A stretch of 64,000 nt of DNA from Corallium rubrum (taxonomy: Eukaryota; Cnidaria; Anthozoa; Scleralcyonacea; Coralliidae), in contig OZ035998.1 in assembly GCA_964035015.1 (NCBI GenBank), positions 35,167,628-35,231,627 on the forward strand, given 5' to 3'. Under the pieces are notes generated by a model that was not told the origin of the DNA, did not search any database, and saw only the letters and a program-made list of their open reading frames with translations. A program made the translations under genes and the position numbers. Shown piece by piece: positions 1 to 64,000 of the stretch (position 1 is the first letter of the stretch; each line of letters opens with the position of its first letter).

Positions 1-420
1 ATTAAGCTGTGTTTATTGCTGGTGGCGACGTACGAGAAAAATAAACATGAACGGAGCTGACTACGAAAAGTTTCTTTTAGTATCCTGTGATGTCATGCTT
101 CTTCATGGTTTAAGCCTCTCCATGCAATGGCATTTGTATTCCATACAAGCATTATCCTAAATTTAACGTAAACAATCTAACTTCAGATGAATGTTTGGCG
201 AGGTTTCGCTTTGAAAAAGACGATTAGACCATCCTGTGCCAGGTCGCAATCATGGATTTGAAAATTATCAAAAATAATGTACACAATAATTAAAGATACG
301 TTACTTTCCGAACTATCTTTGGACTTTGTTCTCACCACAACGAACTTTGTCAGTATCTTCGTTCTCAACGAAGGCCACCGCTGCCCCCAAGCTCAGTATG
401 GGCAGAATAATGCGTAGACG

Positions 421-653
421 TTGAAAACCTGTCAAGTACGTCTCAACTCGCTACTGACCAACCATGCATGTAAAGTGACAAAAATCGTCTTGCATTTACA
501 TGAATATCGAAAACAATATTACGAAGTTGCGATAAATACGTGTCAGTGGTTGCTAACATTAGCAGAAGCACCTATAAATGCCGCCATTTTGAATCTGAAA
601 ATGGTCACACATTTTTGGGCAGCACCCGCAGGCCAGTTATATATAAGTCAGTG
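421..653 (+). mobile_element. fragment related to the 12.4-13.4 kb hAT-like element
   Basis: Positions about 500-653 match the right part of the element at 12387-13441. Shared blocks include GTCAGTGG..GCTA..ATTAGCAGAAG, ATAAATGCCGCC, GGGCAGCACCCGCAG and the terminal ATATATAAGTCAGTG. The overlapping 118-codon open frame is incidental. No left end was found. Confidence 0.55.
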
Positions 654-782
654 GAGGAAAATTAGCTGCCATCACCGCCATGTTTACGAAAATTATTTGC
701 AGTCAGCAGCGCTATCGCTAGTGCGCCCAATTCATATCAAACTTCAAGTGCATAAATGTACACAGTGCATAAAGTAAGTAAT

Positions 783-839
783 ATACATAAATATAAACAT
801 AAACATAAACATAAACATAAACATAAACATAAACATAAA
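783..839. repeat. (ACATAA)n hexanucleotide microsatellite
   Basis: About nine copies of ATAAAC / ACATAA in direct tandem, inside the first PDE intron visible here. Confidence 0.9.
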
Positions 840-1053
840 AAGAATTGAAATTTCACTTGAAATTTTACTAAAAATCAAAGTATAGACCTATTCAATTAAA
901 TTAACTAAAATAATTAAATTAAGTGTGGCGTTACTAGAAATTAGCTAAAGTAGAGTTAAGCCGTTGTAAAAGGGCAGAACCATTCAAAAGATATAGTTAT
1001 AACTTAAATAGTCGTTATAACCTGTTATTAGATAGACTATATGTTAGTATATA

Positions 1054-1227
1054 AAAATAACGTGCTACGTAGGCAGTGTTGAAACAACAATTGAAATATA
1101 GTAAGGAAACTAACGTTTCGAGAGAAGGCCCTTCGTCACGTTTCTCTCTGACGAAGGGCCTTCGCTCGAAACGTTAGACTCCTACGTTCTCTGTTTCGGC
1201 AGTCTATCTAACCTTACTATATTTTGA
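1054..1227 (+). mobile_element. 174-bp palindromic hammerhead-like insertion with 16-bp TSD
   Basis: The insertion is flanked by TATATGTTAGTATATA at 1038-1053 and 1228-1243. Its centre is a head-to-head inverted pair of the motif CTGACGA..GGGC..CTC-GAAA. The plus-strand copy (1148-1171) is intact and the minus-strand copy has one core change. The same unit, larger, recurs at 25460-25681. It lies in a PDE intron. Confidence 0.72.
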
Positions 1228-1351
1228 TATATGTTAGTATATAGTTGTGACCTATAAGACTTTTCAGACAAGAAGCGTTATTATGCCGCAAATCAATACC
1301 TTCCCCACTCTATAACGTTCTCAGAACTCACGAGTTGTCTTGTCATTGCAG

Positions 1352-10819
<9,468 letters not shown>

Positions 10820-11510
10820 CACGTTAAATGAAGATTGGTGTGCACGCCATAGAAAGACAGTCGAAGATCCAGTGCATGACTCGATCAAACTGTAATTTCC
10901 TTTGAAGCTGGAAATACAACGCGACAGACTAAACTCATAAAAAAGACTGAAGCGACTGCATGGGTATGCGAGGAAAGAAGAAATGTATATACATTATGTA
11001 AAGCTTATACCTCTGATTATGCAAGCGATTTTTGTACATACACGTACACCAAATAAACAAGAGTAAACCTTTTTGCGTGTAATTGTCAATCTCGTTCTCA
11101 GAGCCTGCGGTCCTTTTGGCGGCGCCAAGGATCCATCTGCTCTGGCCCGGAACAATGAACTCTATTTCCCAAACTCATTAATAATTCATGAACCAAAAAC
11201 AAAATAAATTAATGTTTAATCAGTGCTTTGAAATAGGAGGAAAATTACTAGTACTTTGAAATCGGAGGAAAAGTACTAGTACTTTGAAATAAGGCAAATT
11301 ATATTACGTTTCAGAGGTATCTTAGAAGTTTTGAGTTTGAGAAGTCAGTTCAAATACTCGACGTCGGACTTTACCGGGATTGCAAAGCCCTCGTGCATTA
11401 AAAAGGCTCGCCATTTCAAAAAGCACTCGGACTTTATTTGATAAAGCAGGTCAGAAATCTGTCAACTAAATAGCTGATGTGGAGATCTGCCAAAACTAAA
11501 ATTAAAATTT

Positions 11511-11915
11511 ACAATACAATACAATATACAACTAAAAATTATAAACTAAGAACTTATATTTAAAAATATTCTCTTTTGTTATCATTTACTGCTGCTTCCT
11601 TCAAAGAACTTATGTTATATGCACCTTTTCTAAGTTTTAGTTTAAAATTATCTTTGTTAATTTGGTTCCATGCTATGGGACGTCTATACCGTAATGAAGG
11701 TCTTCCTTTCTCAGTTTTACACCTAACAACGTCAAAATTTAGGTTTCTTCTTCCCGTTCTTTCATTCCACCTTCTGAAAAGTTCTAGTAAATCTTGTGGA
11801 GCCTTCATGTACCAAACGTCGTGCATTAAGGTTAATTCATTTGTGTTTAAAAAAGGGGCATGTATTGACAAAGAAGCCATGCACAAATTACCTACCTTAT
11901 CTTTTTGGTGGTATG
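11511..11915 (-). pseudogene. 5'-truncated LINE, C-terminal ORF2 fragment
   Basis: The minus-strand frame 11886-11560 encodes 108 residues with the LRYRRPIAWNQI signature found at the extreme C-terminus of non-LTR retrotransposon ORF2 proteins (compare RYRGPVIWNSL). A 3' tail runs to a (TTGTA)n run at about 11511-11526. An in-frame stop limits the frame near 11915 and no reverse transcriptase domain is present, so it is a dead truncated copy. Confidence 0.62.
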
Positions 11916-12386
11916 CTTATAATTTTAACGTTTGTGTGGGACTCTTGGGCTAGTCCAAATATTTCAGTGTTTTCCCGTTCTGTTTTTGTGACTACCGCTG
12001 ACCTGTCAGCGGGAGCCATTATGTCGGCGTGTTGCTTGCTTGCTTGATTGTCTTGGACCGCACATACGTCATACTCGACAACTATCGCCAGATATTCGGC
12101 ACGATGCCATATAGTCGAGAAGATCGCTATTGATCGCCAGGTATTCGAGAAATACTCGAGTTGTTTTCGTTGTTTGCATTTTGGTTGTTGATTTTTGAAA
12201 AGTGTTAATTATTACTTTGCAAATATTTTCTTCTTGGAACGGTTTCTGTCATTTTCTTGCACGTCAGCAATGTTGTTTCCTTTTGTGTTTCCTTTCGATT
12301 TCATTTACTTTCCGGGGGGCTGCTTGACCGTTGGCACAAATTCAAATCGAATATCACTGTAAAATGCATGAAATATATACCAAGAC

Positions 12387-13441
12387 CACTGACCTATATA
12401 TATAACTGGACTGCGTGCCCCTATTACCTTTGAGTTAGGAAAAGTGTCCCCAAAACCGTTTTCAAAATGGCGGCATTTATGGGTCCGTTTACTAATGGTG
12501 AAGGTCGCTGACCGATACCTAAGAACCGGGGACGTTCAACAAGCATCTCTAGTTCGTGTTGGACATGTTCGGTATTTCGCTTTTTTTAGGGAAATTAAGC
12601 TATTTGGTCGGATAAACTGTCCGTATGTTGTAGCAAGGTGAATTGTCTTTCTGCCAATATATTTTATAACTTCTACAGTGGATTATTTCTTGAGAAAACG
12701 TTCGGAGTAGACGGACTAGGCAAACTTTGTCGAATTTTCTGTCAGAATTTTTGCCAAGTCAGCATAATATCGTCCTGGTCTCGAGTTTGTGTAAACAAAA
12801 TATTTCGGTGGTTTTTCCCTGTATATTTAATATTTATGTTTGTTGCTGAGCGGCCCGCGATGTTTTCATGATAAGAGTCATTGTAGTTCTGAACTACAAT
12901 AATAATAATAATATTCCTAGACAATTACTGTTATAGCTTTCTAGCAGTCTGAATTAAAGAGGCAATAAAATAAACAAGACTGTCAATACACATGGTTATG
13001 GAAATCTACAAACATTTCGTTTTATGAAGTCGCCAGCTCTATAAAGAACCGCTGAAGATCACGAGAAAATCGTAAAGAAGCGAGGCGTACCGAGTTCTAC
13101 TTAGGGGCTGTTTACATGGGAGGCAATATTCTTATTTGGTCAGACAAATAATCCGGCAGGCCTCGAGAGTCGTTCCACAAGAAATCTCTCGAACTCTTTC
13201 CTGTCCGAATTGGTGTTTAGTTGGGGGTTTTTCTGGCTAACGCCAGACGATTTTATTCACCTCTGGTAAAGTAAGAAAATCGCTTTGTATTTACATAAAT
13301 ATTATTTTTTCCTACGATAAGTACATGTCAGTGGTCGCTACCATTAGCAGAAGGACCAATAAATGCCGCCGTTTTGAAAGTAAAAATTGGGACACATCTT
13401 GGGCAGCACCCGCAGTCAAGTTATATATATATAGGTCAGTG
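12387..13441. mobile_element. 1,055-bp non-autonomous hAT-like element with perfect 8-bp TSD
   Basis: The ends are CACTGACCTATATATATAAC and its inverse ..ATATATAGGTCAGTG. The exact 8-bp duplication ACCAAGAC flanks it at 12379-12386 and 13442-13449. Longer imperfect inverted arms extend about 130 bp (GGCGGCATTTAT, GTCGCTGAC blocks). An 8-bp target duplication with CA..TG ends suits hAT (or P) transposons. No transposase frame is present. Confidence 0.8.
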
Positions 13442-13559
13442 ACCAAGACCCATATAAATTCGAAATATATGTTCTTAACTTTTGTTTCTGCTTGATTTCT
13501 ATTTGTTGATGCTTGCGGACTGATAACTTTCATGGAGAATATTTCATAAATATTTCATA

Positions 13560-13620
13560 AATTTTTAGGGGGTCCAGGGGCATGCTCCCCCGGGAAATTT
13601 TGAAATCGAGAGTTGCTGAA
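13560..13620. mobile_element. hAT-type interior fragment (GGGGCATGCTCCCCCGGG)
   Basis: The GGGGTCCAGGGGCATG..CCCCCGGGAAATTTTGAA block is a dispersed repeat. It recurs at about 17880, 54310 and 55905 in this window. Confidence 0.5.
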
Positions 13621-13636
13621 ATGCCTACCCTTACAA

Positions 13637-14166
13637 AAATTTCACATTAAATTTCATATATGAAACTGGAATTTCATATATGAAATGAAGATTTTCATAT
13701 ATGAAATGAAAAATTTCATATATGAAATTAGATTTTTACATGTGAAAAGGTAATTTCATATATGAAATTTCAGTTCCATATGTGAAATTCTCTTTTTCAC
13801 ATATTAAATTTCCATATATGAAAAACAGTTCATATATGAAATTTTAATTTCATATATGAAAAAGTAATTTCATATATGAAATCCATTTCACATTTCACAA
13901 TTTGGTAATTTCATATATGAATTTTCATATATGAAAATCAAGTCATATATGAAATTTTCATTTCACATATGAAATTATTCATTTCACATAATTTATGAAA
14001 AAGTAATCATTATATGAAATCAGAATTTTCATATATGAAAATCAGATCATATATGAAATTTACTTTTCACATATGAAATTATACATTTCAAATATGAAAA
14101 GTAATTTCATATATGAAATCCATTTCACATTTAGAACTGGCCAATTTCATATACGAAATTTTCACA
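13637..14166. repeat. array of TTTCATATATGAAA palindromes, upstream of BEN gene
   Basis: About ten perfect copies of the 14-bp palindrome TTTCATATATGAAA and at least as many one-base variants lie head to tail at irregular spacing of about 15-30 bases. A second array of the same motif is at 20090-20470, so the two bracket the BEN-domain gene. Confidence 0.9.
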
Positions 14167-14327
14167 CATGGAAACAATAGACAAACAAATACTAACAGGG
14201 CTGAAAACATACCTTAATTCCTGGCGGAGGTAATTAAAATATTCATATATACATGAAAGTATACAATGTGCCCTACCGCGGCTATCACCATAATGGCTTT
14301 ATGGTAACTATTATTATGTTTTTATGG

Positions 14328-14332
<5 letters not shown>

Positions 14333-14402
<70 letters not shown>
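14333..14402. repeat. (TA)n microsatellite
   Basis: About 68 bases of pure TA. Confidence 0.97.
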
Positions 14403-14744
14403 CATCACAGCTATTTACATCTCAGCTATATACAGTAGTATACATGCTTTTTCACGAAACTCTACGATCGACTTGCAGTATACGTATGTTGCTTTAATCT
14501 CTATCAATAAGATTTGGTAATTTGCAGTACAGTTTACCTGGCAACGAATGTCCACTTTCTATGACAGCGTATTTGTGTGCTATATTAATTATCTTCAACC
14601 TCATTTACAAGTTTGATATGGGAGCAGCAATAGCCGCAGTCACTGTCAGAGCGTAGCCAGCGTTCATTCACAGCAACGTTATGAGCAAAAGCAATCGATT
14701 CCTTCTCGCCATTCTCTAAAGTTAGAGCAGCAAAGTTACACAGC

Positions 14745-15300
14745 AAAATTGAGAATTCTTACCTAGAACATTGATTCTCATTTTAAGCAATAATTTTCTT
14801 AAAATAAGAAAAATGTTCTTGCCGAGAACTAATTTTACTTAAAACAAGAAAAGTATTTCTAACCAAGAATATATCTTACTTAAAGCAAGAAAATATTTTC
14901 TTGACAAGAATAAACCAAGAATTGATTTTACTTAAAACAAGAAAATATTTTTTGGCAAGAATAAACCAAGAATTGATTTCACTTAAAGCAAGAAAATATT
15001 TTTTGGCAATATTAAACTAAGAATTAATTTTGCTTAAAATAAGAAAATATTTTCTAACCAAGAATAAAACGAGAAATTGTTTTACTTAAAACAAGAACAA
15101 ATTTTCTTACCACGAATAAAGCAAGAATTGATTTTACTTAAAACAAGAAAAGTCAAAAAATACGCACCGCGCTTCCGGGGGGACCGGGGGAGCGTCGACG
15201 GGCAGTCAATACTTTCTTACCAAAAATTGATTTTACTTAAAGAAAGAAAATATTTTCTTGCCATAAATAAACAAATAATCCATTTTACTTAAACGTAGGA
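14745..15300. repeat. AT-rich tandem array, about 60-bp unit
   Basis: About nine diverged copies of a unit built from AAGAAAATATTTTCTTG, AATAAACCAAGAATTG and ATTTTACTTAAAACAAG. The unit is itself partly palindromic (AAGAAAATATTTTCTT). A GC-rich stretch at about 15160-15208 interrupts it. It ends about 390 bases before the BEN gene start codon. Confidence 0.85.
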
Positions 15301-15693
15301 GAACATTCTCTAATTATATGCGTACAATGATACAGAAATAAACCAAGAATAAATTTCTGAAATTTATAGCAACGATGATTTTGTTATTCACTTGTTCTAG
15401 AGCATGAAAATATCTTAACTATTCAACAGATATTTAGTGCAGCGTGCTACACACTATTTATTTGATTAGACACAAAACTGTCAATTGACCTAAATATTCT
15501 GTAGAAATATTTATTTGCAATGTCCTTATTAAGACCACGCGAGGCTAACGCGGGATAATTATCCCATGATGACGCGGGAACCCGGTGACGGCGTGTTTTC
15601 GAAGTTCGTTGGCCGTTGGCGATTGTTTGTCAATATGGCTTTGTAATTTATTGCTTGTTTTGTAAATGGTTCTTCGCTAGACGTATACAGACG

Positions 15694-15717
15694 ATGGATG
15701 CGATCACATTATTGAAG
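15694..15717 (+). CDS. BEN gene exon 1 (MDAITLLK)
   Basis: ATG followed by seven codons, then the strong donor GTAAGT at 15718. A short unrelated upstream ATG frame (15633) closes after three codons. Upstream, 15540-15620 is locally GC-richer, as expected near a promoter. Confidence 0.65.
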
Positions 15718-18700
15718 GTAAGTCATAGATTCTTACATGTAAATCAGCAATTTTGTATACTGGTTGGTGATTCAGCAAATGTATGTAGCTTCATTTATTT
15801 ATTCGCTAGTCGCTACGGAATAGAAATGTTCTTACAAAGATTTGCCGTTTGATCCTTACAAAATATGTTTATTTTCTTAGTTTATAAGTATTACAATTGA
15901 AGGAGTTACTTATGGTTTGTTTTGGGAATTGACAAATTGTTTGTGTTGATCAACAATTAACGGCGGCAATTTTGAATACATAACAATGCATAGGTAAAAT
16001 TCATTTACTAAAAGTCGACCATTTGGTTCCCCTTTTGATGCATACAACTGTTATGTTTCGATATTTAATTTAAGAAAAGGCTCTACTGTGTTAACAACAC
16101 AGCTTGACAACTAGATATTCCTAGACAGCAATGTTCTTTGTTTGGAATCTGGGGGCAAACTTATTACAGTATGGATTGTATGCTATAAACCAGACTGCAA
16201 AGAATATTAAACATGTTACCTTTTTGTTTGCATGTTCAGAGTTAATTAAACAAATGTTCAGCAGTTAATCCATGGTATTGTTGAGAGTTAAAAAAATAAG
16301 GCTTTTCTTCTGATATATTTGTATTGTTTCAGAAGCACTTGCCTGATACAGGCTGATCATAGTTACACACAAGGTTACAACAATCTTTAAGTAGCTAAAT
16401 GTAGTCACATGGTTTGCATGAAGCTTCAGCTAGTGCCAGGCTAAACTTACTATAATTATTTAATTTTGCAATGTATCTGTGCAAACCAAGAAGGGGATAC
16501 ACAGTGTATGTGCATGATGGTACTGTAAGTCTAAAATTATACAGTACACACTGTATACTTTTTTTTGATTGTATATAGTTGCTAGACTCATTTTTTTGGC
16601 AAGTAAAATCGTAGATTTCTTATTAGAGAGAAAAAAATTATTACCGTCCTTTGGGCTAGTGAATTCCTGCAGTTCAAGGGCCTTTCAAGTAAAGTTATAA
16701 AATTGTCTGGTATTAGGTGGACCTGCGGTTTGAACATAACATCCCAGTTTTCCCAAGGATTTTTCCCAACCTGTATCTTTGCTAACAGACAGTGTGTCAG
16801 ATTAGCAGCCATGCATTGACATGCAGCAACATATTTTGAAGACTGATGGTTACAATCTATTCCTAGATCTACCTGGGATGCTTGTTGATGCACTGATTGA
16901 CAAGCGCGTGGTTGATAGACTGTTTCAACTGTCAAAGGGCATGGTGTCTAACAGTGTTGTTAATAATTCTGGTTCACCAAGTGCATTTGGTTCTTTCAAA
17001 CAAACCTCTGTATTACCAACAAGGCCATCTCAAGGTTTGTCTGCTCACTCTGCTACAATTACAACAAAGAAACCAATTTATGCCAATCAACCTTGTCCTC
17101 TGACACCAAATGTTGCCTCAAGACTTTCAACCCCAACAAACCTGACCATAACTCCGAACCCTAAAACGCCACCATTGTGTAGTATTACCACACCAGCTAA
17201 TGAAACACCGGAAATCAACACAGAGTTCATTGAAAGTGGAAGCTTACCTGATGCCAAACCAGAGGAAATAAAGAAAGAACTATGTGTAAGTACTTATAAA
17301 TGTTCTGAAGTTCACTCATGTTGACATGTTCTATGTTACAAAGTACACGCAGGGTTCCTAAATTAACCAAAATAAGACACTTTTATAGCGTTTAGTTGCT
17401 GTGGTTATAACTTATAACAAGACGACTTCTTTTGCTCAAGAGGGTCTGTGTACATGTTGAAAGTTGAAGTCGCTGAACTGCTTTTAAGTTTAGTACAGTT
17501 ACCAAAACCATTAAGTTGTATTACGCTAAATTATAGAGAGAAACCAACACCACAATTAAATCATGTATTACGAAGGTGCAAAGGACAAAGCAAATTAACA
17601 TCGAATGACAATATGTGTAGACAACAATACGATTGTGAAACACCGCTCCTTAGCGATGAAATCTGTCAAAACATTTTCGATGATACATTTGCATCAGAAA
17701 TCTTCTCGTTACTTTGATAATTATAAATGGCGATATTTACCACGAAAGTTGGATGTTTACGAAAACATTACGATTATACAGTAAATTGGGTACATATGAA
17801 TAAAATGGGTTTAGGCCAGTGGTTGGCAAACTTTTAGGCTGGCAACCCACAAAATTTTCATTCAGTGGACCACCCCAGGGCGGGATGCGTGGGCATGCTT
17901 CCCCGGAAATTTCCCCAATTTAGAATCTAGGATTCTGTACTTTAGGTCACTTCCTGCATTCTGAGAACACTTTTCAGTGAAATCCAACGGACATAATCCA
18001 ACAGAAACAAGGTTATATGCACGTCGGTACAATATGATGTAAGCGCACGGATTGAGGGAAAGAACAAAAAGTTACGCGGACAGATTTCGATCCCGAAGGC
18101 TGTGATTTAAAAAAAAAACATGCTAATCTTAAAGTGTGTATAAAACGAAAATTGAGATGACTTTTTTTATTGATTTATTTGGAAGAACTTGTCAAACAAT
18201 AAAGAATGTCGTTTGTAGTTCTTCCATATCTTATCTCGTTCTCGAGTTATTCAAGATTGTGTAATATGACCTATGACATCACTAGTTGTACCCATTATGA
18301 CCAATCAGAAAATGAAGCATATCTACAAAACTATTGAACAAAATTCCTTGAAACTTTGCACAAGTATACAGGTCACTAAATTGAATAACTCACGTAAACT
18401 TTATCATTGCCACGGTAACAGATTAGTTCCCAGATTCCTTTATTCCTCTCATAAACTTGTTTATATTCTGCCTTTTCTAAACCAATATTTAACTGTTGAT
18501 TAGTGAGGGATATTTTCAATAGTATTGCCAACAAAACAGAGCAACTTCGAGTCAAAATCTTTGTAGGGCATAGTGGAAAATAGAAGTATTTTGCTGTAGG
18601 ATGAAAGGTCTGGGAACTAATATATATTGCTATGGTAACGATAAAGTTGACGTGGGGATATTCAATTTAGTGACCTGTATACTTGTGCAAAGTTTCAAGG

Positions 18701-19828
18701 AATTTTGTTCAATAGTTTTGTAGATATGCTTCATTTTCTGATTCATCATAATGATGGGTACAACTAATGACGTCATAGGTCATATTACATATTCATATTC
18801 CCTTCTGGCTCAACACCAAACATAAACCAAGCACAACTTCAACTTAGACAATGTACATATAATTGACCAATGTCAACAATGGTCTGGTCGTTTGTTTTTA
18901 GAGGCCTGGCATTCCATCTGTGACAATAACTCAATTAACGAACATGTACACGTGCCAAATATTTACCATAACATCTTATAGCCAATCAAACGTAGCACTT
19001 TAGTAGTTTTATAGTCGTAATTTCCAAAAGAACACCATTTAGTTGTTTAGGCTGAAGAAGGTTTTAGTATTTAAACCAAAACATTCCATATTTTAACATT
19101 TTTAAGTCGGAGTCAAACTTCATTAATAACTTCATTTCTTTTATTATATAGTCCTTGCTCACACCAGTTGCCTTAACTGAGGTGGATAGGGCAAAAAATT
19201 TTTCAAAATTAACGAAGACCCTGTTGGCTGCTCTCTTTGACCGAAAAACATTGCAAAAATCATCTTTAGCTGGAAAGAAAGGTGGAGAACAACTTGATCA
19301 AAATAAAGTTCAGATGATTATAGGTATGTTGGTGATAAAGGCATTTGACTTAACCATTAACATGATACTGATAGAGAATTTCACTCGTTGTTGGTTGGAC
19401 AGAGTAAAATAACAAAGTATATACCTATAGGGTGCATTTGTGCCTATATTGCCCAAACCCTGCAAATGGTGGCGTTATTTTACAGGTAGTATAATCTTTT
19501 TGCCACAAAAAAGGCCTTTGAACAGCATTCCTTGAACTTGCAAAGCAGCAATCCTGATCAGAGGCATAATGTCTGAGGAAAATGCCAGCAAATTCGCGAT
19601 ATATCTGACACATAACAGCTCTCAATCAGAATTGGGTTGGGAAGGAAATTGCCTCATATGACGTGGCATTATTAAAATTTATTTTTTTTCTTTTCTGTAG
19701 CATATGTGAGCCTACGTTTTCCAGGAGCAGAGAAACAGGCCATAAGGAATGCCATTAGCCAAAAAATCAAGGATGAGCGGATGGCATGTAAAAGAAAAAT
19801 AAAGAGTGCACTGGATAAGTGTTTCTAG
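15694..19828 (+). CDS. BEN-domain protein gene, four exons, 260 residues
   Basis: Exons 15694-15717, 16827-17285, 19152-19323 and 19701-19828 join with matching phases (0, 0, 1) into 783 nt ending in TAG. The C-terminal half is a BEN domain, a DNA- or chromatin-binding fold of transcriptional repressors. Readable parts are VDRAKNFSKLTKTLLAALFD, SSLAGKKGGEQLDQNKVQMI, AYVSLRFPG and AIRNAISQKIKDE. A hydrophobic N-terminal helical segment (LFLDLPGMLVDALIDKRVVD) is followed by a long Ser/Thr/Pro-rich linker (about residues 55-150). There is no BTB/POZ domain. The start ATG sits in an 8-codon exon. Exon 2's acceptor (ATGCAG, 16826) has a weak pyrimidine tract and is the least certain junction. No canonical AATAAA was found just after the stop; ATTAAA occurs near 19861. 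Confidence 0.8.
16827..17285 (+). CDS. BEN gene exon 2 (helical segment and linker)
   Basis: It begins QHILKTDGYNLFLDLPGMLV in phase 0 and ends ..EEIKKELC at the donor GTAAGT (17286). The frame is open for 153 codons. The acceptor could instead be CCTAG at 16866, but that phase does not fit exon 1. Confidence 0.78.
17448..17717 (+). other. unassigned open frame in BEN intron 2
   Basis: An 89-codon frame with a plausible acceptor (TTTTGCTCAAG, ending 17440) and its own stop. It has fairly protein-like composition (KPLSCITLNYREKPTPQLNH). Its phase does not match exon 2, so it is not simply an alternative last exon. It may be a chance frame. Confidence 0.2.
17815..17955. mobile_element. hAT fragment in BEN intron 2
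   Basis: CAGTGGTTGGCAAACTTTT is a typical hAT-type terminus, followed by the GGGCATGCTTCCCCGGAAATTT interior block shared with other copies in the window. The right end was not found. Confidence 0.5.
18261..18788. mobile_element. foldback MITE in BEN intron 2
   Basis: The left arm 18261-18433 and right arm 18610-18788 are inverted copies of each other at roughly 88-90% identity by eye. Shared parts include GACCTATGACATCACTAGTT, GAAGCATATCTACAAAACTA and CTTTGCACAAGTATACAGG. A related element with the same GTTCTCGAG, GACGTCA and CTTTGCACAAGTATA blocks is at 20556-21625. Confidence 0.75.
19152..19323 (+). CDS. BEN gene exon 3 (first part of BEN domain)
   Basis: The acceptor TATATAG ends at 19151 and the donor GTATGT starts at 19324. 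It encodes SLLTPVALTEVDRAKNFSKL through DQNKVQMII and ends in phase 1. Confidence 0.85.
19701..19828 (+). CDS. BEN gene exon 4 (end of BEN domain, stop)
   Basis: The acceptor TTTTCTGTAG ends at 19700 after a strong T-rich tract. It encodes AYVSLRFPGAEKQAIRNAIS, then a basic tail KRKIKSALDKCF and TAG. The basic tail could add DNA contact or nuclear targeting (inference). Confidence 0.86.
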
Positions 19829-20089
19829 TTACTTTAAACATTTTTATACTCTTAAATACTATTAAACTATAGTATTGTTATGTAAAATTGTATAGATAAT
19901 TATATTTATAATCTATACTTGTTTATACCTATATTAATAGTAACTTTCTTATATTTGCTGCAGACTTTGATTGCATGTATTAAAAGGTTTTATATATCAA
20001 CACAATTAAAATGTTCAAATTTCAAATCGATATACTAGTTTACATATCTTCATATGACAAAATTTGTGAAGGAAATATTTTCATAGGTG

Positions 20090-20470
20090 GAATTTCATAT
20101 ATATTATATTATATGAATATTTAATATGTGAAAATTTCACATATGAAATACAGTACATGTGAAAATTTCATATACGAATTATTTCACGTATGAAAACTTC
20201 ATACATGAAATTTTTCACTGACATATTTCAAGGTTGAAACATTTTCATATATGAAATTATTTCATATATGAAATTATTTCATATATGAAACTGTTTCAAT
20301 TCCACATAACGATTTCATATATGAAACATTTCATATATGAAATCATTTCATATATGAAATAATTTCATATATGAAATCATTTCATATATGAAATCATTTC
20401 ATATATGAAATTATTTCATATATGAAACTGTTCCAATTCCACATAACGATTTCATATATGAAAAATTTCA
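20090..20470. repeat. array of TTTCATATATGAAA palindromes, downstream of BEN gene
   Basis: At least eleven perfect copies, mostly spaced by 1-3 bases (ATTTCATATATGAAAT units back to back), preceded by degenerate copies from about 20090. It starts about 260 bases after the BEN stop codon. Confidence 0.92.
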
Positions 20471-20555
20471 TACTCAAAACACGCAAACGTCACATAGATA
20501 CTCATACTCAAAATGCGTACACTCAGTAGATTGAATACACTGTTTACAGTTTTCA

Positions 20556-21625
20556 GTTTCACAAAATATTGTCTCGTTCTCGAGATATTTAAATTTCTGA
20601 AACATGTAAATTAAAACAAATGCCTCGTGACGTCATTTTCTCACACAGGCAAAAATAAGATTGACAAAATGAGTAATATATCTGAAGTGGAAATAATCCA
20701 AACTTTGCACAAGTATAGTTATCATAAAAGTACACTCACCGTTTAGCAACCTCGTCCCCAGGGCATTTTGCCTCCACGTTGGGAGGTCGGCGAAAATGGC
20801 CCTGGCATCGGCTGGTCACGTGACACCCAGAATTTTGGGGTGTTTTGGCAAGAAAATTTATGCGGTCTTTGTGTTTCGTTTTTGTATAATACGTATACAT
20901 GAATAAAAAATAAGAAATATTTAACGCTCTGCCGAATCACTCATGTGAACCTTTATCATAAATGCAACTGGCTAGCATTATTCATCATGATACTCCCCAC
21001 GATTATCCAGGATACATTTAAATGTCGGGAAGAAACATATATCTAATGTTGTTCTTAACCAAAGCTATCGTTACAATTCTTTGGATGAACTTCGCAGAGT
21101 GGATTTATTGCAATTCATATTTTGATGAATAAATTACACTGTATCTGAATTAATCAAGTTTTTAAACCGGCCAATCCGATTATAGAATCGACCAGCCGAT
21201 GCCAGGGCCATTTTCGCCGACCTCCCAACGTGGAGGCAAAATGCCCTGGGGACGAGGTTGCGTTTAGAACCACGAGCATTTTTACTAAAAAATTAAAATA
21301 TTAATTTTATGTTTCTTTTCAAAAGAATATGATGTCTACAAATATTCATGTCAATGTATTGTAGTAAAAGTTGTTTTATGGAGAAAGAATAAACATTTTT
21401 GTTTTACAAATGGAAGGCGCCTGTTTGCAAACGGTATCCATGGAAACAACATAATGTGAACGTTTGAGTGTATTTTCCCCATAACTATTCTTGTGCAAAG
21501 TTTGAATTATTTTACCTCTTAGTATCAGAGGTTTTGCCTGTGTGAGAAAATGATGTCACGAGGCACTTAATTTACATGATTCAGAAACTTAAATATCTCA
21601 AGAACGAGACAATATTTTGTGAAAC
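20556..21625. mobile_element. foldback MITE, host of a nested insertion
   Basis: The left end GTTTCACAAAATATTGTCTCG (20556) and right end CGAGACAATATTTTGTGAAAC (21625) are perfect inverse copies. The arms continue inward through GTGACGTCATTTTCTCACAC and CTTTGCACAAGTATA with divergence. A second MITE (20746-21261) is inserted within it. Confidence 0.75.
20746..21261. mobile_element. 516-bp MITE with 72-bp perfect TIRs and 5-bp TSD
   Basis: 20746-20817 (GCAACCTCGTCCCCAGGGCA...) and 21190-21261 are exact reverse complements over 72 bp. GTTTA flanks it at 20741-20745 and 21262-21266. No transposase is present. It is inserted in the older foldback element around it, so it is the younger of the two. 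Confidence 0.88.
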
Positions 21626-21896
21626 TAAAAACGCCGGTATTCCTCATTTGGAAATTATACTTTATTCGTATCAATGCTAGATTAACGATTTTTTCGTCTT
21701 ATTAACCGTGGTTTAGTTGGTCTGTATCCACATGCAAAGTTTCAAGTGATTTCGTTCATTATTATATTGTCCCCGAGCCCGGACCTAGGGCCGAAGGCCC
21801 GGAGCCCGGCGAGGGTGCTAATCTCGACACGCGTGGAGTCCATTTTATACGCGTGTAGAAAAAGCAAGGAGGGGATTTTGAGTGATTTGAATATTT

Positions 21897-21993
21897 AACA
21901 GTTATACCATGAGCTCATAGCCAACGAGCTCGAGGCGCTTCGCCGAGTTGGCTATTAATTCGTATGCAACGAGAGCGAATGGTATAACTGTTT
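21897..21993. repeat. 97-bp hairpin
   Basis: AACAGTTATACCAT pairs with ATGGTATAACTGTT, and inside it AGCCAACGAGCTCG pairs around GGCGCTTCGCC. Confidence 0.65.
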
Positions 21994-22409
21994 TATTATA
22001 TAGCCAAGCACTGTACAAGGGACAAAATTACAGCGAAATGTTTGAAACAACAAACTTCCGGCATAGGAAACTAATACTTCCGCCATGCGTAATGATGCAT
22101 TCACATAGAGGTTCGGTAAACAGCTTCGAAATGTATAAATGTTGCTCGAGAAGTAAAAAATGTGTTAAGCAGATCAACAAAAAAGATTAAAAGGTACCTT
22201 TATGAAGTCAAAAGGTGGGTCAGTTGTTCATATTAGCGTTGCTGTCGTGAAAAAAGTTTAATTTTGTTTTCATGCAAAAATAAAACTGAAACACCTTTGG
22301 CAGTGAAACTAAATTACTTAGTTTGTTGTTTTGAAAAAGAACATGCTTTTTACTACTCCAAATGCTTACCTAAATCAAACTGAAAAGTCTCTTTACTGGT
22401 GATCTCATA

Positions 22410-22771
22410 CGAAATGTGTGTTGTAAGCTTGATTTTAACCGTGAGTTTCTTTGTTTGGCAACAAATTAATATCAACCCGTTAATTTAGTTGGGTTTTTGA
22501 AGTAAAAAGACGTAATTTTTAGGTGAATTTTACCATTTAACATACTAAATTGTGTATTTGTTAATGTATTTTTACACAATGTTGTTTTTTATACATTGGT
22601 TTGAAGGTGTTGATGTTTTTCTGTATAAAAATCCGTCAATTACAACTCTTTTCGGCAGTTTAAAAAAGCATGCCGCCATCTTGTTTTTCCTCTACTTGGA
22701 GGATATGAGCCGATACCCTGGTAGTAGGGAACCAATCAGATTACGCAAAAGCTCATATCCGATAGCATGCT
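22410..22771 (+). repeat. large inverted repeat, left partner
   Basis: About 362 bp matching 24930-25297 in reverse complement at about 90% by eye. Shared blocks include GAAATGTGTGTTGTAAGCTT, GTGTTGATGTTTTTCTGTAT and CATATCCGATAGCATGC. A (C)n tract lies just outside at 22803. Confidence 0.78.
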
Positions 22772-22802
22772 ATATAGTAACTAGAAATACATCAATGCAA
22801 CA

Positions 22803-22826
22803 ACCCCCCCCCCCCCCCCCCCCCCC
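22803..22826. repeat. poly-C tract
   Basis: Uninterrupted run of about 24 C. Confidence 0.95.
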
Positions 22827-23328
22827 GCTTTAACTTTTATATGTATTTTTGAAACACGCACCCCCTGATTAAAATATTAAAGCACTCCTGATTTACAGCA
22901 AAAACGAACAATAATCCTCTGGATAATTACAGAACACTCAACTATATGCATTTATAGGGTGACTAACGGTTTACTTTCAGATTTCTGATTTGAAAATTAA
23001 ACATATGAATGCAAAACTTAGATTTCATATTAAACTCTAGCCGTAAAAAATATATTGTTTATAGGAGGTTTCCAAGGGAATTATTTTTAGCAAGTCTTTA
23101 AATGGCTTCCCTCTACTGTTCTGCATACATGTTTTGCAAAGGCAGGATTAAAAGTTAACAGCTCCAAAACTACATTCATAATATAAAGTCTGAGATAAAA
23201 ACAATTCAGTAGAATCGGATTCCAGAAAGAAGTATTAAACAGACAACGTTTAATTCTGTTTCGTTTCGCAAAATATAGCCATAGATTTAGTTTAAAATTT
23301 AGTGGTTGCTTCATTGTTTATAAGTCAC

Positions 23329-23474
23329 CGCCGTTGTCTGTTCAGTTATAGATGCACAGATGACGTCACAACGTAGTAAGAACAAAAAGTGGCCCACGAG
23401 ACGCAGTCGAGTGGGTCACTGATGTTCTTACCACGTTGTGACGTCTTCTGTGCATCTATAACTGAACAGACAAC
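23329..23474. repeat. 146-bp near-perfect palindrome
   Basis: GTTGTCTGTTCAGTTATAGA...GATGACGTCACAACG is mirrored by CGTTGTGACGTC..TCTATAACTGAACAGACAAC, with a short centre AGACGCAGTCG. Confidence 0.8.
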
Positions 23475-23766
23475 AAAAAAATGGAATCTATTTGTTTTAT
23501 ACAATATAAAAATTACACAATACTTCTTGCCGGATTTTGGGGCATGAAGAAAGAAAAAAGCAAGTCAGCTGACGTGATCTGACGTGATCCATGTGTCTGT
23601 CCTCTAATATATCATGGGCAACAAACGATGAAAACACGCATAGAAACCAGGGTATTCTATAAATATATATATAAACTACTTCCAGATTTTCGTCTCCTTT
23701 GCTTTTTCTACACGCGTGTAAAATGAACTCCACGCGTGTCGAGATTAGCCTCGGGGATTATATAGT

Positions 23767-24303
23767 AAAATTTCAGAGGTGAATATAAAGATTTCGGACA
23801 TGTGATTGGTTGAAAATTTCTTCATAATCATTATATTCACCGCGCCAGGCAGTGAATATAACATCACAAAATAACATCACTAGAAAGAGGTTTTCGAGGG
23901 GAGTCTGGGACTTTTTTGCAATCTAAATTGAGTTAACTCGTTCCAATCTCCCCTAGGAATTATGATTTTGATGAATGTTAATTTTCAAAATGGCGGAGTT
24001 TTTTTTAAAAATGGCGACTGTACTTTTAAAGCAAACATATTGTCAAAACTGCTAAAAATAACTCAGGACAAATAGACTGTATACATCGAATAGCTCGGAG
24101 ATCCAGCTGTCTAAAGGTAAGGAAATGTTTTGTCGCAATTATTTTTTAATTTTGGAAGAGTTTTGATCGTAAGCCGTGCTTTTGAAAGTGACTGAGCGAA
24201 GAAAAGATTCAACATTCAATTTCCAAGATCAAGACAAGATAAACTAATCATTTATAAACGTGTGTTTTAACTTTCTTGGATATTCACCTCCGAAATTATA
24301 CTA
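23767..24303. mobile_element. MITE with AGGTGAATAT termini
   Basis: TTTCAGAGGTGAATATAAAG at the left and ATATTCACCTCCGAAATTATA at the right are inverted, with ATAGTA / TACTAT at the outer borders. A second internal inverted pair (ATATTCACCGC..GTGAATATA) sits near 23845. Confidence 0.55.
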
Positions 24304-24307
24304 TTAT

Positions 24308-24472
24308 CATTTATAGACCTGGAGCGAGGGGAATTCGATGAAATATTACCCCGAGGTATGATATATCCCGAGGGCGAAGCCCTCGGGATATATCATCCCA
24401 AGGGGTAATATTTCATCGAATTCCCCGAGCGAAAGGTCTATAAATGATATATTATATCGAAACATATTAACC
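24308..24472. repeat. 165-bp palindrome
   Basis: CATTTATAGACCT..GCGAGGGGAATTCGATGAAATATTACCC and its inverse surround ATATCCCGAGGGCGAAGCCCTCGGGATAT. This is a strong self-complementary sequence. Confidence 0.8.
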
Positions 24473-24929
24473 TTTCCAAAAAAAGCTTAAATAATGTTAA
24501 TAAAGTTCGCTTAGCTTAACTTTTGTCCGCTTTTCATTGTCTGTTTCCATTCTGTTGTCGTCTCAAGGCTTCTGGATGCATTGTTTGTTGATTTATTTGT
24601 ATTCCCTGAATCCTTATTTTCTTGTAACCTAACAATCTTCTTGTCAACATCTGAATGTTCGGGCGAAACGTTTTCTTGTCTCGCCGAACTCCGCCATTGT
24701 TGACAACTTCGTGATTCGTGCGTGATATTCACGCGTGGTACACGAACTCGAATAATACGGCCACAGCGAGGTATTCGAGTCGAATACCCCGCTGTGGCGG
24801 GAAATTCTACGATAAATTAACTGGTCACGTGGTACAAATCAAGCTCTCTGACTGGACAATTTACAGTTGAGATATAATATTAACAATTATTCACCTCAGC
24901 CTCGGTGAATATTGGTGATTATTAATATA

Positions 24930-25297
24930 TCGCATGCTATCGGATGAGCCTTTGCGTAATCTGATTGGTTCCCTGCTACCAGGCTATCAGCTCATATCCT
25001 GATAGTAGAGGAAAAACAAGATGGCGGCATGTTTTTTAAACTGCCGAAAAGAGTAGAAATTGACGGATTTTTATACAGAAAAACATCAACACCCTCAAAC
25101 CAATGCATAAAAAAACAACATTGTGTATAAAAAATACATTAACAAATACACAATTTAGCATGTTAATTGATAAAATTCACCTAAATATTACGTCTTTTTA
25201 CTTCAAAACTCCGACTAAATTACCGGGTTGATATTAATTTAATTGTTGCCAAACAAAGAAACTCACGGTTAAAATCAAGCTTACAACACACATTTCG
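24930..25297 (-). repeat. large inverted repeat, right partner
   Basis: Reverse-complement partner of 22410-22771, about 2.2 kb away. It reads GCATGCTATCGGATGAG...GCTTACAACACACATTTCG. It ends within about 20 bases of the hAT pseudogene fragment. Confidence 0.78.
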
Positions 25298-25319
25298 TAG
25301 GAGCAGTGGCGTGCTGGCC

Positions 25320-27009
25320 TTTGTTCGTCAGGGGAGGCCAACAGTGAATTTGGCGCCCCCAGCCCCCAAGTTTCCATGCATCTTTGTAAGCATCATATCT
25401 GAGTCCGAAAAGACGAAGTTGAGCCCATGAGCATAGCAATGAGTGTATGCTACATGACTAAATAGTGTAATAAAAGTAGCGTGCTGCGTAGGCAGTGTAG
25501 AAAGAACAATCGAAATATAGTAAGGTTAGATATACTGCCGAAACAGAGAACGTAGGAGTCTAACGTTTCGAGCGAAGGCCCTTCGTTTCTCTCTGACGAA
25601 GGGCCTTCACTCGAAACATTAGACTCCTACGTTCTCTGTTTCAGCAGTATATCTAACCTTACTATATTTCGATTGTTTATACTACATGACTGCCGATTTC
25701 ATCATTCATGATTGCGTGTAGCCCGTTATAGCAACCACTCATATTTGAAGCCCCATCCTACGTCTGTGCAAGTACCTTACCAAAGGTGACACCTTCAGAC
25801 TTTAATACCTCTACAACAGTCGCATAGAACTTTTGCTTGGCTACTGATCATCGCTGTCCAACCGTTACCACGAGTTCTTCATGCTGCGCGTGCGAACTTT
25901 TTCAAGATGATCGCGGATGGTAACAGACAAGAGCTTCAACACTTCCAAGAAATTTCCGGTGTTTAATAATTCACTTTCAAATGATTCTCGATGGCCTCTA
26001 AATGCAAGTCCTTGCTTCTCAAGGAAGATTATAGAATCTACGATGCGCGTCATTACATTCCTATTGCTAATAACTTTCTCCGTGTAGCTTCTTCGTGTTC
26101 TTGTTACCCCAAGCATGAAGCAATAGTTATCTCTTGCAAGAAAAGAACCTCTGCGACGTTTGCGTGAGCTGCTGACATCTCGTGGTTGTCAACAACGCTG
26201 TGTTGTTTCTTCCAATTGGAAACCCCGGCAAACACTAGCAAACGTAAAGGCGTTTCCTTGATTTGCGCGTGTTAACTCGCCCCGTGATAATGCATCTGTG
26301 AATAGGAGACGACTGGTACACAAAACGGGCTATCCGCGCTCAATGAATAGGAAATCCATTTCCGTCTTGTATCGTCATCGTGAAAAAATACTTGCTGTGA
26401 ACAATATCTGGAACGTTCGCCAAACTGCTTGTTTCTCAACTCTAATGTCGACTGACTTGGTTGGCAAGGCTCCATTTTTTAAAAGTAATTTTACTTTATC
26501 TTCTGTGCTTAGCTTTAAGCCAACAAGTGATGCAGGATCGGATGTTCCACTGACTTCATCGACAACGATTCTTGGATTCGACAATCGACAGTTCCCTGTG
26601 ACATTTCTCATGCCAGTGGCTTAATTGGTTCCTCGACATCATCTTATTCTTGCAGTGTCGTCTCTGCCGTTTCTTCAACCTCGCGCAAGTTCTCAACATC
26701 CTGATCCTTGCAGAATTCTTGATGAACTTCAACTATTGAACTTTCCTCGCCTTGGTTTACTGCTTGACATCCAATGCTTGACTCTGGAGAATCTGCTGGA
26801 GATCTAGGTCTTTCACCTTCACAGCTTCCACCCCTTCTGCATCTGAACGTTGGACAGTTTTAGCTTCGGGCTCTAGATTTACTCTCACGAGTCTCATTTT
26901 TGTGTTGGAAGTACTTTAGCATGAAAGAATTAAGCTGCTTGTTCTCATGTTGCCTAGCTTTCTTTGCTTTTCTGGATTCAGCTCTGGACTTTTGTCGTTT
27001 GTCGGACAT
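25320..27009 (-). pseudogene. hAT transposase pseudogene (ZMYM1 / DUF4371-like)
   Basis: On the minus strand from ATG at 27009 the frame begins MSDKRQKSRAESRKAKKARQ, then stops near 26865. Broken frames continue with a TTF-type zinc-finger segment (RKWISYSLSADSPFCVPVV, 26375-26272), a DUF4371-like segment (FLEKQGLAFRGHRES..NTGNFLEVL, 26060-25920), an RNase-H-fold segment (DGASNMSGCYNGLHAI, about 25755-25705, with an adjacent stop) and CYAHGLNFVFSDS (about 25425-25385). The last two are separated by the insertion at 25460-25681. The C-terminal dimerisation region is missing. Stops and frameshifts show a dead gene. Confidence 0.78.
25460..25681 (+). mobile_element. 222-bp palindromic hammerhead-like insertion with 10-bp TSD
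   Basis: It is flanked by CTACATGACT at 25450-25459 and 25682-25691 and splits the hAT pseudogene frame. Ends share the GTGCTGCGTAGGCAGTGT.. and CTTACTATATTTCGATTGTT blocks with the 1054-1227 copy. The arms ATATAGTAAGGTTAGATATA / TATATCTAACCTTACTATAT and the hammerhead-like motifs form a near-perfect palindrome. The plus-strand core CTGACGA..GAAA is retained and the minus-strand core box is lost. Confidence 0.78.
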
Positions 27010-27430
27010 ATCTACAGGCTATAGTAAGCATAATGCAGATGATCAGATTAGGAGAAAATAAGTGGGGTTTTTATTGTAAGTTGAAAGGTTTTGGATTTGA
27101 TTTTCAAATGTAAATTTTGCCGCAGCGAGCGAGGCTGAAGCCATCGAACAACACAGTATACCTATTGCCTAATTTGGCTAGCAAGCCACAAATGACAAAT
27201 GTGCCAAGCTCAACTCCGATGCTCTATTGTCAATTTTCTCCGCTGTTTTTTTCATATTTTTGACTGAAACCTTGCATGCCTGTTGCTTTTTCATGGCAAT
27301 CTGATTGTACTGGTTTGTTTTTAGTTCTATTATACTTATAGTTTTCGAGCTATTAATTTTAATACGTTGGTTTTTCTGTCATTGTGAAACAGACAAGGAA
27401 GCCGTTTAAACGCTTGCAAAATCTAAATTA

Positions 27431-27740
27431 AGCCCTAATCAAACGAGAACGCAAGTCATCGCAAGTTAGCTTAAAATGACTTGTCGTCGCAAGTTCTGCA
27501 CTTCCGCTAGTTCCCACGCCTTTTCGCTAGTTCTCATGGTAGTTTCTATGGCGACGGAGCGCGAAAGACTTGCATCGACTTGTGTTTTGTGTTCAAACGT
27601 TTCGCAAGCCCTCGCAAGTTGAAGAAAACGTGCGATGAAATTTGAAAAAGATCAAATTAGTCGCAAGCTAACGCAAGTCACCACAAGTCATTGCAATCGC
27701 TAAAACTTGCGATGACTTGCGTTCTCGTTTGATTAGGGCT
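27431..27740. mobile_element. 310-bp PIF/Harbinger-type MITE
   Basis: 37-bp perfect inverted termini (AGCCCTAATCAAACGAGAAC..., 27431-27467 and 27704-27740) are flanked by TTA on both sides. A 3-bp TWA duplication is typical of Harbinger. The interior is rich in CGCAAGT repeats. Confidence 0.8.
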
Positions 27741-27934
27741 TTAAGATCACTTTGGCAACGTCCATGTAAACAGAATATTATTTTACATTCATACAAAGCG
27801 TAAACTAAGTGTTTTTTTTGTTCAACTTTGTAATTCATGTAGTGGAAACTGAATTAGCCCGGCACTTGACAGTCGATGACAGGAGCTATTGTAAGAACTG
27901 CATGAGACAGGGTGGATGGGTTATAATATTTTAA

Positions 27935-28096
27935 TGAGGTTATGCAATAACCAAGGTTAACAGCTAGGTAACCGCGCGTGGTACAAGCTTGGAGGTCAGC
28001 GGCCATGGAAGACTGGTACTAGTTGAACGTCGTCATTGTCGCGTTAACGGGCTAGCAGTCAGACGCAGTGTTGGAGTCAGAGGAAAATATGATATT
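27935..28096 (+). repeat. split direct repeat A1 (162 bp)
   Basis: TGAGGTTATGCAATAACCAA ... GGAAAATATGATATT. Same length as A2 with about two differences by eye. Confidence 0.85.
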
Positions 28097-29320
28097 GCTA
28101 GACGCAAGCAAATAGAGCCAGTCCAGGTTTACAAATATAACATTGCAGATAGTGATATTAGAAAGAAATTTATGAATGGCAACTCCTCAGAACTAAGTGA
28201 TCCCTTAGCCATGAAACGACCAGTATCCATTGGTTAACGCGTATTTCAATCATAAGAATCCTGCGTGGGCCAAGTGGTAGCGCAAGCAGTGGCTCAAGCG
28301 ATTGGACCGCGGGGAAAGCAGACCATAACAGCCGACTCCGACTCTTGTCGCTTTTTGAAGCGATTGAAGCAGCATTCTCCCGGTTACCACATCAGGTAAA
28401 GCACTGACGCCAAGCCCAGGGAACAGCAATCAAGGTATGTTAAATATACTCCATCTTTCTTCGTGTGGCAAGTACTTCGGCTAATTTCGGGCAGAGGTAA
28501 GACCAAACCAGGGACTAACAAAGCGGATGTCGGAGATACCCTCACAGAAATAACGCGGGAAAGTGAGCTAGGCCTTAAAAGAATGTAAGACATTGCCCGA
28601 AGAAAAGTAGAAAAACGCCAGAGGCTGAGCACAAAGGTCACACACCAGGCGGTTACGTCCCATGGGCCAAATGCACTAACCGACACGAATTTTATCAAGT
28701 TGTTTGAGGAATAAGTGGGAATACCCAAGAAATGTCGTGTTTTTCGTTGCGATAAACGAAGATACTTTGCCTAAACTGCAAAGCAGCCACGACCTGCTAC
28801 GATCGGTTTGACAGTATATGCATGGCGCCATGGCGGCGACTTACACCTAAGCGAAATCGCAAAGAATTAACAGCAAAGAAACTCCGCATACGACACTGGG
28901 AACAGACCCAGGCCGAGAATAGGCGCTAGCGTGTGTATTATTCGGGAGGAATACGCGTTCCCGTTTTGGCTTGAGACACAAGAATCATAGCTTAGCTGTT
29001 AGAGCGGAACCATTTGTTAGTAATAAGATATGTTGTTGAGTTAACGTATCAAAAAGAAAAACAACCAAGAAAACTTGCATAAAGAAGTGTCAATTGACAA
29101 ACTCCAAGTGTTGTCACCACTCGGGGTTGTTTTACCTAAGTTAATCACGTAAAGATCCGTAAATAGTTTTCTTGTCGTCCGAAACGTACGAGGATTTAGA
29201 ACCTTTTAGAGATCTTAAGGTTTTAATCACCGGTCTTAAGGTCGATTACAAATCCGATTTACGAATCCGAGTACCAACTATATAGCATAGCGACTTCTTA
29301 CCAGGGGGCAAGGAAAAGAA
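28097..29320. other. interior of copy 1, left part, no recognised gene
   Basis: No known domain was recognised. A 114-codon minus frame (28728-28384) is partly conserved in the inverted copy at 63680-63858, but the two diverge by frameshift, so coding is doubtful. Its presence in both copies shows this is element sequence and not host DNA. Confidence 0.5.
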
Positions 29321-29489
29321 AAACGCTTAGCTCCTGAGATAGGCGGTAACTGTGTCAAGGGGATTAACCTTGGGACTCCTGGCGTGCTTATGACTAATGG
29401 ACAAGTCCTGGTGCAATACAAGTATGAGTGCTTTGCTTAGTGCAATGCAGTATGAGAGCTTTTGCTTAGTGCAATGCCAGTATGAGTGC

Positions 29490-30004
29490 TGTTTCTCAAG
29501 TGCAATGCTTACAATGCTCAACCCTAGCCTGGGTGCCAGTCCCAGTAGGAGCGCTCTTGCTCAAACGCAACGCTTACAATGCTCAACTCTAGCCTGGGTG
29601 CCAGTCCCAGCATAGTGCAGTTGCTCAAAGTGCGGTGCCTACACTGCTCGATTCCTGCCTGGGTGCCAGTCCCAGTAGGAGTGCTCTTGCTCAAGCGCAA
29701 TGCTTACAATGCTCGACTCTAACCTGGGTGTCAGTCCCAGTAGGAGTGATTTGCGCAAGTGCAATGCTTACAATGCTCAACTCTATTAAACCTGGGTGTC
29801 AGTCCCAGTAGGAGTGATTTGCGCAAGTGCAATGCCTACAATGCTCAACTTTAGCCTGGGTGCCAGTCCCAGTAGGAGTGCTCTTGCTCAAGCGCAATGC
29901 TTGCAATGCTTGACTCTAGCCTGGGTGCCAGTCCCAGTAGGAGTAGTGCCTGTGCTCAATTCAATGCCTACAATGCTCAACTCTAGCCTGGGTACCAGTC
30001 CCAA
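29490..30004 (+). repeat. minisatellite B, left block (65-bp unit, about 8 copies)
   Basis: The unit is GCAATGC-TTACAATGCTCAACTCTAG-CCTGGGTGCCAGTCCCAGTA-GGAGTGCTCTTGCTCAA. Copies vary in length from 63 to 71 bases. Confidence 0.9.
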
Positions 30005-31395
30005 TATGAGTGCTTTTGCTTAGCGCAATGCCAGTATGAGTGTTTTTGCTGAGTGCAATGCCAGTATGAGAGCTTCCCTTGGTGCAATGCCAGTATGAGT
30101 GCTTTTGCTGAGTGCAATGCCAGTATGAGTGTTTTTGCTGAGTGCAATGCCAGTATGAGAGCTTTGCTTGGTGCAATGCCAGTATGAGTGTTTTTGCTGA
30201 GTGCAATGCCAGTATGAGTGTTTTTGCTTAGTGCAATGCCAGTATGAGTGCTATTGCTGAGTGCAATGCCAGTATGAGGGCTTTTGCTTAGGGCAATGCC
30301 AGTATGAGTGCTTTTGCTGAGTGCAATGCCAGTATGAGGGCTTTTGCTTAGGGCAATGCCAGTATGAGTGCTTTTGCTCAGTGCAATGCCAGTATGAGTG
30401 TTTTTGCTCAGTGCAATGCCAGTATGAGGGCTTTTGCTGAGTGCAATGCCAGTATGAGGGCTTTTGCTGAGTGAAATGCCAGTATGAGGGCTTTTGCTCA
30501 GTGCAATGCCAATATGAGTGTTTTTGCTTAGTGCAATGCCAGTATGAGTGTTTTTGCTGAGTGCAATGCCAGTATGAGTGTTTTTGCTTAGTGCAATGCC
30601 AGTATGAGTGCTTTTGCTGAGTGCAATGCCAGTATGAGGGCTTTTGCTTAGGGCAATGCCAGTATGAGTGCTTTTGCTGAGTGCAATGCCAGTATGAGGG
30701 CTTTTGCTTAGGGCAATGCCAGTATGAGTGCTTTTGCTGAGTGCAATGCCAGTATGAGTGCTTTTGCTCAGTGCAATGCCAGTATGAGTGTTTTTGCTGA
30801 GTGCAATGCCAGTATGAGGGCTTTTGCTGAGTGCAATGCCAGTATGAGGGCTTTTGCTGAGTGCAATGCCAGTATGAGGGCTTTTGCTCAGCGCAATGCC
30901 AATATGAGTGTTTTTGCTTAGTGCAATGCCAGTATGAGTGTTTTTGCTTAGTGCAATGCCAGTATGAGAGCTTTGCTTAGTGCAATGCCGGTATGAGAGC
31001 CTTCGCTTAGTGCAATGCCAATATGAGTGCTTTGCTGAGTGCAATGCCAGTATGAGTGCTTTTGCTGAGTGCAATGCCAGTATGAGTGTTTTTGCTCAGT
31101 GCAATGCCAGTATGAGAGCTTTTCCTTAGTGCAATGCCAGTATGAGTGTTTTGCTGAGTGCAATGCCAGTATGAGTGCTTTTGCTGAGTGCAATGCCAGT
31201 ATGAGTGTTTTTGCTCAGTGCAATGCCAGTATGAGAGCTTTTCCTTAGTGCAATGCCAGTATGAGTGTTTTGCTCAGTGCAATGCCAGTATGAGAGCTTT
31301 TGCATAGTGCAATGCCAGTATGAGTGTTTTTGCTGAGTGCAATGCCAGTATGAGAGCTTTGCTTAGTGCAATGCCAGTATGAATGCTTGCAGTAT
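30005..31395 (+). repeat. minisatellite A (30-bp unit, about 46 copies)
   Basis: The unit is GTGCAATGCCAGTATGAGTG-CTTTTGCTGA with few variants; three more copies lie at 29405-29490. Because 30 is a multiple of three, the minus strand stays open for 363 codons encoding a THTGIALSKS decapeptide repeat. I regard that frame as a by-product. It is flanked on both sides by minisatellite B. Confidence 0.95.
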
Positions 31396-31404
31396 GAGTG
31401 CTTT

Positions 31405-31870
31405 TTCTCAAGTGCAATGCTTACAATGCTCAACTCTAGCCTGGGTGCCAGTCCCAGCATAGTGCGGTTGCTCAAGTGCAATGCTTACAATGCTCAACTC
31501 CAGCCTGGGTACCAGTCCCAGTACGAGTAATTTTGGTCAAACGCAAAGCTTACAATGCTCGACTCTAGCCGGGGTGCCAGTCCCAGTACGAGTGATTTGC
31601 TCAAGTGCAATGCCTACAATGCTCAACTCTAGCCTGAGTACCAGTCCCAGTATGAGTGCCTTTGCTGAAGGGCGATGCTTACAGCGCTCGACTCTAGCCT
31701 GGGTGCCAGTCCCACCAAGAGTTCCTTGCTCAAACGCAACGCTTATAATGCTCAACTCTAGCCTGGGTGCCAGTCCGAGTGCCAGTCCGAGTGATTTGCT
31801 CAGGTGCAATGCCTACAACGCTCAACTATAGCCTGGGTGCCACTCCCAGTAAGAGTGCCTTTGCTCAAGT
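31405..31870 (+). repeat. minisatellite B, right block (about 7 copies)
   Basis: Same 65-bp unit as 29490-30004, in the same orientation, giving a B-A-B order. Confidence 0.88.
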
Positions 31871-32270
31871 GCGACACTTAACTCGTCGATAATACTAGTC
31901 GCGATTAAGTCGTCTAAGACCGACCAGTTCCTTCAAGGTCACGCTTTTCGAATTGATAGATCTTACTCGCACGTATGTGCTACATATGTGTTACACGATT
32001 AGGTTTTAAAGGCAATTACTCAGGGCATAGTTTCCGCATATCCCGGATCACCTACGTAAGACACTAGGGCGTTAGTTAAGCGACGCTTATCAATTATATA
32101 TTCGAACGCCTCCGAGTATATTGGAGGGCGTGGCAAACCGTTTGACACAAAGATCTACCATCAACGAGTACTGAGTAATTCACAAGGTTAACAATAAACA
32201 CATTGGCACAAATAAACAATGAACACATCGGCACGAAGCTTAAGGTTGTAAATTATATTGGGTTTAAAAC
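31871..32270. other. unique segment between minisatellites B and C
   Basis: About 400 bp without a gene. It is conserved in reverse complement at about 61040-61560, where one block (GACTGCAGCAGCTGTCGTCG and neighbours, about 33 bp) is present that copy 1 lacks. It ends in an A-rich run (32271-32310). Confidence 0.6.
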
Positions 32271-32313
32271 AAAAAAAAAAAAAAAAAATTAAAAAAAAAT
32301 AAAAAATATATGT

Positions 32314-32711
32314 ATGAGTGTTGCTAAATGGCGTACTACGGTGCTGCTCCCTACTCGCTATGAGTGTTGCTAAAAATGGCGTACTACGGTGCTGCCCACT
32401 ACTCGCTATGAGTGTTGCTAAAATGGCGTACTACGGTGCTGCTCCCTACTCGCTATGAGTGTTGCTAAATGGCGTACTACGGTGCTGCCCACTACTCGCT
32501 ATGAGTGTTGCTAAAAATGGCGTACTACGGTGCTGCCCAAGTACTACTCGCTATGAGTGTTGCTAAAATGGCGTACTACGGTGCTGCCCACTACTCGCTA
32601 TGAGTGTTGCTAAAAATGGCGTACTACGGTGCTGCCCACTACTCGCTATGAGTGTTGCTAAAAACGGCGTACTACGGTGCTGCCCACTGCTCTATACGAG
32701 TGTTGCTAAGT
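32314..32711 (+). repeat. minisatellite C, short array (46-48 bp unit, about 8 copies)
   Basis: The unit is ATGAGTGTTGCTAAATGGCG-TACTACGGTGCTGCCCACTA-CTCGCT. The same unit in the opposite orientation makes the 4-kb array at 57001-61024. Confidence 0.93.
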
Positions 32712-32811
32712 GAGTATTGTGTCTACTTGGATGAGTCTGACTGATGTGGGTCCAGATACGGTACTTGGAAGGGTGACATCCTGGCTCTGTTGGTTCCAGT
32801 ATATCACTTAT

Positions 32812-32940
32812 GGTGGTCAGCTCAAGATCCTGCATGGATGGATCTTAACCTGGATCCAAGTACCGCTATTCGCCCCAGGCCCCCACCGGGCTACGGCTTG
32901 CTCCAAACGGGTAAGTAAAAAGGTGAACGAAGATGTTAAA
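32812..32940 (+). repeat. split direct repeat B1 (129 bp)
   Basis: GGTGGTCAGCTCAAGATCCT ... AACGAAGATGTTAAA. It differs from B2 at one base (CTACGGC versus CTACAGC). Confidence 0.87.
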
Positions 32941-33102
32941 TGAGGTTATGCAATAACCAAGGTTAACAGCTAGGTAACCGCGCGTGGTACAAGCTTGGGG
33001 GTCAGCGGCCATGGAAGACTGGTACTAGTTGAACGTCGTCATTGCCGCGTTAACGGGCTAGCAGTCAGACGCAGTGTTGGAGTCAGAGGAAAATATGATA
33101 TT
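32941..33102 (+). repeat. split direct repeat A2 (162 bp)
   Basis: It begins immediately after B1 with no spacer. 87 bp (33103-33189) separate it from B2. Confidence 0.87.
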
Positions 33103-33189
33103 CCCACCGTCCCTCCCTTCAATCAAAGAGGTAAGTGTAATACTTCCACCAATTATTGGTGTGATCGGTGCAAGCCATGCCGAGTGGGG

Positions 33190-33318
33190 GGTGGTCAGCT
33201 CAAGATCCTGCATGGATGGATCTTAACCTGGATCCAAGTACCGCTATTCGCCCCAGGCCCCCACCGGGCTACAGCTTGCTCCAAACGGGTAAGTAAAAAG
33301 GTGAACGAAGATGTTAAA
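33190..33318 (+). repeat. split direct repeat B2 (129 bp)
   Basis: Right-hand copy of B. Sequence beyond it (GAAAAACTAATCGGG) is not shared with B1's context and marks the element border. Confidence 0.85.
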
Positions 33319-33504
33319 GAAAAACTAATCGGGTGCTTATTTGAAGAAAATTATGTAAAAGCGGGCGAGGGGTTGTTGCGTTTATGTAAGCTTATTTCTA
33401 GTAATAACTGATATACACGATTTTCTAATATGTTAAAATGTTGTGCAAACAATTAAATCATGTATGTGCATATCTGACACAAATCTAAATATCTCAAGTA
33501 CTGT

Positions 33505-34115
33505 AGGGCCTGTTTATATGGAGGCGAGTTCCTCCGCAGAGGTTCTTTCGGAAATCGGATACTTCGGGGATCGTCGGAGATGCGTCTAAATCGTCAGCTG
33601 GACATGGGGAGTGCGGGCGGATAGTGAAAAGAACCTCTGCCAGATTTCTGTGTCAATATGGCGGCATCAGTGGGGTGCAATAACTTTTGGAACTGCGGCT
33701 TGTAGAAAACATGTCGAATATAGCAGAAGGTTACACGACCACAGTTAATTGAATGTGTGGACAAACTAGGAAAGTTCGTTGTTTCAGTGTGAGCTACACG
33801 TCGGCCGATATAAATCCTCTGGTTCGTCAGTCTTCGTCTGATATATTAAACGGCAAAACTGAGTATATTTTGTCTTTTTACAAAAAAGACATATTATAAA
33901 CATGTCATAACCATTTACCAACAAATATGTTGCTAATATAGACGTGTATGGCTTAGTTATCCGTGAATTAGCAAGTCATGTAAGAAACCGACAGAAATCT
34001 GGCAGAGGCTAAATGTTATTTTCCGTTGGACTAGTTTCGCCCGCAGTACTTATGTCCAGCTGACGCCTCCGAACATCTCCGGCGACCCCCGAAACCTTAG
34101 TCTCCCTCGCAGCCG
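33505..34115. mobile_element. inverted-repeat MITE-like region
   Basis: CTTCGGGGATCGTCGGAGAT and GTCAGCTGGACAT on the left mirror ATGTCCAGCTGACGCCTCCG and ATCTCCGGCGACCCCCGAA on the right. An inner pair CCTCTGCCAGATTTCTG / CAGAAATCTGGCAGAGG sits at 33640 and 33990. The end appears to continue beyond the MULE-like insertion at 34126. Confidence 0.5.
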
Positions 34116-34125
34116 TTGTTAGGGT

Positions 34126-34942
34126 AGGCTCGATTTCCAGCCTTATCTCGACTCGCGGGACTTTACCCGCGTACGAACGGCTGGACGTGTGAGCGGCTTG
34201 TTATGTCTGTGACGTAATGCATAATTTACCCACGGCAAAGATATTTTTGTCATTCATCCAACCAACACTATAAACAGAGTCAGTGAACGATAAATCGCAG
34301 ATGTTTGAAATGGCAGAAATGCAGCAAAGACACGACTTATAATTCAGTGAGCTTCGTGAACTGAAGCAAGGTGCAATCTTTTCTTATGGACATCTTTAAT
34401 CAACAATTTATAGGCCCGCCATTTCACGAAGACACAAACGGTCTGAAACGGTATTAATGTAAATAAACAGTCTGACATTCACCAGGTTCAATTAGCTTTT
34501 TAGCATCTTCGTCGTTCTATAAATCGTCGCCGAACTCTGCCGTGATTCAAACTGACTTGAGACACCGTATCTGATTCATCTTCCATGAAAGAAATCAGAG
34601 GCGAAATCGCAGTTGTGATTGATTTCGAGTTAATATCAACAAACTATTGACACTGACTGAAATATCAGTGATTTTCCTGATCTAGTAGGTTAAATGGCAA
34701 ACACATCTTGGCCACTAATGGTCACGTTGCAAATCTTTTAAAAAATAGTCTTCAAAAGTGTCAAAAATCCGGTCGCACGCCTGGGCTGTCAAGATAATTT
34801 ATACAAATGTTCAATAATATATGCCTGCTGAAAATGTGCAGGCGCGTTTGTGATTGGTGGAAATTGACAATGACGAGCTCACGAGCCCAGCCGTGATTTC
34901 GGGGGCGGGTCGCAGCCCGAAATAAGGCTGGAAACCGAGCCT
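34126..34942. mobile_element. 817-bp MULE-like non-autonomous element, 10-bp TSD
   Basis: The termini AGGCTCGATTTCCAGCCTTAT and ATAAGGCTGGAAACCGAGCCT differ at one base. TTGTTAGGGT flanks it at 34116-34125 and 34944-34953, with one extra A before the right copy. A 9-10 bp duplication suits Mutator-like elements. It interrupts an older repeat whose uninterrupted form (CCCTAACAACGGCTGCGAGG) is at 36812-36832. Confidence 0.72.
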
Positions 34943-35109
34943 ATTGTTAGGGTCGCCGTCCCAAACTCGCTCCCCACCAGCGGCTGCTCACTCGAGCAAC
35001 ACATTCCATTCCCTTTGTATAATGAACCAATGAGATTACAGCATGATCACTGCTAAAATTAAACGCCAGCCTTTTGCGAGCGACGAGGCAAGCGTTGTTG
35101 TTGTAAAGC

Positions 35110-35690
35110 TTGTTTAATCGAAAGCTAATATTTCGAAAAGTTTAGCTTAGAACATTACAAAATTTACGAAGAATAATGTTTTGACTATGTTCTTTCTGCC
35201 CATGCAAACAAAGGTGCGTAAAAGTCAATGTGAAGCGTGTGGGCATCAGAGAAATATTAAGTTGGCCGTGTTGACACACGGTGTGCTCAAATTATTACCG
35301 AAGTCTGAAAATTATCTGCGTACCGCACGGCACTTGAAATCACGAATATTTTCAGAAGTATAGCTTAGAACTTCGCCGAATTTTTGAAGAATGCTATTTT
35401 GATTATCCTCTTTCACCACATGCAGATAAACAAGCGTTGAAGTTATGAGCGTCACGGAAATAAAAGATGTAAACACAAGCCCGACGGAAATGGGGTGAAC
35501 AACAAGAGAGCGACTAGTATAGTGTGTTTACTTGAAAGTTAATATTTCGAGTAATTTAGCTTAGAAGTTCACGAAATTTACGAAGAATGGTATTTTAATT
35601 ATGTTCTTGCCGCTCATGTCAATAAATGCGTACGAAAACTTTTGAAAAGGCTACAAGTGTTTGCGCATAGTCAATCGAGATATGGTCTGG
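35110..35690. repeat. about 200-bp tandem repeat, three diverged copies
   Basis: Copies begin near 35125, 35345 and 35535 with TAATATTTCGA..TTTAGCTTAGAA. They share AATTTACGAAGAATGxTATTTT and TATGTTCTTxCCxCTCATG. A related piece (ACTCGGCAAACTTCAAAG onward, 35693) recurs at 53937. Confidence 0.65.
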
Positions 35691-36042
35691 AAACTCGGCA
35701 AACTTCAAAGCGCCTATAATGAGCTGTGATTTTATGTTGAACCGTACCTCACACCGTGCACATCCTTTGTTTTAGGTTTATTAATCTTTAAATAGCACGG
35801 TTGAGTGATTGAACTGAAACGTTGCTATTGGACAATTCGTTCATGACACTAAAATACAATGTGTTCAGTGACCGTGCACCGTGCACAAAAATGCATAAAG
35901 GCGAACAAAAAGATAGACCAAAGACTTTAGCTGAGTTTCCAGACCATATCTCGATTGACTATGGTTTGCGAAATGTAGCAGGTCCAGGTCGCAGACGTTC
36001 AGGTGTGCGTATTAAATGACCGATCGAGAATATTGCTTCTTC

Positions 36043-36351
36043 CAGGGGCGTAGGAAGCTTGATAAAGTTAGGGGGGCCGACTCCCACGAGGCGCCACCAT
36101 GGTTGGCGCCGAGCGGAAAATTTTTGAAAATTTGGAGTCTCTAGATCGTCGGAAATGGCATTTTCAGAGTCTCCTCTACCTCTTTCGTTGGGCCCTTTCA
36201 TTAATTCTTTCATTATAATTTGCGAGTCTATGCTGTCCGTGAGTCAGGATGGATTATTATTATTAATTGGCCGATCAGCGCAATCGAAGTCGCTTTATAA
36301 AATATTGGGGGGGGCGCGGCCCCCCCGGCTCCCCCGCTTCCTACGCCCCTG
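36043..36351. mobile_element. 309-bp hAT MITE with perfect 8-bp TSD
   Basis: CAGGGGCGTAGGAAGC and its exact inverse GCTTCCTACGCCCCTG are the termini. GCTTCTTC flanks at 36035-36042 and 36352-36359. CAGGGGCGTAG is a classic hAT end. Confidence 0.9.
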
Positions 36352-37068
36352 GCTTCTTCTACGTATTTTAATTTCTTTTCTTCAATGTTGCTCAAGCTAA
36401 CCGAAGAAATCCTAAGATTTCGTGGGTGAATTACTTGTTCTTGCATATTAAAAGCTTCACAAGCGGAGAAACCACCACAATAACATGGGCCATGGCCAGA
36501 AACCTTTGAGATTGTATCGGCGCTTGGAAAATCAGCTATTTACACAGTCGGTAGGAAAGTTTGCAAACATCAGTATTCCCTTGGGCAAATTGGACAACTG
36601 CTTTCCGTTGATAGGGATTAAGATCTTTTATTTTAAACGTTTTGAACGTAAATCACACACTTGCTCGCCATCAAAATACCGAGGCAAGGACATGCCAAGG
36701 TGAAGGTCCGCTTTCCAGATTTTGGAAGGCTTGCTCTGATTGGTCAGATGCGGGAATGGAATGTGTTGCTCGAGTGAGCAGCCGCTGGTGGGGAGCGAGT
36801 TTGGGACGGCGACCCTAACAACGGCTGCGAGGGAGACTACCGAAACCTCCGGTCTCCGAAATTTAGCCTCCGCGGAGGAGAGAGGTTACTGGCATCTGAT
36901 GAGTCTGTTCCCGGTCAGTAGAACAAACACAGTGAGTGTTTTCCCCACCGCAGTGTTTATATGAGACAGACGAGTGACTCATCCTCGCGAGAACTCGGCA
37001 CTGGCAGCCGGGATCTCGGCAAAGCGAGATAAATATTCTCCCCATATAATCACTTTTCCCCGGGTAAC

Positions 37069-37214
37069 TTAGCCTGTGTGCAGACTTCTCCCGTTTCCGT
37101 TTAGGGAACGGAAACGGGGGAAGTCTGTGCGCAGGCTACGTGCGTGCAGACTTCACCCGTTTCCGTTTACCCTCCGGGGAACGGAAACGGAGGAAGTCTG
37201 CACGCAGGCTACGG
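37069..37214. repeat. two adjacent hairpins (GTAGCCTGCGTGCAGAC type)
   Basis: TGTGCAGACTTCTCCCGTTT / AAACGGGGGAAGTCTGTGCG and GTGCAGACTTCACCCGTTTC / GAAACGGAGGAAGTCTGCAC are inverted pairs with loops of a few bases, arranged in tandem. Confidence 0.75.
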
Positions 37215-37383
37215 GAAACTTGGCAAAGTGGGATGAATTTTCTATATTCGTTGTTTATGTCACTTTTGTTGATGCTAATCATCTCAAATATTACAACTTG
37301 CCAGGTAACTCGCTTCCATACAAACAGAGCGTAAAGCTTATCCCGGCAAACCGGGTAACTCGCCTCCATATAAATCTTATTAA

Positions 37384-38350
37384 GGTGGTACTGGAGGCTG
37401 AAGTCAACTTCTCCGATCTTAACAGTTTTTGGTCTGTTGAAAGATATAGTAACAATAAGTTCGTATGCCAATTTTGACAGCGCTGCTTTATATACTTGTC
37501 GAGATTTGTGCGATCAAACTTTGGTAACTAAGGATGAATGTTCGCGCCAAAACACCCGATAAAACAGATGGAGGCTGAAAGACGATGCGTTTGTAATTGC
37601 TCTCCTACAACGAGTTTTGACAGAATTTACACCTTGAGATTGGTGTTGTGATTTGACACGCCGCGATTTGACACCTTATGCGTCGTTGCTAAGCGAACTG
37701 GTTAATCCCGTTCCCGCGCTATTTCCCCACACTAAAAATAGGGGTTACAGTGCTTTCTTGTCCATATTTGGGGAGACGTTCTAACTATTGACCACTGACC
37801 TTTCACCGATGGCTCATCAGAACATGGGGGAACGTGTTGGCAAGTCGAAATAGACAAAAATTTAGGTTAAAAAAGCGGTAATTTGAGGCAATATGGCCAA
37901 AATTTGATAAATTTTCATCAGTGTAATGACCTAAACCTCCATATCTCTTTCTCTTTTCAATCGATTTGATCAAAATTTGGCCTGATTGTGCACAAGCCTA
38001 TAATAAAAAAATAATCTCGGAGTCCGCCGGAGTCCGCTTCAAAGATTTTGGTTGCGAAGTGTTTGAATATCTGTTATCTTGCCAAATAACGTAATGCGTG
38101 TAGGTCAGAGATTAAGTCTTCGTATTGGTATGAAAAGCAAGTCCTCTTTGTTTCAGTTCATAAATTTCAAAGCAGAAGCCACAATCGACCATTAAAAAGC
38201 GTTAATATGGAGATCAAATTTCATTTCCCCACCCCCCCTGAACTCAAATTTTTTTTTTTTTTTTTTTTCGAGTTCTACACCGCTAAATGTTGTCAAAAAC
38301 ATGTTTAAAAGCGAATTTAAAAAATTTCGATCTCAGCCTCCAGTACTACC
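37384..38350. mobile_element. 967-bp TTAA-type (piggyBac/Kolobok-like) MITE
   Basis: GGTGGTACTGGAGGCTGA at the left and TCAGCCTCCAGTACTACC at the right are inverted with one mismatch. TTAA flanks both ends (37380-37383, 38351-38354). It contains a poly-T run near 38250. No transposase is present. Confidence 0.75.
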
Positions 38351-38414
38351 TTAAGTGACATAGTCATAGAAAAGAACTGTATAACATTCTTCATTATTTT
38401 AAGAGTTCTTTTAA

Positions 38415-38921
38415 AGCCTGGTTTTCATTTGTCGCATTTCATCGCCGATCATCGCCGATGCTCACATTTGTGACGATCGGGGATTGTCTAGACAGTCGCC
38501 GTCGATAACTGATCAATGCGGGAAAATAATATTTTTTTGTCAAAATGGGCGCCCCCTAAACAACAGATTATTACTCTATACGAAGCTTTCACTCGTCATA
38601 GCGCTGGTACTGTGTAAGAAATATAGAAAGAAGAGTTTCTGGGTGCGAAAAATATTTGAGACAAGGGAAGAACCGAAGAATCAGGCAATTTCATGCATGT
38701 TTGAAGCGCTTCCTAATTTGTCTTATTTCATCGGATTTCGGTCTTGTCTTATTTCATCGGCGACAGTCGGCGATCATCGGGGGAAACAAATTTTTTTGGT
38801 TCTTGCGATGATCGCCGATAATCGGGGATTGTCCCCGATTGTCGGTTTTCATAATCCTATTTCATTGCAATTCATCGCAAAGCTGTATCGCCGATGAATT
38901 ACGATATATGAAAACCAGGCT
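38415..38921. mobile_element. 507-bp PIF/Harbinger-type MITE
   Basis: AGCCTGGTTTTCAT and ATGAAAACCAGGCT are the inverted ends, flanked by TAA on both sides. The interior is full of CGCCGATGATCGGCG-type inverted motifs. Confidence 0.72.
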
Positions 38922-40975
38922 TAAATAAGACAAGCTTCACGTTTCGTGTCATATACGTTAAAATCGTGCTAAATTTGACTAGCTTAGATAAACAAACTTG
39001 TGCCTGCGGGCAGTGCCAAATTCACAACGACCATAATGTTTTGGCTCGTTTCAAAACTGTAAACAAGGCCTAAGAAACAATCGAAAAAAGTTTAATTTTA
39101 AGAAAACTGTTGACATCTAGGAAATATACTTATGACAGAAGCATGCAGTTAATTACAGAACAATGGTGGATTATGTTAAGTGGAGTAAAACGACTTGGCT
39201 CCAGATGTTTGTAGGAACATGACTACGGGGTTAAGCAAGGTGAACACGTAGCTGCTAAATTCTGTTGGAAGGGAGGAGGGGTGGGGGTTGGGGGGGGGGG
39301 GGGGAGAAAGAAGAGGCAGGAATTTTTGCCAAAAAAATAAGAGCCAAACATTGATTTGTAAGTAATATTTTTCAGTCATAGTTTAATATATGAATTTTGC
39401 TTAAACATTTAATTTGACAAGAATCCATATCGAAATTCTCCGAAATGCCAAGTGGAAATGACCCCAATTTATTTTCTTCCTTAGGAAATTGCCATTTCCC
39501 ACGCTGACACCCCCCCCCCCCCCCCCCCCACACACACACACCTCACACCCATGGATATGGATATGTTAAGTTTGAACAGGTTTGAACAGGTTTGAAGGAG
39601 AGAATATAAATTGAGGTCAGTTGCTGGGTATTACATTCGTGTTTAGGTAGAAGTTGGAATCAGATCAAGAACAAAGCAAATTAGGTATTGTTTTTTTTCC
39701 CGTTGTTTGGCATGTATATACTATTGTATATTTGACTAAAAATATTCATTATTTCAACTTAATGTTAGCATCATGAAACAACTAAACTTTATTTATATTT
39801 ATTCGCAGGATTAAGTCGTCGCGTGATGAAAGGGTATAGCGTTATTCTTTTCTTTGCAGTTTAATTGCAGCACAATCTCTTTGCGTTAATGAGGTGAGTT
39901 CTTTACATTGATCAACTACTTTACCGCCGTGTGTTGCGAAGTTCGTTGGGATGTTCAGATATTCGTCAGTTCGGAAGTTCGGAATTTAATACGTTGCCAA
40001 GGTTGAAAAATAGGCACGCCCAGGCGTGCATGTATCTACTGCGTTTGATGCAACCGTGTACTTGTAACAACTTTGTATTCGTAGCTGAACAAGATTCTTG
40101 ACAAAATTGATGGAATGGTATACTTGTAACAACCTTGTATTCATAGCTGAACAAGATTTCTTGACAAAATTGATGGAACCTTGTATTCAGATCTAGAGCT
40201 GAACAAGATTTTTGACAAAATTGTCTATGCTCACAGGTCATGCTGTGTTTTAACTGCTGTGTTTTTTGTCATGCTGTGTTTTAAAGAACTCACTCAACTC
40301 AACTCAACTCAACTCAACTCAACTCAACTCAACTCAACTCAACTCAACTAAGCACTAACAATTCTTCTCATATCTGCATGAGTACCAAGCCCAGACAGGT
40401 GCATGGTCACCCATTCAAATACTAACTCAATCCAATTGGGCTTTACCCCGGTCCTCAGTGGTAAGAGGCAGTGCACTAATAGATTGATTATTGAAGCTAT
40501 GGCACTACAAGCTATCGTCATAAAGTATGGTAGTAAAGCTTTAAGTAGGTCAATCAAATTAACATAACTAACAACTCACAAAATTTAACTTAATTGACTA
40601 ATACAGTATTTAAGTGACAATTTTTAGCACTAAAAATTAGAGTTAATGGACGATACTGGCCGCACTAGTCCTAAGGGTATGAGCTACTCGTCATAAAAAA
40701 ACAGTTCTTTGTCTACACGACAATATTGCCCTAAACAGGACAACTGTCTAAACAAAGAAAGACTCTATCACAGACTTTCATTATTGCTTGCCAAACCCAT
40801 AGGCTACTACGCCCAGTATCGTTAATTATTGTTCAGATACTCTGTGACTGTTTAATTCATTCACAAATAACAATGGTGCTATAGTAAAATATATTGGCAT
40901 AAACCCTAGTAAAATTCATATTTCAATATCATTCCTACTTGGATCGCAAGCATGAGACTGAAAAATCTTACGTGT
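38922..40975. other. no gene seen; simple repeats only
   Basis: It holds a poly-G run (39289-39303), a poly-C run followed by (CA)n (39511-39541), three to four tandem copies of a GTATTC..AGCTGAACAAGAT unit of about 55 bp (40070-40225) and a (CAACT)n microsatellite (40288-40348). The remainder is unremarkable AT-rich sequence and may include the 5' region of the DIRS-like element. Confidence 0.6.
40288..40348. repeat. (CAACT)n pentanucleotide microsatellite
   Basis: About twelve perfect copies of CAACT. Confidence 0.97.
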
Positions 40976-41015
40976 TTTGACGTTCTTTATCTTTGATCTA
41001 CATTCGTTCAAAAAA

Positions 41016-41653
41016 ATGCCACGACCTAGCAAAACGCGATCCAGATCACACGTCCGTCTTCAAAATCTACGCACTGTTAACGCAGCACAACCGTCAGTTG
41101 AAATAGCAAGTAACCTCACTGAGCTAAGTATCTCGGAGTTGAAAGACCTTTGTCGCGAACTGAACTTTTCGAGCGCAGGAGGTCGACGAGTGCTCACAAC
41201 GCGCCTTCAAAACGAGCGAGAACGTCTCGGTAGCAATTCGACGCAGCCCAACGAAGCAACTTCAACCTTGAGTCCAGCAACCGTCGTGCCAACAGTCTCG
41301 CGTCCGCGGACGACCTTTAGCGACAACAGGTAGCACAGATAACTGAAATCGTGTCGCAGTCGATCGTGTCGCAGTCGTCGTTTTTCGAGGACCAACCGGC
41401 ACCAAGCACTGCCCAAACCGTCCAACAACAGTCCAACCCTACGCGTATACGGTCCGTACTGAGCAAGCGACCAATCCGCCGCCTCCAACACCGCTTGAAA
41501 GGCTCGAACAACTCGGACAGCTCCCATTTTTAACGTTAACAGAACTGCAGCACTCACCGCCGAATGCGCCTGTTGCCTCAAACCAGCCAGCTGACGGGGG
41601 ATTCACGCCAGAAATTCCAAACAAGTATGTTCGTGACATCGAGAGTGGTGGGT
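41016..41653 (+). pseudogene. DIRS-like ORF1, N-terminal part with SAP-like motif
   Basis: It begins MPRPSKTRSRSHVRL. The segment LSISELKDLCRELNFSSAGG and RRVLTTRL (about residues 38-66) fits a SAP helix-extended-helix DNA-binding motif. The frame breaks at 41333 and 41533 and continues in other frames to FTPEIPNKYVRDIESG, which fits the region before the FFELARLLPKNL segment now found at 43854. ORF1 is the Gag-like protein of DIRS elements. Confidence 0.6.
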
Positions 41654-41702
41654 TTTTGCGGATACTGGTGCTAAACCATAATCCGCTATGTCATGAGCGC
41701 GG

Positions 41703-41763
<61 letters not shown>

Positions 41764-43844
41764 TGTGAGTGTGTGAGAATGTTTTCATCAATCACGTGAT
41801 CAACGCAAACGACCAATAGCGCTGCGGATCCGAATCAGCATACTTCTTATTTGTATGTTTGAAGTCTTATATGTTCGAATTGTTTACGAACGTGTACCAG
41901 AACAACGAATGGAAGATAGAAAGTTGAGTTTTGTTTCAGGTAATGAACATTTGCGCGCAATCACAAGACGCCAAGAAATATATGACAAGTCGACAGCTGT
42001 CAGTGGGCTACTGGTCTGTCGGTATAAATTTGAACGGTTTTGCGAATTTTTGCGGATTGTCTGGTTTCGAAACAATATGTATTTCAGCATTTTAATACAT
42101 TTTTATATGCATGTATGTATTGTTCATTTATACTATAAATACAAGCGCGTGGTGACAGCATATTTACATGCTTTACATGTTACATGTAGACGTATGCAAT
42201 ACCCATTAAAAAAACGCGTTGAACATCGATTTATTGAGACGCAGGAATACATATGTTACCAGAGTCTAAAACATAGACATATAAAACATAAAAATATCAT
42301 ATTCTTTAACAATGCGATTAGCGTCCGCGTTTCCTGTTTTTGCCGATTTACCTAACATTACACTCAAGCGAAATTAAAGCAATATAAGTATCATATTTTA
42401 ATGCGATTATAGGGACCGCGTTTCATGTTTTTTTTTCCTGTTCACAAAACACTTAACTGAACAGTTAACATGTCCAGGGGAAAACAAGCTGTAATGACGT
42501 CGCAAAAATAAATCAAGTCAACATAGGTTATGCTGTGCCAAAAGCTGCTTGCCGCCAAGATTACAAAAAGAACAAACAGCAGGTTGAACAATAAATAAAA
42601 CTATTATGTAAATCCACTTAACGTGCGTTTTTGCGGATACTGGTTGCTAAACCATCCAAATGTTTTCGTCAATCACGTGATCAAGGCGAAACGCTAATAG
42701 GCATACTTCAGAAGTCTTATTCGTATGTCCGAAGGGTTTACGAGCGTGTACCAGAACAACCACTGGAAGATTGGAAGTCGAGTTTCGCTTTTGTACGCAA
42801 TCACAAGACGCCAAGAAAATATCCACGACGAGTTGATAGCTGATAGTGGTCTACTGGTCTGTCGATATACAGTAAAGTTTAAACGATTTTGTCAATTTTT
42901 GCAAATCAGTGACTGCTTTCTAAACCATATACCTATCTACAGATAGTATGCATTTCATAGCTTTTAGGTTATGATGTTATATGTATTCACTGTTATCTTA
43001 ATATACTAAAGCAAGCGCGCAGTCAGTGCTCGTTTACATGCCATACTTTTTCGTGTTCAGTAATTCAGCATCGCATAAAACCATACATGCAAAGTGTTAT
43101 TATAATTATTTCGTACCGCACTTCAACTTTCTCGAGAAGCTTTTCATGGACGAAAAGACAGAGCGAGTGCTTGTTTGGGTTCGAACCAGGATCTTTATGA
43201 AATATGAATAGCCTTTTAACTAATGTTTCAAGTGTACTGTTGACATGTTAGGCCCTCGGCCATCTGATTGTCTGTATATACGCAGAAATCAACTGTATTT
43301 GGTACTGCTTGAGTTACATGTAGGCGTATCTTAATATTCCCTCATGCGTCATGTAATATAAAGCCTCTGCGAAGGAGAGAGTAGGCGTATGAAGTACTTA
43401 TTCAAAAAGCGCGTTGATCATTGTTGAGACAAATCAATTCATGTGTTACCAGAGTCTAATGTAGACAGTAAAGAATAGATTAGAACGAAAGCGATATATT
43501 ATCACATTCTTTTAGCAATGCGATTAGCGACCGGGTTTCCCGTTTTTCCCAATTTACCTAAAATATTGTCATTTTAAGATTACAGTTAAGATTAGGGTTG
43601 GGGAAGGGCTTGGGTTAGGGAATGGGTTGGGGTTTAAGTAAGGGCTAGAATTAAGCATTTATCTTGTTAAGTTATTAAAGACATTTAAACATTAATAATT
43701 ATTGTCGATTCTAGATGATACGTGAGAGCATATGCTGATATGTCACAAGGTTATCAAGCATTTTCAGTATATTTTGGCGAACAATTTACGTTGTTCAATC
43801 ATTATCTGTAGGCCAAATAAAAACCAGTATCCGCATGTACGCAT
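41654..43844. mobile_element. about 2.2-kb insertion inside DIRS ORF1
   Basis: It separates two pieces of one protein. TGCGGATACTGGT lies near the left border (about 41657) and ACCAGTATCCGCA near the right (about 43824-43837), so the ends look inverted, but no target duplication is visible. It contains an internal direct duplication (GCGGATACTGG..CTAAACCA onward at 41656 and 42633; about 300 bp related), a (GT)n run and a G-rich TTAGGGTTGGGGAAGGG stretch near 43593. Its class is unknown. Confidence 0.5.
41703..41770. repeat. (GT)n microsatellite
   Basis: About 30 GT units. The histidine/threonine open frame on the other strand is an artefact. Confidence 0.97.
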
Positions 43845-44489
43845 TGCGTACCTATTTTTTGAACTTGCTAGATTATTGCCAAAAAATCTTAATAAGTCAC
43901 GTGTTGGCTCTGATTACCCGGACAACGTAGGATTTACTATTTCCTCCACGGGAATCTCATTAACGCCTCGTAAACCGCAGGTCATTAAAAAGGTTGACGA
44001 ATGGACAACCGCTTTCAACACGTATACTCTTATTGTTGTCCAAAAATTTCCAAATTGTGCGTCTGAAATGCTTCAGTACATGGAAATTATCCGTCATGCC
44101 GGGTTCGTGTATTTACGACCATAAATTTCGCTACAAAGCAGCCGCGTGTCGGAACAATGTCGTGGGCCATCATTGGCATGCAATTGTGGTTACGTATTTT
44201 TACGGCTAGTTCTACGCAGTTGCGCGAGGACTATTCCCTTTTTTCAAATGGACCCTCATTCAGAGCTGGGGCAGCGAGGGACGGGATCTGCCACAGCTAC
44301 AACAGGGGTAGGCCATGCCCTCTTGAACCAAACTGCCCCTACGTTCACCGATGCAACAGATTTGGCTGTAGGGGAAACCATCCTGGGTACCAATGTCCCA
44401 AATCCCGTAATGAAAACGTTCAAAACGAAGTCCAACCCTCCAGATCTGACCGTAGCTCCAAGAAAGACAAAAGAAAATGGAACTCGTAG
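43845..44489 (+). pseudogene. DIRS-like ORF1, C-terminal part with CCCH-like zinc knuckle
   Basis: FFELARLLPKNLNK and KKVDEWTTAFNTY match DIRS Gag-like proteins. A shift near 44130 moves to the frame with AIIGMQLWLRIF, then ICHSYNRGRPCPLEPNCPY and VHRCNRFGCRGNHPGYQC. That cysteine/histidine cluster is the zinc-binding module typical of DIRS ORF1. Confidence 0.72.
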
Positions 44490-44559
44490 CTATTATTCTA
44501 GTCTTAATAGTAGCAGTAATTTAATACCTTTAGATAATACTATAGTTACGGTTACGCCC

Positions 44560-45303
44560 ATTCGCGTCGACGCGCTTGAAGATGCTCTTCGTGCTCTTCA
44601 TGCTCTTCGTGCTCTTTGTACAGACTTGCGTTTCGGCGCGCGCCTAGGTTACGATGGTCCTCGCATGCCTAAATTTTCTAAAAACCTCAAGTCCGCCACT
44701 GACAATCCAACTATTGTTTCCAGTAACTTACCTAAGGAAGTTGCTCTTGGACACACAGCCGGTCCTTTCACCAATCCTCCATTTGCTAACTTACAAGTTT
44801 CGCCAATCGGTATTGTACCCAAAAAGCATTCCGATAAATTTCGAACCATTTATTTTTTCACCTTTCGTTTCCAAAAACGGGCGAATCAATTAATTCATTT
44901 ATTGAGAAAGACGATTTTTCACTGCAGTACATCAAAATCGATGACGCCATTGCGGCTTTGATCCGATTAGGCAAAGACACTTATCTTGCTAAGACTGACA
45001 TAGAGTCTGCTTTTCGTCAATTCCCTGTTCATCCTGACGACTGGGAATTATTAGGTTTGCGAAGTGCGCCATATATTTTTAACCAACTTTCTGACGCGCT
45101 TGAGTTGATTTTAATGAACAAATGTTTTATAAGTTATGTTGGGCATATCTTAGACCATTTCCTGATAATGGAACCACCAGATAGGACCGAGCCACCTTCT
45201 CATGCATGTCAAACAAGTCTTTCTAGTATGTTGTTAACACTTAATACGTTAGGCGTTCCTATTGCAGATCACAAAACGGAGGGCCCTAGCCAAGTCATCG
45301 AAT
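44560..45303 (+). pseudogene. DIRS-like reverse transcriptase fragment
   Basis: The first frame carries NLPKEVALGHTAGPF, NPPFANLQVSPIGIVPKK and a KFRTIY-type motif. After a shift near 44880 a second frame carries KTDIESAFRQFPVHPDDWEL, then YIFNQLSDALE. The catalytic YxDD box reads HILDHF, so the second Asp is lost. A stretch between palm motifs is deleted. This polymerase is inactive. Confidence 0.78.
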
Positions 45304-45305
45304 AG

Positions 45306-46170
45306 GGGAGTTCAAGGTTTTTTTCGCCATATTGCAAGGGGTGCAAAACCATTGGGGCGAGCGCGCGGCCATGCCTATTTATCCTTGTTAAAATCATGGC
45401 GAAACTCGCGAAGCAAGAAGGATATCGCTTCGGTTTTTGTCGAATTCGTCTTTAATCGTCGTTTGGATAGCTTTTCTGTGGTCTGGTATGTTCGTTCTTT
45501 GATTTCAGACCATCATCGCTGATAACCAACGCGTAGAAACGCTATAATACGAAAGTTTCCTCAACTGAGGGGTGGCTGCGCCGTTGTGGCAGACACGGGA
45601 CGCGGCTGTTTGTCTATTTTTATAGCAGACACAAAACGCCTCGCTGTGTAGTGGGATACTGCGATAACAACAAACGCAGTCTATGTTGGGTGAAGAGGTA
45701 TTATCTTAAAGTTTTGGTCCTTAATAAGCGGCCAAATCACCAGATTTCGGCAGAAACTTGGCGTAAGCAAACATTTGTCTAGAATATCCGTATATCAGCG
45801 TTCAATGCCAATGGTGTCAAATTTCCCAAATAAAATTGCTTCGTTCTTCAAAATAATTACACGTTTAATTCGACAAAAATACAGTCAATATGTACGATTC
45901 TATCTTTATACTTAATAGTTAGACTTATTCATTTTGCGATTAAACTGTATTTAACTATATTTTGCCCTTTATATGGCAGTTCAGAACGTGTATATATAGA
46001 AGTAAACACGTGTAACCCAAAACGTATCCCTTTCCTGCGAGGAGATATACATATAAATACACATCGTTTGATAACGAGAAAGAGGATATTTCAGACTTCA
46101 GATGACGAAGATGAAGTCTGGTTACTTACGTTGCTATACGCTTGAAGTTCGAGTGATTTACAAGAGAGTT
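45306..46170. other. sequence replacing part of the DIRS RT-RNase H region
   Basis: The fingers-to-connection part expected between TKGPSQVIE and HEDIKMW is absent, and this stretch does not read as DIRS protein in any frame I examined. An 86-codon plus frame (45262-45522) is unrecognised. The region may be an insertion; no clear target duplication was seen. Confidence 0.4.
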
Positions 46171-46175
46171 GGAGA

Positions 46176-46690
46176 TTGACAGATGGTTTTCATGAAGACA
46201 TTAAAATGTGGCAAAAATTTCTTAAGGACTGGAATGGCGCAACTTTCTTTTTAAACACTTTTTGGGAGAATTCTACAACACTTCTCCTGTATACAGATGC
46301 CTCTGGTACCTACCCTTGGTTTCGGGGGGATTTTCAAAAATCAGTGGTTTCAAGGCAAATGGTTACCCCATCAAACTCTTGACCTATGCTATCGTAGCAG
46401 CTTCCTACATATGGGGACCTTTGTGGGCTCAAAAACGTCTGATGTTTTATTGTGATAGGGCTGTAGTTTCCATCATTAATTCTAAACGTTCAAAATGCCC
46501 ACGTATGATGGATTTAGTGCGGGCCTTAACCCTTCAAACACTAAAATATAATTTTTACTTCAAAGCCTTGCATGTTCCAGATCATTATAATGACATTGCT
46601 GATTCTATCTCCCATTTTCAGCTAACCAGATTTCGGCGCCTAGCAGATCAACATCCACAACCTCTGCCAGAGGAACTTTCTCGTCTTTAG
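46176..46690 (+). pseudogene. DIRS-like RNase H fragment
   Basis: FHEDIKMWQKFLKDWNGATF and LLLYTDASGTYPWF match the DIRS RNase H start, with the catalytic Asp in YTDAS. A shift near 46320 continues in a second frame with YCDRAVVSIINSKRS, CPRMMDLVRALTLQTLKYNF and ALHVPDHYNDIADSISHFQ. Confidence 0.75.
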
Positions 46691-46886
46691 ACGCTGATTT
46701 ACGTCGTTATCAAATTGTCTCGTTAGCCCAAGGTACGACTAAAACTTATAGCAGCGGCGAAAAAGAGTTTATGAAATTTTATACCAATTTCATTTATACA
46801 AGCACGTCCCTCTTCTGCCTACTACTGAAACTGTTCTTATCTATTTTGCTGTTTTTCCGCAGTCCGCCACCTGCATTTGCTCAATG
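46691..46886 (+). pseudogene. DIRS-like tyrosine recombinase, N-terminal piece
   Basis: LRRYQIVSLAQGTTKTYSSG and EKEFMKFY correspond to the core-binding domain at the start of DIRS recombinases. The reading is cut by the Ty3/gypsy insertion at the duplicated GCTAG (46887-46891). Confidence 0.66.
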
Positions 46887-46891
46887 GCTAG

Positions 46892-47030
46892 TGTTATGTT
46901 CGTGAGTATCCGTTTATTTAAAACAATATCAACATTATATTACTATTGATACAAGTATAAACTGAGCTCAGGTCTGTCTCAGCGACTCCTCGTGGTCGTG
47001 CCCCGCAAGCATTGTGGGACATACACCACA
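46892..47030 (-). repeat. 3' LTR of Ty3/gypsy element (139 bp)
   Basis: In element sense it runs TGTGGTGTATGTCCCAC ... ACGAACATAACA. AAATAAACGG near its end carries AATAAA, a likely polyadenylation signal. It differs from the 5' LTR at one position (47005, G versus A on the plus strand). Confidence 0.95.
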
Positions 47031-47042
47031 TTCCTCCCCTTC
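47031..47042 (-). promoter_or_regulatory. polypurine tract
   Basis: In element sense GAAGGGGAGGAA directly abuts the 3' LTR, as required for plus-strand DNA priming. Confidence 0.85.
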
Positions 47043-47319
47043 TATAAAGTAAATTGTATAACATGCAATTGTAAACAACATAACATCAAATGTCTTTGAA
47101 TACTCCGAAAGAGTACATCTTGTTAACAGCTAAGCGTTCTCTGCTTTGTTTTAATCGTGTCCTAGTCTTTGTGGTTCTTGTCGTACTCGAACTGGATAAC
47201 GTCCTTCAGGTGATAGTTCTCGTTCTGGAGTATCTTGGTCTTGTGAGGACTGCCTTGGTTGTACCTCTTCCATGTCAGTTTTTTGTTCTTGTTGGGCATG
47301 TGTGTTCTCGTCTTCTGAG

Positions 47320-50300
47320 TCACTCACTGATGGGCGTTGGTAGATGTTCTACTGATTTGGAATCCAGAGTGTTTGTGCTTGAACTAAGTAACTGATCAAT
47401 GTGTCTCCGCCAGATGACATTCGGTGCAATTTCGACTCTGTATGATACTGGTCCTGTCCGGGCTTTGACGATTCCTCGTATCCACTTCTCCTTCCCACTG
47501 TAATTTCTTGCGTTCACTTCTTGACCAACGTATAGTTCACGTAGTTTGCCAGCTGTGCCGTGTGATTTTGCTTTCGCTTGATTCTCTTGCTTCCCAACAA
47601 CATGCTTTCGAATGTCAGGTTTTATCAAGTCCAAGCGCGAGCGTAAATTTCGTCCCATGAAGACTGTCGCAGGAGTTTCACCAGTTGTGCTATGTGGAGT
47701 GTTTCTGTACTTCATCAAGAATTTGGACAGTTTGGTCTGAGTCGTTCCTGAATCTTCTTTCATAGATGTCAGTGATTTCTTCAATGTTTGGACAAATCTT
47801 TCTGCCAAACCATTGGTTGCAGGATGGTATGGAGCAGATGTGGTGTGTCTCACTCCATTTTTCTTTAGAAACAGTTGAAATTCTTCGGCAGTGAACTGAG
47901 GACCATTGTCACTTACCAACTGTTCAGGTAATCCATTCCTTGCAAATACTGTGCGAAGTGCTTCAATAGTTTTGGTTGCTGTTGTCGAGTGCATCATAAT
48001 CACTTCAGGCCATTTGGAACAAGCATCCACCACCACTAAGAACATCTTTCCGAGGAAAGGGCCAGCATAGTCGACATGAATACGTTGCCACGGTGTAGAT
48101 GGCCACTCCCACGGATGAAGTGGAGAACACTTTGGAGCCTGTTGAACATGCTGACAACCACGACATCCTTTGGCTAGGTCTTCAATATCTTGATCGATTC
48201 CGGCCCACCAAATGTAGCTTCTGGCAAGAGCTTTCACCTTGACTACACCAATATGACCTTCGTGTAATACCTCCAGGACTCGGCTTCTCAGTTTGGCCGG
48301 CACAATAACTCTGCTCCCCCACATGATACAACCTTGATGGACAGTTAGTTCATTTCTTCTAGAGTAATAGGGTGTCAAGGTAAGCTCTTGTTGTTTGTTC
48401 CATCCCTTCATAGTGGATTCATAAACTTTTACTAGTGCGGGGTCTCTTTGAGTTTCCATTCTTACTTTCTGGCTGGTGACAGGCAGACGGTTCAACTGTG
48501 ATGCATAAAATGCATGCACCGGGTCTGCAGCTTGTTCTGGCTCTTCGGTTAGTTCCATTGGCAATCGGGATAATCCATCCGCGTTGCAATGTTTTGATGA
48601 ACTGCGATATTCAATATCATAGTCAAATCCCGAGAGATACAATGCATATCTTTGAAGCCGGGCTGCCGTTGTTGCTGGTATGGCCTTTGTAGGACTAAAT
48701 ATAGCTGTTAGCGGTTTATGGTCAGTTCGTAAAGTAAATCTTCTCGCAAATACATAGGTATGGAATTTCTTTACCCCCCAAACCAAGGCCAACGCTTCTT
48801 TGTCTATCTGTGAATAGTGTTTTTCTGTTTTTGTAAGAGACCTTGAAGCATATGCAATAGGCCTTTCTGTGTTATCTTCCATGACTTGGGTTAAGACCGC
48901 TCCTAACCCATATGGTGAGGCATCACATTCAAGTTTGATAGGTCGTTGAGGGTCATAGTGCGCAAGGACTTCATCTGATGTGATTAATTTCTTGGCTTGA
49001 ACAAATGCCTTTTCACACTCTGGGGTCCACTTCCATGAACTGCCTTTTTCTAACAGTTTGTTTAAAGGCTGAAGTAGGGTGGATAAGTTTGGAAGGAAAT
49101 GTTGGTAGTAGTTGATAAGACCAATGAAAGAGCGGACTTGTGAAACATTCTCAGGGCGTGGGGCATTTACAACAGCGTCTACTTTCTTCTGTGACTTGTG
49201 CAGGCCATCTTTACTGATCTCGTGACCACAGAATTCAATCTTCTCTTTGAAGAATTCACACTTGCTGCTGTTAGCTCTCAGTCCATGCTTGTGTAGTCGG
49301 CTGAGAACTTCTTCCAGATTGTTGAGATGATCTTCGTCAGTCTTACCAGAAATGATCATATCATCAAGAATACACTGGACGTGTGGAATTCCTTCCAATA
49401 CCTGATCCATTGCTTGTTGCCAAATCGCTGGGGCTGATGCCACACCAAATTCAAGTCTGTTGTACTGGAATAATCCCTTGTGAGTGTTGATGGTCAGTAA
49501 CTTCTTTGACTCTTCTTCCATTTCCATTTGCAAATAAGCTTGGCGCAGGTCGAGCTTGCTGAACTTTTGTCCACCCCCGAGGGAAGCAAAAATATCATCG
49601 ATTCTTGGGAGAGGATATTGTTGGACTTGCATAACTGGATTGATAGTTTGTTTAAAATCCCCACATAATCGGACATTGCCATTCTTCTTTATTACTGGAA
49701 CTACTGGTGTTGCCCATTCACTCCATGTAACTTTGGTTAAGATGTTGGCATTTTGCAACTTCGTAAGCTCAGCTTCCACTTTAGGACGAAGGGCATATGG
49801 CACTTGTCTTGCTTTACAAAACTTGGGAGGGCTGTTTTCTTTCAAGGTGAGCTTGGCCTTTATATTCTTTAACATACCAATCTCTTCATCGAAAACTTCA
49901 GAATATTTATCCAAGATCTCTTGGAGTCTGGTCGGTTGGTCTTGAGAACTTGAGGTGGTTGATAGGGCTTTGATAGCTTTCCAGTCTAGTGTAAGCTTCT
50001 GTAACCAGTCACGGCCAAGGAGGGCAGGCCCCTGGGTGTTTACCACATACAAATTTAGCTGATGTATCTCTTCTTTAGACTTCACTTGGACCTTCATCAT
50101 CCCTTCAGGTTTTATCTTCTCTCCAGTGTACGTCTTTAGAGTAGTAGATGTTGGATGAAGCTTGGCAGTTTTGTACATAGGGCTGTATTTGCTGTATGGA
50201 ATCACAGATACAGCTGAGCCAGTGTCAAGTTCCATTTGAAGAGGTTTTCCATCCACTTCTGGTGTAACCCAGATGATGTTACTGCTGGCTTTTTCAACCT

Positions 50301-51114
50301 TGTGTAGCTCTAGAGATGCCAAGGTGTCATCACTATCACTCTCGCTTTCATGTTGAACATTATGAAGATCTTTTACTCTTTTCTGAGTTGTGTTTGTCTT
50401 GACTGCAGAAGTTGAGCCAGTTGCCTTGGAGCGACATACTCGTTTAATATGCCCTTTCTTACCACAGTTCCTGCAGTATTGGTCTTTAAAATAGCATTCT
50501 TGAGCTTCATGCCCATCTTTCCCACAGCGATAACATTTACGTTGTTTCTGGCCTTGACTGAGTTTGTTTAGTTCCGTTTCCACCTTAGGTTTTCCTCTCA
50601 GTTCTACAGCATCTCTAGCGGCGGTTTCCATGGCGACCGCCATCTTCACGGCCTTGTCGAATTTCAGATTAGTTTCAACAAGCAAGCGTTTCTGAATGGA
50701 TTCGTTATATAATCCACAAACCAGTCGATCTCTTAACGTGTCGGCCAAGACTGTATCAAATTCACAATGCTCGGATAGTTTCTTAAGTTCAGCGACGTAA
50801 GAATTTATGTTTTCGTCTTCGCGTTGATCTCTTTTATGGAATCGAAATCTTTCTGCGATTACCAGTGGTTTGGGAGACAAATGGCCTTTAAGAATCTCTA
50901 CTATATCATCAAATGTTTTCGTTGATGGTTTCGCTGGAGATGTCAATGTACGTAATAAACTATAAGTCTTACCTCCAATTACAGTCAGGAGAACTGGTAC
51001 TTTCTTATCATTTTCGACATTGTTCGCCAGGAAGTACTGCTCTACTCTTTCCACATATGCAGACCAATCTTCTCGGGTTTCGTCGAATGCCTCTAATTTC
51101 CCGATCGAGTTCAT
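47320..51114 (-). CDS. Ty3/gypsy Gag-Pol polyprotein, 1,264 residues, intact
   Basis: One frame encodes, in order, a Gag capsid-like region (1-190), two CCHC zinc knuckles (CYRCGKDGHEAQEC, 194-207; CRNCGKKGHIKRVC, 214-227), aspartic protease (DTGS, 297-300), reverse transcriptase (LDLRQAY, 521-527; ILDD, 582-585), RNase H (LECDAS, Asp731; DKEAL, Glu773; RTDHK, Asp798), and integrase. The integrase has an HHCC-type finger (HEGH at 951-954 to CRGC at 984-987) and a DD35E core (Asp1015, Asp1069, Glu1105). No stop or frameshift separates gag and pol. It copies its RNA in cytoplasmic particles and inserts the DNA into the nucleus. The start chosen is the first ATG, about 190 nt after the 5' LTR. 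Confidence 0.97.
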   Translation of the reverse strand: MNSIGKLEAFDETREDWSAYVERVEQYFLANNVENDKKVPVLLTVIGGKTYSLLRTLTSPAKPSTKTFDDIVEILKGHLSPKPLVIAERFRFHKRDQREDENINSYVAELKKLSEHCEFDTVLADTLRDRLVCGLYNESIQKRLLVETNLKFDKAVKMAVAMETAARDAVELRGKPKVETELNKLSQGQKQRKCYRCGKDGHEAQECYFKDQYCRNCGKKGHIKRVCRSKATGSTSAVKTNTTQKRVKDLHNVQHESESDSDDTLASLELHKVEKASSNIIWVTPEVDGKPLQMELDTGSAVSVIPYSKYSPMYKTAKLHPTSTTLKTYTGEKIKPEGMMKVQVKSKEEIHQLNLYVVNTQGPALLGRDWLQKLTLDWKAIKALSTTSSSQDQPTRLQEILDKYSEVFDEEIGMLKNIKAKLTLKENSPPKFCKARQVPYALRPKVEAELTKLQNANILTKVTWSEWATPVVPVIKKNGNVRLCGDFKQTINPVMQVQQYPLPRIDDIFASLGGGQKFSKLDLRQAYLQMEMEEESKKLLTINTHKGLFQYNRLEFGVASAPAIWQQAMDQVLEGIPHVQCILDDMIISGKTDEDHLNNLEEVLSRLHKHGLRANSSKCEFFKEKIEFCGHEISKDGLHKSQKKVDAVVNAPRPENVSQVRSFIGLINYYQHFLPNLSTLLQPLNKLLEKGSSWKWTPECEKAFVQAKKLITSDEVLAHYDPQRPIKLECDASPYGLGAVLTQVMEDNTERPIAYASRSLTKTEKHYSQIDKEALALVWGVKKFHTYVFARRFTLRTDHKPLTAIFSPTKAIPATTAARLQRYALYLSGFDYDIEYRSSSKHCNADGLSRLPMELTEEPEQAADPVHAFYASQLNRLPVTSQKVRMETQRDPALVKVYESTMKGWNKQQELTLTPYYSRRNELTVHQGCIMWGSRVIVPAKLRSRVLEVLHEGHIGVVKVKALARSYIWWAGIDQDIEDLAKGCRGCQHVQQAPKCSPLHPWEWPSTPWQRIHVDYAGPFLGKMFLVVVDACSKWPEVIMMHSTTATKTIEALRTVFARNGLPEQLVSDNGPQFTAEEFQLFLKKNGVRHTTSAPYHPATNGLAERFVQTLKKSLTSMKEDSGTTQTKLSKFLMKYRNTPHSTTGETPATVFMGRNLRSRLDLIKPDIRKHVVGKQENQAKAKSHGTAGKLRELYVGQEVNARNYSGKEKWIRGIVKARTGPVSYRVEIAPNVIWRRHIDQLLSSSTNTLDSKSVEHLPTPISE

Positions 51115-51282
51115 TACGATCGATATTACTTCAGACTTTAATCGTCGTTTCTGTGTCGGTTACCAGTGTTTATATCACCTTCGTTGTTTACTCGTTGAAT
51201 ACTTTTAGTTCAATGTTTCGATACTCACTACAGAGCCTTTGTTCGCTCTCAGGGTACGTTGTCGCTTTCTTGTATCGCTCAC

Positions 51283-51301
51283 AATCCCATCCTCGTCGCC
51301 A
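51283..51301 (-). promoter_or_regulatory. primer-binding site for tRNA-Ser
   Basis: In element sense TGGCGACGAGGATGGGATT starts two bases after the 5' LTR. It is complementary to CCA plus the 3' acceptor end of metazoan tRNA-Ser(GCU), recalled from general knowledge and not searched. Confidence 0.88.
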
Positions 51302-51303
51302 GT

Positions 51304-51442
51304 TGTTATGTTCGTGAGTATCCGTTTATTTAAAACAATATCAACATTATATTACTATTGATACAAGTATAAACTGAGCTCAGGTCTGTCTCAGCGACTC
51401 CTCGTGGTCGTGCCCCACAAGCATTGTGGGACATACACCACA
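51304..51442 (-). repeat. 5' LTR of Ty3/gypsy element (139 bp)
   Basis: 139 bp, identical to the other LTR except one base. In element orientation this is the upstream LTR, so it would carry the promoter. Confidence 0.95.
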
Positions 51443-51447
51443 GCTAG

Positions 51448-52037
51448 GACCTTCCTATAGCCAAATTTCAACGTCTGAACTAATATTTTACGAGGCATAA
51501 AACGAGTTAAAGGTGTTTCTACAAGGATGCGTTTACCTATAACATTAGACCACCTCAAACTTTTTCACCGTTTGTTGCATTCACGCAAAGTACCAACGCA
51601 CGATGAAACAATGTTTTGGGCTGCTATTTCTTTAGCATTTTTTGGTTTTCTGCGGATTGGTGAAATGACTTGCTCCGGTCCTTTTAATTCCTCTACTCAT
51701 CTTAGCCGATCAGACGTAAGCTTTCACAGTGACCAACACCACAAGGCTGGTTTTTTGAAACTCAACATTAAAGCTTCTAAGACCGAGTATCTATTGTCCA
51801 TGAGTGCGGGCTCTTCAAACCCACTTTTCTCATACGTCATCAAACCATGCGGGACCATTGTTTTGCTACTCGAACGGTGTTCCTCTATCACGTAGTCGAT
51901 TTACTAAGGAACTGCGAACACTATCTCATTGGCTCATTCAAACACTAGGAAGATGGTCATCTGACTGCTATCTCAGATATATTCGTACACCAGTGAATGT
52001 TCTTGCAGACGTTTCAAAAGGATTGATAGGGAAATAA
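51448..52037 (+). pseudogene. DIRS-like tyrosine recombinase, C-terminal piece
   Basis: ISLAFFGFLRIGEMTC contains the first catalytic Arg box. After a frame change near 51870, SRSRFTKELRTL joins directly to HWLIQTLGRWSSDCYLRYI, which holds the catalytic Tyr. The HSFRIGAAT-type box (His-x-x-Arg) that normally lies between them is missing, so a deletion has removed catalytic residues. The frame ends at 52037. Confidence 0.78.
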
Positions 52038-52239
52038 GACTTAATTTACACCAATTTCGATTATACGTGCTCGCGGTTTTCGGTCTATGGGGATCACACA
52101 CATTGTATATGTGTGATTGTGGAGGCAATTGCTCTAGTATGAGGTCGCAATTTTACCATAGACCTCACGTTTTCTTTACGGAATTTGGCAATCTGGCCTA
52201 GAGCCAATTTTACTTAAAAAATCGCTCTGATTTCTGCAT

Positions 52240-52500
52240 ACGAGTATAGGTCCTGAGCCAGATCAAGGGTCCAACTCGGAGTATATGTTCTGCAGGGCAG
52301 ACTAGGATCCAACTCCATTGAGTATATGTTCTAGTCGCCTGTCAGGATCCAGCTCAAATCCGCGCGGTGAAAGTATATGTCTTGAGCAGATTAGGACCCA
52401 GCTAAAAATCGGCATTTGTCTTAATCACCTTCCTCAAGATCCAGCTTTCAATTACGAGTATCTGCCCTTGGAATCACTCAGGACCCAGCTCATCGCAGAT
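52240..52500. repeat. imperfect tandem repeat of about 55 bp
   Basis: About five diverged copies of GAGTATATGTTCTG..AGGATCCAACTC downstream of the recombinase remnant. Confidence 0.5.
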
Positions 52501-54080
52501 AAACAAAAACATATAGAGCAGTTGCCCCACACTTCCATAACCCCACAAAAACATTGCCTTATTTACTGTATCAGTATCAATCTTAGCAATATTTGGTAGT
52601 TGAGGACATTAAATATTTTCGTTACAACAATTTGTCAAACAATAATGCAATCTAGTTAGAAGGTAAAGAAAATCGTTTGAGATAACAAGCATCTCTAGTA
52701 TTACTGCTGTAACATTTAATAGTGAATGAAAAAGATGTCCAACATATTATGTCATCAAAATTATAAGAGCAATAATACATTAATTGTTCTTCAAGACATA
52801 GTGATACATGCAGTAAAAGGTACAATAAATGCTTGCACATTCATAACACAGATTTTGCATGACATTGACAACTGCAGCATACAATTTTACTCCATTAATA
52901 CTGTATAGACTTGGCAGTTCACGCTCTCAACATAGCCTGTCACTGTCTCACTGACATTTGACTATTTGTCATCTACATACATCGACAATATGCTATTTAA
53001 TAGCATATTTCGCTCGTGGACTACCATATACTTACTAAATTTGTAAAAACTTCCTCTTGTTGAATATCCCGCTCCTTGAAATGCTGTCAACGATGACTTA
53101 TGAAATACTTGGTGTACTGTATTTATTGTGGCTTCGGTGGTTTGTCGTGAGTCAATCGTTTTATTCTATGTTTTGATTGGCTCCGAAGGCATTCTTTTGT
53201 TAACTTACATTAACAGCGCGACAACAATATATAGCAGTAGATACAAAAATTATCCAATCATAATGAGTTTTGATCCAAAGCTCGCGACCCTTACTTGAAC
53301 CGAATCCCGCAATCCCGCTCGATTTTTGCTATCCTTGTCTTGACAAATTTGGTTAGCTGATACAATCCTGGCCAACGCCTTCGTTATTTAATATTTAGAA
53401 ATCACGAATCCCTTTGTTCAATCTCTTTATTTCCCAAATCACTTGACAGTGAAAAATTATAAATCTCGTTGAGTCGTTTTCCGTCTCTTTTTGACATACC
53501 GAATCTCGTCCATTCTTTTTGCTTTCTTCCGTTTCTCGTTATCAAAATAATTGTTATCTCGCGTCCCAATAAACCTGTTGTCAGTGTTGTAGATTCTCTG
53601 GAAGGCATGCGTTGCTATTGTCAATACAATGGGACACACCTACTGTTTTGTGTGGCCGTTCATTGCCTTTACTGGCTTCAGTTTGAAGTTTTGAGAATTG
53701 AAACATATATGCAATTACCAGTACGAGGTCAAAACACACATGTCTACGTTGCTTTCACTGAGTTTCCTGAAAGAAAATTTGAGCTTCGGTATCGCACGAA
53801 TCATCGGTTAGCGAAATCAATACGTCTGGTGATAATTTCGAATTTAGACGGTTCTCTTTGATGAACGAAAAATTGGTTAAATCTAATCTACTACGTCTAC
53901 AGTCAGAGTTAATGGAAAATATACATTTTTTGGAAACCCGGCAAACTTCAAAGTGGTTTAATAACAACGCCTGAAGGTGTACTAATCCTTTGTTTTAGCT
54001 TTATCAATATTTAAACAGTATACTACGGTTGAGCGATTGATTCCAAATGATTGCTTCAGTTCATTATACAGATGATTGCT
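52501..54080. other. no gene recognised
   Basis: AT-rich sequence. A 130-codon plus frame at 53469-53861 has no recognisable domain and overlaps other frames. The segment 53930-54060 resembles 35690-35820 (GGCAAACTTCAAAG, TCCTTTGTTTTAG, CGGTTGAG), so part of it is a dispersed repeat. Confidence 0.5.
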
Positions 54081-54083
54081 TCA

Positions 54084-54085
<2 letters not shown>

Positions 54086-54116
<31 letters not shown>
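54086..54116. repeat. (TA)n microsatellite
   Basis: About 30 bases of TA. Confidence 0.93.
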
Positions 54117-54119
<3 letters not shown>

Positions 54120-54144
54120 GTTGTGCATTAAGTATTTCAAAAGC

Positions 54145-54801
54145 AGGGGCGCAACTAGAAAATTTCGAGGGCAGGGGTTGAATGCAAAGAGGGAAAGTCG
54201 TTCAGTATTCTAAACAATTTGGGATACTAGATATCCTCGTTATGCTTCTTCGAGAACACTCAACAACCACAACAACAATCAGTGCCGTAGCATGGCAATT
54301 AGTGACCGCACTTGTAGGGGGATCTGGAGGTTCTCCCCCGGAAATTTTTAAAATCCAAAACCTCGGAAACACCATTTGCAGCAATTTGAGTGAACTTTTT
54401 CATCTAATTCTGTAGCGAGTATAGTTGAAACTTTACTGTAAAAACGAAGAAATTATCACACCAACATACCCTACAGGTTGCCAAAATCCAGCTCTAGTCT
54501 ATGATTGGTTCCGTTTTCGCCATGAGATTCGAAAGCTGAGCCCACAAATTCAGAAAAGCGGTTGTTTTTAGGAAAAACTTGGTGTAGCATATTACAAACT
54601 GGGTACGAGATTGAAGCCGAACTAAAAGCCTCAGCTGAGTCTAGTCGCCAGATTTGCGGAGAATTGTATTGCGTACTATAACAGACGATTAATTATTTGT
54701 TTATCTAATGTCTAATCTAATATTAGAGGTCTCACAAAAAGGGCAGGAGTTAAAAAGGGCAGGGGTTGCAACCCCCCCAACAACGGAGTTACACCCCCTG
54801 T
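54145..54801. mobile_element. degenerate hAT MITE
   Basis: CAGGGGCGCAACTAG at the left and GAGTTACACCCCCTG at the right are inverted hAT-type ends. The GGGGGATCTGGAGG..CCCCCGGAAATTTTT interior block matches other copies. Flanking 8-mers agree only partly, so it is old or truncated. Confidence 0.55.
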
Positions 54802-55307
54802 TCGTAATTGATTTGATCTGTACATGAACTCAACACCTATCAAAATTATATAAAAAGTAAACAAGACGTTCACTCGGGCTACTGCAAAATCGCAGCGAGT
54901 AGGTGGAGGTGTTTTGGATAAAAGGTATTGCAATTGTTATGAAAGCTGCAATCTGGCTATCTATTATCTATTAAAGTCTAAACACATTGGTCACAGACAA
55001 AAGTCAAAACACAATCGAATTCTCCGATAGAAAACGCAATTCGCAATTCGCAAAACACAAAACACAAAACACGATTGCCTGTTTAATATTTAATTTCCAT
55101 ACAGCGTTGACGGTTCACACGTCGAGTCTCCTTGGGGTACTAAATATCAACACAGCATGTTTACCTGTCAAGCCGTCGCTTGCAAGTTCACTTCATCAAC
55201 GTCCTTTGTGATTCCATTCACAGCATTTGAGTAATCCAATGACATTTCATATAGCATTGTATTCAAGTTTCTATTCGTGTTTAGTTTTGTAAGTTCGGGA
55301 GCCATAC

Positions 55308-55416
55308 TTAACATCTTCGTTCACCTTTTTACTTACCCGTTTGGAAAGTTGGTGCAAGCCGTAGCCCGGTGGGGACCTGGGACGAGTAGCGGTCTTGGAT
55401 CCAGGTTAAGATTAAC
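55308..55416 (-). repeat. partial split direct repeat B in copy 2
   Basis: Reverse complement of the last 110 or so bases of B1/B2 (CTTGGATCCAGGTTAAGAT ... TTAACATCTTCGTTCACC), about 90% similar. The GTCAGCTCAAGATCC start is missing. Confidence 0.75.
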
Positions 55417-55436
55417 CTGAATGTCAGGCCTTTATT

Positions 55437-55513
55437 TGTTCTCGCCTTCCGCTAAACCCGGCAGCGCGGGCAGAGTTGCGGGTGAGCGAGAAGGCGAGAA
55501 AAATAAAGGCCTG
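55437..55513. repeat. hairpin (AGGCCTTTATTTGTTCTCGCCTTC)
   Basis: AGGCCTTTATTTGTTCTCGC and GCGAGAAAAATAAAGGCCT are inverted around a GC-rich centre, possibly a small MITE. Confidence 0.6.
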
Positions 55514-55839
55514 AGGAAACTCTTAATAAAACTGTGGGTTCTCCGTCCATCTCATGGACGGGAGCTCTGATTGGCTGACTAATTGAAGTAAGGATTTTGA
55601 TTGGTTCATTCAGATAAACAACTTGCCCATTGGTGCACCGTCAAAGCACAGTCAAGGACAAGGTGCACACCGTGACAAGGTACGTTTCTGTGACCAATTC
55701 ATTCATTTAATCATTTATTATGTCGGATTTCGACTGAATGAGTGCACTTTCTCGTGTCGGATGTGTTTTGTGTGTTCACAGACATAGTTATTGGGCAGTA
55801 ATGTCGCTGGCAAGTATCTTGATATTATTATATACGCTG

Positions 55840-56115
55840 AAGGGCACAACCAGGATTTTTGAAAGGGGGGTGGTTTTTAGATAAAGTTACGACACAAATC
55901 TAGGGGAGTCCGGGGGCATAGCCCCGCGGGAAATTTTTGAACTTTGTAATCCGTAAAATGGCATTTTCTGCATTGAGGACACTTTTGACCCACGTATAAA
56001 GATTTTAAATCACATGATTTAGGCGTCAGAGAGAGTAGAAGTAATTTTTGACCTCGAAAATTTCCCTCGCATCGGCACCCCCGACCCCCCTCTCGTTGCG
56101 CGCCTGTATACGCTT
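55840..56115. mobile_element. hAT-type MITE fragment
   Basis: GGGGGTGG.., GGGGAGTCCGGGGGCATAGC, CCCGCGGGAAATTTTTGAAC and CATTTTCTGCATTGAGGACA are the interior blocks seen in other copies. The right part GACCCCCCTCTCGTTGCGCG resembles a hAT end. No TSD was resolved. Confidence 0.5.
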
Positions 56116-56559
56116 ACAATCGCTGTTCATTAAGTGAAGTTAAGGAGCTGTGTAATAAGATGAAGAGACTTGACATATTGAACGCTGTACATGTGTGGAA
56201 ATAATACTTTCTTTCTTTGCTTTCCTGATGTCTGATTACCCGTCTCGGATGTGTTCACAGACTTAGTTATTGGTCAGTAATGTCGCTGGCAAGTATCTTG
56301 ATATTATATAACTTACACTTGTAATAATAGTTGTGTTGAGATCTGAAGAGACTCGACATATGAACGCTGTTACATGTGTGGAAATACCTTAATAAATACA
56401 GACAATCGTGTTTCGTTATTGCAAATTGTTTTTTCTATCGGAGAATTGGATTGTGTTTTGACTTTTGTCTGTGACCAATGTGTTTAATAGACTTTAGATC
56501 TTAGCACTGCATATAGCACTGTGATTTTGCAGTAGCCCGAGTGAACGCCTGACCAGGCG

Positions 56560-57000
56560 TTTTGTTATATCGGAAATCAGACCATAGAAGGATTTTTCGA
56601 AACTGCTTTGTTAAAAAATTCATTGACGCATTTCGGCTGTGAGTCTTTGAAACCAGAACAAACGACGTACATTCGAAAGCTCGCTGTTGACAGCCAAGAT
56701 GTCTTTGCTGTTTTGCCCACTGGTTTTGGTAAAAGTCTGATATATCACTGGATATTGCCATTTGTGTTCTGTGAACTTCATCGACTTCAACATGGCACGG
56801 TGAGGAATTTCGTTGTGGCAGGTGGAGACCTTGCGAAAAGCAGTCTACTCATGGTCCTTCCTTCGATGATCAGTGACGATGGCTACTGAAGGCGAAGCCG
56901 ATGCGAAAGTCCAAGTTGTTTACGGCAGTGCTGAACAATGGTTGTCAGAAAAGTGGTCCCGTAAGTTACGAAACGGGAATCTCGGAGCAGTTAGTCTTAG
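56560..57000 (+). pseudogene. RecQ-family helicase-like N-terminal fragment
   Basis: The frame 56608-56886 reads LTHFGCESLKPEQTTYIRKL then DVFAVLPTGFGKSLIYHWIL: a RecQ-type motif 0 region and Walker A (PTGFGKS). A second frame (56884-56996) reads VVYGSAEQWLSEKWSRKL, which resembles a later segment of the same helicase group found in cnidarian genomes. The DEAH box and C-terminal helicase motifs are absent, and the frame runs into minisatellite C. It may be a captured fragment or a pseudogene cut by the satellite. Confidence 0.62.
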
Positions 57001-60000
57001 TGGGCAGCACCGTCGTACGCCATTTAGCAAACTCACAGCGGGTAGTGGGCAGCACCGCAGTACGCCATTTAGCAACACTCATAGCGAGTAGTGGGCAGCA
57101 CCGTAGTACGCCATTTAGCAACACTCAAAGTGAGTAGTGGGAAGCACCGTAGTACGCCATTTAGCAACACTCATAGCGAGTAGTGGGCAGCACCGTAGTA
57201 CGCCATTTAGCAACACTCATAGCGAGTAGTGGGCAGCACCGTAGTACGCCATTTAGCAACACTCATAGCGAGTAGTGGGCAGCACCGTAGTACGCCATTT
57301 AGCAACACTCATAGCGAGTAGTCGGCAGCACCGTAGTACGCCATTTAGCAACACTCATAGCGAGTAGTGGGCAGCACCGTAGTACGCCATTTAGCAACAC
57401 TCACAGCGAGTAGTGGGCAGCACCGTAGTACGCCATTTGGCAACACTCATAGCGAGTAGTGGGCAGCACCGTAGTACGCCATTTGGCAACACTCATAGCG
57501 AGTAGTGGGCAGCACCGTAGTACGCCATTTGGCAACACTCGTAGCGAGTAGTGGGCAGCACCGTAGTACGCCATTTAGCAACACTCATAGCGAGTAGTGG
57601 GCAGCACCGTAGTACGCCATTTAGCAACACTCATAGCGAGTAGTGGGCAGCACCGTAGTACGCCGTTTAGCAACACTCATAGCGAGTAGTGAGCAGCCCC
57701 GTAGTACGCCATTTGGCAACACTCATAGCGAGTAGTGGGCAGCACCGTAGTACGCCATTTGGCAACACTCGTAGCGAGTAGTGGGCAGCACCGTAGTACG
57801 CCATTTGGCAACACTCGTAGCGAGTAGTGGGTAGCACCGTAGTACGCCATTTGGCAACACTCATAGCGAGTAGTGGGCAGCACCGTAGTAAGCCATTTAG
57901 CAACACTCATAGTGAGTAGTGGGCAGCACCGTAGTACGCCATTTAGCAACACTCATAGCGAGTAGTGGACCGCACCGTAGTACGCCATTTAGCAACACTC
58001 ATAGCGAGTATTGGGCAGCACCATAGTACGCTATTTAGCAACACTCATAGTGAGTAGTGGGCAGCACCGTAGTACGCCATTTAGCAACACTCATAGCGAG
58101 TAGTGGGCAGCACCGTAGTACGCCATTTAGCAACACTCATAGCGAGTAGTGGGCAGCACCGTAGTACGCCATTTAGCAACACTCATAGCGGGTAGTGGGC
58201 AGCACCGTAGTACGCCATTTGGCAACACTCATAGCGAGTAGTGGGCAGCACCGTAGTACGCCATTTGGCAACACTCATAGCGAGTAGTGGGTAGCACCGT
58301 AGTACGCCATTTGGCAACACTCATAGCGAGTAGTGGGCAGCACCGTAGTAAGCCATTTAGCAACACTCATAGTGAGTAGTGGGCAGCACCGTAGTACGCC
58401 ATTTAGCAACACTCATAGCGAGTAGTGGGCAGCACCGTAGTACGCCATTTAGCAACACTCATAGCGAGTAGTGGACAGCACCGTAGTACGCCATTTAGCA
58501 ACACTCATAGCGAGTATTGGGCAGCACCGTAGTACGCTATTTAGCAACACTCATAGTGAGTAGTGGGCAGCACCGTAGTACGCCATTTAGCAACACTCAT
58601 AGCGAGTAGTGGGCAGCACCGTAGTACGCTATTTAGCAACACTCATAGCGAGTAGTGGGCAGCACCGTAGTACGCCATTTGGCAACACTCATAGCGAGTA
58701 GTGGACACCACCGTAGTACGCCATTTGGCAACACTCATAGCGAGTAGTGGGCAGCACCGTAGTACGCCATTTGGCAACACTCGTAGCGAGTAGTGGGCAG
58801 CACCGTAGTACGCCATTTAGCAACACTCATAGCGAGTAGTGGGCAGCACCGTAGTACGCCGTTTAGCAACACTCATAGCGAGTAGTGGGCAGCACCGTAG
58901 TACGCCATTTGGCAACACTCATAGCGAGTAGTGGGCAGCACCGTAGTACGCCATTTGGCAACACTCGTAGCGAGTAGTGGGCAGCACCGTAGTACGCCAT
59001 TTGGCAACACTCGTAGCGAGTAGTGGGTAGCACCGTAGTACGCCATTTGGCAACACTCATAGCGAGTAGTGGGCAGCACCGTAGTAAGCCATTTAGCAAC
59101 ACTCATAGTGAGTAGTAGGCAGCACCGTAGTACGCCATTTAGCAACACTCATAGCGAGTAGTGGGCAGCACTGTAGTACGCCATTTAGCAACACTCATAG
59201 CGAGTAGTGGGCAGCACCGTAGTACGCCATTTAGCAACACTCATAGCGGGTAGTGGGCAGCACCGTAGTACGCCATTTGGCAACACTCATAGCGAGTAGT
59301 GGGCAGCACCGTAGTACGCCATTTGGCAACACTCATAGCGAGTAGTGGGTAGCACCGTAGTACGCCATTTGGCAACACTCATAGCGAGTAGTGGGCAGCA
59401 CCGTAGTACGCCATTTAGCAACACTCATAGCGAGTAGTGGACAGCACCGTAGTACGCCATTTAGCAACACTCATAGCGAGTATTGGGCAGCACCATAGTA
59501 CGCTATTTAGCAACACTCATAGTGAGTAGTGGGCAGCACCGTAGTACGCCATTTAGCAACACTCATAGCGAGTAGTGGGCAGCACCGTAGTACGCCATTT
59601 AGCAACACTCATAGCGAGTAGTGCGCAGCACCGTAGTACGCCATTTAGCAACACTCATAGCGAGTAGTGGACAGCACCGTAGTACGCCATTTGGCAACAC
59701 TCATAGCGAGTATTGGGCAGCACCATAGTACGCTATTTAGCAACACTCATAGTGAGTAGTGGGCAGCACCGTAGTACGCCATTTAGCAACACTCATAGCG
59801 AGTAGTGGGCAGCACCGTAGTACGCCATTTAGCAACACTCATAGCGAGTAGTGGGCAGCACCGTAGTACGCCATTTAGCAACACTCATAGCGGGTAGTGG
59901 GCAGCACCGTAGTACGCCATTTGGCAACACTCATAGCGAGTAGTGGGCAGCACCGTAGTACGCCATTTGGCAACACTCATAGCGAGTAGTGGGTAGCACC

Positions 60001-61024
60001 GTAGTACGCCATTTGGCAACACTCATAGCGAGTAGTGGGCAGCACCGTAGTAAGCCATTTAGCAACACTCATAGTGAGTAGTGGGCAGCACCGTAGTACG
60101 CCATTTAGCAACACTCATAGCGAGTAGTGGGCAGCACCGTAGTACGCCATTTAGCAACACTCATAGCGAGTAGTGGACAGCACCGTAGTACGCCATTTAG
60201 CAACACTCATAGCGAGTATTGGGCAGCACCATAGTACGCTATTTAGCAACACTCATAGTGAGTAGTGGGCAGCACCGTAGTACGCCATTTAGCAACACTC
60301 ATAGCGAGTAGTGGGCAGCACCGTAGTACGCCATTTAGCAACACTCATAGCGAGTAGTGGGCAGCACCGTAGTACGCCATTTAGCAACACTCATAGCGGG
60401 TAGTGGGCAGCACCGTAGTACGCCATTTGGCAACACTCATAGCGAGTAGTGGGCAGCACCGTAGTACGCCATTTGGCAACACTCATAGCGAGTAGTGGGC
60501 AGCACCGTAGTACGCCATTTAGCAACACTCATAGTGAGTAGTGGGCAGCACCGTAGTACGCCATTTGGCAGCACTCATAGCGAGTAGTGGGCAGCACCGT
60601 AGTACGCCATTTGGCAACACTCGTAGCGAGTAGTGGGTAGCACCGTAGTACGCCATTTGGCAACACTCATAGCGAGTAGTGGGCAGCACCGTAGTACGCC
60701 ATTTAGCAACACTCATAGTGAGTAGTGGGCAGCACCGTAGTACGCCATTAGCAACACTCATAGCGAGTAGTGGGCAGCACCGTAGTACGCCATTTAGCAA
60801 CACTCATAGCGAGTAGTGGGCAGCACCGTAGTACGCCATTTAGCAACACTCATAGCGAGTAGTGGGCAGCACCGTAGTACGCCATTTAGCAACACTCATA
60901 GCGAGTAGTGGGCAGCACCGTAGTACGCCATTTAGCAACACTCATAGCGAGTAGTGGGCAGCACCTTAGTACGCCATTTAGCAACATTCATAGCGAGTCG
61001 TGGGCAGCACCGTAGTACGCCATT
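57001..61024 (-). repeat. minisatellite C, long array (46-bp unit, about 87 copies)
   Basis: The plus-strand unit is GGGCAGCACCGTAGTACGCC-ATTTAGCAACACTCATAGCG-AGTAGT. Variant units (TTTGGC, TCGTAG, TATTGGGCAGCACCATAG, AGCGGGTAG) recur as ordered blocks. The frames at 57667 and 58863 are repeated 1,196 bp (26 units) apart, so the array grew by block duplication. Confidence 0.96.
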
Positions 61025-61560
61025 TTTTTATTAATTTTTTTTTAACCCAATATAAGCTCCGTGCCGATGTGTTCAGTATTTATTCTGTGCCGATGTTTTT
61101 TGTGAACAAAATGAATATTCAGTATACTCCTTGATGGTAGATCATTGTGTCAGACGGTTTGCCACGCCCTCCAATACGCTCGGAGACGTTCGAATATATA
61201 CTTGATAAGCGTCGCTCAACCAACGCCCTAGTGTCTCAATTAGTTGATCCGGGATACCGACTGCAGCAGCTGTCGTCGCGGCTCCTAAACGGAAACTATG
61301 CCCTGAGTAATTGCCCCTTAAACCTAATCGTGTAATGGTTGTTTCTTAGCCTTGTAATGAATACATCTCGTGTCAGAGAGACGCCGTTTCCCTGTATAAA
61401 TAAGGGGCCTGGCTTATATCGCCGCGAAGATGAAGATAGTTCATCAGCACTCGCACCGCACATACATGCGAATGAGCTCTACCAATTCGAAAAGCGTGAC
61501 CTTGATGGAACTGGTCGGTCTTACACGACTTAATTGTGACTAGTATTATCGACGCGTTAA
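61025..61560 (-). other. unique segment of copy 2 between minisatellites C and B
   Basis: Reverse complement of 31871-32310, including the T-rich run next to minisatellite C. The 62-codon plus frame (61147-61335) is interrupted in copy 1 and is not recognised. Confidence 0.6.
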
Positions 61561-61569
61561 GCATCGCAC

Positions 61570-61870
61570 TTGAGCACTCCCACTCCCACCCAGGCTAGAG
61601 TCGAGCATTGTAGGCATTAAACTTGAGCAAATCACTCCTACTGGGACTGGCACCCAGGTTGGAGTCGAGCATTATAAGCGTTGCGCTTAAGCACGAGCAC
61701 GAACTGGCACCCAGGCTAGAGTTGAGCAGGCATTGAACTTGAGCAAATCACTCCTACTGGGACTGACACCCAGGTTAGAGTCGAGCATTATAAGCGTTGC
61801 GCTTGAGCAACAGCACTCCTACTGGGACTGGCACCCAGGCAAGAGTCGAGCACTGTAAACATTGTACTTG
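61570..61870 (-). repeat. minisatellite B in copy 2 (about 4-5 copies)
   Basis: ACTGGCACCCAGG..AGAGTCGAGCA units, the reverse complement of the 65-bp unit in copy 1. Only the block on the C side is present; the second B block of copy 1 is absent here. Confidence 0.85.
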
Positions 61871-61879
61871 AGAAAAAGC

Positions 61880-62440
61880 ACTCATACTGCAAAGCACTCA
61901 TACTGGCATTGCACTAAGCAAAAGCACTCATACTGGCATTGCACTAAGCAAAAGCACTCATACTGACATTGCACTAAGCAAAAGCACTCATACTGGCATT
62001 GCACTAAGCAAAAGCACTCATACTGGCATTGCACTAAGCAAAAGTACTCATACTGGCATTGCACTAAGCAAAAGCTCTCATATCCGCATTGCACTAAGCA
62101 AAAACACTTATACTGGCATTGCACTAAGCAAAAGCTCTCATACTGGCGTTGCACTGAGCAAAAGCACTCATACTGGCATTTCACTAAGCAAAAGCTCTCA
62201 TACTGACCTTACACTAAGCAAAAAACACTCATACTGGCATTGCACTAAGCAAAAGCACTCATACTGGCATTGCACTAAGCAAAAGCTCTCATGCTGGCCT
62301 TGCACAAAGCACAAGCACTCATACTGACATTGCACTAAGCAAACAAACACTCGTACTGACATTGCACTAAGCAAAAGCACGCATATAATGGGATTGCACT
62401 AAACAAAAGCACGCATATAATGGGATTGCACTAAGCAAAA
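61880..62440 (-). repeat. minisatellite A in copy 2 (about 18 copies)
   Basis: GCACTCATACTGGCATTGCA-CTAAGCAAAA units, the reverse complement of the 30-bp unit in copy 1. Confidence 0.93.
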
Positions 62441-62942
62441 GCTTTTTTTCTTCCCCCCCCCTTTTTTTGTTTTGTTTTTTTGTGGGGTTTTTTGACCTAC
62501 AAATTCCCCCCCAGGACTTGTCCATAACTCATAAGCGCGCCAGGAGTCCCAAGGTTAATCCCCTTGACACAGTTACCGCCTGTAATTTGAACTATCTCAG
62601 GAGCTAAGCGTTTTTCGTTTCCTTGCCCCCTGGGAAAGTGGTACGCGGATTTGTAATAATCGGATTTGTAATTGACCTTAAAACCGGTGATTAAAACCTT
62701 AAGTATCTCTAAAAGGTTCTAAAATCCTCGTGCGTTTCGGACGACAAGAAAACTGTTTACGTGATTAACTTAGGTAAAAACAACCCGAGTGGTGACAACA
62801 CTTGGAGTATATCAATTGACACTTCTTTATGCAATTTTTTTGTTTGTTTGTTTTTTGATACGTTAACTCAACAACATGATATCTTATTACTAACAAATGG
62901 TTCCGCTCTAACAGCTAAGCTATGATTCTTATGGGCTATATG

Positions 62943-63438
62943 TAAAAACAGGACCCGGGACCCGGACCGGGGACCCAATGACCCATGTAAAACAAGGACC
63001 CATGTCAAATTGGACGGGGGTTTAAGAAAATATTATATTTTGTGGCGGGGGGTGATATTGGTGAAATTCCAACTAAATAAGAAGTATAAGAGGATAGCAA
63101 TCCGTTCAGAAAATATCCCGTAGTCGCGTTACTTGGCGTGAGAAGCTCGTTCGCTGAAACACGAAGCTAGGCGGTTTGCGGCAATAAATACGCTGGTTAA
63201 GCCACAATCGCGGGCCGGCTGTCTGTTTTTTTATCCTCAGTTTAGGTGTTTTCTCGATTCCAACGAGTTGACAAGTTTCTTATTACAACCATTTGCAACG
63301 TGGTACAATAAAATATCACCCCCCCGCCACCAAATATAATATTTTCTTAACCCCCCGTCCAATTTGGTGTGGGTCCTGGTTTTACATGGGTCCTCGGGTC
63401 CCTGGTCCGGGTCCCGGGTCCTGGTTTTACATATAGCC
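62943..63438. mobile_element. 496-bp MULE-like MITE with 9-bp TSD
   Basis: GGCTATATGTAAAA.CAGGAC.. and its inverse form terminal repeats of about 125 bp, with GGACCCGGGACCCGGACC blocks. GATTCTTAT flanks at 62934-62942 and 63439-63447. Copy 1 of the satellite element lacks it and has a single GATTCTT at the matching place (reverse complement near 28980-28990), which is an empty-site control. Confidence 0.88.
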
Positions 63439-64000
63439 GATTCTTATGCGTCGCATGTTGTGGAGTCTCAAGCCAAAACGAGAACGCGTATTCCTCCAGA
63501 ATAATGCACACGCTAGCGCCTATTCTCGGCCTGGGTCTGTTCCCAGTGTCGTGTGCGGAGTTTCTTTGCTGTTAATTCTTTGCGATTTCACTTACGTGTA
63601 AGTCGCCGCCATGGCGCCATATACTGTCACACCGATCGTAGCATCTTCGTTTATCGCAACGAAAACACGACATTTCTTGGGTATTCCCACTTATTCCTCA
63701 AACAACTTGATAAAATTCGTGTCGGTTAGCGCATTTGACCCATGGGAAGTAACTGCATGGTGTGTGACCTTTGTGCTCAGCCTCTGGCGTTTTTCTACTT
63801 CTCTTCGCGCAATGTCTTACTTTCTTTTAAGGCCTCACTTTCCTGCGTTATTTCTGTGAGGGTATCTCCGACACCGCTTTGTTAGTCCCTGGTTTGGTCT
63901 TACCTCTGTCCCGAAATTAGCCGAAGTATTTGCCACACGAAGAAAGATGGAGTATATTTAACATGCCTTGATTGCTGTGCCCTGGGCTTGGCGTCAGTGC

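Follow-up and report, generated by a model that had tools for sequence, protein, structure and literature searches.

Ngaro retrotransposons are described as carrying split direct repeats in the order A1-[interior]-B1A2B2, together with isolated AB repeats (PMC8547959), and the members of each repeat pair are reported to be identical (PMC9210276). The VIPER element of trypanosomatids has split direct repeats of the form A1...B1A2B2, and its short form, SIRE, is made up of A2, around 30 bp of its own and B2 (PMC6681497). An echinoderm-form Pat1 has been reported from Nematostella (PMC4157794). For DIRS1, the published model includes an internal copy of the joined ends and a circle junction, with recombination at a short identical genomic sequence that leaves no duplication (PMC3266345). 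Transposons that seed tandem repeats have been described as well, among them DINE/Helitron elements with central tandem repeats, Pearl and Ogre-linked minisatellites (PMC9659126). In the main text of two reviews on satellite-bearing transposons (one of them PMC9659126), DIRS, Ngaro and tyrosine recombinases are absent, and among the open-access papers listed, titles and opening lines of abstracts showed no satellite-bearing element of the split-direct-repeat tyrosine-recombinase class.

The locus studied here lies in a stretch of 64,000 nucleotides (the window), and we consider it, with a probability of about 0.86, to be one copy of a dispersed, gene-less family of split-direct-repeat tyrosine-recombinase retrotransposons with Ngaro/PAT/VIPER architecture. 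Like Ngaro, it follows the A1-interior-B1A2..B2 plan and has solo AB-type copies, but no ORFs were found in it, it carries minisatellites and, unlike the usual drawing of Ngaro, it has a single-copy spacer of 87 bp separating A2 from B2. Its solo A-87bp-B copies follow the same plan as SIRE, whereas the full copies differ from VIPER in their long, largely satellite interior, in that no VIPER-like genes were found and in the animal host. Split direct repeats are also shared with PAT and Pat1-like elements; MT, RT, YR and Gag are all missing here, unlike in PAT, so that PAT and Ngaro affiliation are indistinguishable for this element. The inner copy of the joined ends (B1A2) and the duplication-free integration recall DIRS1, which has inverted terminal repeats instead of direct ones. 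Finally, the element has in common with DINE/Helitron, Pearl and the Ogre-linked minisatellites that tandem repeats are carried and seeded by a transposon; the vehicles in those cases belong to the Helitrons, the LTR elements or the MITE-like elements.

Layout of the element and its minisatellites

The exact borders of A and B in the window were set by comparison with other genomic copies, and the features are as follows.

27934..28096, + strand: A1, left terminal repeat; element start ATGAGG, at a border common to the copies read
28097..29410, + strand: U1, interior block with no gene found, from comparison with other copies
29411..31872, + strand: minisatellites a (30 bp) and b (64-65 bp) in the order a-b-a-b, also in complete copies
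31873..32265, + strand: U2, unique interior block, from comparison with other copies
32266..32306, + strand: A-rich tract preceding the C array; a similar tract occurs in several other copies
32313..32709, + strand: minisatellite C, 8.3 repeats of a 48-bp unit; the length of the array differs strongly among element copies
32713..32811, + strand: U3, unique block preceding B1, from comparison with other copies
32812..32939, + strand: B1, inner copy of the right repeat, 3' end GATGTTAA, from self-comparison and other copies
32940..33102, + strand: A2, inner copy of the left repeat, directly abutting B1, from self-comparison and other copies
33103..33189, + strand: spacer of 87 bp, present once in the full element and retained in solo A-spacer-B insertions
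33190..33317, + strand: B2, right terminal repeat; element end GATGTTAA, with TTAA at 21/21 right borders
11863..11960, + strand: paralogous uninterrupted target of the solo copy L040
55308..55412, - strand: incomplete B (88%) that stops at the same GATGTTAA border and may be the second window copy's right end
56998..64000, - strand: second, rearranged copy with a colinear interior and a C array of about 4 kb

Self-comparison of the window detected one direct repeat pair at 27930-28096 and 32936-33102 (167 nt, 98.2%) and another at 32812-32940 and 33190-33318 (129 nt, 99.2%). The initial annotation had proposed the arrangement A1 - 4.7 kb - B1A2 - 87 bp - B2, with an exact B1/A2 abutment and nearly identical pairs, and all three points were borne out, B1 ending at 32939 and A2 starting at 32940. 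The B1/A2 junction equals the element's right end joined to its left end, reading GATGTTAA/ATGAGG. The second window copy bears a 0.5-kb inverted-repeat insert in U1, and its A1 lies just beyond the window, at approximately 64290-64450. This copy stops in the C array, and the idea that the array forms the element's right end was ruled out by the other copies.

The interior had been described as three minisatellite families in the order B-A-B-C. Minisatellites are indeed present, with the 30-bp unit accounting for 3.3 copies from 29411 and 46.5 copies at 30001-31388, and the 64-65-bp unit for blocks at 29477-30031 and 31390-31872. Since a relative of the 30-bp unit was found inside the 65-bp unit, the families are closer to two than to three; comparison of the units gave no significant similarity of the 48-bp unit to either of the others. 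The short leading a block corrects the order to a-b-a-b-C. One minisatellite varies in length among copies otherwise about 0.1% different, and the length of the C array changes quickly.

The absence of reverse transcriptase and recombinase from the interior, also claimed initially, agrees with our searches, as no gene was found in the interior frames compared with Pfam. The longest stop-to-stop frame of the A1-U1 block measures 92-128 aa in eight copies; the 128-aa frame of the window has a sub-threshold Pfam match only (PF14965, E 0.05), and neither a 122-aa frame at 31463-31831 nor a 145-aa frame spanning A2-B2 plus flank has any. Longer frames (up to 370 aa) lie in the satellite arrays and are repetitive, the Pfam search having covered the three shorter frames just named. 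An Rfam search gave no match, and exact-pattern searches gave 0 matches both for the A repeat among viral contigs and for the C unit among prokaryote genomes.

Genomic copies, insertion sites and rival explanations

The search of the 474-Mb host assembly located the complete order A1-U1-a/b-U2-C-U3-B1A2-spacer-B2 at nine other loci, eight of them distinct by flank, with clean borders (flank/ATGAGG...GATGTTAA/flank) in all nine and unrelated left flanks between distinct insertions. An A1-only left end and B1 abutting A2 occur in L009-L015, L021, L017 and the window copy, in young and older subfamilies alike. The start of U1 has 28 matches in the genome. Solo A-87bp-B copies amount to 16 insertions plus one tandem pair, and one copy has the form A-interior-B. 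The B1/A2 junction, allowing up to 3 mismatches, has 137 genome matches compared with 0 for the control; some of the looser matches are left borders beside a TTAA-like flank. The genome also has a second family that shares this junction core. Exact B1A2 junctions also occur outside the family's matches, for example near C1:19039749, C1:4771130, C46:8065293 and C28:2839155, and a GATGTTAAGTGGGG group of sites lies at C12:7517473-7523008. The family is a dispersed transposon, and local duplication is not its origin.

Within copies, the repeat pairs are more alike than between copies. Across nine copies, A1/A2 differences total 9, where shuffling gives a mean of 52.4 and 0 of 20000 shuffles are as low, and B1/B2 differences total 13, compared with 37.7 (p 0.0046), a weaker concordance; L014, whose flanks are those of L013, and copies missing one member of a pair were left out of this test. 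The pairs look as if regenerated together at replication. Likeness is weaker in some older copies, namely L017 (6 and 4 differences), L025 (5 in B) and L054, which stands outside the test and whose B1 and B2 are 79% and 93% alike to the B of the window.

The target core was counted excluding L014 and L037 (flanks as L036). The four left-flank positions -4 to -1 match TTAA at a mean of 3.08 of 4 (window background 1.20), and an exact TTAA is found in 8/24 left flanks versus 0.7%. The core is variable on the left (e.g. TTTTC, TATAA, TATTA) and constant on the right, and it resembles the proposed circle junction, TTAA-like sequence being that found at the B/A junction. Three empty sites were recovered, and insertion was precise at all of them. 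The empty target of L011, TTTTTC/CCAAAAA, contains no TTAA and nothing was duplicated, so the terminal TTAA belongs to the element. L011 is in turn the empty site (GTTAG/TAATAAG) of a sister-family solo in L012, again with no target-site duplication. The target of the L040 solo, TTTTAA/CTTTT, is ambiguous as to duplication because the target itself is TTAA.

Paired direct repeats alone could arise by a unique local duplication or in an ordinary tandem array, an origin whose probability is close to nil given that nine further loci hold the whole order, eight of them between unrelated flanks, and that empty sites exist; the loci read showed no such array, no LTR/TIR borders and no unique duplication. 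A TRIM/LARD-like derivative of a decayed LTR retrotransposon, with A-spacer-B as the LTR and a left LTR deprived of spacer and B, would account for the resemblance of the solo copies to solo LTRs, but this is very improbable: every complete copy read has the A1-only left end and the B1A2 abutment, two telling empty sites exclude target-site duplication, the termini are ATGAGG...GTTAA rather than TG...CA, and none of the copies read has a complete A-spacer-B unit at each end together with a 4-6 bp duplication.

The TTAA-like left core would also suit a piggyBac-like DDE transposon targeting TTAA, which becomes extremely improbable when the core varies on the left but 21/21 right borders read TTAA, the L011 target lacks TTAA and shows no duplication, and 27500-33800 holds no inverted repeats of at least 30 nt. 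Junction-core homology with the target and the lack of duplication fit tyrosine-recombinase integration generally, including that of a DNA-only circular element of Crypton type moving without reverse transcription; excision and reintegration would not, however, maintain the within-copy concordance of A1/A2 and B1/B2, and we judge this origin very improbable. Cryptons are not known to have split direct repeats.

Candidate partners and a model of mobility

Tyrosine-recombinase genes are abundant in this genome: a PF00589 search yielded 689 candidates, of which 149 were scored, and a search with RVT_1, which proved uninformative, yielded 10,748, with 150 scored. An autonomous relative with the same A and B ends plus RT/YR, which the initial annotation had suggested looking for, was not found among the scored PF00589 candidates. 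The nearest scored PF00589 match lies 22.8 kb from element sites (61/69 sites on contigs with a scored match) and 77 kb from junction matches (89 of 100 listed). Three divergent U1 loci considered as autonomous relatives were rejected, L073 and L075 being old copies of the same element and L074 a piece of U1 adjoining other tandem repeats.

A dead DIRS-like element had been proposed nearby. RT- and YR-like traces exist, consisting of an RT fragment at 44838-45305, whose RVT_1 match (E 1.6e-4) falls short of the Pfam cut-off, and, at 51479-51895, a frame with PF00589 in 1/18 of its protein relatives. A dead DIRS is plausible, but the two traces, separated by an open Gypsy-type frame (47320-51159, minus strand), may not belong to one element, and any kinship with the split-direct-repeat family is putative. 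The best organism-named relative of the Gypsy-type frame is from Paramuricea clavata (75%), suggesting an anthozoan host, perhaps an octocoral.

The best reading is that the element is non-autonomous, satellite-bearing and moved in trans, the enzyme being the part that is inferred. RNA of one copy would be reverse-transcribed by the RT of another element, and B1A2, in a role modelled on the internal complementary regions of the published DIRS1 model, would serve as the template by which the cDNA ends are joined, giving a circle that has a B/A junction. A tyrosine recombinase would then act on this junction, GATG-TTAA-ATGAGG, and recombine it with a short genomic site resembling TTAA, planting minisatellites at the new place with each insertion. 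Solos could form by A1 x A2 recombination or by circle resolution.

A further joint reading, which we regard as rather unlikely, is that the element is a long-lived parasite of tyrosine-recombinase retrotransposons with the minisatellites as conserved working parts. As the same C satellite is carried both by L073 (about 20% diverged) and by copies about 0.1% apart, the arrays may be under selection for a role in packaging, priming or strand transfer, and their length may be reset during reverse transcription. If true, the element would be a dedicated vehicle repeatedly seeding one satellite library, and its integration core would be common to at least one sister family (L076), with the same recombinase serving both.

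The element had been called a new kind of repeat vehicle, which is too strong because satellite-bearing transposons of other classes and the SIRE short form are already known. With the split-direct-repeat family described here, tyrosine-recombinase retrotransposons gain a gene-less, satellite-carrying form. Young copies, empty sites and solos stand together in one assembly, making the proposed circle-junction integration testable from sequence. The family offers a possible route for minisatellite spread through a genome and lends itself well to the study of how tandem repeats are dispersed in an animal genome.

Architecture of the element and its copies

The element spans window positions 27934-33317 (5384 bp), its borders being set by comparison with other copies, and reads ...ATATTTTA|ATGAGG at the left border and GATGTTAA|AGAAAAAC at the right one. 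The two direct-repeat pairs described in the initial annotation are present, A1/A2 (left terminal repeat and inner copy) over 167 nt at 98.2% and B1/B2 (inner copy and right terminal repeat) over 129 nt at 99.2%, and the abutment of B1 on A2 and the 87 bp spacer between A2 and B2 that it reported are likewise confirmed. Between A1 and B1 lie, in order, the unique block U1, the 30-bp (a) and 64-65-bp (b) minisatellites, the unique block U2, an A-rich tract, the 48-bp minisatellite (C) and the unique block U3. A relative of the 30-bp unit sits within the 65-bp unit (0 of 500 shuffles equally good), and the 48-bp unit showed no significant similarity to the 30- and 65-bp units (23 and 85 of 500 shuffles as good). 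Just left of the element, 27414-27758 forms an imperfect palindromic repeat (63% over 357 aligned positions), and arrays of a palindromic TTTCATATATGAAA-like motif, apparently related by eye, occupy 13650-14161 and 20110-20506.

The assembly containing the window (474 Mb, 312 contigs) gave at least 40 matches to A (40 scored among 382 candidates) and at least 62 to an A2-spacer-B2 query from a young copy (40 scored among 436 candidates). We read 34 stretches around A matches at differing lengths (20 plus 14, some of the 20 being adjoining pieces of one locus), together with 8 short loci from the A query and 30 from the A2-spacer-B2 query. Other copies with the same block order, which the initial annotation had proposed to seek, exist at nine loci (L009, L010, L011, L012, L013, L014, L015+16, L017+18 and L021-23), corresponding to eight distinct insertions because L013 and L014 have common flanks. 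Later inserts are present in L012, L015 and L021-23, B2 is incomplete and B1 split in L012, and L024, L025 and L026 are partial copies. A query with the beginning of U1 matched 28 places, every candidate being scored; one element accounts for two of these through its two halves, and some of the matches are fragmentary, so that U1 is carried by at most 27 loci. U1 divergence of 0.1-0.3% among L009, L010 and L013 indicates that the family moved recently, and old copies also persist (L073, U1 78-80% alike; L075, U1 73-93% alike depending on the piece).

A second copy lies at the end of the window, with these features:

64000 down to 56998, minus strand: interior of the second copy, in which the C array reaches 4 kb and an insert of 0.5 kb is present
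~64450-64290, just beyond the window end: its A1
62931-63441, ~0.5 kb: insert in its U1, with inverted arms at 62931-63052 and 63320-63441 (122 bp, 91%)
55412-55308: partial B, possibly its right end, with a border identical to that of the element

The insert is MITE-like. The second copy is rearranged on its right side, where the C array passes into a helicase-like stretch, presumably resembling RecQ, in which 56647-56799 matches PF00270 (DEAD) at E 0.001, below the Pfam cut-off; inverted-orientation repeats lie around this stretch (54600-57000). In L026, pieces of the second copy's neighbouring sequence come after a broken B, so B may have been hit on two occasions by a different mobile element. 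At 47320-51159 (minus strand) a Gypsy-type polyprotein frame is open over 1279 aa, flanked by DIRS-like reverse transcriptase and recombinase-like fragments and with 100% and 90% relatives, both from the source coded lgn.

Junction, target core and empty sites

The B1|A2 junction reads GATGTTAA|ATGAGG, in which the right end runs straight into the left end, no bases being added. This pattern has 137 genome matches at up to 3 mismatches, 35 of them exact (100 of 137 listed), the looser ones including left borders whose flank is TTAA-like, and its reversed control has 0 genome matches. Over 24 left borders, a set from which two loci with shared flanks were excluded, the final four bases of the target agree with TTAA at a mean of 3.08 of 4 positions versus 1.20 over all window positions, and TTAA is exact in 8 of 24 versus 0.7% (0 of 20000 resamplings reach the observed match). 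The variable, TTAA-like left core, set against TTAA at 21/21 right borders, indicates that the left core is the target's and the right core the element's.

Empty sites, which the initial annotation had suggested as a check, were found for three insertions. The element in L011 sits in an arm of a local inverted repeat, and the opposite arm is uninterrupted (TTTTTC|CCAAAAA), with no TTAA and nothing duplicated; four more distant matches, gapped at the junction (L058, L059, L060 and L065), were left out of this reading. For the solo (A-spacer-B) insertion L040, paralogues without the insert occur in L071 and at window positions 11863-11960 and read TTTTAA|CTTTT, exactly or almost, and because this target is itself TTAA, a TTAA duplication would look the same as none. 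A sister-family solo in U1 of L012 (1941-2277) is matched by uninterrupted sequence in L011, GTTAG|TAATAAG as read by eye.

Reduced forms, sister families and recombinases

B abuts A2 in 16 of the 40 right ends scored, the remainder being solo or truncated. We read 17 distinct solo-type clusters; one (L039/L071) consists of two A-spacer-B units in tandem, and among the other 16 an end is missing or broken in L030/L069, L031, L038, L061, L066 and L070/L072. A third kind is seen in L073, whose A1-interior-B unit has each of its two borders, and no A2-spacer-B2 follows within the 486 bp read beyond it. Solo and A1-interior-B forms are what one would expect to result if A1 recombined with A2, or B1 with B2.

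Of the 35 exact junctions, 20 fall outside the matches listed for the present family with the A, A2-spacer-B2 and U1-start queries (40 of 382, 40 of 436 and all candidates scored, respectively), including the following:

G000:C1:19039540-19039860 (L076), 321 bp read: exact B|A junction

Its B-plus-A is 69% alike to the present element (~80% over the first 70 bp of A) with an identical junction, and the ~70 bp before its B had no match among the sequences compared. L076, of which the solo inside U1 of L012 is a 99% relative, belongs to a second family of split-direct-repeat elements, which has the B|A junction in common with the present one. Among the matches listed, another 15 junctions, identical to one another, read GATGTTAAGTGGGG / GATGTTAAGTGGGGTTATGCAATAACC and include G000:C12:7517473-7523008. 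One GATGTTAAGTGGGGTTATGCAATAACC junction is preceded by an A-like site 5.5 kb upstream, and a length of this order would fit an autonomous element. Related families have an integration core in common, which is what a single recombinase family acting on them would lead one to expect.

The A1-U1 block of eight copies contains no frame above 128 aa, and three element frames (28384-28770, 31463-31831, 32974-33411) gave no Pfam match above cut-off. Tyrosine recombinases are abundant, with at least 149 PF00589 matches (149 of 689 candidates scored), 8 with internal stops; among those scored, the autonomous relative envisaged earlier, with reverse transcriptase, recombinase and the same ends, did not appear. 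The nearest scored recombinase lies 22.8 kb from an element site (61 of 69 sites being on contigs with a scored recombinase) and 77 kb from a junction (89 of 100 listed matches).

Class and satellite cargo

Ngaro elements are described as A1-[ORFs]-B1A2B2 with isolated AB repeats (PMC8547959) and identical repeat pairs (PMC9210276), split direct repeats being common to PAT, Ngaro and Viper (PMC4157794). VIPER is given as A1...B1, A2, B2, and its short form SIRE as A2 and B2 on either side of ~30 bp peculiar to SIRE (PMC6681497); for DIRS1 internally copied joined ends, a circle junction and duplication-free recombination with identical genomic sequence are reported (PMC3266345). Within nine copies A1 and A2 differ at 0, 0, 0, 1, 0, 0, 6, 0 and 2 positions, a sum of 9 versus 52.4 on average when A1 was re-paired with A2 from other copies (0 of 20000 shuffles as low), and B1 and B2 differ at 0, 0, 0, 0, 3, 4, 0, 5 and 1 (13 versus 37.7; p 0.0046). 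Much of the contrast lies between two subfamilies, repeats of the young one being nearly identical between copies too, and L054, outside this test, counts against simple concordance (B1 79% and B2 93% to window B). The element agrees with Ngaro/PAT/VIPER at the structural points tested, its class being assigned by structure and not by enzyme, and is best read as a split-direct-repeat retrotransposon that is non-autonomous and carries satellites.

Two reviews on transposon-derived tandem repeats (PMC9659126, PMC6947457) mention neither DIRS nor Ngaro in their main text. In the young relatives L009, L010 and L013 the a/b region is near-constant (2012, 2014 and 2010 bp) and the C region measures 1790, 1484 and 1102 bp; across complete copies C runs from 323 bp (L012) to 6355 bp (L017), the 5984 bp of L015 being owed to an insert. 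The C array of the old copy L073 indicates that the satellite cargo is itself old, and the differing C lengths of the near-identical L009, L010 and L013 that C length shifts while the element otherwise hardly changes.
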